Below are positions 1 through 64,000 of a stretch of 64,000 bases of DNA, one piece after another. The notes beneath the pieces were generated by a model. The model did not search any database and was not told the origin of the DNA. It saw only the letters and a program-made list of their open reading frames with translations. Where the stretch lies: positions 15,751,207 through 15,815,206 of the forward strand of contig CM055111.1 in the NCBI GenBank assembly GCA_029204225.1, in the 5' to 3' direction. The translations under genes were made by a program, and so were the position numbers. Positions within the stretch are counted from its first letter, which is position 1; each line of letters begins with the position of its first letter. This stretch comes from Diphasiastrum complanatum (taxonomy: Eukaryota; Streptophyta; Lycopodiopsida; Lycopodiales; Lycopodiaceae).

Positions 1-1535
1 AACAAATTTCTCGAAAGCTTCCAATTTGGTACCAATAAAGTATACCATACTAAAATTTCCTGAAGTCATCAATAAATGTTATGAAGTACTTCGCATCACC
101 CAACGACAATACTTCGAATGGTCCTCAAATATCTAAATGCACAATTTCAAGTACCTTAGTTGCTTTATAAACATCCTTACTGAAAGGTGATCTAGTCATC
201 TTGCCTTTAAGATAGGATTCGCAGGTAGTTCAAATATCTCTACTTGTGATTTCGACTCATTGAATTCTCTGACTTTTGTTGGCTTGGTACAAGGCTTCCA
301 TGTTCATATGACATAGCCTCTTGTGCCACAATACATTTGTTGATTCCTGAGTTTGATTGACTTGTTCGATTCTTGTTCAAATGTTCAGGTGATATAAACT
401 TCATTCTCTGTTGCCTTTAGCAACCAGGTTATCAGAATCTTCCTCAAACAGTTTACAAGGGTTCTTTGTGAAGATTATTGACATGCTTGTATTGACTATC
501 TTAGCTACAACTAGAAGATCTTTATCAAGAGTAGGGACATAGGGAACTTCCTCCAGTTTCTTATCTCCCTAATTCAATCCTGCCATAATACACCAGTTCC
601 ATCAACCATGTGTTTAGAACCATCTCCAAGTATAATAAATCTCGAATAGTTCGTCTTCTTGTACTCAGACAAATAATAGTCTACTACTGCATGACCCCGT
701 TTATGACAATGAATGCATTCAATCTTTGGATCTAACCAACACTTTTCTTTTGTGTGACCTGATCTTCTGCATTTATTGCAGATTTTCTTATCACTAGAAC
801 TTTCTGTTGTTTACCAGATTGTTGTTCATTTGTCTTAGACCCATTCTTTTTAGCAGACTCCCTCTTAAACTTAGACTTCTTAGAAGATTTATTCTTTTGA
901 GTAAATAGAGCATTTTTGGAATCACCATTGTCGTCATAGCATTCACGAGCTTCTACTTCCTCTTTAATTCCGTCTATTGCCTTTTGAAGTGTCATTGTCA
1001 CATCTTTCGCCAATAAGGTTCTTGTTGTGTGGAATGACCTGGGTAGGGCTTGAAGAAAATAACTAGGTTGTTTTCTGCACCAGAATTTTGCAAGGAAATA
1101 AACAGATCTTTAATCTTTCACGCGAATGTGTTCAGGTCTTTGCCGTCCCACTGTAGGTAAGTCAATTGGTCGTCCAAGAACATGATCTGATCACGAGATC
1201 GAGTCTCATTCGTGGATTGCAATTATTCCCATAAATCTTTTGCGTTCGAAATTGATGTAAGATCTAGTATTATATTGTCATGCACTAAAGATGCAATAAT
1301 TGCTATAGCTCTATCATTTTTTAAACTCCATTCTCGAAGTTCTTTACCAGGAGTAGCTACTGGCATCTCCTCTATTGGTTCTACCCATTGCCATAGACCT
1401 TCGCCCTTCAATAAGAGTGAAGTCTTTAATTTCCAAATCAAGTAGTTTGAACCTTCTGGATCGAAGATCGTAGTGATCATAGCTTGAATATTGATGATCA
1501 AAGTATCAATTTCAATTCCATAGGCTCTGATACCA
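1..1535 (-). pseudogene. Ty1/copia gag-protease-integrase fragment (element E)
   Basis: Reading the minus strand from about 1,501 downward gives a copia gag N-terminus (motif SNYLIWKLKTSLLLKGEGLW), then a lysine-rich gag C-terminus (about 732-1,013). Two CCHC knuckles follow (about 665-790): the first reads C-NK-C-RRSG-H-TKEK-C, and in the second the last Cys is Tyr. Next come the part of the protease region that follows the active site (LGDGS, then VPYVPTLDKDLL at about 500-640) and a GAG-pre-integrase HxH signature (LWHKRLCHMNMEAL, about 290-340). The DSGAT active-site stretch is missing between knuckle and LGDGS, so protease is deleted. Several stops and frame changes are present. The element runs off the left edge of the window, so integrase, RT and RNase H are not visible. 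It is related to family C further right, but distinct. A dead retroelement is near certain. Confidence 0.85.
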
Positions 1536-1570
1536 CTGTATCAAATTTAATTCCGGATGCTCTGATACCA
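1524..1570 (-). repeat. duplicated tRNA-Met primer-binding site
   Basis: On the minus strand the 12-base primer-binding site TGGTATCAGAGC occurs twice, at 1,559-1,570 and 1,524-1,535, exactly 35 bases apart. The bases following each copy are similar (CATCCGGAATT and CCTATGGAATT). This is a tandem duplication of the primer site of element E. Gag begins just downstream. Confidence 0.85.
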
Positions 1571-2476
1571 CTATAGAAAAAATAGTAATTATCTTTCCAC
1601 AGAGAAATGATAAAATTTTGAATAAATCAAACTAATATCAGTGTCTTCAATCGGGTCTGTATCTGATCTATTTACTAATAGAACAGTATTAGCTCTGATT
1701 GAATATGCGTGCAAAAATTATGTGTGGAAGTAAGAGACAACTTTGGACAGTTTTTAGACAATAAGAAACTATTGATCAAAAATGAATTTTCATAACTCTA
1801 AATCTGAATCATCAATATACATCTCTTGATGTCTTATCTCATTGTTGTGTCTCTGATTGAGTTAGTGTATTACAATGAGTAGTGCACATGTATTTATAGT
1901 GCTACAAGACAGGTCTTTTGGCCTTTAATTTACAAGTCTTTTGGCCTTTCAATGCTGTAACAAAAGATATCTAACCGTTTACGAATAGGTGCTATGTTTT
2001 TAGGGTCAAATAATTTTTGTTCACGAATTATTCGCGAAAGTTTATCTCTTTGTCTCAGCTTCGTGTTTCGAGAATTTTTCACGACACTTGTCTCTTCGCG
2101 ACATTTTTGTCTTACACCAATTGTTCGTGACAGATGACAATTCTTGAGCTTGAAGAAGAATCAAAATATTTCACGAATTGTTTGTGATAGTTTCATGACA
2201 GGTGAGCTTGAAGAACAGTCTAGAAGATTTCGCGAATTATTTGCGACAATTTTGCAACATCTGAGGTATGAACTAGAAATAGAATTTGCGACAGGATTCT
2301 GTTTGCAAATCTTTGGAGCTTCAACAAAAAAGCTACGAGCTTCTACAAAAAACTGTTTCACGAATCTTTCGAGTTGACTGCAAGACAAATTTTGTAAATT
2401 CTTTGCGAATCTTTCGAGTTGGTCACGAATAGAAATGTTTCGAGTTTGCATTCATTTCTTTCTCATCCTTTGTCAG
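1571..2476 (-). mobile_element. probable 5' LTR of element E
   Basis: This stretch directly precedes the primer-binding site on the minus strand, where the 5' LTR must lie. A TATA-like CTATAAATAC lies at about 1,891-1,902 on the minus strand. The distal half (2,000-2,460) is full of TTCGCGAA/TCACGAA-type motifs resembling those in the LTRs of element C. The outer edge is a guess, placed at a TGAC start near 2,476; no second LTR is in the window to compare. Confidence 0.4.
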
Positions 2477-2628
2477 GTAAAATGTGCACTTTGTTAGTAG
2501 AATCAAGATCTTTCTGATTAGTTGTTCTACAAATGGTTTAGCAAATGGATTTGGCTAATGATTTAGTCACAGTATTAAGTTGATGGTGGTATCAGAAGGT
2601 TTAGCAAATTACTGTTGGTGATGAATCA

Positions 2629-3035
2629 GTTGATGATCAAGCTGATGAATCGGTTGATGATCAAGTTGATGAATCAGTTGACAATCAATTTGATGACTCG
2701 ATTGATGGTCAAGTCAACGTAATCAGCTGATGGATAAGCCACTATGATCGGTTGATGATCAAGTTGTAGACTTGGTTAATGAATGCGGCTGGTGGATAAG
2801 CCAATGGACTTGGCTATTAAATAAGCTAGATGGCTCAGTTGATGATCAAATTGTAAATTCGATTGATGGTTTAGCTAATGGATTCAGCTAATTAGTAAGC
2901 TAGATGACTCAGTTGATGATGAAGCTGTAGGCTCAATTGATGTACCTAGCTAGCATAATCGGCTAATAGATAAGGCAGATGACTCAGTTGATGGTTCAGC
3001 TGATGGAGTTAGCTGTTAGATAAGCCAGCTGACAT
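2629..3035. repeat. 24-bp minisatellite grading into 75-bp higher-order repeat
   Basis: Three adjacent 24-bp units built on GTTGATGATCAAGTTGATGA start at 2,629, 2,653 and 2,677. The unit then becomes a longer composite in which GTTGATGATSAA recurs at 2,751, 2,838, 2,912 and 2,987 (spacings 87, 74 and 75), alternating with GATAAGCYA-containing segments. No open reading frame spans it. Confidence 0.8.
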
Positions 3036-3640
3036 GGCTAATGATGAAGTGTCTGAGCTTCCTTCGCTTGATTGTTATCTCGATGGAGATAAGATAAGCT
3101 TTGGGGATTTTTGATGGCACTGATCGAGAGTGCATTAGAGGCACTTGAATGGAGACTCGGTTGATGAGGCTATAGATTCGATTCAGTTTGAAAGGTGATT
3201 CTAGTGGAATTAACCGAATGGTGGGTTGTCAGAACTCATTTTCCCAAGAGAAACCAATGGATATTGATTCGAATGATGTTATATAGTAATTTGTTCAAGA
3301 GCTGGAGAAGTTTTGTGATAACTCTGATCAATCAAATGCTTGGTAAAACATTCCAAACAAATTGTTTGTCACTTTTTTTTTAAAGATTAATCAAGCCATG
3401 AGTGCTCTCCATAATATTTGAACCGAAGCGAGCCTCATTTTCTTTTGAGCAATTTCTTGCCGAGTGTCAAAAGATATGTGAGCAGGGGGTGGTCTTATGG
3501 AAAAATTTTGTTGTACATATTTTTTGGTGAAGTATGGTTAGATAGTCCAAAACATTTTCTAGGGCCTCTTGTCCCTTGCACATCCAAAGAGAGGTAAATG
3601 TTACCAGGTCTTAGCGTGTGATGTTTTTTTTTTTTGTTGT
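3036..3640. other. non-coding, nothing recognised
   Basis: AT-rich DNA between the minisatellite and a copia RNase H scrap. Short open frames occur on both strands but match no family I recognise, and no terminal repeat is visible. Confidence 0.5.
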
Positions 3641-4010
3641 AGTTCGAGTGTAGCAGATTCATTGCAAGTTGGAATTTTTTTGGTTTGGCCACAAAGGATT
3701 CAAATGTGATTCGGTTGACAGGTGATTGAATTCTGGTTTGGTTGACAGATGAGTCAAATGTGGTTCGACTAATGGATGATCTGTAAATGTCGTGATCTTC
3801 AAACTAACCAATGCACAAAATTTGTTGTGTGCATTAATGCTCAATGCTTTGGTAAACACATTTGCAATCATGTCTTGTGTTTGATAGAGAACATTAAGCT
3901 TACCTCTATTTCAAGAACCTTGACCCTGATATAGTGATATTGAATCTCAATGTGCTTACTACTAGATTGAAATCTAGGGTTGGCCGATAAGGCAATGGCA
4001 CTCTCATTCG
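3640..4010 (-). pseudogene. copia RNase H C-terminal fragment
   Basis: On the minus strand the frame reads SSKHIEIQYHYIRVKV (about 3,900-3,960). After a frame break comes ANVFTKALSINAHNKF (about 3,815-3,870). Both are hallmark C-terminal copia RNase H motifs (KHIEIQYHxIRE and ADIFTKAL). It ends against a T-rich tract at 4,010-4,022, where a different copia family starts. The KHIEIQ version differs from family C, which has KHIPLKYHHIR, so two unrelated fragments are joined here. Confidence 0.75.
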
Positions 4011-4024
4011 ACCTTTTTTTTTTC

Positions 4025-6426
4025 TTTGGGAAGTGGTTCTAGTGTCCATGCTTGATTCTGCTTAATCGATTCAATCTCTTCCAACATTGCTTGCTTCCAA
4101 AATTCCTTTTGGATTCAAGATAGCTTCCAGATATGTCATCAGTTCTTCAATGTACCTGTAGTATTCAACATCTACGTTTTCACTCCACTGAATACTGTCG
4201 ATGAATCAGTCAGGGCATCTTAACTATTCTTGTCGACCTTCTTGGTGTGACTTGTCGCTACTGGTGTGTGTTTTCTTCGATTTCTTCGACAGGTTGGTCT
4301 TCCACTTCTTTCTCTAGAGTAAGTGGTTCGACATTCTAGTTCAATGTCTAGCCTCAATCTCCCTCTTCAATCGGCAGTATTGAGAAGATTTCACGGCCTC
4401 TTGATTCCTTAACTCTTGGAAATGTCGATTCGTCGAACCTCACATCTCTGCTCATTTCCACGTCTCTGCTCATTTCCACCTTTTGTGAGATTGGATTGTA
4501 GAGTCGATAGATCTGTGAGCCATTCGAATATCCGACCATTACTGTCTACACCGACTTATTGTCGAGTTTACTCCTTTTTTCTCCTGGTATGTGCATGTAT
4601 GCTGCACACCGGAGCACTCGTACATACGACAGATCGGGCTTCTCAACCATCCATATTTCGTATGGCGTCTTGTCTTCCAGTGTCGTCATTGTTGATTTGT
4701 TTGGTAGATGCCATTGCTTCGGCCCAAAATTGACTTGGCAATTGTGCTTGTGCCATCATGCATTTTGCACCCTTGACAAGAGTTCTATTTCTTTTTCTAC
4801 AATACCATTGTACTGAGGTGACTACTAATGTTCAATTTTTCTATCTTGGCAGAAGTTTAAAAACTCCTTGCTTGAATATTTGCTTTCATTGTCGGACCTG
4901 ATTGTCTGCGGTCTCTTGGAGGTGTGTTGTTCTGCAAATGCCACGAACTTCTTGAATGCTTCAAACACTTTGGACTTCTTCCTCAAGTTATATATTGTCA
5001 TCATCCAACTATAGTCATCAATGAATGTGAGGAAATATTGTGATCTAGAGAGGGAATTGACTTTCATCGGTCTACAAACGTTTGAGTGAACAAGCTCAAA
5101 GATGTCCTTGGCTCTCCTCCCTTCATGTACAAACAGAGTTTGGATCCGAGCGCAAGAACAACGAGCAAGAAAGAAAAGGGATACGAAACGCACTTGAATG
5201 CGATACCGGAGGATGCAATACCAGATCCAGACGCATAATAGTCAACGAGGTGTAATCAGAAGAAGCGGCGCGCTTGAAATCAATATCCAACAAAACAATC
5301 GTAAATTTGCGTGAAAATCCGAACCGAAAAAGACCTATTTATATTAAATTTTTTGCACGAATGGAGGAGTGGACTTGTGATCTTCAGACCACTTCCTAGC
5401 TCTCTTCTGCTCATGTCGTAGAGACTCCTCATATTCAAATGATACATTCTTGTATGCCAGAGATGATTTTTATTTTCAAATGCATTCAATATGGTATCGT
5501 AGATGCTAATAATTTTAGCCTGGTAAAGATTACCTTGTCTTGATCCAACAATCAATAGCTTGTTTGATTGTTGCTCGATTATTCGGAATACGTTCCCATC
5601 AGATAGGACTCGTATTCCGAATCTACTATCCTCGATACAGAGAGCAAGTCTCTTTTCAGTGTGGGTACATAGAGTGCTCCTTGGAGCTCTGCATGCCCCG
5701 ACAATGTATGTAGCTGTAGAGTTTCGATGCCTTTGAGATCGTGTATGCTCCCATCACTCAGTATCATTGTTCTTGTATCGTCAAGTGTTCTATATTTGAT
5801 CAAGACATTCTTTTTATAGGTTATGTGTGATGTAGCCCCTGAGTCAATCACTATATTGTAGTCGTGCTATGTATAACTAATTGACTCTTCATTGACTATC
5901 GTGAAGGCATTGTCGCTCTTCTTAGCATCCTTTGATGATTCTGCAAAATTGTTTTTTCTGCTTTATGCTTTCCTTTTGGGTTGTGCCAACATTCATATGC
6001 TGAATGCCCTTTCTTCTTGCAATGTGTGCAAGGTATTGTCAGGTTGAACCAGCATTTGTCTACTATGTGTCCTAATTTGTGACAGTGATCTTAGGTAGAA
6101 GCTTTTTTGTTGCAGTTGCCTCTTGTCGAAGACTTTGGTTGAGTCTTGTTGATAGTGGGCTTGATTTTGTATTTCTTCTTTCCTCTTGTAAAGGCCTTCT
6201 CCTGGTCACCATTTGCTGCTCCATCTCTCATTAGTCTTTCATCTGCAACAAGACTGACTGCTCTTTCGAATGTCATCTCAAGTAAGCTCAGGATGATCAT
6301 TCTCAGTGGTTGGTAAGATGAAGGTAGAGATTTTATGAAGTCCATCAGTTGCTGCGGTATTGGGACTTGATGCTCTTGTGTAGTGGGTTTCTTTCCTTGC
6401 CTAACCTGAATCCAAGATCTAGTCAA
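4025..6426 (-). pseudogene. 5'-truncated family-C copia element (copy D)
   Basis: Minus-strand domains in order: gag C-terminus (6,091-6,426), two CCHC knuckles (about 5,990-6,100, shifted frame), protease with DSGATSH (about 5,830-5,851), GAG-pre-integrase (LWHTRMYHLN, about 5,440-5,480), integrase core (4,825-5,130, with SDNESKY as the second catalytic Asp), integrase C-terminal part (4,354-4,740), and the first residues of RT (EFWKQAMLEEIE, about 4,060-4,110). The rest of RT is absent. The same order and near-identical motifs occur in element C at 54.4-57 kb. The first integrase Asp is Asn (HSNVCRP). Gag is cut at about 6,426 with no LTR. Frameshifts and stops are frequent. An 18-bp in-frame tandem duplication sits at 4,445-4,480. 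Confidence 0.88.
5130..5345. other. foreign insert inside copy D integrase
   Basis: Copy D follows element C up to the zinc-binding part of integrase (SPLLHSCKK, about 5,350) and resumes at HEGRRAK (about 5,120). Between them lie about 215 bases with no counterpart in element C, richer in CG dinucleotides than the flanks (for example GAAGCGGCGCGC at about 5,262). No clear terminal repeats or target duplication were found. Confidence 0.55.
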
Positions 6427-6439
6427 TATAGCATCAAAG

Positions 6440-6900
6440 AGATGGAGTTAGTTGTCACACGTAGGTTCATTCCCATGAGAGCGATAGTATAGTTCAGATT
6501 TCAACATGAATGGAGGATCTAACACTAACATCCATTAACACTAAGCATTAACACTACATCCATTAACCCTAAATCCACAACAATGATAGAAATTTACTCT
6601 TCTCTCTCTCCCTTTCTCTCTCACAAAAAGCATAAAAAATAGCAATCCCCATAATGATCAGATCCAACAATTAGCTAAATCCAAAGAAAGCATGAGAAAT
6701 GGAAGAAAAGAGAAGAAGAGCAAGGACATTCATCATTCCATTTCTAAAGAGAACCAATCTGCTTTATTGAAATGAGGAAATGAACATGAGGAACAACTTG
6801 AGTTGGTCCCTTTTTATAGTGGAGAGGAGGACCCTGGCCTCTGAATCCTATTGGTCCAGTTTTCCTCTCTTTTTATTCAAATATAAAAACTAAGCAATAT
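6440..6900 (-). other. LTR-like non-coding segment
   Basis: On the minus strand there is TATAAAAAGG (about 6,815-6,824), then AATAAAGC about 50 bases on (near 6,766), a pyrimidine/purine-rich leader and a short repeated phrase (TAATGGATG and GTTAATGCTTAGTGTTAATG, 6,515-6,570). This layout resembles an LTR promoter and polyadenylation region, but no partner LTR or pol sequence is attached. Identity is uncertain. Confidence 0.3.
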
Positions 6901-8673
6901 ATATACTAAGCAATTAGGTCGTCAAATGTGATTGCCAGTTGGCTGGTGTTCGCTAGCATCCATCCAGTTCCTTCTTAGGAATTGATTGCTAATAAGCGGT
7001 GGAAATTGGCCGTAAACAATCTGTTTGCATAAATGAACCAAAACTGTCACTCTGCAGAAATGAACTAAAACTTCCATAGGCGAAGGTGTTGCAAAAAGGC
7101 AACAGTGTCGGCATTTTGCGAAAAACCCGACAATGTCCTTAAATCTGATTTAGGGTAGCCCCATACTTTGCCAGAGTCATTTCTATCGAATTCATGCAAT
7201 CTTAATGTCATAAAATTGAGATCGACGAGCTTAAACATTCTAAGTCATAGGGACCAAAATCAAGCTATCTTGTGTGTAAACATACAATCTAATCTACTTA
7301 AATGTTGTAAACACAAGCTTACTCTAAGTTGATCAGTCAATTGGCAAGCTCTAGTCATATATGAAGTGGTCATAAGCTCCTTGTGTATTAAACAAATTCT
7401 TCTTGTTAAAGAATTTGCAAAATCATTATGTAATTTTTATTGAGGCCACATGGAGATGAGGCACGATGATTGTTATCCATTTTTTGGGTTGCTTTAGTAT
7501 AACATTAAGACCTTGCTACAATGCCCAATAGTAAAAAATGTATTTGTAATTTCTTGATGTTCTTCTTTTGAACTTGACGGTGCAATTGATGCATATGAAA
7601 ATGATTTTACCTTTCACCTTAATGTTCGACAAAATCTAGCCCTTAAAATACCTTCAAAATGATCTCTGATGTCCATGAGGCACTCCAAATGTCACATTGT
7701 TGACGTCATATCTAAGGGAGTGTCCTCACTAAGCCTCTACTCTTAACGGAGTCAATGGTGCCTTTTGAAAAGATATCAACCAGTTCTTTTTTTTGTTGGT
7801 TAAAAAAATAAAAAGACCAAGGATTTGTAACCTTTTGGATCAAGGTAGGGGCTACAAATCATTGGACACCTTGATTTGACTGTTTAGTTCCAGAAATTGT
7901 GAACATGCATTCAATGAACATGTTAATTCCTATAGGGGGCTAATGAAAACAAAGTGCCGATGCCCATGTTATAAAGATGGTGAAACAAAATACTATCCTA
8001 TCACCAATTAATGTTAATGAGGATAAGAAATATGAGTGGGGTTATAACATCTAAAAAAACTATTTTGTAGTTTAAAATGTATATTGGAAATAAAATGATT
8101 TCCTATAAAAACTTGAGACACATACATTTTGTAACTAGGAAAAAAAATTTCTAATTTAGAAATGGTAGAAATGTATCTAGGAAATAAGGTTTTTCCCTAG
8201 TTGCAATTCAGCACATACCATTTTTAACTAGGAAAAAAGCTTTCCTAGTTAGAAGGGGTCCAAATACACATTTTAACTAGGAAAAATCATGTGAAACGAG
8301 GAAATTCCACATTTTTCCTATATAGGAACTGATCAAAAGTTCCTTGTGTAGGGTGCTACATTCAATACAATATGCATGTCTTGAATATCTTATTGTTTTG
8401 TATATGAAACAACAAACCTTTCGAGAGCTCAAATAAGTAAAATCAACAAAATCATGAATGTTGGCTATCATGTCAATTTGGATAGTACTTCACAATTTGA
8501 GTAATAAAATAATCAACCCATGCATTGATCAACAAAAGTATGGTGTCACCAGAAAAAGGCCGCCAAACCAATTCTTATGCAAACAAACATGCTTATCTAC
8601 TCGTCATCTATTATGATTCTTAAGCAAGACAACTTTAGTGAGATTAATGAAAAAAAGCAACATAAGCTCCACT
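6901..8673. other. non-coding spacer with inverted CTAGGAAA motifs
   Basis: No supported gene. Between about 8,040 and 8,330 the motif AACTAGGAAA recurs in both orientations, including a hairpin-forming pair (AACTAGGAAA, short spacer, TTTCCTAGTT at about 8,236-8,260). Such clusters are typical of subterminal regions of DNA transposons, but no terminal inverted repeat or transposase was found next to them. Confidence 0.4.
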
Positions 8674-9331
8674 TCATTTACTTCTTTTGTAATTCACATT
8701 ACAAGAATAAGCTTCATTGAGCACTCATGACATCGATAAGACTCATCCCAGCGTGTGAGTTTAGTCAAAGAAAACAAGAGGAAGTGCAACTGCATCATTA
8801 AATTCTATAGCCATTAAGATGATAAGAATTTGGCGTTGACAGCACAAATGGAAAAGATCAATCCACATAATATATTAACTTGGCAACCACACGTGACAAA
8901 CATAGTTGTGTCTGATATAAAACGAGCTGATAATGGAGATCAATCACTACATACAATACATGAAGTGCGTTTTGATGATCGTTTCTGGAATTTACTTCCC
9001 TTCATTGACTTCTTTAGCCATTCACATTACAAGAATAAGCTTCATTGAGCACTCATGGCATCGATAAGACTCATCCCAGCGTGTGAGTTTATTCAAAGAA
9101 AACAAGAGGAAGTGCAACTGCATCATTAAATTCTGTAGCCATTAAGATGATAAGAATTTGGCGTTGACAATTCAATTGGAAAAGATCCATCCACATAATA
9201 TATTTACTTGGAAACCACACGTGACATACTTGTGTCTGATATAAAACGAGCTGATAATGGCGATCAATCACTACATACAATACATGAAGTAAGCGCGTTT
9301 TGACGATCGTTTCTGGAATCTACTCCCTTCA
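8674..9331. repeat. tandem duplication, unit 328 bp
   Basis: The segment beginning TTCACATTACAAGAATAAGC at 8,693 recurs at 9,021, an offset of 328. Similarity continues through CACACGTGAC and GATATAAAACGAGCTGATAA to GATCGTTTCTGGAAT. The copies differ by scattered substitutions and small indels: the second copy lacks a few bases near CACGTGACA and gains AAGC before GCGTTTTGA. No ORF is shared by both copies. Confidence 0.85.
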
Positions 9332-10098
9332 CAGAAAGACTGCACAATTCAGGTTTCATAATTAATACTAATAAAAAGATGAATAGCGAACGCAGCTACA
9401 AGGATGATCTTCTGACGTCAAGATGAAGAACCTCAGAAGTCATCGGGATTCGAAAATTGTTTGACGTGTTTTACTCTACTATTATCTCGACGCATGCCCT
9501 ATATGGTCCTCGATATCATATTTCATGCTCCAAACTCATCCGGTTAATGAACAGCTGTGTTTGTGGGCTGGTCTTGATTCTCGTCCATCTGATCTTTTAG
9601 TAGATTTCTCCCACCTGATGTTTCATCAGTAGCCACACCTGACGGTACGAGTCCTCGTGCCTTGGTCTGGTAATGAGGAAAGCTCATGTCAAGTTAAATG
9701 GTTGTATTCACAACGCCTTGAAAATCTGAAAGGCAAAACCATAAGCATTTTCTATGAATAATTTTAACTTGACCAACAGCTAATTCCAAGTGTACTTGTC
9801 TTAGTATTGCAGCGTAGCTAGAATGATGATTCAGAGCGGACTTCTCTCTTGCACTTCCGATTTGACGAAAGAGCTAGTTAGTATTTTTAAAAAATTGCAC
9901 AGCTATCTCAGCCAAAAAGAAGTGATAACCAGTTTCACAGGTTTTCATTGCATGCGGAATACCTGAAATTTTGGAACTTGCTATAGTTACATAGACCTAT
10001 CCATTTCTCCATTATCAAGATCCATGTTACGAGCAAGAAAATAAAAATTAGGCAGTGGTCTGTATCTTGCTGTCATTTCCTTACTAGTAGAAAGAGAC
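9332..10098. other. non-coding, 3' side of RING gene
   Basis: No coding potential recognised. The region lies immediately downstream (minus strand) of the RING-H2 gene and could hold its 3' untranslated region. No polyadenylation signal could be assigned with confidence. Confidence 0.4.
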
Positions 10099-10824
10099 TT
10101 ATCGATAATATTTCAGTAACTGTAGGCCGCATGCAGCTTCACGTTCTATCAAGTCAGATATCAACTGATCTGAAAATGTACCCCGACATATAGGACAATT
10201 GCAAACGCTGGGAGTTGCTTCGAACCAACACAAGAAACAAGTCAGATGTAGCATGTGCCCGCACCTGAAACAGAACACATTCAGTATTTGCCATACTAAT
10301 AATCTAGAGCTGTAACGCTAAGGAGAACAAAACCATCTTCACGACAATGAAGTTGCGATTGCATGTATTGAGCTACAGAATTTAGAACCTACTGACCTCA
10401 ACTTTAGCATTAGATCGACTTGGTCAGGTGTGGGCGGCGGAATGAGTGGGTCCAGACATATAGGACACTCTGTTTCGAGATCCATTTCTGGTACATTAAC
10501 TATCTGCATATCATTCAATATTGGGCACATCAGTTCATCTGGCTGGATCACTGGGAATCGATACCCTGTTATGCGACATAAACATTCCATATCCATCCCT
10601 TCTATCTATCCCGTCTGTCTAATATGACGTCTTACACAGTGTGAGTCGATTGAATGTTTATGACTAGCGCGCAGAACTTTCAATAGATCAGGAGCTGATT
10701 CCTCATGAAGCACAGATATGCGATGCTTCTGAGTAGAGTATATATATTGGGTCTTTCCGCTAGGAGATCGGTATATTTGAACGTAATACGTTGCAGCATT
10801 GTCGTTCCCGCGAAAATTCAACAT
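10099..10824 (-). CDS. two-exon RING-H2 zinc-finger protein (probable E3 ubiquitin ligase), possibly a pseudogene
   Basis: Exon 1 (10,397-10,824) starts at ATG 10,822-10,824 and ends inside the RING after CPICLDPLIPPP. Exon 2 (10,099-10,264) continues with CGHMLHLTC and CNCPICRGTF and stops at TAA 10,099-10,101. The intron at 10,265-10,396 (132 bp) has GTCAGT and TTTCAG ends, and splicing restores CxxC...CxHxxHxxC...CxxC, the C3H2C3 pattern. Family knowledge: RING-H2 domains bind two zincs and recruit E2 enzymes for ubiquitin transfer. An in-frame TAG at 10,606-10,608 lies between the first 70-odd residues and the RING part. Either the protein starts at ATG 10,594-10,596 (about 120 residues) or this is a nonsense-mutated copy. 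The intron argues against a processed pseudogene. It is the only host-like gene in the left half. The substrate cannot be predicted. Confidence 0.72.
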
Positions 10825-10859
10825 GGTAGTTCCCGCTAAAACCCGTGCCAAAAAACGTC

Positions 10860-12055
10860 ACCTATTCAAAACACGTCTGCATAATTGCCGCTGTCCATGG
10901 CGGTTGGGATGCATCACGAATTTTTGAAACTAAGTTGTCATGTGCCCCCACACAACAAAAATACGTGCAAATATTTTTGGCTTGTCCATGGTGAAGTTTT
11001 TGGCCTTGCCTTGCAAATGCAATACTATTTGTTGAGGTAGGTGAATGGAGTTCCAAAGAAAGTCAACATTAAAGGCTCAAATTTGGTGGCAGTCAGAACA
11101 CTTCAGGTTTGGACCTTGTGAAGGGCTGAATAGTCAATATGCATAGAAAATCTGCTTTTTGGCCCTGCCTTGCTTTTTTTTTTTTGGCCCTGGAAGGGCT
11201 TATTGCTTTCAGGATTGGTTTTCACCTAGTTGCTATCTTTTTGTGTTTCTTTTGTTTTTTTTAATATTTGTAGCACCATCCTCTCACCAAGACAGCCTCA
11301 CATAACAAAATAGTAACACCATCATCTCACCAAGAGAGCCTCACTCTTCCATTATGATTCTTCTCTCTCTCACATAAGCACCAAATTCAGGATGATAGCA
11401 GCATAGCAGCAAATCAGCAATTCTCAGCCTCAGCAGCACTTCACTCTCCTAAAACTCATTATTTTGCTTAATGTCTTGGGCCTTTTTATAGAGGGTGGTG
11501 GAGGGCCACCCTTCATTTTGCTATTTTGTCAATTTTTACAAACTTCTCCTCTTTTCGACAAGTGTAAAATATGGTAGGGCCCATCACATCAGCCACTTGC
11601 AAGCCGTGAGACATCACCCGATGTGATGTCACTTGGTTGAGGTCATTAAAAGAAAACTTTTTAATCCAATTACCTTAATCTTTTTTACAAGGTCATAATT
11701 TTTTTCCCGTTAAACTGCTTAGGCCGGTTGGCCTCTCTGGTACTTGCCTTGCCGATTTTTCTTTGCACTGTGGTTTTGATACCGTAAATTGCAATTTCAC
11801 CACATTTTCGAAACCCTCTATGTCTACATTTTTGAAACTCCGTTATGCCCATTTTTGTTGATTGCCACTTTGTCGTCATTTTGAAACCCACTATGTCTAT
11901 ATTTTTCGATGTCATTTTTGTCGATTTTTCTCTTGGTAATGCCTCTAACCAATTTTCAATTCTGCAAGTTCTAATGGGGTTACAAGTACAGAGTAATCTT
12001 CAGAAGCCGACCGTTCCTGAAAAACAAAAAGATTTTTTATATTAGTAAAATATTT
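10860..12055. other. non-coding DNA with small tandem repeats and an LTR-like block
   Basis: A 43-bp tandem duplication (CACCATCCTCTCACCAAG at 11,274, again at 11,317) sits in a block whose minus strand carries TATAAAAAGGCCC (about 11,482-11,494) and a short leader, resembling an LTR promoter without attached pol. Between 11,790 and 11,930 the phrase GAAACYCNCTATGTCTA recurs. No gene is supported. Confidence 0.4.
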
Positions 12056-12585
12056 TTGGATACATCAAAATTTTGCTCGGCATTGCCGGCATTTTTACTA
12101 TCGGGCCAATTTAAAGGCCGTAAAACTTCTTCTAAAGCCATGGTTTATGATGTTTTCCTTACATTCAAAGCTTATGTAGAAAAGCAGTTTTCTTTCAAGT
12201 TGAAAGCTTTGAGAAGTGATAGTGGAGGTGAATATACTTCAATAAGTTTATAGACTTTTGTGAGAGAGAGGAAATACAAAGACAATTTTCTTGTTTATAT
12301 ACTCCTCAACAAAATGGAGTTGCGGAGAGAAAAAACAGAACTTTGTGTGAATGTACAAAAGCCATTAAGCTAGAAGCTTCTCTACCTAAAGAATTTTTGG
12401 GAGAAGCAGTTGCATGTGCAAATTATCTTTGTAATAGGCTTCCTAATCTTGCAATACAAGGAAGAACACCATTTGAGATGTTGTATAAGAAAAAGCCTAA
12501 GATTGATCATCTTAGGATATTTGGCTATGTATGCTTTGTGCATGTACCTATAAAGACTAGGAAAAAGGAAGATAACAACATTTAA
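12056..12585 (+). pseudogene. copia integrase core fragment
   Basis: Plus-strand frames give SDSGGEY (second catalytic Asp region), then after one stop YTPQQNGVAERKNRTLCE (catalytic Glu), then the ACANYLCNRLPN and IFGYVCFVHV motifs of the integrase C-terminal part. The N-terminal zinc domain and everything after the HV motif are missing. The sequence is closer to element B (38.1-38.5 kb) than to C. It is the only plus-strand retroelement scrap in the left half. Confidence 0.85.
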
Positions 12586-13039
12586 CTAAAAATAAAGCTC
12601 AGTAGCATTTACTTGAACACAAACCCAGCTGAATGCTACATGAGAGAAGCAAAATAGCCCATTAATCAACTCATTCCGACGTGGATATGATGTGGCATAT
12701 ATATATATATTTAAAATTACGTGTTATCGGATGTGAACGTCGGAATGCGACGGATGTTGGATTCCAACGTCTACGTCAGCAATCCAAAAAGTTGTCCACA
12801 ACATCTGGCAACTGTCGTCCAGGTTTGAATGGGCATGAACATCAGAATCTGACGTCTGTTTCAATTATTGAATTCCCACGATCCAGCACCTTCTCTCTCA
12901 ATCTGTTTTCTGTAAGTTGGAGTGTCTTTGGAGTGATTAAGGGCGATCACTGCTTGAAGATTAGTGCTTGGAGATCAGTGCTTGAGGTTGGTGATTGAAG
13001 ACCAATGCTTGAGTTTGGTGCCTGATTTTTGCTTGTTTG

Positions 13040-13042
<3 letters not shown>
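12586..13042. repeat. non-coding with palindromic GTCGGAAT-type motifs
   Basis: Near-palindromes GTCGGAATGCGAC (12,739-12,751) and ACATCAGAATCTGACGT (12,839-12,855) resemble the motif array at 29.6-30.0 kb near the CACTA transposase. This suggests the subterminal part of a related DNA transposon. No terminus was identified. Confidence 0.4.
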
Positions 13043-13083
<41 letters not shown>

Positions 13084-13094
13084 TGTGTGTGTGT
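13043..13094. repeat. compound (GA)n(GT)n microsatellite
   Basis: About 38 bases of GA dinucleotides are followed by about 14 bases of GT. Confidence 0.95.
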
Positions 13095-13217
13095 ATTTGT
13101 ATGTGTTTTTGAATTTTGCATTGATTTAGAATGGTTTTGAATATTGTTTTCCTGTAATACATTGTTAGTATTATTTAGGATAGTGTTTGGTGATAATATA
13201 GTATTAGATTTGGAATT

Positions 13218-13218
<1 letters not shown>

Positions 13219-13278
<60 letters not shown>
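13219..13278. repeat. compound (GT)n(GA)n microsatellite
   Basis: GT dinucleotides (about 13,219-13,238) run into GA dinucleotides (to about 13,278). Confidence 0.95.
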
Positions 13279-13283
<5 letters not shown>

Positions 13284-13334
13284 TGGAGTGTAGATGTATG
13301 CTTGAAGATATTGAAAGCTTTTGGAGTTTATGTT

Positions 13335-13925
13335 TCAGCTTCGCAAGAGGATTGAGCTACCAGGGTTTGTTTTTTGCATATCCAGCTGATTGCAGCTCTG
13401 CACACTATCATACATCTTCCAGTAATGGACTTGCTGTCATCTTTGCAGCTCAAATCCTTTCTCTTCGTTTCTAGCTCTCTAGGTTAATCCAACATTCTGG
13501 GTACCCTTGAGATACTGTAGGATTCGTTTGGCCATTTTCCAATGTGCTAGACCAGGATTGGAATAGAATTGGCTCAATGTGTAAACAGAGAAGGCCAGAT
13601 CTGGTCTGGTACAAATTGTTAAGTACATCAGACTACCGATTAAATTCTGGTAGGGTATACCTGCCAACTTCTGTTCTTCCTCTTCTATTTTTGGGCAATC
13701 TTGTTTCATGAGCTTGGCTCCAGCTATCATTGATGTGGCTTTTTCTTCACAGTCTATCATGTGGTATTGCTTCAGCACTTTTCTGGCGTATTCTAATTGA
13801 CTCAAGTGCATTTCGCCACTTGTTCGATCTCTTTTGATCTCTAGCCCTAGGCATTTTGTTGCTTCTTCAAGATCTGTGATTTCGTAGTTTTCAGAAATCT
13901 AACTCTTCGTGTCTTTGATTCTGCT
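13335..13925 (-). pseudogene. family-C copia RT/RNase H fragment
   Basis: The minus strand carries SEYARKVLKQYHM-like sequence, a PYQNLIGSLMYLT motif, RPDLAFSVYTLSQF and KRILQYLKGTQNVGLT, the RT C-terminus to RNase H start of family C (compare 57.5-58.1 kb). After this, 32 bases that contain the first RNase H Asp (SDAGW) are missing, with GAGCTGCA at the break (13,444-13,451). The fragment continues to WICKKQTLVAQSSCE before ending at about 13,335. On its other side it abuts the gypsy remnant at about 13,921-13,925. Confidence 0.88.
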
Positions 13926-14844
13926 ACTAAGGCATGAACTGCCGTCAATCGGGTTTCACATAATTTGTGCAACGCTTCATGACAAAGTTGTAAAGACTGA
14001 TTTAATCGTTCCGTGTTGCTATGCGTAAAGATGAGATTAAACATTCAATTGGCATAACAGCATCTTGACCATAAACCAGTTGAAAGGGTGTTTGATTTGT
14101 ACTATTTTTGTAAGCAGTTCTGAATGCTCATTATGTTGCGTACAGTTTATGTTCCCAATCAGACCGACTTGCTTCAATTGTGTTTGTCATAATGGTGCAG
14201 AGCATCTTATTGGAAGATTCAGCTTGGCCATTCCCTTTGGGATAATAGGGAGTACTAAATCTATGTATAACAAAAAAATATTCTAGTAAACACTTTATTG
14301 TTTGATTAACAAAGTCTGTACCCCGATCACTGAAAATTCTGATAAGACATCCAAATCTGATTATAATATTTTCATATAGAAACTTGGTCATAGATTTTGC
14401 ATCAGCCACTTTGACAGCTTTGGCTTCAACCCACTTGGTCATATAATCAGTTGTGACGATAATATATCGGGCCTGAGATCCTTGCGCAGCGGGATGAATA
14501 GGACCAACATAATCCAGTCCCCATGTTTCAAACGGTGCTTGCGATAAAACCGGATGTAAGGGTTCATAATTCTGTCGAGTAGGCCGTGGTGCTCGCTGGT
14601 AGACATCACATGTATGAATAAATTTTTTTGTGTCCTTATGGAGTATAGGCCACCAACAACCGGATTGCAAAAGTCTACGAACAGTATTATCTGTAGATAA
14701 GTGTCCTCCACCCACGCCATCATGTGAAAACATGATTAAATCTGGTACTTTGTGCAGTAAAACACATATTCGTAAAATATTATTAGATCCACGACGATAC
14801 AATTGTCCTGTAATTGATTGATAAGGTTGAGCCTTATGAATCAA
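13926..14844 (-). pseudogene. gypsy integrase
   Basis: The zinc domain at 14,600-14,760 shows GGGHLS and HTCDVYQRAP; the last Cys of the HHCC set is Tyr. The catalytic core keeps D in GLDYVGP, D in FSDRGTDF and E in GNGQAESSNK. The frame stays open from 14,844 to 14,131. It continues in other frames as TAYKNSTNQTPFQLVYGQDA (about 14,060-14,125) and a shifted coiled tail (13,926-14,044), so at least one frameshift lies near 14,045. Family role: strand transfer of the cDNA into chromosomal DNA. The core looks better preserved than the neighbouring RT. Confidence 0.85.
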
Positions 14845-14853
14845 TTGTCTTTT

Positions 14854-16347
14854 CTATACTTTTGTCAAAGAGTCATTCGTTTGTCCTAGCATCATGTACT
14901 CAACAATATATGCCACCCACTCAGGTACTGCTTCAACATAGAACAACGCAGCATCTGGCAATTCATCATCCATTTCAGTATTAACTGGTGTGGATTCAAT
15001 TTGCGAAACATGATCGGCTAGATAATGTTGCTTCCCCTTTTTGACCACAATTCGAAAGTCGAATTCAGTCAATAATTATAACCATCTTGCAATACGTCCA
15101 GTATTACACGTCTTATTTACCAAGTAAAGTAATGGTTGATGATTCGTATAAAATGCAAAGTGCATTTCCATGAGGTAGTGACGAAATTTCCGAACAAAAA
15201 AAAATCATGGCTAGCGCTTCACGTTTTGTTGTTGAATAATTCTTCTCTGGATATGTAAGCTGTCTGCTTGCAAATCGTATAAGATAATCCTTCTTATAGT
15301 CACATGGCTGCATCAAAATTGATCCAATGGCGTATTTTGAGGCATCCATATGAACATGAAACTCTAATGTTCAATCTGGATAACGTAGTATTCGTGCTGA
15401 AGATAATGCTTTTTTTAACTTTTCAAAGGCTTCTAACGCCTCTACTCTCCAAATAGGAACAATAGTTAGATTGTATATAGGTCGTGCTAAATCTGCAAAG
15501 AAGATAATAAAAATTTGATAGTAGTTCGCATGACCCAGAAACACATACACTCCTCGAATTGTTGCTGGCAGTGGCAATTTCACAATAACTTTGATCTTAG
15601 AATAATCGGTGGCAATACCATGTCTTGATATCACATGTCCAAGCACAACTCCGTGAGAAACCCATATCTAGTATTTTTCTGGATTTAGAGAAATCTGATA
15701 TTTGCGGCATCTTTCAAAGACTTTCTCCAATCGATCCAGGTGGTCTATATCTGTACTATGAACTCCCAAGTTGTCCAAGTAAATTTCAAGGAATTTCTGC
15801 AGATAATCTTTAAAGGCAAATTGCATTACTCTTTGGCATGAACTTGGTGCATTACAGAGTCCAAACGACATTACTTTGTAAGCATAGGTGCCCCATTCTA
15901 TTGCAAAAGCAGTTTTGTGGTGATCGGCAGATGCAATCTTAACCTGGTTGTAACCACTAAATCCATCCAGGAAACTATAAGCTTCAGCTCCAGCAAGGCG
16001 ATCCAAATGCTTTCAGTAAAAGGTAACGGAAAGTGATCCTTCCGTGTCACTTTATTCAATGCTTTGAGATTCACACAAATTCGCAATTTCTCATTTTTCT
16101 TAGGAACAATGACAATCGGTGAAATCCATTCGGTATGCTCAATCTCATAAATAAAATGGGCGTTAAGCAATCTCTGAAGTTCTTTCTTTATCAGATCTGC
16201 CACATTAGGATTACAGCGATAGAACTTTGTAACCTTTGGTACTGCATCATGTACTAAAGGTACGGTATGTCCAATGACTGATATTGGAATACCCTTCAAA
16301 TCTTGATAAGTCCATGCAAAGCAATCTTGATACTTAATAGGTAACAA
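14854..16347 (-). pseudogene. gypsy reverse transcriptase and RNase H
   Basis: RT begins with FYRCNPNVADLIKKELQRLL and ISPIVIVPKKN (15,990-16,347), then a frame change into FLDGFSGYNQVKIA and FGLCNAPSSCQRVM (15,668-16,006). The active-site box reads YLDN (15,770-15,781) where YxDD is required, so the third-motif second Asp is Asn. The RT connection (15,371-15,646) and RNase H (MDASKYAIGSILMQ, 15,113-15,349; end at 14,854-15,072) follow, separated by stops and frame shifts. RT copies the element RNA into DNA; this copy cannot have been active with YLDN. Confidence 0.87.
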
Positions 16348-18300
16348 ATGGAGTGCTTGATACTATTTAGGAGTAAGTTGTGATCCCACTTGTACAATCT
16401 TTTTCAATTCTCCTGGTTCTGCAAGATTCATTGGCTGCGTCCTAGTTGGGCCATCGTAAACCTCTTTAGATTCCGGCTTGTGTTCTTCAGGTTCACGATG
16501 TGCTTTAGGTAACATGATAACCACATCATCCAGTGTATAATGTTTAAAATGCTCTAGCATATCATGATGGACTACATTTGCTTGTTCTTTTTCGAAAGGA
16601 CTTGTCTTGGATCTTCGTTTAGTCTTCTTAGCATGAATTGATCGTGGCAGTGATGACTTTCGGGATGATAAATCTTTCTTCACAGGTGAAGACTTCCTAG
16701 ACGATGATGTCATGCTGGAAATCTGACTTGAAGAATCATTCTTGACTTTTCCTTTGCCTTTATCCAATTATCGATCTTTTTAGGGAGATTTTCCCATTTC
16801 AGGACCGTATTATAACGTCGCTTTGCTTGTTTATTCGTCATCGAACCTATGATCCTGTATCCCTTCAATATAATTGCTTTGGGCGATTTGATTGTTGGTT
16901 CATTAGGAACATTACGTACTCCAAATATGGTCGGATCCATATGATGTAGAATTTGTTCATCTGTAAGTTCTGCATTGCCATCATAAGTTAAGGCATGACT
17001 CATTGGTATGAGATCATCCTCAATTGGATCTGGTATAGGTTCCATTGATATCCAAGCTACATTCACCACATTTAGTGGAATCGTGATTGGCGTATCCAAA
17101 GTTCGATCTATTAAGGAAATCGCGCTCATCTCTTATTGAATATTTTGTTGACAGATATATCCTGCTGTACAATCAATTGTTGCAAGAGCTTCATTCCAAT
17201 TGACGGTATCCGTTTGAGAATTGTAGTGAGCTTCCAATCTCTTCTCTGGTCGATCACAAGTGTGATCCGTTGTTGATGAATCGTCATCCACTTTTTGAAC
17301 CACTGCCTTGATAGTCCAAGTCGTGGGATCAGAGTACATCGTTAGATTCTTCAAATCCAACACAAAAAAATGGCTCCTAATGGTCTTCTGATTCTTCTTG
17401 AGCTAACTTTTGCACTAAGACTTCTTTTGCTTTTGGCACCAACTTTAGGAACTCTCCCAATGAAATATTGATCTTGCTAGACAAAATATTCATGAGTAAT
17501 TCTGTATGCGGTGCTTCTGGTTCAGTCATCTTGAAGGGTTCTTTGTGATGATGTAATTGATCATTCATATCCATACGTAAATTTCTTGGAGGCTGCAATG
17601 GTGAAGACCGAACTTCAGCTGTTACTTTAGCAGCTTCAAGTTCCTCTTCTTCTTGCAGATGTTTAATCCACTGTCTCATATCCTGATATCTTGGTTTTTC
17701 TGCATTAAGATTTGGATAAACTCCCAATGTTGTTGGTGTATCATTCAATGGTATAGAATCAGCAGGTACTGAATCCACTACTGGTTCTTTTTGCTTTTGT
17801 GCTCTGGTGACCACCATCAAGGGTGCACTTGGTTTATTTTGAGCTACTGATCCTTGCTTGATTGTTATCAAATTTACAGGTGCTGGAGCTGGTGGTGGCT
17901 TCAGTCTTGCTGGACAGTCTTTATAGCAATGCCCATATCCACAGTCACGATATAATGGTACAGATTTTCCTTTATTTGGGCATTCTGCAACTCTGTGATT
18001 TTCTCCACATGCAAAGCATCCAAGTGGTGCTCTGGCCCAATTTCTTGAGGCTTGTTGTTGAGAGGCAGCATAAATGGCATACTGTTATGAAGATCCACCT
18101 TCATGATCATTACCATAGCTGCATTGCTCAGCACTTCCGTAAGGTTCTGGTTCCATCAAATTGGCAGGAGGAGCGGAGTGTTTTGGTGGGGTAGACAAAG
18201 CTAGACGTTCCGGGTATCCAAGAGTAGATTGTCGCAGTCTTGCTGTTGGATTGCCTCCATACTGTGGAGCTGAATGATTGTGATAGGTAATTGCTTCATC
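16348..18300 (-). pseudogene. gypsy gag C-terminus and protease-region linker
   Basis: The zinc knuckle CFACGENHRVAEC (about 17,980-18,020) and a second degenerate Cys/His cluster lie just downstream of a Pro/Gln-rich stretch. The frame then runs through 17,377-17,871 (acidic, with PRYQDMRQWIKHLQEEEELE), 17,133-17,363, 16,710-17,129 and a Ser/Lys-rich part at 16,363-16,767. Breaks are a TAA before QYAIYA (about 18,080), a shift near 16,750 and a TAG at 16,363-16,365. A clear D[ST]G protease box was not found. Products would be nucleocapsid and protease precursors. Confidence 0.65.
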
Positions 18301-20340
18301 TCATTAATATAAATTTGATGTAGGCAGTCAAGAAGTTTAGATCTTATATTTTAGATAAGAGATTCTATTTTTCTTTGAGTTGTCAACCACTATTCTTCTT
18401 GATACAACAAGTCGACATCACTGGAGATGGTTGATATTGCTTTTGGAGTTCAATCTTAAAACCTGAGTCAAGCAATAGAAAAATAATTCTTGATAAGAAG
18501 TCAAATTTGTACAATAATGACAACATCCAAGATATGGATGACTTTTCGTATTCATATTTATATACCATTGAAGCACCAGCTCAAACTGCTTCAACGTGGT
18601 ACAATGATTTGTATTTTTATATGACAACAAGTGTACTTGTTTATAAGTAAATGATGGGGATGATTTCTTTCTCAAGATTCATAGCCGAAATCTGCCGTAG
18701 GCACATACTGTGAAGGAAAAGTATATATTGATACAAAAGGTTTATTGCACATTATCCTATATATGAGACTCATTGAATGCTTGAGTCACTGTGCATAATT
18801 TGTAATTATATAAGCAACGACAAAATTTAGGCTAACAAAGAATTCGTGTTGAGAAATTGCAGGATCCTTTTTTATGTCTAATGGGCACACACATACCTTC
18901 TATTGAACATTATGTTGTTATTTGTGTAACTTTCATACATTCCAATCGAGTAGCACGGAGAAACATAACTGGGCTAATCATGCAAAAAAACCTAAATGAG
19001 CGTGCAATCCCTCTTTTTGGCCCCGCAACTACCTTTGAACCTCTGTTGGCAGAGTCATTGCTGGCTACTCACAGAACACACGTGCTCCTGAGCTGACGAT
19101 GCACAGTTGAGGACTTTTGTCTGTCTTGCTGTCAGCATCTCACTTATGCCTTTTAAGCTGCCTCCCTTGTTGAATGATCCTTGTATCTTTCCCATGTGAA
19201 TCGCAACTGTCGATGAACTTCGTGATTTCAGATTATAATCCCAAAAATTCAGTCTATGCATTTAATTAAAGTGTGGGTTTCGCTCCCTTTTTCATTCCAC
19301 TGCTGTGGTGTCATTCCACCTAGAAGTCAGGTACTGCTCATCCCCATGACGTCTTTTTAGTTAGGCATTTGCATATTCAGAAAAAGAGGGATAAAAAGAT
19401 GAAAATTGAAGAGCAGTTATTTGAATCACGAAGTAATGTTTGCAATGAACGTACTTATGTGAAAATGTGAAGATTTGTCACTAAATTTCTAATACAATGC
19501 GCTTCTTATCATCTTTCTTGATCTAAGAACGATCCCAGCGAACCTACCATCTGTAAATTGCTCTTCACACACATGAATAGGTTCTTGATCAAACAAGGGA
19601 AACGTCATCGTTGAGCACAACTACTTAATGGCTGCCTCTAAATGTTTCTGGCTGTAGATAGGAGCGGTTGTGTGCTTGATGCCTGGTGAGCGTGGAACCA
19701 CACAACTACTTAATGGATGCCTCCAGAGGTTTCTGGTCGTAGATAGGAGCGGCTGCCTCCAGAGGTTTCTGGCTGTAGATAGGAGCGGCTGTGTGCTTGC
19801 TACCTGGTGAGCGTAGAACCAAATGTGCGCTGGAATGTAGGCTCGCAAGGATCCAAGTTTTGGCCTTGTATTGCTCAGCTTGCTCCTTACCACCATGCCT
19901 CCTCATAACTGCTGCTGCCAGATCCGTGACTTGGAGATGTGTCATGAGACATTGAGAATATGATTGGGATAATCTCTGCAAGCAATAAAATATATTTTTA
20001 AAAAATACAACCATGTAGACTTAATGAGTTGCAAGAATTAAATTCAAATAAATGACTTAAGAGTTTAGGGTTGAACAAAAAAAGTGATTCTTTGCATTCA
20101 ACCATAGTTAACTATATTACAGTACACCACAATAATCACACGTTAACCACAATAATTAACTTTATAATAAATAAATTAAACATTTCTACATGTTTAGGGC
20201 CAAACACAGTTCAATTACGTGACTAGTCAAGGTTCGAGATTACATAAAAAACTAGCTTTGCATCGAAAGATGGCTGACAAATGTATGAATAAAGACAATA
20301 GATGTAAAAACATGTACACAAGACTTGTTTGTAAACATGG
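18301..20340. other. non-coding spacer
   Basis: No gene, terminal repeat or transposon protein recognised apart from the small nested repeat at 19.6-19.8 kb, listed separately. Short open frames on either strand have no family match. Confidence 0.45.
19621..19815. repeat. nested 85-bp / 36-bp tandem repeat
   Basis: CTACTTAATGGMTGCCTC starts at 19,621 and 19,706 (85-bp unit, with a partial third ending at GTAGAACC). Within it a 36-bp block (GCCTCCAGAGGTTTCTGG, then TAGATAGGAGC) is repeated, with starts near 19,716 and 19,752. Confidence 0.8.
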
Positions 20341-22140
20341 AAAGGCTAGCCATAGAGCCAAAACACTAGGTAGATCTATCTAATTCCTCTTCATCATCTC
20401 CGTCATGTGGAGCTTGTTGTTCTTGCATGTGCAAGACACATGAATTAGTCTTCCAAAAAATTGTATGGGAGTGGGAGTAAATATCAAGTTTAGAGAATAT
20501 AAAATGGATTTGATGTCGTACCTGAGGAGCAGCATCCTAGTTTATACGCATGCCCTGCCTTTCCAATAATTTGAGTACTGACTGTATACTGTGAGAATAC
20601 GCAAACATATACTCGTCATGTGTGGGAGAATGCCCCACGACGAACCACTGCACAAACATTCCAAATTTTGATCATATAAAGAGAGCATTTTATTCCAACG
20701 TGTCTTACAAAAAAACCCCAAGAGAATCAATAGTCAAATTACACAAATGGAAATAGGGTAGACGTACAAAGTGGGCTCGAAAATATCCCTCATCGCCACT
20801 GCCCAAGTGAGAAGGCCCCATGGTCTCTAGTCAGACTCTGGTTGTCTCTCGTTGCTGTCTGAAGCGTTCTGGATCATCTCGATATTCTTTCTTCGCATAC
20901 TGATAATCTTCTTTCTCCAAGTGGGAAGGCATGCCTCTCTCAGCTTTCACTGCATCTCGGATCTCTGATTTGCAGTGGCTCATCATAGCTCCCATGCGGC
21001 TCCTCATCCATTTCTATGTGAATTCCATGTCCTAGGATGGGACATGGAACTCACTACGTAGCTGGCCAATGATGCGATTCTTGCGGTCATCGTTGACATC
21101 GAGCAGTCATGAAAAATGTCTCTGGAAAAGTGGATATACATGAGCTCTCTCATGCACGAGATGACCCTCTTACCATAGTTATTCTCAATGATGTGACCAT
21201 CCTCGTCTATGTCATACGACGATGGGATGGTAGCTGGTGGCGATGTGGCCATGTGAGTGTCTATAGGGGTGGCCTCCGGTATGGGAGATGTGGCCCTAGG
21301 AGTGTTTGAGGATCTGGCCTCAAGTATGGGAGATGCCCCGCCGACAGGAGAATACTGATGCTGTGAGGTGTACGTAGTCTACTGGGGGGAGAATAGGCAA
21401 GGGGGGGTGCCAAGGGGAGAATAGCCAATGGGGGGCTTCGGGATGGGAGAATATATAGGGGGGACTGGAGGGGAGTGGGTTGAAACCTCAGGGTAAAACG
21501 TGACTCCACGGCACATAGCCGAGAGGATAGAACTCAGTGGCAGTGTTCCAAAGTGATAGAAAATGTGAGGGGTGAAAGTGGGCGTGCCGGAAATTTGGGG
21601 TGTGACACATGCAAGAGTCACAGTATCGTGTGACGTACGTGCTGCCTCCTGGGTCAGTGTATCTCGAAATAGGGACTCCCCACGATGAGATGTGTTAAGC
21701 GGACATGCAAGACTCATGATCACATCGGGGAGATCAAGATCATCGCCACATCCTCCACAACAGGAGACACCGAGGTGGCTCCTCCTCTCCCGAGAGTGTC
21801 GGGAGGAAGCACTGGCAATAGCACCATGGGTGGGGTATGACCCTCACCGACCCTCGTTGGAGTGACCCTGAAAGAAAGGGAAAACATGTGATGGGTCTAC
21901 ACAAGGAGTTGACTGAATCTCCTCAGTCGATAATGTGTACTCAACCAATCGAGAGGAGCTACGAGCCTCGCGTCGAGCCCTCAATCGCTGTAATACCCTA
22001 TTATGCTACGAGGAAGGCAACTAATCAAGGTAGCTAATGAGATCACTCTCACTCATAGAGGAAAGGTGGGATGACCCGCGACTATGGCCTGACCTCTGAC
22101 TAGGAGATCCATCATCTGAGATAATGGGTGCAATAGAATA
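20341..22140 (-). pseudogene. possible plant transposase-associated ORF (CACTA Transposase_24-like), low confidence
   Basis: The minus strand has a readable stretch with a frame shift at about 21,010. One part (21,004-21,252) reads DIDEDGHIIENNYGKRVISC onward. The other (about 20,815-20,995) reads WMRSRMGAMMSHCKSEIRDA and YAKKEYRDDPERFRQQ. This combination, a charged segment after a Pro-rich N-terminus (21,261-21,720), resembles the accessory protein of plant En/Spm elements, but only weakly. It is on the same strand as the CACTA transposase at 27.9-29.4 kb and downstream of it, where a second CACTA gene would lie. It could equally be an unrelated decayed gene. Confidence 0.3.
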
Positions 22141-22209
22141 AAAGGGATAAGTATTGCAGAAAACCAATGGGAGTCTCAAAATAATAAAGAAAAAACATCA
22201 CCACAAGTG

Positions 22210-22259
<50 letters not shown>

Positions 22260-25160
22260 GAATGGTACCCAATTTCTTTCTATTTCTCTTAGTTTCTAAT
22301 ATGAAGTTGAAGGGCCTATTATGACTTTTGGAGAAAAATTTTCAAAACTCCAATTGTATTAAAATATCATCTCAATGATCAAGATCATCAAAGTAATATC
22401 CTACGGATACAATCAATTGCTTCTTGTACACTCTTTTTGATTAGTTGTACCTATATAAAGAGAGAATAGAGTTCATACTTTCTCCATGCCCTCTCTCCTC
22501 TATTATCTTCTTCTTCTTTTGCTTCTTCCTCTGACATACCAAGGGTTGTAGTGTTGGTGCTTGTGTTACGACAACCGAAAAGCTACCTCCGGAATACACT
22601 GGTAAGTCGCCTTCATACTGGTTTACTTCTGCTATGAACACTCTGATAGCAAAAGAAATGATAGCTTCAATAACAATAGATGGCATTGTTGATATAGCTT
22701 TATGAGTTACGAATGCATGCAAGAGGATTATGCGCCCATTATTGCATTTATGATTGCTTTGAAAACTTGCTTCAAGCACACCGATTGGTAGAGGCCAACG
22801 CTGGCCAGTTTTGTAGGAATATGTATGCAACATACTAACAACAATGAAAGGATGAGGCAGTGCTGCAAACAGCCTAAAATCACTATTGGAACTCTCATCT
22901 TTGTAGTGTATACTACAGTGCGACCCTGGAGATGAGTGATAGCACTACCAACATTGATGAATGTGGGCAAAATGCGCTGATCAACGTTGCTAACCATGAT
23001 GAATACCGTAGCTCGCTTCTATATCTGCGATATAGCTACTGAATCTTCACAATCTTACGTATAATATTGCTGTGGAAACATCGTAGTTGCTTTCTAGCAA
23101 TGGCTATTGGTAGAAATGATTCAAAGTAAATGCCATATGTTGTGTCTATGTCTTTGATCAGTAGAGAACTCTGTACAAAAATTGACAAGTCGATAATACT
23201 CACTACTATCTATGTTTCATACAATTTTACAGCATAAATAGCACAAAGGGTTTAGGCATACTGTTCATACTCTAGTAGAAAGCAAAAATAAGGTATGTGT
23301 AGCACTCATAACATCTACGCTTCATATTACGTTTTGTGAGATAATTGTAAACATGTTTGGATGATACTTCACACTAATGGGACGTCTCTTATATGTATAA
23401 TCATGCAATGACTATTCTTAGAAATGGATATGAAAGGTCAATCTTCTCAACTGCAATTTGCAAATGTGATCGCCTTACAAGAATCGGTTTCGTCTGTAAT
23501 TTAGGTTAGTAACACATGGCTGTTTCAATTTTCTTTGGTAAGGCTTAAAATGCAGGGTCGCGGGGTAAATAAACTACTACCCTTGACAAAAATGCTCAAA
23601 AACAAGCAGAATGACTCGTAATCATAGTGCTATAAATGACTCGTAAGCATAGTGCTATAGATCTTTCTCCTTTTCCGGCATGTAATGATATATCAGTTCT
23701 TACAATAGGGATAGTGATAACCCTGTTTTTTCTAACAGTCTTTTGACGATTTTCTAAACAAGGGTTTGCGTACTTGTTGTAAGTTCCTTTAAGTACATGG
23801 ATTTGTGTTAAGAACGTACACATTCATAAGGTCGGAATTGCAGAGAACTGCCTCGGTCTTAATATGAGTGTGCATTCGCAAATTCCTACTTTCACATTTT
23901 GCACTCACAGTTTCTTGGATAATGATTAAAGCATTATTATGGCTTAAAATCGTAAGAACGATAAGTTGGTTTGTGAACTCTTGCATAGCATGGATTTGCT
24001 CAAGAAGTCATGAGCACCGTACAACATCTATCTAATAAACACGTGATGGGAGGACATGGATTTGCCGCATAACTCATGTATTGGTCAAAATTGCTTACAC
24101 GTTTGCATTTTGCTATGTTTTTTTATATGGCTATTGTTCAAATGCGTACTGTCAATATGGCGGATGCCCTGATACGGTACCAATATGGTTAGGCCGATCA
24201 CTTGTAATAACTGATAGCAAGGGAATATTGGATTGCAAAAAGACACAAGTTTACATTGCGAGCTGATTAGTTGAGCTTAACGTATTTTGTACATGGGTAG
24301 CAACTGACATTCAGGGTTGACACCTGTCTTCTTCACTATGCTAACTTGTGCGGTTTTGTGTGGTGGGATGGTGGTAGGTACCAACTGGATGTGTTGAAAT
24401 ATGTTTTGCTTCACGGTGCTTTTGTTAGTATCGCATACTTTTCCTTACTTGGATTCATGAGCTAACATAGGTCTGTTTTATGTTTTAGTCCTCAGGTTGG
24501 TATCAAGGCACTATAGATGTGGGTTATAGGGAGCCCCTTCCTCCTGCTAATCTATTTTGCGAGACATCCTTCTCCATGAGACCCAAAAGAAATCTGAGAC
24601 CAAAGGGTTTGATGAAAATCGGCATAACCTCAATAGCAACAATTCTTGTGCAAATCACCAACAAAACTGATGTTGGGGAAGAACCAACAGTCCAGACAAA
24701 GACACAAACCCCGTTCAAAATGATATTGAACTGAAAGACGGACCCATAAAAGACAAAGTGTATCCTTCCAAAAGCAAGGATAGTCCTAAGAGGGTATGAC
24801 TCATCACAAGTACAATGGGACATTTCAACTTGAAGAAATGAAAAGAAAAAGAAAAGAAAAATGAAAAGTCTCCCCTTCCTTGTATAAAAGACAATAGGAG
24901 ACCACTACTTTAAAGACCATTGACCAAAGTATAAACGGCCTTATGTTTCTAAAAGAGAATGAAAAATGACATATTGGCAAGTCTCCTCTTCACCATCCTT
25001 CAAGAATGAAAAGTCAAGACGTGGTCCAAAACATCAAAGTGTTGGGTCAAGGGAGATAGAAGAACACGAACGGAGAAGAGAGCAGGAATATTGTGGAACA
25101 GCTCTCCCATTCTAATCAGCTGCTAGGTTCAAAAATAGTCTAATAGACAGCTTATGCTAA
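22141..25160. other. non-coding spacer
   Basis: No gene supported. Overlapping minus-strand open frames at 22,441-22,997 carry no motif I recognise. Plus-strand frames near 24,081 and 24,519 are short and featureless. Confidence 0.4.
22212..22255. repeat. (CT)n microsatellite
   Basis: About 44 bases of pure CT dinucleotide. Confidence 0.95.
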
Positions 25161-25166
25161 ATGTAA

Positions 25167-26440
25167 TCATAGCTTTAAGTGTTCTAATTGCCTAAAATCT
25201 AGTCTAGTACACAACATTGCATACATTAGAGATCCGATTAGTGAATGATAAGGGTACTTTGCTAAGTCGAGTACTTCACTATCAGTCTCAACACAAGAAG
25301 GTTTAGTCAATACTATATTTGGATCCATTGGAGTATCAATTGGGTTGCAATCGGACATATGAAACTTTTCTAAAATGCCTTTTAGATATGTCTGCTGGCT
25401 AAGATAGGTCTTCTTCTGAAGTCTATTTCTAGTAATGTGAATTCCTAGCAAATAATGAATAGCTCCTAAATCAGACATGTCAAATTCCTTAGATAGATCA
25501 CTCTTAGTAGTGTGCAATAGAGAAGTGTCATTAGATAGAATAAATGCATCATCTACGTAAAGAGCTACGTGAACTGAATTGGTGCCTATATGCTTTGAAT
25601 ATACATTACAGTCAGCTGAATTGTTTGCAAATCCTCATTGAATGAGATAAGAGTTGATTCTATCGAACCATGCTCTCGCAGCCTGTTCTAGACCATAGAT
25701 TGCTTTGTGCAACTTGCACACTTTGTGCTCTTGGCCTTTGACTTTGAATCCTTCTGATTGGAAGATATACAGCTCTTCTTCAACATTGTCGTTGAGAAAT
25801 GTTGTCTTGACATCCATTTGGTGCATTTTGAATCTTCCACAGCTACTAACGCAATCAAAGTCCTGATTGACAGGTGCTGATGATAGGTGTTGTCGGCTGC
25901 TCGGCTTCTGTAGATGTAGCTGTAGATTCTGTAGAAGGAACATCAATGTTTACGTAAAATAGGATGAAATGACATAGCATCGTTTATCGATGGCTGTTTG
26001 AAATCATAGTATATATGTTCTTAAAATATTACATCCCTAGAGACAAATACCACATTGGTGGATGGATCATCAACTTTATAAGCTTTATGTTCACCATGAT
26101 AGCCAATGAAAATACATTTATTTGTCCTATGATCCAGCTTCTTCCTAAGCTATTTAGAATGTGAACAAAACATATACAACCAAAGATTTTTAAATGGCTG
26201 ACACTAGGCTTGTGCCCATGCCAAACTTGATGAGGAGTCTTGTTGTTCACGACTTTGGTGCTGGATCTGTTCTACACATAACAGGCTGTCGCAGTAGCTT
26301 CTGCCTACAACTTCATAGGTAGGTGTGCTAGATGTAGCATGGATCTGGTTGAGTTGAGAAGAGTTCGATTCTTCCTTTCTGCAATCCTATTCTATTGAGG
26401 TGAATAGGAAGTGGTGAACTGTCTTCTAATACCATGTTCA
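25167..26440 (-). pseudogene. copia integrase C-terminus and reverse transcriptase
   Basis: Minus-strand motifs in order: RNRTLLNSTRSMLHLAHLP and NNKTPHQVWHGHKPSVSHLK (integrase tail, 26,030-26,400), then DVKTTFLNDNVEEELY and KAIYGLEQAARAWFDRI (RT, 25,635-25,946). YVDD is intact at 25,548-25,559, followed by EFDMSDLGAIHYLLGI and PYHSLIGSLMYAML (25,167-25,517). The linker between integrase and RT is shortened, with little left between 25,946 and 26,029. RNase H is missing: the sequence stops after RLDF. It belongs to neither A, B nor C by motif wording. Upstream it abuts the LTR of another copia. Confidence 0.85.
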
Positions 26441-26469
26441 ACCACTTAGAATTTGCTTTGCACAGGAAC

Positions 26470-26727
26470 ACAGATCATGCTACATAGTAACACAGACAGA
26501 AAACACTCTCCACAGTAAGCTCACATAACAATTGTATTTCTCAAAATGAAATTACACTGTACATATAGTTGTTCACTCAGACAACCCATGCATGACCCAG
26601 GCTGCCGTTGGCGGGACACGTGTCCCATCGACTTACCTCGTGGTGAGGCCAACTGATCCTTATCCACTAATAGGACCCACAGTACAGTAACACAGTGATT
26701 CTACTTCAATTCTAACCCTCTCCCTTA
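26470..26727 (-). mobile_element. copia 3' LTR part with polypurine tract
   Basis: On the minus strand, AAGGGAGAGGG (26,715-26,726) follows the RNase H end and has the composition and place of a polypurine tract. The LTR would start just after it. The outer end near 26,470 is estimated. Confidence 0.45.
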
Positions 26728-26819
26728 AAGTAGAGTCTACTTTTTATACAGTCATATACATAGCTTTAAAGTCAACAAACTTTAAGTACAAAAAGCTTTG
26801 ATCTAAACTTATCAAACTT

Positions 26820-27411
26820 TTCTCTAGAAAGTGGCTAAGTGAAAATATCAGCTAGTTGTTCTTCTGTGCTACAATGAACAACATGAATTTCAAAACTCAG
26901 CAGCCTCTCATGTATAAAGTGATACTGAATCTCAATGTGTTTAGTTCTCGCATGGAACACTGGATTCTTTGCTAGCAAAAGACACCTTTTATGAAGTTCA
27001 GATCATCACTTGGAGTGATTAGTAAAGCAATGATTGAACCAAGCTAGATAGTGAGGAGGAGTGTTAAAAATTCACAATTCTAGCTTGACTAGTTTTGGTC
27101 ATATGACTTGTAAAGACTGTCGCTATGTAAAGTCATGGGATTTTTCTACTTCATGCCAACTTCTTCCAAGATTTGTCTCAATCATATAGCTTTCTGTGCT
27201 GCACTACACATTGCCTTATACTCTGCTTTTGTGGTGGAAAGAGAAATTGTACTTTGCTTCTTACTAGACCAGGAAAAGCAACTACCACAAAACTGGAATA
27301 CATACCCTGTGGTACATCTGTGATCATCATAGTCACCTCCCCAATCCGCATCCACATAGCTACGTTTTCTCTATTGGGAAGAGAGGATTTTTGTATCTTT
27401 GCGGGAGTCAA
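26820..27411 (-). pseudogene. copia RNase H fragment
   Basis: On the minus strand YVDADWGGDYDDHRCTTGYV and SKKQSTISLSTTKAEYKAM (27,180-27,360) lead to NPVFHARTKHIEIQYHF and EEQLADIF (26,830-26,970), the complete RNase H signature set, with a stop after QKAI and another within FT-P. The sequence is truncated upstream at about 27,411. It precedes a polypurine tract and LTR end, so this is the 3' end of an element different from the RT fragment beside it. Confidence 0.85.
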
Positions 27412-27859
27412 GGGGTTGGGAATCCTTTTGTGAAGAGGTAGGCAAGCTCTGATGAGAGGACGTCGATCTCACAGGCTTCGGCAAAAAAAGAGTCCTCTTT
27501 TTTCTAAAGCACCTCAACTACCATCAAAATTGAAGCTTTCAAGGTCTGAAAAAGTACAACAGTGAAAATGCTTTAGGTAAAGCCATGCCTAACATAAGGA
27601 TAGACAAGATCATTCAAATAATTACAAGCAAATGGCAGCGCATGCCTTTTTCTCCTAGACATAAAGCACCTCAACTAGCTCATGACCCTTGATTCAGCCT
27701 TGTTATCAATCTCAAAGTTGTATGCTATAGTTAGAGTTTCCAACATGCCCCTTCCCTTTGAAATGGACTTCATTTTCTAGCTCTAGGTTGAGGAAGTCAA
27801 GCACTCTAGCTTTTTGACGGTCTTTGTATCTACACGAGTTATGACTTTTGATGGCTACT

Positions 27860-29400
27860 CAATGCCCTTCTTATGTCTAAATGTTCCCTTCATGATTCGC
27901 CTACCTCCACGAAGTGGGTGTCCATAATCCTTCCTTGTATGATTCTTGAACAAGCCAACCTTCTATGATGCTATCTTCTGGCCTTGCCTTCTGACTCACA
28001 AAGTCTTTTAGAACTTTTATAAAATGCTCACAATTGAACATCCATCTACAAGCACACAGTTTCAATCAATTCTTGTTGTTTCGAATGCATTTCTCTCCAT
28101 TTGATCTCCTTTTAGGTGATCCACCTAAAAGATAACCAATACATAAAATAATGTACAAATAACGAGGCACATTCTTTTTGTATTGTCATGTCTTATTTAA
28201 TGTCCCTAGTCACAAATGAGTCTTGTAAATACCTAACAATTGACACTAATTTGTACTTCATAGATTGTCTCCTAAGCGACCTCGAATACCAATCAGAAGA
28301 ATGAATTGCAACATCTTTAGCCAGTCGTGAGATTCTAATCCACTTAATTTGTCATCTTTGGTGAAAGAGTTGCACAAGGAATGTGCATAGCCAGTTGGAG
28401 TTCTTATTTGTCTTATGACATTTTTTACATGTGGGAGTTCTCCCTTTGTTAGAATTCATGGCACACTAGGAGTACTTGTCATCCCACTTTCAACGTTTTC
28501 AATCCAATAAGGTCTCTTCACCTTAGCCACCTCCAAGTCTTGACGTGATGCAACAATGTCCTTTGCACCAATTATATTTTTCTATATATATTCACCCACA
28601 TTTTTGTATATGTACATAGTATCCAAGAGGTGATTGATTAAGAGATTATTCAAATAGGGTAATCGTTGGAATATCGACAATCTCTTCATGCTTGGAATTG
28701 ACTTATCCCAAGAATCATTCACATCATGTTGTTAGATCCACTCATCATACCAATCTTTTACTCTCATTCGGATGGGTGAAGGTGTGATTAAAGGGCAATC
28801 TTCCAGTCTTCCCCAAGCTTGCCTTTGGTTTTTGTCCAAAAAGGATGACTGACTGGTAGGTATTTTTGATTTTCGTACACAGCTTTCCTCAAAAAATTTG
28901 TACAATGATGGCTTTTCAAATTTGGCCCACATATGTAGCATGGTTTATATCCAGATGTTGTAAAACTGACATTTATGATTGCATGAGAAAGTTTGAATAT
29001 ATTTATGAGATATAATAGATCATGAGAATAAATCAAACCGGGATAATCATACATTGTCCACATTAGAATTCCACGAAGAGTGAAATTTCTTTCTTGCAAA
29101 GGCCTTGAGATGTCATATGCATTGACGCCATTCCAAAGCTTGGACAATTCTTCAATCAATGGTTTGAGGTAAACATCCATGTTCTTAACCTTGTATTTTC
29201 TTGGAACAATAGAGCTAGAAACATTGTGTCCTATCTTTATACTTAGCCATGGAGGAACATTATAATCAACAAGAACAACTGGCCATGTGGACCATGTTGA
29301 ATAAACACCAAAAGGATTTATGCCATCCATTGCTAAACCAAATCGTAAATGACGAGGTTCATTTTTTAGCTCGGATCAATATGTTTCCACACAGGTGAGT
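27860..29400 (-). pseudogene. CACTA (En/Spm) transposase, TNP2 plus DUF4218 region
   Basis: The minus strand reads SPVWKHIDPS and EPRHLRFGLAMDGINPFG (29,310-29,400), WPVVLVDYNVPPWL, NMDVYLKPLIEELSKLWN and FTTSGYKPCYICGPN (28,935-29,270), then LPVSHPFW. In a shifted frame come LPYLNNLLINHLLDTMYIYK (about 28,600-28,660), ASRQDLEVAKVKRP, SGLESHDWLKMLQ (about 28,300) and ARPEDSIIEGWLVQESY (about 27,940-28,000). These match, in order, the TNP2 transposase domain and the DUF4218 domain of plant CACTA transposases, which catalyse cut-and-paste transposition. About 25 extra residues interrupt the DYPG-TTSGY junction, possibly an intron. Stops and shifts are common. The N-terminal region before SPVWKH was not recognised. 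Confidence 0.85.
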
Positions 29401-29609
29401 CACTTGGTACCTGCATAAGCTACTAACAACTTTGTCATTAGCAGTGTCATATGATTTATAACCTTTGCATTTTGAACTATTCACCCCTAAAAATGCTCTT
29501 CATACTTGATTGATTGATCTAATTTTTGTCTAGCATTCATTGGGTTTGTAATTGCATAATTCGACATATTTTTCTTTCTGTCTACCGACATACTACCGGA
29601 TTGTAATTC

Positions 29610-30010
29610 AAATTGGGTGTCGAAATCCATCACAGAAAGAACATGTCAAAAACTGAGATATGGTTGTCACCACGTGACAGTCGTTTGGGGATGCCACATG
29701 GAAGATGACAATACACGTGGATGTCAAAAACTGACATTTATTTTCAATGTCAAAATTCGACACCTCTGCATATTTCCGTCGCACAGAGGACATTTTTAAA
29801 CTTGTTGAAAATTTTCGACATCAGTCCCCCTGACATTTCTTTTAGGATTAAACAGGATGTCGGAATTCGACGCATTCTATCAATGTCGGAATCTGACATC
29901 CTCTGTAGATTCCCAATGCACAGAGGACATTTTTAAACCCGCCCAAAATTTTTGACATCAATCTGACATCTATTTAGGGTTGAAATTGGTGTCAGAATCT
30001 GACATTGCAA
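29610..30010. repeat. palindromic TGTC(G/A)GAATYTGACA repeats, CACTA subterminal candidate
   Basis: Short palindromes of the type GTCGGAATTCGAC (29,859-29,871), TGTCGGAATCTGACA and GTGTCAGAATCTGACATT (about 29,990) recur about eight times. They sit on a roughly 137-bp unit (CAGAGGACATTTTTAAAC at 29,784 and 29,921). The block is immediately 5' of the CACTA transposase on the same strand. Clustered short motifs like these are the known binding sites of the accessory protein in CACTA subterminal regions. The terminal CACTA inverted repeat itself was not found. Confidence 0.6.
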
Positions 30011-32044
30011 AAAGAATTAAAAAAAAAATTGATTGTATTTGGCGCACAATTTACGCGTCATTTTTTTGAGAATAGGATTGTAGCTGGTGAGATGCTGCAT
30101 TAAGATCAACTATCGATTCCTTGATAAAATTGGTGTTTTAAAATGAGGTTATTGATAATGAGTCATGTTTTTATGAATCCTATTCTTTCATCCAGCATAT
30201 CTCCTTTCTTCTCTCTCTCTCATTCTTTCCAAGATGCATGTGATAGCTGTTTATAATGCACTGTGATCGGTCATAAGATCTAGCTTGTCTTTAATTAAAT
30301 TAAGCATTCTCATTACGCATATCATGGATAAGGATTTCATTAATAAAAGAAGTCTTAACAAGTCCAACAACTTTGAAATGATTTCTTTGAACAAGTTCTA
30401 CACATTTTTTTGCATTTTAGGGTTTATTGACAACTTCACTTGCAAATTAACTAAGTGAATAGCAAATAGATATAATCTAGGGCATGTAATGAAAATAATT
30501 AAAGAGCATGTAATGAATCTAAGCTATGTTTCAAACGTATGAAAATTACAATCCATTCAATCACAAATCAAAATCATTGAAATTCAAACGTTATATTACA
30601 TAATTTTGTGAGACTTTCCGTCTCATGTACAATACATCAAGATGATATACATATATCCGAAAACCAAAAAAATAAAAAATACACTTTATTACACTACTAC
30701 TACTCGTTAGAGGCACTGTCGTCATCACCATGACCCATACATGCCATATGCTATGCATCTAGAGCTGGTGCTGGACGTGCCTGCATCAACACAAGCAACA
30801 AATATGACAATGGTAAGCTTTTGACCGAAGATCAATCTACTGATGATATCTATATATACTAAAACTATTTGGGTTTCCGGACAGCTCACACTGGCTGGTC
30901 GCGCTCCGGTAGAAGCCAATCAGTCTGACCATCCATGCTCCAGCCTCATCGATGCGTACAAGAAGGCAGCCACAATTTGCGAGCATAGATTTTCTGCTTC
31001 TGATCGAATATGGGCACTCATGTCTTCTCTGCCCAATTGTGTGGATGTGCGTCTTTGAATGTGCAACAGAAGCGTTTCAATCTCGGATTGTGTGTGTGAT
31101 CGCTCACGGTTGAGCAAGAAAGCGGAATTTGCCAATGGTCATAATATTTATTGATGGCATTGGTATTGTTTTTACAATACACTTATTAGCTTTTGGTTTC
31201 TTGCAATAGTCAATTTTTTTTGGCAAAGAGAGCAGAGAATCAGGGGCAGTGTCGCAAAATTCAACCCTTATAAAAAGTCGACAGATTCTCTATGATAGAT
31301 TTTTTGACATGGTTTTCGACAGATCCTCCGACATCCCAAAATTTGACGAAATCATTTTTCGCAATTTTATGTTGAAAACGATTGATTTTTGTTGTTGTGC
31401 AACTTTCTAAAGATTGGATGGATTTATTGGTGGACGAACTTTAATTTGAGCCGTAGTGAAAAGATCTGAAAAGAAACAGGCAAGAATATCACTTATGATA
31501 GAAGATGCAAATACAAAATCTAAAAAGAGAAGATGCAAACGCAAAATCTAGAAACAACATAGGTCTGTTGACAAACAACACAGGTCCTCTTTCAATCTAT
31601 GCCCAAGCATAGGATGACATTACAAAAATTCTAAAATTAAAAAAAAGACCTTTGTAAAGATACTTTTATTTTTTTTCTCTAATTTTGACTTCCAGCTGCC
31701 CAATGAAAAGCTCAAATTTGAAATCTACGTAACGTAGCTCAAATAAACTGAAAAATAAAAATATATTACAACAAACTTTGAAAGTTGCGTCGAGCAGCAT
31801 GGACGTATCCCATTGGTTCCCTCTTCATGCCTGACATGTGCTAATTTACCTGACATCAATACCTCAAGTTAAATTTATTTAACTACGCTGGTTAGTATAA
31901 TGAAATTTGTTAACTCGACTAGTTACAATTATAGAAATATAGTATGCACAAATGCTAGTGTAGGTTGATATTCTGAGGAATATTCTAGCCATCATGCGGA
32001 ACATGTTTGGAAACACAAGCAAGATAGGATTCAAACGTAGAACT
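30011..32044. other. non-coding spacer, with a further palindrome cluster
   Basis: Motifs of the GACA/TGTC type reappear at 31,257-31,380 (for example TTTTCGACAGATCCTCCGAC). The minus-strand open stretch 30,725-31,135 has no recognised motif. The rest is AT-rich and featureless. Confidence 0.4.
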
Positions 32045-32802
32045 TCTGAAGAATTGACAAAGATTACCTATGTTAGATATAGGGGTCTTATGTTTTTTAT
32101 ATCAAGCATCTAGGTGTAGGATGTTGATAGGAACAAATTTGGCATAGATGACAAATAATGCATTTCCACTTGTAATGCCACTATTAAGCCAAAATAGAGT
32201 AAGAGGCTAAACTCGTGCCAATTAGAGTGTAGACAAGTGTAATGCTTTTGTTTGATGAATTCTAAGAGGTCCAATAGGATTTAGAGGTGGAACCATGTGA
32301 GGTCCAATAGGAATTTGAGGTGCGCTTGAATATAGTCCAATAGAATTAAGAGGTGCACGAATCAATGGTCCAATAGAATTAAGAGGTGCACGAATCAATG
32401 GTCCAATAGGATTAAGAGGTGAAAAAGTGTGGTCCAATCATAGTTAAGCATAGTGGATCTACTAGTATCATTGTACTCCTCATTTTGGATCTAATTGATT
32501 TGGTGATTGTGTGGATTTTGAGTGTCATTGGATTTCTAGCCTTCTCTCTCTACCCGAGAGCTCATCATGGTTTTTCTCTCTCTACCTGAGGAGAGCAGCT
32601 TGTTTTTACTTGAATAATTTTTTAATACTTTCCACACGTATGAGTGAGAGTTGGAAGTGATTGAATGCATGTAGTAGTGTGTTTTTGCCATAGAATCAAA
32701 GATAGATCTTGAATCTCAATCTAATCTTGATCTTGGTGCATCTACACACCAAAGGAGATCACAAGTACATGTTGTGGACTTTCCACACGTGTGAAATCAA
32801 CA
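32045..32802 (+). mobile_element. 5' LTR of copia element A1
   Basis: 758 bp, starting TCTGAAGAATTG (TGTGAAGAATTG in the other copy) and ending AATCAACA directly before a primer site. It aligns along its length to the LTR at 63,119-63,855 with roughly 90% identity by eye. It contains a run of CCAATAG-bearing direct repeats of about 33 bp (32,265-32,430); this copy has one more unit than the other LTR, which instead carries a 12-bp insertion. Confidence 0.88.
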
Positions 32803-32815
32803 TGGTATCAAAGAC
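32803..32815 (+). other. primer-binding site of A1
   Basis: TGGTATCAAAGAC immediately follows the LTR and matches the initiator-Met tRNA primer site TGGTATCAGAGC with one change. Confidence 0.8.
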
Positions 32816-33557
32816 TACCTAAGTTTACCATGCATTTTGATCCACTTAAGTGAAAACTATTCATCAATCTTGAGCTAGAAATTGTCAAGGTCCATTTTCC
32901 TAGCTATCTTGTACAATTTTGGATCAAAAGAGATCAAAAGGCCATCGATTGGGTCTGACCTGGTACTGTAGGGAATCAGGTGTTCAGACACGTGTGAGGA
33001 ACATCCAATTTCAGGTTGAAAGGTCTCTCTCATGCTTGATCCATTTATCTTGCTTGATAGCTTGTTTTGAAGCCATTTTTGCCTAGTTTCTGATACAATC
33101 AGTTTCATTCCATTTGGTTGAACCAATCAGAAGTTATAAGGTTTTGAAGAGGGTTAGGTAGGGCACCTAGACCTGGGTGGACACATTTGGTTTGGTCAAG
33201 AGATTGCTTGGTTGATCCACAATCATAGTTGTATGCTTACCAATCTCATCTATATGTGATCTAGCACTATTTTGATATCTTAGCCATATTGTTTCATGCA
33301 ATATCATTGTATTTGAGTCAAATTTGGTTTCTTAGTGTACTTCACATGTGCTAAGATTGTTTGATCCTAACTTTGTCCATACTCCATTATTTGATGTGAA
33401 ATAGATCTTGTTTTAGAGAGACTTGTGTAGCTAGTAAGAATCAATTCAGAAATAGTTGCAAGATCTTTCATAGGAGGAGATAGTACTCTATTATTGGATC
33501 CTATTGAGAGTGTGTAGCAACATTTATTGTTCATCATTCGAGTTTTCTTCACTTCAA

Positions 33558-34300
33558 ATGTCTTCAATGGGTTCAACCTTGTTGGAACCATGTGAAAGAT
33601 TGTCCACTTCAAATTATTCAATTTGGAAAATGAGGATGGATTCCATCTTGATCCTTCAAGACGTGATGGACATGGTTCTTGGCCATGAAGAAGAACCACA
33701 AGTTCTTCAAGAGGTTCAAAAATACAACAAGAGAGCTAGGATGGCTCTCCACTACATTAAGATGAATGTCTCTAATGAGATATTGAGGGAGATAGGTACT
33801 TGTACAACAGCCAAAGAAGCTTGGGATTGTCCCAAGGCTATCTATGAGGCTAAGAATACCTCTAGGCTTCTCACTCTTAGGAATCAAATATTTCAAAGTA
33901 ACCAAAAGAGTGATGAGAGTGCATCTAGTTATGTTTTGAGAGTGAAAGATATTCATAGACAACTTGCTTGTATTGGTGATTCCATCAATCAAAATGAGCT
34001 AGTTCAAGTCATTCTTAATGGCTTGAGAAGTGAATTTGATAACCTTGTCCAATCCTATGCCATTAAGGAGGAGCTACCAAGTTTGGAGGCTCTCCAAAGT
34101 GTGTTAATTTCAGAAAAGACAAGAGTACAAACTCTTGAGGATGGACAAGCTCTCTCTCACCCATAATGATGGCAAATCTCTCTTTGCCAAGGATAACCAC
34201 AAAGGGAGGAGCAAGAACCAATATCAACAATCCTCAAACAAGGACAAAGTCAAATCCAAAGACAAAGATGAGGAGGAAGATGATTTCTCTACCATATCGA
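33558..34300 (+). pseudogene. A1 gag
   Basis: From ATG 33,558 the frame reads ERLSTSNYSIWKMRMDSILI, YNKRARMALHYIKMNVSNEI and QLACIGDSINQNELVQVILN, which is the copia gag (UBN2-type) domain that packages element RNA. The frame ends at 34,164-34,166 and continues in another frame as a lysine/glutamate-rich tail up to about 34,295. It then joins abruptly to sequence homologous to the end of RT in A2 (62,340). Zinc knuckle, protease, integrase and most of RT are therefore missing. It is paralogous to B gag (36,441), which has the same motif order and length. Confidence 0.85.
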
Positions 34301-34320
34301 AAATTCTAAGACATAGATAC

Positions 34321-34970
34321 TGTGAAAGATTCAACTAGTTTCATCACATTTTGCAATATTTTCATATTTGGCATATTGAGGCCAAAACTTGTTTTAGACT
34401 TAGAGGTTGACTTTTCAAAGTTCATTAGTCTAAATTTCTTTTGAATAAACACTTTTTGAAAGTGTGGGAAAGATAGAATGTGAGTTTGAGTAGATTCAAT
34501 TTGAATGAGTTGGGTACATTGAATCTAGACCCAAAATTGGTAGGGTTAGCTTTTTGGTGGGAAAGCCAAGTGGCCAAATAGGGTTTGGACCTGCTATAAA
34601 AGGATGTAACTCGTGGAGAGAGTCATATTCTCTCTTCTCTATATCATTTCATGCTTATACATGGTTCTCTTGGGTTCTACTATCCATTGGTGCACTATCT
34701 TGGTGATTGCTGGCAATTCTATGTGTAGAATGATCTATATTTGTTATTTTTGGATCCACACATGTGAAATACAGTAGCTTGCTTGTTTTGTACGGACAAA
34801 AATAGTACATAATCATTTCATTCAAGTTTGATTAAGTTCTATTAGTGTTTGCATATCAAATTGTGTGTAGATGCTGATTTTTCTACATTGGTGAAATTGG
34901 TAGTGTATTTCTCTTTCTAACCAAAGATCATTCAAGTAGATTGGATCTTAAGGATCTAAAATCTTTCACA
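34321..34970 (+). mobile_element. element B LTR1
   Basis: 650 bp with perfect 10-bp inverted ends, TGTGAAAGAT and ATCTTTCACA. A TATA box, CTATAAAAGG, lies at about 34,594-34,603. It is followed by primer site TGCTATCAGAGC (34,971-34,982), one base off the usual TGGTATCAGAGC. Confidence 0.92.
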
Positions 34971-35191
34971 TGCTATCAGAGCTTGTGTTTCAGGTTATGA
35001 AGGAGAAAATCAGATCTATCAATGATTTGGTGAAGATATCAAGTCTAGAGCATGCTAGAGAGGATTCTACACCAAAATCGGATTTTTTGCTTTTGTAGAT
35101 TGGATCTTTTGTAGATCAAAACACTAAATAGGTCAATGTACTTCACTTGGAATATTATCAAAGTCTATGCTAAAACTAGTTGAAGAGGGAG
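34971..35191 (+). other. deleted internal region between LTR1 and LTR2
   Basis: This stretch holds the primer site and leader (same as 35,842-36,014) fused at ACTT (35,140-35,143) to the last 50 bases before an LTR (same as 40,516-40,563), including the polypurine tract GAAGAGGGAG. The whole coding region is gone. Confidence 0.88.
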
Positions 35192-35841
35192 TGTGAAAGA
35201 TTCAACTAGTTTCATCACATTTTGCAATATTTCCATATTTGGTATATTGAGGCCAAAACTTGTTTTAGACTTAGAGGTTGACTTTTCAAAGTTCATTAGT
35301 CTAAATTTCTTTTGAATAAACACTTTTTGAAAGTGTGGGAAAGATAGAATGTGAGTTTGAGTAGATTCAATTTGAATAAGTTGGGTACATTGAATCTAGA
35401 CCCAAAATTGGTAGTATTAGCATTTTGGTGGGAAAGCCAAGTGGCCAAATAGGGTTTGGACCTGTTATAAAAGGATGTAACTCGTGGAGAGAGTCATCTT
35501 CTCTCTTCTCTATCTCATTTCATGCTTATACATGGTTCTCTTGGGTTCTACTATCCATTGGTGCACTATCTTGGTGATTGCTTGCAATTCTATGTGTAGA
35601 ATGATCTATATTTGTTATTTTTGGATCCACACGTGTGAAATACAGTAGCTTGCTGGTTTTGTATGGACAAAAACAATACATAATCATTTCATTCAAGTTT
35701 TATCAAGTTCTATTAGTGTTTGCATCTCAAATTGTGTGTAGATGCTGATTTTTCTACATTGGTGAAATTGGTAGTGTATTTCTCTTTCTAACCAAAGATC
35801 ATTCAAGTAGATTGGATCTTAAGGATCTGAAATCTTTCACA
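35192..35841 (+). mobile_element. element B LTR2
   Basis: 650 bp with the same inverted ends as LTR1 and about 97% identity to it by eye. A TATAAAAGG box is present. It acts as 3' LTR of the collapsed unit and 5' LTR of the full-length unit. The primer site TGCTATCAGAGC follows at 35,842. Confidence 0.92.
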
Positions 35842-36440
35842 TGCTATCAGAGCTTGTGTTTCAGGTTATGAAGGAGGAAATCAGATCTATCAATGATTTG
35901 GTGAAGATATCAAGTCTAGAGCATCCTAGAGAGGATTCTACACCAAAATCGGATTTTTTGCTTTTGTAGATTGGATCTTTTGTAGATCAAAACACTAAAT
36001 AGGTCAATATACTTGTTCAATTCCATTTTTTGAGTTCACATGCTGGATTTGGCCGATTTTTGGATCATTGGTTCAGTCTAAGTGGTGGCTTATAGATTGC
36101 ATATCAAATTTTCAGCATTTGCATGTAGATTTGGAATAGTCAATTTTTTGTGATTTTGTCAAAACCCTAATTTTGATTGGATCTCTAGATAGTGAGGTTG
36201 CTGGACTTCATTTGAGTGTGTTTCAATCTTAGGAAGTGGCAAAAGTCATTAGATTGAGGATAGATCATAGGTTGATCAAGATTCCATGATTCTATGTGTG
36301 ATTTGCTTGGATAAGTGCTAGAAGAGAATTTGTGAGATAGTTTCAAATCTTGGTGATTTCTTTTGAAAGCATTTGTTGTTGTTCAAAGGAGTGCTTTGTG
36401 CATTGAAACAGGTTGAAAGAGAAGATCAGGTCATTGCTAC

Positions 36441-37256
36441 ATGGCAACCTCAATTGGAGTCATGTTGGAAGCCAATGATAGGCTTACCTCAAGTAACTAT
36501 TCATTATGGAAAGTGAGGATGGAGTCACTTCTTGAGATGAATGATGTTTTGGATATTGTTGTAGGTTTGGAGGAGAGACCAGCAACACAACAAGATCAGT
36601 TGAGGTATGACAAGAGGGCCAAGAAGGCTCTACACATGATAAAGATGAATGTTACCAATGAACTTCTCAAGGAAGTTGGTAAGTGCACATCATCTTTGGA
36701 AGCTTGGAATTCATTGAAGAAGCTTTATGAATCCAAGTCTACTTCTAGAGTGTTGAATCTAAGAAGGCAAATCTTTTCTTGTTTGCAAAAGAATGAAGAA
36801 ATTTTAAGTACTTTTGTTTTGAGAATGAAAGCATTGAATGATGAGCTAGCTTGCATAGATGAAAGCATTAAGGAAGGAGAGCTTATTCAAGTGATTCTTA
36901 ATGGCTTGTTGGATGCTCATGCTAACATTGTTCAAAGTATTGCTATTCAAAAGACTTTGCCAAGTTTGATGGATCTTCAAGATATCTTGATCAATGAGGA
37001 ATATAGGCTTCAAGCAAGAGGTGGACCTACATCGACACTTCAAGAGGATGCTATGTTCACAAAGGGCAAATTCAAGGGCAAAACCAAAAGCAAGTGGTCT
37101 AAAGGGCAAGATCAAGTGGATGCTTCTTCAAGTGGCAAAAAGAAGGATAGATCAAAGCTCAAGTGCTTCTATTGTGGCATCAAAGGACACTTTGCAAGTG
37201 AGTGCTACAAGAAGAAGAGAGATCATGGAGACAAACAAGGTAAATCTTACTCTTGA
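36441..37256 (+). CDS. element B gag
   Basis: 272 codons from ATG 36,441 to TGA 37,254-37,256. The gag domain reads NDRLTSSNYSLWKVRMESLL and KKALHMIKMNVTNELLKEVG (residues 12-75), then IDESIKEGELIQVILNGL (about 135-155). A single CCHC knuckle, CFYCGIKGHFASEC, is near residue 242. This is normal architecture for copia gag, which assembles the particle and binds RNA. The frame is uninterrupted, and the protease frame follows after a shift at about 37,240, so gag may be the only intact product of this copy. A deliberate frameshift is possible but not shown. Confidence 0.85.
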   Translation: MATSIGVMLEANDRLTSSNYSLWKVRMESLLEMNDVLDIVVGLEERPATQQDQLRYDKRAKKALHMIKMNVTNELLKEVGKCTSSLEAWNSLKKLYESKSTSRVLNLRRQIFSCLQKNEEILSTFVLRMKALNDELACIDESIKEGELIQVILNGLLDAHANIVQSIAIQKTLPSLMDLQDILINEEYRLQARGGPTSTLQEDAMFTKGKFKGKTKSKWSKGQDQVDASSSGKKKDRSKLKCFYCGIKGHFASECYKKKRDHGDKQGKSYS

Positions 37257-37840
37257 TGAGGATGGTTTGGATGTGCAAGATGCAAATGATGATGCTTTTG
37301 TGATGTCTTTATGTATGCTTGCTAATGATGGAGATCTAGATCCTTGGTGGATTGATAGTGGAGCAAGTTCACACATGACCTTTCACAAAGAGTACTTCAC
37401 TTCTTTGTTGGCATATGGAGATGACAAGAGGGTGATCTACACGGGCAATGATGGTGAGTGTGCAATCAAAGGGATTGGCACAATTCCTATTTCTCTCTCT
37501 ACAAATAGGAATGTTCGTTTGGAGGATGTCTTGTTTATTCCATCTATTACCAAGAATTTGTTTAGTGTGAGTCAAATGCTAAGTAAGGGCCTCAAGGTGG
37601 AGTTTGATGGAGATGCTTGTTTGATCAAAAGGAAGGATGTCTTGATTGGAAAAGGTTAAAGACAAGGGAAGTTGTTCAAACTTGATGCTTGTGTTATTGC
37701 TAACCAAGTTGGATGTGTTGCAAGGGAGCAAATTTCTAATCAAGAGGTTTGGCACAAAAGGATGGGACACCTCAACTTCAAGTCATTGGAGGTATGGCAA
37801 GGAAGAAGGTTGTGATTGGTCTTCCAAGTTTCTTAAGTAA
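37257..37840 (+). pseudogene. element B protease and GAG-pre-integrase
   Basis: In the frame after gag, WWIDSGASSHMTFHKEYF (about 37,346-37,400) carries the DSG protease triad, followed by VLFIPSITKNLFSVSQMLSK. The frame stops at 37,657-37,659. The integrase zinc region is then read in two other frames: EVWHKRMGHLNFKSL (about 37,742-37,790) and HVCESCVLSKSH (about 37,849-37,884). At least two frameshifts separate protease from integrase. Confidence 0.8.
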
Positions 37841-37884
37841 TGACAAGCATGTTTGTGAGTCTTGTGTTTTGTCTAAGTCACATA

Positions 37885-39054
37885 GACTACCTTATAAGAT
37901 CTATTTCTAGATCTGCAAAGCCTTTTCAACTTGTACATTCGGATATTCATGGATTTACTACAATTAGCAATAGTGGAGCTAAGATGTATGAAACATTCAT
38001 TGATGATTTTAGTAGATTTTGTTGGATCTATCTACTAAAGAGCAAGGATGAAGTGTATGATGTCTTTGTCAAGTTCAAGAATGCAAGGGAGAACCAATTG
38101 TCCACAAAGATCAAGTGCTTGAGAGGTGACAATGGTGGTGAGTACATATCTAACAAGTTCAAGGCCTTTTGTGATGAGCATGGGATCAAGAGGGAGTATA
38201 CAACATCAAGAACCCCACAACAAAATGGAGTGGCTGAAAGGAAGAATAGAACTTTATGTGAAAGTGCTAAAGCTACGAGGTTAAGTGCTAATCTTGACAA
38301 ACCATTTTGGGATCAAGCTTTGTTGTGTGCCAATTTTTTGTGCAATAGGTGGCCGAGTGCTATTTTGGATGGAAGGACACCTTTTGAGATGCAATTCAAG
38401 AGGAGGCTGAGTGTCAACTTTCTAAGAACCTTTGGATGCACATGCTATGTCAACATTACTCTTGATGATAGGACCAAGGAGGATCCATCTTCAAGAAGAG
38501 GTATTTTTGTTGGATATAGTGAGGTGAGTAAAGCCTACAAGGTTTACATTCCTTCTACCAACAAAGTGATTGTTGGTAGAGATGTCATTTTTTATGAGGG
38601 AAACATTCCAAAGGTGTCTTCAAGTATGATTGATGGTAAAGTTGATGGTTCTAACATTTTTGATGTTGATGAGAAGGATCCTACTTTGGATGGTGGTGAT
38701 GATGGACCTTCATCAAGTCAAAAGCCAAGGAGAACATCAAGAGAAAGACAAGTACCTTCAAGGCTCACATATGATCAAAAGGGTAAGAAAGTAGTTTCTG
38801 GAAATTATGTTGCTTTCCTAACCTCTTTGGATGAGCCTACAAGTGTAGATCAAGCAAGGAAAGAAGTGGAGTGGATCCAACCAATGGATCTTGAGTATCA
38901 ATCTCTTATGAAGATTGGAACATCTTTTGGAAGATCTTCTTATGTACATGGAGCTATGCAAGTGGATAGATGTTATCTTGCTGTAAAATCAAGTAATGGA
39001 TCAGGAAAACAAAGTTTGTTCAATGACTTTGATGGTCAAGTTGAAGATCAATAA
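37885..39054 (+). CDS. element B integrase
   Basis: The open frame runs to TAA 39,052-39,054. The core shows all three acidic residues: HSDIHG (about 37,939), RGDNGGEY (38,125-38,148) and QQNGVAERKN (38,218-38,247). The integrase tail TFGCTCYVNITLDDRTKED and GIFVGYSEVSKAYKVY follows (38,430-38,550), then an acidic/Ser linker and the very start of RT (EWIQPMDLEYQSLMK, 38,869-38,913). RT homology stops there. The product would insert cDNA in the genome. No initiation codon is expected, because the family is translated as a polyprotein. Confidence 0.82.
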   Translation, partial: DYLIRSISRSAKPFQLVHSDIHGFTTISNSGAKMYETFIDDFSRFCWIYLLKSKDEVYDVFVKFKNARENQLSTKIKCLRGDNGGEYISNKFKAFCDEHGIKREYTTSRTPQQNGVAERKNRTLCESAKATRLSANLDKPFWDQALLCANFLCNRWPSAILDGRTPFEMQFKRRLSVNFLRTFGCTCYVNITLDDRTKEDPSSRRGIFVGYSEVSKAYKVYIPSTNKVIVGRDVIFYEGNIPKVSSSMIDGKVDGSNIFDVDEKDPTLDGGDDGPSSSQKPRRTSRERQVPSRLTYDQKGKKVVSGNYVAFLTSLDEPTSVDQARKEVEWIQPMDLEYQSLMKIGTSFGRSSYVHGAMQVDRCYLAVKSSNGSGKQSLFNDFDGQVEDQ

Positions 39055-39147
39055 ATTGATCTCAAAGCGCTTCAACTAGTCAAAAGAGAAGTTGGCAATT
39101 TGGAGCTAGTCAAGAGCATCAAAGGAGAGGTAATTGGCAAGGGTGTT

Positions 39148-39744
39148 ATGGATCTGTTTTTGCAGCATATTGAAGACTCAAGTAAGGTCAAGGGAGCAGC
39201 AAGGAAGTGTTGTTCAAGTTTACTTTACTTGTTCTATCCATTGTTTGAGCAATTTCATGTGGATGTGTTCAAATTGTCAAGATATGGTAAAACTAGCTAC
39301 ATTGGTGAGCATTGTTTTGATGTTGGATTTGTACTAGCATTCTTGGCTGATTTTGCTGATGGAAATGAAGCTATTGAAGGTTCATTATGTCACTCATCCA
39401 TGGCTAAGTTCTCAAGTGTTGAGCTACTTGGTGCCAATACTTGGAGATTGTCAATTTTTGGTGAATTCATGGTCATTTTCTTGTGTCAAGTAGATCTTGA
39501 AGATGGACTAGTGCAAACTACTTGGTTTATGGAGTCATGTGGTGCTAGATTTGCATCATTAATGTACTCACCTACTCATGGATTTCCAAGGTTTGATGGT
39601 TTCTTGTGGCAAGATGGAGATGGAGGCTCATTCATGGAGTATCATGGTGGATACATGGCAACAAAGGACAAAGGAGGAGACATGCAAGCAAAAGTTGATC
39701 ACTCACATTTATTGTTTGTTTGCTGTATTTTTTCAGAGAGTTGA
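39148..39744 (+). CDS. unknown 198-residue ORF in place of reverse transcriptase
   Basis: From ATG 39,148 to TGA 39,742-39,744. None of the RT landmarks (KWVYK, DVKTAFL, YGLKQAPR, YVDD) occurs in any frame between 38,920 and 39,990, whereas both flanks are ordinary copia pol. The protein is rich in Phe, Ser and Cys and carries several hydrophobic stretches (VGFVLAFLADFADG, EFMVIFLCQVD) and a Gly-rich end (LWQDGDGGSFMEYHGGYMA). I do not recognise a family. About 240 bases of AT-rich sequence follow before RNase H homology resumes. It may be captured host sequence or family-specific cargo; no function is claimed. Confidence 0.5.
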   Translation: MDLFLQHIEDSSKVKGAARKCCSSLLYLFYPLFEQFHVDVFKLSRYGKTSYIGEHCFDVGFVLAFLADFADGNEAIEGSLCHSSMAKFSSVELLGANTWRLSIFGEFMVIFLCQVDLEDGLVQTTWFMESCGARFASLMYSPTHGFPRFDGFLWQDGDGGSFMEYHGGYMATKDKGGDMQAKVDHSHLLFVCCIFSES

Positions 39745-39989
39745 AAGCTGGAAGCATGGTGGAATCATTTCATTTACATTCTATTTGATTCTTCTTGTTC
39801 TAGTCACATTTTTACATGTAAAATTGATGTAAGAAATAGTGAAGCATCCCAAGTGGACACTATTCTCTATATCAATTATGGTTGTTTCTATTTTGAGCAT
39901 TACATGATCATTGAAAGGAGATCTATTCTTAGGAAGAAGATCATTATTATGATGGATCAAAGTTCTATTGGCAAAAACTATGCTAGGAG

Positions 39990-40510
39990 CATTGGAAGCT
40001 AGGAAAGCGAGTTTTGAGGTACATCATTGGAACTCGAGATTTTGGCATATTGTATGAGGGATCATCACCTAATCTTTTTGGATTTTCAGATTTGGACTAT
40101 GCTGAGATGTAATGGATAGGAAATCCATTAGTTCTTATTGTATTTTCATAGGTGATGGAGCTATATCATGGATGTCAAAGAAACAAGCCACTATCTCATT
40201 GTCATCTAGTGAGGCCGAGTACAAAGCTCTTACACATTGCACAAAGGAGATGGTATGGATCAAGAGGATGATCAAGGATCTTCACTTGCTGGATTTTTCA
40301 GAGAGCCCAATCATCTTTTGTGACAATCAATCAGCCCAAAGAATGGCATCCAATCCTATCTTTCATGCTAGGAGCAAGCATATTGAGATACAATATCATT
40401 TTGTGAGGGAGCGAGTCATTGCAAAGGAGGTGGAGCTTCAACATGTGTCTTCAAGGGAATATGTAGCTGATATCTTTACCAAATCATTGGGACTTGTTCA
40501 TGAAGCATAG
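39990..40510 (+). pseudogene. element B RNase H
   Basis: LRYIIGTRDFGILYEG and FSDLDYAEM (39,999-40,110), then a frame change at about 40,108 into MDRKSISSYCIFIGDGAISW, SKKQATISLSSSEAEYKAL, FCDNQSAQRMASNPIFHARS, KHIEIQYHFVRERV and YVADIFTKSL, ending at TAG 40,508-40,510. This is the complete copia RNase H, which degrades the RNA strand during reverse transcription. The polypurine tract GAAGAGGGAG (40,554-40,563) and LTR3 follow. Confidence 0.85.
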
Positions 40511-40563
40511 GACTTCACTTGGAGTATTATCAAAGTCTATGCTAAAACTAGTTGAAGAGGGAG

Positions 40564-41195
40564 TGTGAAAGATTCAACTAGTTTCATCACATTTTGCAAT
40601 ATTTCCATATTTGGCATATTGAGGCCAGAACTTGTTTTAGACTTAGAGGTTGACTTTTCAAAGTTCATTAGTCTAAATTTCTTTTGAATAAACACTTTTT
40701 GAAAGTGTGGGAAAGATAGAATGCGAGTTTGAGTAGATTCAATTTGAATAAGTTGGGTACATTGAATCTAGACCCAAAATTGGTAGGGTTAGCATTTTGG
40801 TGGGAAAGCCAAGTGGCCAAATAGGGTTTGGACTTGCTATAAAAGGATGTAACTCATGGAGAGAGTCATCTTCTCTCTTCTCTATCTCATTTCATGCTTA
40901 TACATGGTTCTCTTGGGTTCTACTATCCATTGGTGCACTATCTTGGTGATTGCTTGCAATTCTATGTGTAGAATGATCTATATTTGCTATTTTTGGATCC
41001 ACACGTGTGAAATACAGTAGCTTGCTGGTTTTGTACGGACAGCAACAGTACATAATAATTTCATTCAAGTTTGATCAAGTTCTTTTAGTGTTTACATCTC
41101 AAATTGTGTGTAGATGCCGATTTTTCTACATTGGTGAAATTGGTAGTGTTTTTCTCTTTCTAACCAAAGATCATTCAAGTAGATTGGATCTTAAG
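40564..41195 (+). mobile_element. element B LTR3 (3' LTR, 18 bp short)
   Basis: 632 bp, aligned to LTR1 and LTR2 from TGTGAAAGAT to ATCTTAAG; the last 18 bases (GATCTAAAATCTTTCACA) are missing and the candidate target duplication GATAC follows immediately. TATAAAAGG is present at about 40,840. Confidence 0.9.
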
Positions 41196-41578
41196 GATAC
41201 TTCAATGGAGCAAATTGTAAAATATCCTAATAAAGGTGATGAAACATCCTTCGAGGACATCACACTTTTTAGGAATCTTGTAGGCTCCTTGATTTGGCTT
41301 ACCATTACTAGGCCCAATCTAAGTTTTTGTGTGCACAAATTGAGTCAATTTATGCAACCTCCTAAGATCCATCATTGGAAGATGGCCAAGAGGATTCTAA
41401 GATATGTATCTTCATCTTGTGATTATGGTCTACTTTATAAAAGTGAAGATCTATCCATAGTTGGCCACTCGGATTCGGACTTTGCAAGTGACAAGATGGA
41501 TTGAAAGTCTATTAGTGCATACACTATCTTTCTTGGAGGCAATCTAATATCTTGGCCTTCCAAAAATCAAGATACATG
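41196..41578 (+). pseudogene. A1 RT end and RNase H fragment
   Basis: This stretch continues the A1 sequence interrupted by B: SMEQIVKYPNKGDETSFEDI, LVGSLIWLTITRPNLSFCVH, HWKMAKRILRYVSSSCDYGL and HSDSDFASDKMD, almost identical to A2 at 62,355-62,665. A stop (TGA) replaces the Arg codon after KMD. Similarity ends at CAAGATAC (about 41,578); no A1 3' LTR follows. Confidence 0.88.
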
Positions 41579-43728
41579 AAGTTTTTACCTATGCATCTTG
41601 TGATGCTAAGAAAACGCATCTTGGTTTTCAAGGGGGCTTGATGGACCAACTATTCATAGAATTGCTATTGATAACTCTACACATTCATACATAGATTCAC
41701 CTAGAATAGAGTCCCAAGCATGGACCAACTATTCATAGAATTGTTATTGATAACTCTACACATGCATACAATATCTCATACCTTGTCTAAACTCCATTTA
41801 GTGTGTTATGGGCCTCACAAGGATATTAGTTACTTTCGGGTCACATCCAGTATGACATGGCATAACTAACAGCTTGATTTACTGGAGTACCGTGTATCCA
41901 AGACTAGGAGTATACTGAATCCTACTTACTCGCCATGGACATAACATTCTTCCCTCGTTAACTGCTTCTATCCTTAGAAGCTCTCTAAACAGCAAAGATT
42001 TAGAGCTCTCTAATTATCCTTAGTCAAACTTTCACATCAAACAAGTACTCAGAGATAATCCTATTTCCCAAGTGATAATCTCTGCACTGGAGTACAACTC
42101 GGGTTTGAAAAGTACACTAAGCGATAAATTTTTCATCTGGGTTACATTCACCACAAGTTAGTAACATCACCTTCATGTAAAATTACATGAAACACTGGGT
42201 GAAATAACCTAACTTAAGAGATTAAAGTTTAAAAAATAATAAAATAATTATATTTATAGTTTGAAATTATCCACAACTCTGATAGATAATTTATTAATCT
42301 TTCAAGTACAAATATCCTTAGAATTCAAATTCTAAGATATGATATTTCATTCAATTAGAATCTATAGGAGAATCATTAAGGTATAGAATGATTAAAACTC
42401 AACTCTAAGTATCACATATACTCTTTTGAGTTACATGCTCTCGTTTCTAGCACCAAATACAAGAAAATAACATTCATTCATCTTAATAGATTTGACTTTT
42501 TTTTTTGTTAAGCAACTAGCCAGTTGTAGTCAACAACTCTATCCATACACCCCCACTGTGATTTGTGGTCATATTTTAACAGCAAGCACCATTTCGATTT
42601 AATGAATTCAGAAATGCTTTATCTTGAAGTGTTTATGTGTTTTAAAAATAATTCAATTTTGTTTGTTTTTCTTTCAACTTGAGCACATCTCAAGTTTTCA
42701 ATTGCACCATTGAATAATTTTTAGCTAGTTTTATATTGCAATTTACAATGAATGAAGTTTTTGGTGGATGTTATTATGTTCTCTTTTCTAAAATCGCACT
42801 AGATAAATTTCTCTTTTATATATGGACATTGTGAAATTTTTAAGAAATTGATGCATTTGCCATATGTAATTGCTATATGTTTTACTAAAATAGTAATCAT
42901 ATTGTAACAACAAATCATGTTTATATCACGAGTCAAAGTATAATAAAAATCGTGTACACACATCTTTACCCTCAAGTAAAGAAACCAACAATTATAATTG
43001 ACTACTTGATTTCATTTAATTATGTTACAAACTTTTATTGAGTTGCAATATGTTCACAATAGGTTTTGAGGTGCATGTGATAACCTTCATGATTATTTGG
43101 ATTTAATTTCTCATTTGATTGTGATTGTACAATTATAAATGTATAATTTTAATAGCTAGAACATAAACAAAAGACAAAATTGTTAATGTATGTGCAAGGT
43201 ATTGGCTTTTGTTGTGATTGTATAATTATGAATGTATATTATTAATAGTTGAAACACAAACAAAAAACAAAATTGATAACATATGTGCAATGTATTTGGA
43301 TTTTGTTGTAACTAACGCATGATTTACACAGTACTTGATAGTAGTTAAACATGTACAAATAAAAATATGCACAAGGCTCTATATTGTGAACCACCACTGC
43401 CATATTTCATTGGGTATAACATATTTGAGAGTGCAACATGAACAATGACTACTACAAGCATAACCTATGAATTTTTAATCTATGTAATTATCAATGAACA
43501 AGCCTTAAGTATGATTTTATAATATAAAAATAATCAATTCAATTTACATCCAATTTTGAAATTCAAGAAAATCAAACATAAAACTTGATATCCAATAAAT
43601 AATTAAAAACCATCATATTGATAGAAATAAGATACACACATGAACATTAAGCTTATGAAAGATAAAATTTAAAATATATCATTTGAATAATGAATGTACA
43701 AAATGGATTGTATGAGATTTGAACATTT
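41579..43728. other. AT-rich non-coding DNA with two tandem duplications
   Basis: ATGGACCAACTATTCATAG occurs at 41,641 and 41,720 (offset 79). A 93-bp unit (GTGATTGTAYAATTATRAAT) occurs at 43,121 and 43,214. A weak inverted pair, AACTTGAG/CTCAAGTT, is at about 42,678-42,698. No ORF is supported. This lies 3' of the methyltransferase-phosphatase locus. Confidence 0.5.
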
Positions 43729-44667
43729 TTAAAGTCTTTTGCATTTTTCCAATGGGCGCAAATATCTCTTTGCAGCAGTTCCAGTCGTGTAAGGTTTACA
43801 ATAGCCAAGCTCTATTGCTTTTAGGCTAGCTTCCATGTCACTCATACTTTGTATTGGTTGCATGTCCTCTAATATTTTCAATTGACTTGATGTCAACTTT
43901 ACAGGTGGATCATGTCTTCGTCTTTTTTGTTGCTCTCCTTTGAGTACCTGTGAATTGGTAGCCTCAGATGAAACCCGAGTACTTGTACTACTAGGAAACA
44001 TCTTCATAACAGATTGAAAATGTCCATACAAAGGATGACCTTCAGTCACTGGCAGTTGTCCATATCTTGTTGCTTATATGACTGGCTGAACATCAAGAAC
44101 TTGTGTTAATTTGAGAAGATACGAAAAAAGCTTGTTGTTGAGTACATCATCTTCAACTTCTCCTACAAATGGATTGGGAAATATGCAATTTCCGGGATTG
44201 TTAAGACATCCTTTGTATGGACTATCATCTATTAATATAGTAGTTCTTTCATCACAAAAACCTGTGAAATTTGCCCACACCCGAGACAGTGGCTTGAACA
44301 TTGATTCCACATTTGGCTTGTCCGGTCTATATAAACAAGGTGACTATTGCTTGAAACATCTTTCTTGTCTCCAAGTCATAAAAAATGGAAATTGACTTTT
44401 GGCCACATGCTCCATCAATTGAATCCTTGGTAAAATGTTCTTCTCTTTTGCACATGACCACAACCCAATATTAAAATGATTGGAAATTGCACTCAAGAAG
44501 TCAATGCAACCCATGCGCAGTATGATCCTTTCCCACCCAATGTTATAAATCTCTTGGTTGGTTGGACCATTTCCAACAAACTTGCACATCAATAGTCCAT
44601 TGAGATATAGTATCAATGTATGATAGTGCAACTTTTCACCTATGCTTTCACATGACAATTTTTGCAA
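43729..44667 (-). pseudogene. FCP1/NIF-type HAD phosphatase module
   Basis: The minus strand reads HTLILYLNGLLMCKF (about 44,570-44,620), RMGCIDFLSAISNHFNIGLW (about 44,455-44,515) and FFMTWRQERCF. After one TAG come YRPDKPNVESMFKPLSRVW (about 44,274-44,330), TTILIDDSPYKGCLNNPGN (about 44,187-44,243) and FSYLLKL. This is the plant FCP1-like pattern: LDLNG box, GLWSS, W-R-QC, DKP-FKEL-VW, LIDDSPYK. The nucleophile Asp of the first box is Tyr (LYLNG), so activity is lost. A basic tail (QQKRRRHDPPVKLT) ends at TGA 43,729-43,731. FCP1 relatives dephosphorylate proteins such as the RNA polymerase II tail. Confidence 0.75.
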
Positions 44668-45205
44668 AAAAGTTTGTCATTATTTATAAAACTTGAGAAC
44701 TGTATGTTTTTTTCTATTTTATCAAGTTCCACCTCTTGTAAAGTGATCTCTTGTCACAACGTTCACAAAGGAGACTGTTGAAATAAGTCCTACTAAAAAA
44801 ATAGCTGTAATTATTTATTAAGTTTTTACTAATTTTGATTGATAATATAGTGGATATTGAGTATATGAGCATAAGCACATGATTTTAATTTTGGCAGACA
44901 AAAATAAAAACCATGATATAATTCAAAATGAAATCACTAAAAAAATGATATCAAGTGATAAGATTTAATTCATGTACATAGAGGAGTTTTAAATATCTAC
45001 AATTAACTAATTGTTTGATTCCTACCATGGCCATTTGTACACCACAAAACAGCTATTATAAACTATGAAATTATAGGTATCCAAACTTGAGAAATCTATG
45101 TCAATCACCTGTAGAAAGATGACTGTCCTATTCAAGTACATCAATGTGAATATCAAAAGGGGGTTCACCACTCTCATCAATTTCTTTTTGTTTCTCTTTT
45201 TCTTC

Positions 45206-46449
45206 TCATATCACCCCTGCTTCTTGTACTATAGAGGCAAGTTCTTCAACATTTGTAATAGGCATAGGAATATGACTTTCTTCTCTTGAACTTGGAACCT
45301 CTAACAATCTTGCAAATTTTGCCACTGACGGATTTGTGTCCATGAGATTTGAACATGTTGCCCCCAAAGCTTTTGCTTCCATATCAGTCAATACAATCAC
45401 AACTCCTTTTCGTTCCATTAGTAGCCCTTCTTTCAAAGCAACTCCTCCACAGAAAAGATCTACTACAAATTGATCTTCTCTACAAAATGCTTTTATGAGA
45501 TCTTGAATAAAGATAGAATCCTTAAGATTTTTCACTAAATGAATTCCAACCATTTCATATGGTTGGTCTTCGATGTCGTCCTCTTCATCCGAAGTTATCG
45601 TTGAAGTGTCTCATGAAATGTCAACTGTCTCTGTTTTGCTTAGAATTAAGTTGTTGTAGGTCACAAATCTGGAATCTTCACTTAAAAAGATTACCACAAC
45701 TGCTGCTGTGTAGGATTTTGTTATAATTCCTTGTTTTTCTGATTTTGATATATAAACTCCCACCTCATAATGGAATTTATATTCTAGTTCTTTCAATGCC
45801 ATAACTAGACTTGAAATATATATAAAATCCATAAACGATACCATGACTAGTTTATTAGTACCATTAAAAGTCTGGACATGAGAGATTGAAGCTTTGAAAT
45901 AGTCCTTTGTCCATACTTCCAAAATCTCATTATGTAGTTGTGTATCTAGAATGATCAATCCTTAACTATAGGACCATCAACCTTTTTTGAGAATTCTGCA
46001 TATCTTTCAAATAAAAGGCCAGTTGTACCAATTCTCCAAGGAGTTTGATTTACTTCCAAATCTAAGCCTTTGGACATCAAATACAAGCGGTGAACATTGT
46101 TTTTTACTATTGCCGACAATGGAGGCGTGACTTTTGAACAATTGAATGCATCTTTTAACCATTCCTTCGACCATGTATACATCTTTGCATATTCTTCATC
46201 TTCAATGCGATACACGGCACTCAAATGGCTCCAAGTAGATTTGGCTAGTGTGAATCCTTGAAGGTAGGATATGATTGTGTCTTCCAATACTTTATCGCCT
46301 TTTATTTTTTTACATGCATCGTCCATATCTACCTTATCTTTGACACCTTTGCCTCTCTTTATTAGGACTTTTTTGGCCATGACTTCAGCTTGTAAACCTC
46401 GCACCTGATTTGGATCTAGTCCGTCAATACATCTAAACAATGAGCACAT
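45206..46449 (-). pseudogene. N4/N6-type DNA methyltransferase module
   Basis: After the intron (frame 46,416-46,682) a shift at about 46,440 leads into CIDGLDPNQVRGLQ and an alpha-rich segment. A further shift at about 45,957 leads into LIILDTQLHNEILEVW, the position of the catalytic (D/N/S)PP(Y/F) motif IV, here DTQL. Later IKAFCREDQFVVDLFCGGVA (about 45,430-45,490) fits motif I, the S-adenosylmethionine-binding DxFCGxG loop. Motif IV preceding motif I is the beta-class order of DNA methylases. A TGA at 45,611-45,613 precedes the acidic SDEEDDIED stretch. Family role: transfer of methyl to adenine N6 or cytosine N4. With DTQL and several breaks this copy should be inactive. Confidence 0.6.
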
Positions 46450-46747
46450 AGATTTACTATTTCTGGCACTTGTTTTACCAGTCCAAGTTTATCCTTTCCT
46501 TTTGTGACTTTTTTTTCTACAAAAGGCTTGAGATTTCCTCTAGTGTTTGGCAATTGTCCAGCAACATATATCTCCATTATTTTTATCCAATTGTCAAAAA
46601 CATCATTGTCACAAGTGACCATGTGAATGTCGTGCTTTTGAAAACCTTTTTGCAGTGTACACTCGGCAGTCTCCACAAAATCCTACAAGTGAGAAAAAAT
46701 TAATGCATTTACACAATTATTGAAAGTTTCAAAACACAAAGTAGTAA

Positions 46748-48112
46748 TTAGTAATTTGACAACAATGCAATTACCTCCCATGATTTATTTGATGTCTCAG
46801 TTCTTTTGACTCTAGCTTTAGGCTTTGCAGGCCTGTTGAAAGCTATCCATTGACCTCTTGCTTGTTTCATTTGATCAATGAATGGCTCCTTTTGCATGAC
46901 CTTTGCCACCATCAAGTTTGCATCCTTTGATATTAAAACTGAATCTTTGCTCGGACAATTAAGTATCATTCTAGACCTTCTATATCTATAAATTTTTGCT
47001 GCATCTTTCATTTTTTGATTTGACAAGCCCTGCATCAATTTTGCAGCTTCTATCGAGTGTTGACCTTATATGACCCAATAACTGACCTTGTCTATTTGAC
47101 TAAAAATTAAGTTTTGTAATGGTTCATTTGTCTTTGGATCAGATGACATTACATCTGCAATAACAACACAAGGTTGAGTATGTGCACAAAATTCTTTTAT
47201 CAGTCGCAATACATGGTCCTTTACCAATCCTCGATACACTCTGTGACTAGGAGCTTGAAAACATCTTGTCACATCAATGTTATAGGATGTGTCCATTCCA
47301 AATGGATAATATCCCTTCCATTTATATAGGAGTTGCAAGCCCTGCTCATTGTCAACACTCAACAAGTATTCCATTTTTGAAACCATAGCATCTGCTTGTT
47401 GATTTAAGAGCATTATTTCCATAGATTTGGCACTATTTTTTCCTGTTTGCTTAGATGTGGAACCTTGTTTTCTATTATTTCTCTTTTCAGTAGTTTTTTT
47501 TTCTTGATTTTCCATAAGTTTTCTTGTTTTGCTTGTTTCTCCCTTTTGAACATCCGAACTCTTTTTGAAAAAAGATGTGACATTTGTCAATTCTCCTTTT
47601 ACAATTAAAAATCCTTCAATAATTTGCATCATGTCTGTGATGCCAGCATCCTCAAGGTTATCAAAACTCATTAAGTTCCACCCAAGATCCTTCATGGAGC
47701 CACATTTGTCATCCTTGCTTGATTGCATTTCTTTGAGACTAAATCCTTCAAAAGGTAGACTGATCAGCATAATTTTTTCATCCTTGGAACTCTCTACAAC
47801 CACCTCAAGACATGGTGTTGCATATTTTCCTTCACTCTCTTTAACATTCCAAACTACTTCCATATCGTCATACTTTTGATCTTTTGAACAGACATATAGA
47901 TGTACATCTTTCATATGTATTCCTGATGTGTCGTATGTTTCCATATACCAATTAATTGGTTTTTTTTCTTCTCCAATTAAATCAACCAAGTCGAGCTCAC
48001 CTGTTATGATCAGACTTGGTTGAGTGTACCTGGCCTTCTTACGCATAGGTGGTTCCATGATAGTATCAAGTGAAAAAACTTGCTTGTCCTCAGTCATTGT
48101 ACCTACATGCAA
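46748..48112 (-). pseudogene. N-terminal region with ParB/sulfiredoxin-like module
   Basis: Open for 348 residues from ATG 48,110-48,112 to a TAA at 47,066-47,068, then in the same frame to the intron at 46,774. The first 190 residues (LIITGELDLVDLIGEEKKPI onward) match nothing I know. The linker KTTEKRNNRKQGSTSKQTGK is basic. Near the end, HVLRLIKEFCAHTQPCVVIA, then SYWVI-stop-GQHSIEAAKLM (about 47,030-47,090), resembles the ParB/Srx fold signature in which a strand is followed by GGQHxxxAA. The TAA falls where the first Gly would be. In bacteria and phages, ParB-like modules are often coupled to DNA methylases. The fold call rests on this short signature only. Confidence 0.45.
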
Positions 48113-48323
48113 AATTCACAATATCTGTGTATTTAACAAAGAGCATTTGAGAGCATGAAATTTGTAATTACAATAGCAGTATATAGTATCAATAAATGAC
48201 TTAAATTCATACACAAGTTATGCACAAAATTAAGTTCTAATATAGATTACACAATATGAAATTAGCAGAAAGCATTATGACCATTTGATGTAGGACTAGT
48301 AGTTTGCAGGGGAGCCAAGGTGT

Positions 48324-50947
48324 GCTCAATCTCAAGGTTGAGCAGACACTTATAAATACATTTAAAAAGTAGCATGATTAGAGTTTGAAGTAGTAGGTGC
48401 AACTATAGTCATCATAAAATGGTTTGGATAATCACATCGTGCTAGGATCCCCCTCGAACATATGCTTAAGCATAGATCATAAAATATGGGATTTTCAAAA
48501 AAATCATGGCCATCTGATGCTTGAAGACAATTTCATAGTGTTGACAAATCCTAATGTGAGTTGTGATAACAAGGCAATATATGCCCAAATTTACAACCAA
48601 CCATGGTCACCAAAAATGTGTTTTGAGAATAGCATTCTTTAAGTATGGAATTGTAAGAGCAGCAATTTATGGCATCAAGTAGTATGCAATTATATGTATG
48701 AAGAAATAGTGGCACTTTGATCATACTAAGTTCAAGCATATAGTAGATAATATTACCTTGTGATATTATCAAAAGCAGCAAAAAGTGGTATGCAATGCTT
48801 GCAAGCAACCTTGTGATCAAATAGAAGGCTGATAGTGAGATTTTGGAATGGTTGTGCGGTAATAATATATTTTTTTAAATAGTAGGATCAAATCTTCTAG
48901 ATTATCACACATTGATGGTAGAGTTTTGCTCAAACTTTAGTTCGAGCATAGAATCTATACTATGGAAAGCACAATGAACATTTGATATTTGAAGATAATT
49001 TTATCAAGTTGACAAAACATAATGTGAGGTTTATTTACAAGACAACGTATCTTGCAAGTCATAACTCATGGTCAAGTTCAACAACTTGATTTGTGAAGAG
49101 CATTTTTAGATTATTGTATCTGAAGTTCAATACTAGTTTCCAATGACAACAAGTGGGACAAAATCACATGAATGACCAATAGTGATAGAAGAGATAAAGC
49201 CAAGCATGGAAACTCAAAAATGTGTTTTGAGAAGAGTATTTTTGTAGAGTAAGGAGGTGTATTTGTAGTAGTAGCATATTGCATTAAAACTTAGCATAAA
49301 ATCATATGCATGACTAGTCAGTGATAGAAGAGCTTTGCTCAAACTTTAGTTTGAGCATAAAGTCTTCAATACGGAATTAGTACAAACTACAATGACAACA
49401 CAATCTATGGAGGCATTATTATAAAATTAGTAGGTTATATTGGAGACTATGCTTATAAGAAGAAGTGTGCTTGAACCCGTGGTTGAGCAAGGAGACTCAA
49501 ATTTTTATTCTGTAAATAAATTATGGTGCTTGTAGGTGCAGTAATAGCAGTTAGAATACAAATTATTACATGTTGACAAAGTGGCTTTTTGCTCGAACTG
49601 AAGTTTGAGCATCAATTATACAATAAGGAATTAGGTGAAAGCACTTTCATCAATATACATTTGGATTACGATATTGGCACATCGTATTGCGAACTATCAA
49701 TAGACAACAATACATGTTTGATCTAACATTTGTATTTCATGATTAAAGAGTTTAGAGTTTGCAAGTGCAATGCTAGTACATACTATTAAGAAGTGGCATG
49801 AAATCATATGGATGATCACATAACCACAACTTGAGTTAGAACATAGAGTGTATAATGTGGTGTTACTAATATTTGTATTTCATGATTATAAATTTGAGAG
49901 TCTAGAGTTTGTAGGCGCAATAGTTGTACGTAGTGTTAAGAAGTGGCATGAAAGCATATGGATGATCATACAACCACATGGGAGCTTTGCTAGAACTTAA
50001 GTTCGAGCATAGAGCATATTACTAACATTTGTATTTAATGATTAGAAATTTGAGAGTCTAGAGTTTGTAGGCACAATAGTAGTACATGCTGTTAAAAAGT
50101 TGCATGGAATCTTGGATGACCACACAACCACATGGAAGCTTTGCTCGAACTTAAGTTCAAGCATAGAGTGTATAACATGGTCTTAGCATAAAGAACTTTG
50201 AGCATATGGTTTGTGTAGATGCAATATTATAAAATTGATAGATTATAGTGGAGACTATGCTTATAAGAAGAAGTGTGCTCGAACCCATGGTTTAGCAAGG
50301 AGACTCAAATTTGTGTTTTGTAAATCATATTTTAAAAATATAATGTTTGTAGGTGCAGTAATAGCAGTTAGAATACCTTGAACTGAAGTTCGAGCATCAA
50401 CTATCCAATAAGGAATTAGGTAAAAGCACTATGATCATATGATATTTGGATTACGGTTTGCCACATCGTAATGCAAACTATCAATAGACAACAATACGTG
50501 TTTGAGCTAACATTTGTGTTTCATGATTAGAAATTTGAGAGTCTAAAGTTTGTAAGTGCAATGCTAGTACATACTATTAAGAAGTGGCATGAAGTCATAT
50601 GGATGATCACATAACCACATGGGAGCATTGCTCGAACTTAAGTTCGAGCATAGAGTGTATAATGTGGTGTTACTAACATTTTGTATTTCATGATTAGAAT
50701 TTGAAAGTCTAGAGTTTGTAGGTGCAATAGTAGTACATACTGTTAAAAAGTGGCATGAAATTATATGGATGACCACGCAACCACATGGGAGCTTTGCTTG
50801 AACTTAAGTTCGAGCATAAAGTGTATAATGTGGTGCTACATAAGGCACTTTGAGCATATGGTATTAGGAGGCAACATTATAGAGGTGTCACATCTTTAAT
50901 AGGAGCTATGCTTACAAGACAACAAGTGCTCAAACACAAGGTCGATC
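48324..50947. repeat. array of 20-bp palindromes GCTCGAACTTAAGTTCGAGC
   Basis: A perfect copy is at 50,630-50,649. Near-perfect or degenerate copies start at 48,324, 48,928, 49,337, 49,469, 49,591, 49,989, 50,143, 50,277, 50,376, 50,796 and 50,928. They are embedded in a degenerate tandem repeat of about 150-166 bp (GTAGGYGCAATAGTWGTACA at 49,911, 50,067 and 50,718) with a longer 791-bp period (AAGTGCAATGCTAGTACATA at 49,763 and 50,554). The array begins about 200 bases upstream of the minus-strand methyltransferase-phosphatase locus and is non-coding. Confidence 0.85.
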
Positions 50948-51690
50948 ATGAAAACTAAAAAACATGTTCTTTCTAGGAGTATTTTGAGAGTATGAAAATT
51001 GTAGGTGTAATATTAATATATAGCGCCTAGAAGTAGCATGAAATCATGTCAATGATCACATACCTTTGAGCATGAATGCAATTCACCACAATTTTTTTTT
51101 GTCCAATAACTTTCTTATCGTGGCTACTTGTATCTATAGAACACTTTCAAATAGTACCTGTAGATTCGAGCCAGTTTCCATTCCAATTCTTACAAATTGT
51201 ACCATTCAGTCTAGTGTGGCTGTTTACTTCAACAACTATTACAAAATTTTCATATTGTATTCATTTTATCAACACATTTACATTTCATTCAAGGTTAATC
51301 GTACATTTGATCAATACTTGAGATGTTTTAGGGTTAGCTTTATTATGGACTTCAATTAGCAAAACCACATTGTAGAGGGCGGCGGGCCTATCGATGACAA
51401 CGCTTGGAAACTCAAGGTTTAGGGTTTTAGTACTCTTTCATTGATAGAATCTTGTGATGGGAATCCTACCAATGTAGAATCAACTACTAAGCAACTACTA
51501 AGCAAAATTGGGAGGTTGAAAATCACAACTACACCTTTTACCGGAATGGCACAAAATTTCCTTCATGCAAGCGAGAAAGACATGAATCGGACACCAGAAG
51601 CAACTGCTTCAACCAAAATTGTGCACTTAATTTCATGGAATATAAACTAAGCAAATAAATCATCAATAAGCAAGTAAATGATCAATAGGT
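50948..51690. other. non-coding, nothing recognised
   Basis: AT-rich sequence after the palindrome array. Overlapping open frames at 51,066-51,359 have biased composition and no family motif. Confidence 0.45.
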
Positions 51691-51699
51691 TTTTCTTTG

Positions 51700-52370
51700 A
51701 ATAGAACTCCTCTGAGACAACAAAACTTGAATAGCTAACTGTGGTGGCCTATCTCATATTGAAAATTGGCCCAATGAAGGATGTCCCCAAATTGGTACAA
51801 GAGGATACCACCTGTAGTGATTGTCCACCTAGAGTAAACACTTGTCGACACATAATGATCCTGGAATTATTAAAACCCATAATCTAGATCTCTTGGTATG
51901 TACAATCAAACCAAAGATATCTCCAAACACCTGTAACATATCCAAATGTTGTTGTGACCCATCACCCGAAGGAGAAATTAATGCCACATTGGTAGCATAA
52001 ACTATAATGGAATGACTATATTACCAAGCTTGAAGCCAAGATCACCATTCCAGTTGATGGCTTTCTCGCCAAACCAAGTCAAAAGCTTTTGGAAATATAG
52101 AAAATAGCAATGAGATCTCTCATGTGTAGACCTGGCCTTCTCAATGATAGCCAAGTGTGAACACATTTTCAGTAGTGGAATGTTGTGCCCTGAAATCGGC
52201 CCGACCCAAGGCATGTGATCTTCGTGTCTTACTCACCAGTAACCATTGTCTAAAGTATGATACCAGAAAGCTTAGCCACAATGTGCCCAATCGTAATGGT
52301 GGTGCACTAGTTACAAGCTTCATGGGGTCGCCACTCTTGATTGGATGATATTGCTGCACCATGACAGAGG
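51700..52370 (-). pseudogene. non-LTR (LINE) reverse transcriptase fragment
   Basis: On the minus strand, GRADFRAQHSTTENVFTLGY (about 52,150-52,210) and IEKARSTHERSHCYFLYFQK (52,080-52,140) match the LINE RT fingers (QAGFRxxHSTxDxxFTL and IEKARxxxxxLYCCFVDFxKAFD). They are followed by YATNVALISPSGDGSQQHL (about 51,945-51,999), where YADD has become YATN. GQSLQVVSSCTNLGTSFIG follows at about 51,760-51,810. Frame changes and stops are frequent. Endonuclease and 3' tail were not identified. Confidence 0.75.
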
Positions 52371-52959
52371 CAAACCAAAATTGACGATGTGATTAAGGAG
52401 TGAGGCCAAATAGGTGCCTCGATCTATAAATGGTGAACAAACATGTGCCCACTTTCTTGTGATTTGAATGAAAAAGAAAGGGTTATTCCACATAGGAATG
52501 TATGTGATTTGAACAAAAAAGAAATGGTAATTCTACATAGGATTAGTGATGCACCTTTGATATGTATGTCTGACTTGAGAATGCGTCTGGGTACAAAAAA
52601 TGGTTTTGCCTCATTTAAAATGCTTATGCCATCATGTATGATGGGCATTGAGTGTATATCATCAGTGCTCATAAAAGACTTTCAAATGAATCTTCCAATA
52701 AACACGCAAGGCAATAATGGAATTAGTGAAAGGTCAAACAAAAATTATAAAACCTAAAATTTAAAACCAAATCCCCTCATATGAAAACCCTCAACTAAAA
52801 ATCCAAACCCTTATGTATAAATTCTCAATAAACCCTTCAACATTAGGGGGCAATGCCCAGCAATGAAGGGCAACATGATGGGGCAAAGAAGGGCAGAGCA
52901 GGGGGCAGGTCAATTTTCATTTTTTAATTCAAATTTGAAGCCCTCCAACACAAACTCCC
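52371..52959. other. non-coding, nothing recognised
   Basis: AT-rich sequence with a short repeated phrase (TGATTTGAAYRAAAAAGAAA near 52,460 and 52,503). No gene supported. Confidence 0.4.
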
Positions 52960-53595
52960 TCCTCCATCGCTCTTGACTCGCTCCTCCTCCATCGCTCTTG
53001 CTGCATCCAGACCCATGTCTTGGTCTATTGGGCCTCCAATGCACAGTTCCCTGCCTCCAGCGCACACTTCCAATTCTTGCTCCAGCGCACAACTATGCTC
53101 CAGCTCCCAATCCTCCAAGCATCGCTCTAGCTCACTCTCAAACTCCCTCCAGCACACCAGCTCTCAAAAGGTTAGTAACTGTAAATGGAGAGAATGTGGA
53201 GAATCATTGAATAGCTACTTCAAAACATGATGATTCCATCATTTTTGAGCTCTTGTTGCTGATACATAACTTCTGCAATGTATTTGTATATCATAGTACT
53301 TCTCTAGATCAATCTAGATTTCTGTGAATAATTGTAGGCTTATTGTCAATATGTGAATAATGGTAGTTTTGTTTTTAGATTTTCTTGAAAAATTTCAGCT
53401 CCATCTGAAAATAGGGTATTGTTATGAGTAGATTTGCTGAAAATTTGTTCAATTGTAGTTCTAAACATTCTGAAGCCCACAAATCTACAAGAAGCTATTT
53501 ATCCTTCACTGTAATCAGTTCTATTCACATCTTCTGGGTTGGCCACTGCCGAAATTAGCATCATCCTGCCTCCAGTGCACATTTTTAGTCCTTGC
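52960..53595. repeat. left unit of a diverged tandem duplication
   Basis: A CT-rich block (CTCCATCGCTCTTG repeated) leads to CTCCCTCCAGCACACCAGC (53,142-53,160), then a stretch through ATCATTTTTGAGCTCTTG and TATCCTTCACTGTAATC to about 53,560. The same succession reappears at 59,299-59,720. The second unit begins about 53,570 (CCTCCAGTGCACA) and is split by element C. Confidence 0.75.
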
Positions 53596-54390
53596 TGTCA
53601 GAAATGGTGAACTCCTGCAACTTTGTTGAAGCACGAAAAAGACACAAAGGTTGAACGAGAACGATTTGCGACAGTCAACGTGTCTTTCGCTTGAAGCACA
53701 AACGATTCGCGAATCATTTGCAAATCGCAAACACACCTCCAAGATCACAAACTGCAAAAGGGACGCAAAACAAAAACTACGAAAAGAAACGAAAAGAACG
53801 AAAGCAAACAAGAGATTACAAATCAAATGAAAAAAAATCTTTCGCGCTGCCAACTGACAGCTCAACAGGCGTCACGCCCAGCTGAAACAAGTAGCAATGA
53901 CGGAGACTAACTAACTAATTGATTAGCGTTAACTAGTCATGTGATTTGATGTTTAGCTATCTTGGAAACTCCACATAGTGAAGGTATAAACGATCCTCTC
54001 TGAATCATAACAAATTGATGAGAATACAGAGATCTGTAAGAGATAGAGAGAGATGTAGCGAATAGAGTAAGAAAGTAAAGACACCATAGTGTGCATGAAA
54101 GTCTGCCAACGAGCAGAACACAGTGTAAGAGTAGAGTGTCAATCCGCCAACAAGCGAGACACTGACGATCTTGCTCCAAAACCAAATTGACGATATAGTC
54201 GTTCTATTTTCGTGTCTCTTTGTCTTGTGCTGTGTGTCTTGATTGCTAGAATAAAATATGTTCTATGATGCATAGTCGAGTGTGTGGGATCCTGTAAGGG
54301 CTTCGACATGAAAAGATAATTCAAAGAAAGAAAATTGTTCAAGAAAAGAGAGGGAGATGACAAACACAAAACAGTCTCGCTTCTACAACA
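53596..54390 (+). mobile_element. element C 5' LTR
   Basis: Starts TGTCAGAAATGG, ends CTACAACA. TATA-like GGTATAAACG at about 53,985-53,994; AATAAAATATG at about 54,251. It is rich in TTCGCGAA-type motifs near its start (53,700-53,730). It aligns to the 3' LTR at roughly 87-90% by eye, with most differences being C/T or G/A. Confidence 0.92.
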
Positions 54391-54402
54391 TGGTATCAGA
54401 GC
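54391..54402 (+). other. element C primer-binding site
   Basis: TGGTATCAGAGC directly follows the LTR, a perfect match to the plant initiator-Met tRNA primer site. Confidence 0.92.
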
Positions 54403-54455
54403 CAACATGTTATCACTACTGATATCCCAGCAGTGATTCTTCCAGACAACATAAT

Positions 54456-55340
54456 ATGGCTACGACAATCCAGACTAGAGTAGCAATCAGTCTCGATGGC
54501 ACAAATTATAGAATCTGGAAATTCAAAATCAAAACACTCCTGAAGGGCGAAGGCATCTGGCTAGTGACCGAGCTCTCAGAGGTGCAGCCTCCAGAGGGAG
54601 ACCCAAGGAGAGCTGAATGGATCAGAAAGGATGAGAGCACAATGGCAATCATCGTTTCGTCCATAAATGAAAATCTACTCATGCAGATTGAAGACTGCGA
54701 AAGTAACCATGCAGCATGGGAAAGATTAAAGCAGAAGTATGAAGTGAGGATTGCAGCTTCAGTCATGCACCATCACAATCAGCTGCAATCAATATGGTGG
54801 GATGGCAACCAGTTGGATCAGCACGTTCAGAAGATCAGAACGATCTTCGCTCAACTCGCTGCATCAAGACAGGAGCACCAAGTCCTAGCACCATAGCAGC
54901 TGGTGTACTTCATGAAATCTCTACCAACGTCCTATCAGCCGTTAAGAATGCTCATACTGAGTTTTCCAGATATGACATTCGATAAAGTAGTTAGTCTTGT
55001 TGCTGATGAGAGACTGATGAGGGACGAAGGAGAGAGAAGTAGTGATCAAGAGAAGGCTCTCTTCACGAAAGGAAAGAAGAAGAACAAAAACAAGCCAATA
55101 TTCGAGAAGATGAAGTCTTCAAATCAACAATCTTCTTCCTGCGATCACTGCCACAAACCAGGCCATACGGCCAGCAAATGTTGGTTCAATCCAGCAATAC
55201 CTTGCATGCACTGCAAGAAGAAAGGACATTCTCCATACAACTGCAGATTCAACCCAAAAAGGAAAAACAAAGCTGAAAAGACAAACGTTGCAGAGTCATC
55301 TAAAAATTCAGAAAGAGGTGACAAAGCTTTCATGATACTC
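54456..55340 (+). pseudogene. element C gag
   Basis: From ATG 54,456: SLDGTNYRIWKFKIKTLLKG and SSINENLLMQIEDCESNHAA (gag domain), an amber stop at 54,894-54,896 where copy D has Gln, then in the same frame SLPTSYQPLRMLIL and KVVSLVADERLMRDE. Two knuckles follow: C-DH-C-HKPG-H-TASK-C and C-MH-C-KKKG-H-SPYN-C (about 55,138-55,245). Double-knuckle gag is a trait shared with D and E. It would package the element RNA. Confidence 0.88.
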
Positions 55341-55359
55341 GACAAAGCTTCGACAAGCT

Positions 55360-55720
55360 ACTTCAAACATGACTACGATGTGTTCATTGATTTAGGAGCA
55401 ACATCTCACATAACCTGCAACAAGAAGGTCTTGATCAACTTTTGCGAACTCGAAAACGACAGAGCGGTGACTCTAGGCGATGGAAGCAGACGCGATGTCA
55501 AGGGCATCAGCTCTCTACAGCTACGAACACTGTCAGGCCAAGCAGAGATGCCAGGAGCACTCTATGTGCCCTCACTCATAAAAGATCTGCTATATGTCTC
55601 CAAGATGGCAGGTCTAGGCATTCGAGTTTTGTTCGACGACAACACTTGCTGTATGATCGAGAAGAAGACAAACAAGTTGCTGACGGTCGGATGCAGAGAA
55701 GGAAACCTCTACCAGGCCAA
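55360..55720 (+). pseudogene. element C protease
   Basis: The active-site box reads DLGATSHIT (55,389 onward) where copy D has DSGATSHIT, a single C-to-T change (TCA to TTA) that destroys the Asp-Ser-Gly triad. LGDGSRRDVKG and GALYVPSLIKDLLYVSKM follow. The reading frame is open through this domain. Confidence 0.85.
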
Positions 55721-56876
55721 AATAATCAGCAACTTTGATAGCATATCAAGTTCTTCAAAAAAACAAGATCAGCTCTGGCATAGGAGAATTTATCATCTGA
55801 ATATGTGGAGCCTTTATGACATGAGCACAAAGGACATTGTCACAGTTCTCAAAATTTCAAGGCCCGAGGCTGAGTTCTACGAAGCTTGTCAGAAAGGCAA
55901 GCAACATCGGAGTCCATTCACACATGAGGGAAGAAGAGCCAAGGAAGTTCTTGAACTTGTCCAGTCTTATGTGTGTGGACCGATGAAAACTAATTCGCTC
56001 TCAGGTTTGAGATATTTTCTAATGTTCATAGATGATTACAGTCAAATGACCATGATCTACTACTTGAAGAAGAAATCCGAAGTATTTGATTCTTTCAAGA
56101 AGTTCGTGGTATTCGCAGAGCGACGCACCTTGAAAAAGATACAGATCCTTAGATCTGACAACGGAGGTGAATACAAAAGCACAGAATTCTCAAGATTCTA
56201 CGAAGAACAGGGGATCGAACACCAATTCACTCTTGCATACACAGTAGAATACAACGGTGTGGCAGAAAGTAAAAATAGAATGCCAGTCGAAGGAGCTAGA
56301 TGTACGATAGCACAGGCTCAATTGCCAGGCCAATTCTAGGCCGAGGCAATAGCTGCAGCTGTACACCTACAAAACAGATCTACAATGACAATGATGGAGA
56401 ACAAAACACCATATGAAATGTGGATAGGCAGAAAGCATGATCTGTTATACACACGAGTGTTTGGATGTGTAGCATACAAGCACATTCGAAAGGAAAAGAG
56501 AAGTAAGCTCGATGACAAATCCGAACAAACAATCATGGTCGGCTACTTGAACAGAACACATGTGTACAGACTCTACGATCCAACCATGAAGAAGGTTGTT
56601 TCGAACAGAGATGTAAAATTCGACGAGTCCACATTCCCTGGACTGAAAGACGAAAGAGGCCATGAGATCTTCACACTGCTGCCTATTCAAGAGGGAGATC
56701 GAGGACAAACATCAAATCAAAATGCAGGACCCCAGACTCTAGAGCAGCAGGAAATAGAGGATCGACCCCATGAACAGGAAATGTTCAAGAAACGCCGAAA
56801 CGAACCTCGAAGGTCAACAAGACAAAGAAGACCTCCAGACCACTATTCTGACAATCTTCAATGGAGAGAAGACACA
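55721..56876 (+). pseudogene. element C integrase
   Basis: LWHRRIYHLNMWSLY and YEACQKGK form the HHCC zinc region (55,770-55,905). The core starts VQSYVCGPMKT, where the first catalytic Asp is Tyr (TAT 55,968-55,970). The second is kept in RSDNGGEY (about 56,150) and the Glu in NGVAESKN (about 56,256-56,279). TAG at 56,337-56,339 replaces Trp in QFWAEA (Trp in copy D). The tail VFGCVAYKHIRKEKRSKLDD and VGYLNRTHVYRLYDP runs to TAG 56,877-56,879. Confidence 0.88.
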
Positions 56877-56879
56877 TAG

Positions 56880-58493
56880 TTTGAGTACTGCAACTTCACA
56901 TAAGAGCCAACAACATACCAAGAAACTATCCAGAGTCCAGAGGGAGAATTCTGGAAACAGGCAATGTCAGAAGAGATTGAGTCGATGAGGCAAAACGAGA
57001 CATGGACATTAGAGCCACTGCCAGAAAACAGAAAATTAGTTGACTGCAAGTGGGTGTACAAGAAAAAGCTGAAATCAGATGGCACCAGTGGCCGCTACAA
57101 AGCAAGGCTTGTCACGAAGGGCTACACGCAGAGATATGGTGTCGACTATTTTGACACATATTTGCCCATGGTCAAGATGACAAGCATAAGGCTGCTCCTT
57201 GCATACGCCACATAGTACAATCTGGAAATTCACCAAATTGACGTGAAAACAGCCTTTCTCCATGGAGATCTAGAGGAGGAAATTTTCATGAAGCAACCTG
57301 AAGGCTATGAAGACCCCGACAACAAAAAATATGTATGTCGATTGTAGAGATGCATCTACGGTCTAAAACATGCATCACGAGCCTGGTACAAAAAGCTTAA
57401 TGGTCTTCTGAAGTCTCTAGACTTCAATCCTACTCAACCAGACTGTAATGTCTACATCAAAAGAGTAGGAAAGGATTTTGTGATACTGACCATTTTCGTG
57501 GATGATTTGCTGATGATAGGAAATTTCTTAATGTTGATCAAAGACACGAAGAGTCAGATTTCTAAAAACTACAAAATCACAGATCTTGGAGAAGCAATAA
57601 AATGCCTAGGGCTGCAGATCAGAAGAGATCGAACAAATGGCAAAATGCACTTGATCAGTCAGAATACGCCAGAAAAGTGCTGAAGCAATACCACATGATG
57701 GACTGTGAAGGAAAAGCCACACCAATGATAGCTGGAGCCAAGCTCATGAAACAGGATTGCCCAAAAATAGAAGAGAAAGAATAGAAGATGGCAAGTATAC
57801 CCTACCAAAACTTAATTGGTAGTCGGATGTACTTAACAATTTGTACCAGGCCCGATCTAGCCTTCTCTGTTTATGCATTGAGCCAATTCTGTTCTAATCC
57901 TAGTCTAGCACATTGGAAAATGGCCAAACGAATCCTACAGTATCTGAAGGGTACCCAGAATGTTGGATTAACCTACAGAGCTAGAAACGAAGAGAAAGGA
58001 TTCGAGCTGCATCACTACAGTGATGCGGGCTGGGCGAGCTGCAAAGGTGATAGCAAAGCCATTACTAGAGAATGTACAATAGCATGTGGAGCTGCAATCA
58101 ACTGGATATGCAAAAATCAGAATCTGGTAGCTCAATCCTCTTGTGAGACTGAGTATGTCGCAGCCTCAAAAGTGCCGAATGAGGAAGTGCGGCTACAAAT
58201 GATGTTGGAGGCAATCGGGATACCACAAGAAGGGCCAAGCACGATGATGATGGACTCCCAGAGTGTCATCTATTTGTCCTAGGATCCTGTCTTTCATTCA
58301 AAGACGAAGCACATTCCTCTGAAGTACCATCACATTCGAGATTTGATCTCAAAAGGAGAGCTCCAGGTCCAGTTCATAAAATCAGAAAGTATGATTGCAG
58401 ATCTCCTCACGAAACCACTCGACAAGCCACTCTTTACCAAGCAAAGAGAGGCAATTGGATTGAATGAACAAAGTTGCAAGGTTCAAGTGGGAG
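56880..58493 (+). pseudogene. element C reverse transcriptase and RNase H
   Basis: [71 protein letters not shown] and an intact FVDD (57,495-57,506). Breaks are TAA 56,901, TAG 57,213, TAG 57,345, a one-base deletion at about 57,649, TAG 57,782 and TAG 58,280. RNase H: HHYSDAGWASCKGDSKAIT, SSCETEYVAASK, MMMDSQSVIYLS, then HIPLKYHHIRDLISKGELQV and MIADLLTKPLDKPLF. The polypurine tract CAAGTGGGAG precedes the 3' LTR. Compared with copy D this copy keeps RT whole. Confidence 0.9.
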
Positions 58494-59292
58494 TGTCAGA
58501 AATGGTGAACTCCTGCAACTTTGTCAAAGCACGAAAAAGACATGAAGGTCGAACAAGAATGATTCGCGACATTCAACATGTCTTTGACTCAAAGCACGAA
58601 CAATTCGAGAATCATTCGCGAATCGCAAACACATCTCTAGGATCACAAATCCCAAAAGGGACGCAAAATGAAAACTACAAAAAAGAAATGAAAAGAACAA
58701 AAGCAAACGGGAGATTATGAATCAAACGAAGATAAATCTTTCGCTCTATCAGCTGGCAGCTCAACAGGCCTCACGCCTAGCTGAAACGAGTAGCAACGAT
58801 GAAAACTAACTAACTAGTTGATTAGCGTTAAATAGTCATGTGATTCGACGTTTAGCTATCTTGAAAACTCCACAGAGTGGAGGTATAAACGATCCTCTCT
58901 GGATCATATCAAAATGATGAGAATACAGAGATCTGTAAGAGACAGAGAGAGACGTAGCGAATAGAGTAAGAAAGTAAAGACACCATAGTTGTGCATGAAA
59001 GTCTGCCAACGAGTAGAACATAGCGTAAGAGCATAGTGTCAATCCGCCAATGAGCAAGACACTGACGATCTCGCTCCAAAACCAAACTGACAATATAGTC
59101 GCTCTATTTTTGTGTATCTCTTTGTCTTGTGCTGTGTGTCTTGATTGCTAGAATAAAATATGTTCTGTGATGCGTGGTCGAGTGTCTGGGATTCTGTAAG
59201 GGCTTCTCCACGAAAAGATAATTCAATGAAAGAAAATTGTTTGCAAAAAGAGAGGGAGAAGATGAACACGAAATAGTCTCGCTTATGCGACA
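58494..59292 (+). mobile_element. element C 3' LTR
   Basis: 799 bp, TGTCAG to GCGACA; partner of 53,596-54,390, followed by target duplication CTTGC. Confidence 0.92.
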
Positions 59293-59720
59293 CTTGCCAA
59301 GCTCCCTCCAGCACACAAGCTCTCACAGGTAACTATAACTTGTCTTGATGAGAAGGTGAAGAATCAGTAAATAGCTAGTTTAGAACAAGATGATTTTATC
59401 ATTTTTGAGCTCTTGATACTAATCTATAACTTCTACAATCTATCTATAAACCACAATACTTCCCAAGATCAATCTCGATCAATGTGTGAATAAGAGTAGT
59501 TGTGAATATGTAATTAGCTATAGTCTTGTTTTTTATTCTTGGAAAGTTTGAGCTTCATCTGAAAACATGGTATTATTATGAGTAGATTGGATGAGATATT
59601 GTTCAATTATAGTTCTATAATCTAAGCATTCTAAACCACACACATCTACTATAGTATACAAGCATCAAATTATCCTTCACTGTAATCGATTCACATATCT
59701 TGGATTTTTCATTGTCGAAA
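59293..59720. repeat. right unit of the diverged tandem duplication
   Basis: Starts with the target duplication, then CAAGCTCCCTCCAGCACAC and continues parallel to 53,142-53,560 (ATCATTTTTGAGCTCTTG, TATCCTTCACTGTAATC). Small indels are frequent. No ORF is conserved between units. Confidence 0.75.
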
Positions 59721-60377
59721 TTCTCATTTGCATTCATTCAAAACTCCCGAAGAACTATACGCTCAGTATCATATTGTGGGCAAGCACATGGGGAACAACA
59801 CAATTCTATATTTGAGAGCCTTGTTTGTTGTGAACAATGAAATAGAGTACAATGAAATTGACATCGTTATTTGTTTCTTACATATAGAATGAGTAGTCCA
59901 ATGTTTTCAAATGTACATATTACAAAATGATTTGTGGCCCTTGAAAACTATGCAAATGGATTCTCATGGTCTAGCTTTGAACCTTAGTTTATAATTAATA
60001 TGTTGACGCGTTGTTATGCTATGTTATCTGATAACAATTTGTAGACTATGTTTTCATGCCAGGTTCAACCTAACATTGTGCACTTGTGCCTAAAATTTGT
60101 GGTATATTATAGTGATGACTTTATGCCAAAAGAACAAAAACCATTTATTGACTTTATAAATTTATGCAATCCCATACTTTCTTTATGGGTGTCAAAACCA
60201 ACTTATACCATTTTATTATAGACAATTGTATATGTATACACAAAGAATAAGAGCAATGTCAAGAGGTTTGATCTTGCTCTAAAATGAACTCTTATGGGAG
60301 CCATCCCCAATTGCTATCTACTACATATAGTATGAAGTAGGGGATATAAACCTAACAAAAAGTTGGCCTCTAATCAT

Positions 60378-60411
<34 letters not shown>

Positions 60412-60421
60412 CGAGAGAGAG

Positions 60422-60458
<37 letters not shown>

Positions 60459-61149
60459 ATTGTCAAACAACCCTATAAAGGCCTTTAAATTTAACAAAAT
60501 GCAATAACGGATGGGAAGTACAAGAGTAGATATATATACTCCATGCTCGCTTGCACTCCACTCGCCACCTCAATAAGTGCACAGTGACTCAACAACATGA
60601 CAACCAAAATCAAATGTCAGTTCATAGGCCTATTCACTCTCTGTAAGTTGTAAGTTTCATGATTCTATAGTTGTATGAGTCTATACCGCATATGGGGTTG
60701 AATCAACCCTTGGTACTGTATGGTTAACTGGGGGTTTAATTAGAGACATGGCAATTACTATCTCCAGCATTTTTTGGAAACATGTATCGAATGATGAAAC
60801 ACGTTCAAAATGGTAAGTACGAAACGACCCCGTTCTGAAATGTCAAATGCACATTCGAAACAACTATACAAATTTATGAAATTTTTTTGTATTTCAAGCA
60901 CGAGCTATGGATTATATCTTATGTACTATAGTTAAGATGAATTGTGATTCATGTAGATTGTAAATTATAATATGTATTTCCATTTTCTAGCTCTAGTAAG
61001 TTGTAATCGATCAAATCAACTACGTGTGAACTTTGAAACACCCAACATTGTGAACTTTCAACTTAGTCTTGCGTAAAATATAGTAGTATGGACATTGGAG
61101 ATAGAAATTGGATGTATCTATTTATTGCTAGTCTTTTTTTGACATTTCT
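59721..61149. other. non-coding spacer
   Basis: AT-rich; no gene recognised apart from the microsatellite at 60.4 kb. It ends where element A2 pol begins, without an LTR or target duplication. Confidence 0.45.
60379..60457. repeat. compound (GT)n(GA)n microsatellite
   Basis: GT dinucleotides followed by GA with a few GC interruptions, the third compound GT/GA tract in the window. Confidence 0.95.
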
Positions 61150-63118
61150 AAATCCAAAAAAACTCATAAAAATACATCCACAAGGAAGAAGGAAGATCCT
61201 AGTGCATGCAAAGGGATCATGGTTGGATACTCATCCACCAAGAAAGAAGGCCTATAGAGTCTTTATACTCTCTACTTCTCAAGTTATTGAAAGTAGAGAT
61301 GTTGTCTTTCATGAAGATCAACACTCATCATTTGAAGAGGCCGAGATCAAGAAATCTATGGATGCATCATCAATTATTGATTTTAAAGACAATCATGATG
61401 TGATGGGGTCGAGATTTGAAGAAGACTCTCCTCGGATTTTTTCACCAAGAAGATCCATGAGAGATAGATCCGAGCCTAAGAGGCTCTCATATGTTGACAA
61501 AGGCAAACAAGTGGATCTTGATTCCACTGATTATGTTTTTCATGTCTCTCATGAAGAGCCAAAGAATGTACAAGAGGCACTCAATACCAAGGAGTGGTAT
61601 GATGCCATGAAGCAAGAGTATGATGCATTGATCACCAACAATACTTGGGAGCTTGTGGATCCTCCATCCAACAAGCATGTGATTGGTTGCAAGTGGGTAT
61701 TTCGGATCAAGTTCAATCATGATGGCACCATCAACAAGCATAAAGCAATACTATGTGCTAAAGGATTTGCTCAAATCCATGGTCTTGATTATGAGGAGAC
61801 CTTTGCACCTGTTGCAAAGATGGTGACAATAAGAATTCTTATTTCTCTTGCTTGTTTTTTCAAGTGGAAGGTGTTCCAATTAGATGTATCCAATGCTTTT
61901 CTAAATGGTTATCTTGAGGAGGAGATCTATATGGAACAACCTCAAGGATTCATCGAGGATGAGTCCAAAGTGTGCTTGCTCTTCAAAAGTCTTTATGGAC
62001 TCAAGCAAGCACCAAGATCATGGTATTCAAGACTTAACTCTTTTCTTATCTCACTAGGATTTACCCTTAGTGACTATGATCCTTCCATGTATCTAAAGTT
62101 TGTTGATAGCAATATTGTCATTCTTCTAATTTATGTTGATGACATTATTCTTTGTGGAAGTTGTATCAAGCTAGTTGATGAAACCAAGCTAGCACTTGGA
62201 TGTGAGTTTAGAATGCAAGATCTAGGCTCAGAGATACATTACATCCTAGGCCTAGACATTGATTTTTATGAAAATCATGTCTTTATATGCCAATCTAGAT
62301 ATGCTCACTCTATGTTGAAAAAATTCCATATGAAAAATTCTAAGAGCATAGATACTCCAATGGAGCAAATTGTAAAAGATCCTAATAAAGGTGATGAAAG
62401 ATCCTTTGAGGACATCACGCTTTTTAGGAGTCTTGTAGGCTCCTTGATTTGGCTTACCATTACTAGGCCCGATCTTAGTTTTTGTGTGCACAAATTGAGT
62501 CAATTTATGCAAGATCCTAAGATCCATCATTGGAAGATGGCCAAGAGGATTCTAAGATATGTATCTTCATCTTGTGATTATGGTCTACTCTATAAAAGTG
62601 AAGATCTATCCATTATTGGCTACTCGGATTCAGACTTTGCAAGTGACAAGATGGATCGAAAGTCTATTAGTGCATACACTATCTTTCTTGGAGGCAATCT
62701 AATATCTTGGCTTTCCAAAAAGCAAGATACTATATCTCTCTCTTCATGTGAGGCCGAGTAAAAAGCACTCACTACAACTACCAAAGAAGTGCTTTGGATC
62801 AAGAGGTTATTAATGGAACTAAAGTGTATCAAGGAGGATGATCTACCAATGATCAAGTGTGATAATATCTCGGCCCAAGCTCTTGCCAATAATCCCATAT
62901 TTCATGCAAGAAGCAAGCACATAGAAGTGGCACACCATTTTGTGAGAGAAAAGCTTATTGGAGGAGAAATCTATTTGGAGCATGTCAACTCGTCCTCTTG
63001 TATTGCCGATCTACTCACCAAGCCTTTGGGCAAAAGTGCTTTCATCAAGCATAGATCTAATCTTGGAGTTATATCAAGATCAATGCTCAAATCTTCATAG
63101 ATAATTTTTTAGGAGGAG
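61150..63118 (+). pseudogene. element A2 pol: integrase tail, RT and RNase H
   Basis: Begins inside the integrase tail (GIMVGYSSTKK, about 61,212-61,244), with a one-base shift at about 61,243 into KAYRVFILSTSQVIESRDVV. RT follows: NNTWELVDPPSNKHVIGCKW, VFQLDVSNAFLNGYLEEEIY, SLYGLKQAPRSWYSRL and intact YVDD at 62,132-62,143. RNase H follows: YSDSDFASDKMDRKSISAYT, SKKQDTISLSSCEAE, a TAA at 62,759-62,761 where the family has a Tyr codon, then KCDNISAQALANNPIFHARS, KHIEVAHHFVREKL and CIADLLTKPLG. Apart from that one stop the RT-RNase H frame is open for about 600 codons. The polypurine tract AGGAGGAG (63,111-63,118) follows. Confidence 0.9.
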
Positions 63119-63855
63119 TGTGAAGAATTGAAAAAGATTATCTATGTTAGATATAGGGGTCTTATGTTTTTTACATCAAGCATCTAGGTGTAGGATGTTG
63201 ATAGGAATAAATTTGGCATAGATGGCAAATTATGCATTTCCACTTGTAATGCCACTATTGAGCCAAAATAGAGTAAGAGGCTAAACACTTGCCAATTAGA
63301 GTGTAGACAAGTGTAAAGTTTTTGTTTGATGAATTCCAAGAGGTCCAATAGGATTTAGAGGTGGAACCTTGTGAGGTCCAATAGGAAATTGAGGTGTGCT
63401 TGAATATAGTCCAGTAGAATTAAGAGGTGCATGGATCAATGATCCAATAGGATCAAGAGGTGACAAAATATGGTCCAATCATAGTTAAGCATAGTGGCAG
63501 CTCGTGGACCTACTAGTATCATTGTACTCCTCATTTTGAACCTAATTGATTTGGTGATTTCATGGATTTTGTGAGTTATTGGATTTCTAGCTTTCTCTCT
63601 CTACCCGAGAGCTCATGATGCATTTTCTCTCTCTACCCGAGGAGAGCAGCTTGTTTATACTTAGGTTATGTTTTGAATACTTCCCACATGTGTGAGTGAG
63701 AGTTGGAAGTGATTGAATGCATGTAGTAGTGTGTTTTTGCCATAGGATTCAAGATTGATCTTGAATCTCAATCTAGTCTTGATCTTGGTGCATCTACACA
63801 CCTTAGGAGATCACAAGTACATGTAGTGGACAATCCACACGTGTGAAATTCAACA
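63119..63855 (+). mobile_element. element A LTR shared by A2 and the next tandem unit
   Basis: 737 bp from TGTGAAGAATTG to TTCAACA, homologous to 32,045-32,802. It is preceded by a polypurine tract, as a 3' LTR should be, and followed by a primer site and A leader sequence, as a 5' LTR should be. Confidence 0.9.
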
Positions 63856-64000
63856 TGGTATCAGAGCCTTCCTAAGGTAACCATGCATTTTGATCCATCT
63901 AAGTGAAGAAATTTTCATCAGTCTTGAGCTAGAAGTTGTCAAGGCCCATTTTCCTAGCTATCTTGTTCAATCTTGGATCAGAAGAGATCAAAAGGACATT
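63856..64000 (+). other. primer site and leader of a further A element
   Basis: TGGTATCAGAGCC at 63,856 is a perfect primer site. The next 130 bases parallel the A1 leader at 32,815-32,945 (for example CTTGAGCTAGAA, CATTTTCCTAGCTATCTTGT). The window ends inside it. Confidence 0.88.

Follow-up and report, generated by a model that had tools for sequence, protein, structure and literature searches.

A decayed methylase-like/FCP1-like gene in a dispersed, probably mobile repeat unit of Diphasiastrum complanatum

Positions 43729-48112 on the minus strand of a 64,000-nucleotide stretch of the D. complanatum genome (the window) hold a single gene in decay: it is interrupted by four stops and two frameshifts and retains a GT-AG intron that is in frame. 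We propose that it is one dead member of a gene family housed in dispersed, probably transposable, plant repeat units, a reading to which we give a probability of roughly 0.55. In its relatives the gene runs from an N-terminal block through a GQHS block, a middle block and a degenerate permuted beta-class methylase-like block to a C-terminal FCP1/NIF domain (about 1250 aa, predicted). The corresponding features of the window are collected in Table 1, and we consider the anatomy very likely to be as described here.

Table 1 Coordinates of the decayed gene, its repeat unit and the linked open reading frame (window positions unless a locus is named)
Feature	Position	Strand	Remarks
Repeat unit	42498..51026	-	Common to L293 (other chromosome), 93% identity
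Tandem-like repeats	48859..51068	.	Partly spaced ~150-170 nt; within the repeat unit, upstream of the gene
349-aa open frame	47066-48115	-	One TAA before the GQHSIEAAKLM frame
N-terminal block	47069..48097	-	343 aa from first ATG; without known domain; end runs into GQHS block
GQHSIEAAKLM block	46775..47065	-	ParB/Srx-like module of the preliminary description; one TAA apart from N-terminal block
Frame opening with GQHSIEAAKLM	46748-47065	-	
GT-AG intron	46683..46774	-	92 nt; frame preserved
Middle block	45958..46682	-	Without known domain; helical by weak prediction; frameshift near 46440
Degenerate permuted beta-class methylase-like block	45335..46044	-	Frameshift near 45960; TGA 45611-45613
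LIILDTQL	45958-45935	-	At motif IV position
VVDLFCGG	45466-45443	-	At motif I position
Putative second intron	44641..45217	-	Between methylase-like and FCP1 blocks; from relatives' ends
FCP1 block	44676-43729	-	Single frame with two stops
FCP1/NIF domain	44089..44619	-	TAG 44344-44346; Tyr replaces first Asp of active-site motif
C-terminal tail beyond FCP1	43729..44073	-	Alignable in relatives; preceded by TAA 44074-44076
DUF7869 ORF	L314 1450-3768; L315 2-2980		Divergent from the methylase-FCP1 gene

The decisive evidence for a single gene is homology to P0028, a protein of 1246 aa predicted in the fern Adiantum nelumboides. P0028 is collinear with the window blocks; it is the longest of the 13 relatives described below, in a cluster of 20 members. 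When P0028 was compared with the window by tblastn, the matches were ordered and on one strand, covering the FCP1 block (E 1.7e-51), the N-terminal and GQHS blocks (residues 26-433, E 1.9e-24) and the middle and methylase-like blocks (E 1.5e-15); reversed and shuffled P0028 gave no match to the window at E <= 1. The GQHS block with the end of the N-terminal block is 30% identical to P0028. When the region was Markov-shuffled 300 times, the longest frame averaged 104 aa and reached at most 195 aa, short of the 349 aa seen here. The motif strings, GT-AG intron and single-strand stops and shifts that the preliminary description had picked out were all found, on the minus strand. A gap of 91-92 nt at the intron position also occurs in four copies from the same genome (L292, L293, L295 and L296), and the ORFs of P0024 and P0025 seem to start within the intron at the corresponding position. 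At the putative second intron the window sequence reads ...AGVI followed by a stop, with which the ...GV ends of relatives agree. The window copy is a dead relic of the gene.

Elsewhere in the window (1-64000) there are, by eye, many Ty1/copia and some gypsy remnants (for example, 36417-40510, 54423-58720 and 61067-63100), and a 195-aa frame at 28788-29375 that we take, by eye, to be like a CACTA-type (TNP2) transposase; the window contains no tRNA and no Rfam match.

The FCP1/NIF domain of the preliminary description is well supported. Read through its stops (X at stops), the FCP1 block matches PF03031 with 48.3 bits (E 1.2e-12; gathering score 21.8), its pieces taken singly scoring 18.9 and 32 bits; the nearest NCBIfam model, HAD_IIID1 (E 1.6e-6), is far under its cut-off. 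As a query the block retrieved 23 database proteins at E <= 0.01, and the FCP1 relatives span 175-492 aa; P0001 is 36% identical to the window FCP1 over 92%. Same-type relatives with other N-termini (P0012, P0016 and P0018) show no methylase-like block by eye. The catalytic motif of FCP1/NIF phosphatases is DxDx(T/V). This motif is present neither in the window copy, which reads LYLNG, nor in any of the 11 relatives that cover it (12 aligned), all of which have DLNG at the DxD position; paralogue L307 reads ELN. The block resembles the NIF/FCP1-SCP family (PF03031) in its whole-domain profile match and in the LIDDSPYK and WS motifs of the window gene, and differs in having D-L-N for D-x-D in the covering relatives and in being fused C-terminally to a methylase-like block within a repeated unit. 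Judged from these residues, the family may have an altered phosphatase chemistry or none, and the window copy has very probably lost its own.

The proposed DNA methyltransferase stands as a permuted beta-class fold by profile-profile comparison, but no Pfam model supports a methylase. Comparison with YhdJ and its relatives by hhalign scored 42.2, a value reached by none of 500 shuffles; with an enlarged family the score was 46.1 (0 of 400 shuffles; null maximum 25.9). The core of this alignment is 44 columns at motifs X-I and is collinear on low-threshold realignment, and the motif IV strand precedes motif I, which is the permuted beta-class order. Among PDB sequences the family profile matches best, and in the same register, M.RsrI (E 0.24), which we take to be a beta-class DNA methylase. 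A Foldseek search with a weak model returned methyltransferases as 36 of the best 50 of 70 rows at E <= 10. The VVDLFCGG piece is matched by PADLOC MTase_II at E 0.0085 and by PF01555 at 11.5 bits, below the 26.7-bit cut-off. Beyond the permuted order, the block shares with the beta-class N6/N4 DNA methyltransferases (YhdJ, M.RsrI; PF01555) a K-containing helix followed by VxDxFxxG, and a GxxLExL-like start ahead of the motif IV strand. Unlike them it is eukaryotic, under Pfam cut-offs and fused to FCP1; its motif I glycines are altered, and the catalytic DPPY of motif IV is missing from all ten aligned rows, which read DTTS, DTSL, DIST, DMTS, DAAH or DTQL instead. Because of this loss of DPPY the block probably writes no base marks, and the earlier suggestion that the gene writes base modification is probably wrong.

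The ParB module was not borne out. The ParB/Srx site is GxHR, and the family consensus of the GQHS block is, by eye, YxIISGQHSIxAARK. None of seven GQHS-block members matched a ParB family in Pfam at E <= 10; four other families appeared in one member each (best E 0.046), and PDB sequence searches with the block returned no ParB or Srx chain. The hhalign scores are not clearly above shuffles: a methylase-type ParB set gives 16.5, a score reached by 12 of 200 shuffles, and a canonical ParB set gives 12.75, reached by 56 of 200; profile-profile comparison with a YbdM-type set gave nothing. The methylase-type alignment places GQHSI on the ParB GHTR site. Since it lands on the right site without statistical support, we call the ParB identity of the block, as judged from sequence, unproved.

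Searches of the window's own genome (an assembly of 1.74 Gb) gave 129 match rows for a piece of the middle block (45958-46488), and the gene is multicopy both here and in a fern. In 19 of 20 copies retrieved (9.9 kb each) all blocks that were recognized share a strand and follow a single order, FCP1 being visible in 13 of the 20 loci; the exception, L294, has its last two blocks on the opposite strand and is a rearranged copy, and L295 carries an insertion. We compared 110 middle-block places, 19 second pieces having been excluded, with FCP1 places taken as the best 150 of 403 candidates. A same-strand FCP1 lies downstream within 12 kb of at least 54 of the 110, where about 0.06 would be expected by chance. 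Among the matches listed, 48 of these 54 pairs are spaced 0.9-2.3 kb apart, and FCP1 is on the other side or strand at 3 of the 110 places. Co-occurrence of the middle block and FCP1 is thus frequent and far above chance. Whether the modules always co-occur, a point raised in the preliminary description, is not proved, because the FCP1 places are the best 150 of 403, some contigs are near-duplicates (L303 and L304 are 99.8% identical) and 94 of 148 FCP1 places have no middle-block partner among the matches listed.

Locus L292, on the same chromosome, is 99.4% identical to the window copy and has the same stops, from which it follows that a dead copy was duplicated later. For the methylase-FCP1 gene, dN/dS lies between 0.34 and 1.33, and 26 of the 29 comparisons (which are not independent) give 0.50-0.91; window and L293 give 0.91 for the methylase-like ORF and 0.57 for FCP1. 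A second ORF associated with some copies, which matches DUF7869, gives 0.49-2.14 (seven comparisons, in some of which synonymous changes are very few). These values fit copies that decay after insertion.

The relatives, which are predicted proteins, share the architecture between fern and window species at 24-36% identity. P0013 of A. nelumboides is an FCP1 relative with an upstream stretch to which the VVDLFCGG piece is similar (E 3e-9 by phmmer among six sequences); used as a query, this stretch retrieved 13 proteins, of which 10 carry the name A. nelumboides. PF03031 occurs together with the upstream block in six of the 13, including P0028, and is absent from seven, five of which end in ...GV, as reading into the GT donor of an intron would produce. 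The fern gene models and the single order in the paralogous loci agree with the original view that the blocks belong together. In the fern gene model P0031, residues 1-350 are a hAT-like stretch (RWLSRGQVLERM, by eye) joined ahead of the gene.

The gene sits in a dispersed multicopy unit larger than itself: on several chromosomes, copies that are not linked have in common a unit extending several kb past the gene upstream. In subfamily A, which is distant from that of the window, unlinked copies can be aligned, with gaps, over about 11 kb. Within this span, some 2-5 kb upstream and oppositely oriented, lies the DUF7869 ORF (E 3.1e-40; 773 aa in L314). This ORF is matched in all five subfamily-A flanks retrieved (source included; there are eight A loci), its domain part in four of the five. 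It is matched in one of two subfamily-B flanks, where the domain part is nearly missing, and in none of one subfamily-C flank; L302 has the match at its other end. In the window's subfamily no match is confirmed: the window itself lacks one, and the sole match in L293 runs in the same direction, over 10 kb upstream. By eye, the stretch 'QLDNCGSENKNRY...GHTHEDVDAMFSR' of the ORF resembles a transposase core. We infer that DUF7869 is a candidate transposase; the open-access literature searched yielded no paper on it. Seven joined loci show no convincing TIR or terminal repeats, and there is no convincing TSD, the unit ends being only partly located. We judge the unit probably mobile, and the notion of a perhaps mobile gene gains from finding it in a repeated unit that reaches past the coding region on several chromosomes.

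At the downstream end (near 42498 in the window), both the window unit and L293 finish with nine or ten consecutive A, which resembles a retroposed 3' end, yet the intron is kept. Repeats upstream of the gene at about 120-170 nt spacing are also present in L298-L307, in two diverged subfamilies; these upstream repeats are perhaps a regulatory or terminal region.

The locus could instead belong to a host gene family of the ordinary kind, whose copies multiplied through segmental duplication and were occasionally captured beside transposons, the window copy being one of many pseudogenes. The common stops of the window and L292 on one chromosome point to just such passive duplication of a dead copy, and neither the failure to find TIRs or TSDs nor the many lengths of the FCP1 relatives would be out of place in a host family. 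We nevertheless think this explanation somewhat unlikely, given that unlinked copies on several chromosomes share several kb upstream of the gene, that the subfamily-A unit includes a second ORF in fixed opposite orientation and that 129 match rows are high for a host gene. It is improbable, in our view, that the methylase-like and FCP1 blocks are two adjacent genes of one element fused only by automatic gene prediction. Six of the 13 proteins read through both blocks, the ...GV ends of five of the seven FCP1-less proteins are those expected of reading into a GT donor, and the spacing of the listed pairs is tight; on the other side stand those seven proteins themselves, the named models P0027 and P0029, which stop before FCP1, about 0.5 kb without clear frame between the blocks in the window, and the FCP1 places unpartnered among the matches listed.

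We consider it very improbable that the product is a true methylase, equipped with a ParB clamp, that still reads or writes methylation of DNA; the replaced DPPY, the altered motif I glycines and the unsupported ParB speak against this, even though the methylase order is permuted as it should be and phages are reported to fuse ParB-CTPase folds to N6_N4 methylases (PMC12704722, in the part available). The main text of that paper mentions no plant, moss, fern or phosphatase. What links the phage proteins described there to our gene is the G-x-H-S-x-x-A-A-K pattern with a methylase-like block downstream of it; they differ in that here there is no significant ParB profile match and an extra block lies in between.

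Under the preferred reading of a gene carried by a probably transposable unit, DUF7869 would act as the transposase of the element. The methylase-like block would have lost methylation and retained DNA or S-adenosylmethionine binding, making the gene product a transposon accessory factor with a dead methylase fold as its scaffold. Through this factor the FCP1-like module, whose own active site is altered, would reach element DNA or RNA polymerase II, and the element would escape silencing or be transcribed. We offer this mechanism, a dead methylase scaffold with an FCP1 module touching polymerase II or chromatin, tentatively. Equally speculative is its extension to some plants, namely the fern and the window species, as hosts of a transposon family whose dead-methylase/FCP1-like CTD-phosphatase accessory might serve as a DNA-targeting scaffold on RNA polymerase II or chromatin that keeps the element expressed. 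We know of no such function for an element-borne methylase.

The nearest parallels, as far as the available parts of the sources go, are TET/JBP in fungal DNA transposons (PMC12730594) and bacterial-type N4-methylcytosine in bdelloid rotifers (PMC8885841). Both involve a base-modification-type domain that is mobile-element-linked or eukaryote-acquired; unlike them, the gene described here has lost the catalytic motif, is joined to FCP1 and has DUF7869 as its linked gene. In the open-access literature searched, no title or abstract opening describes this domain order.

This domain order is common to a fern and the window species and lies in a repeat with many copies. Should the element reading be true, the gene would be a concrete candidate for a plant transposon influencing polymerase II or chromatin, and an instance of a DNA methylase fold kept after its chemistry was lost. 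The gene hints that plant transposons have assembled an unusual regulator of transcription or chromatin.
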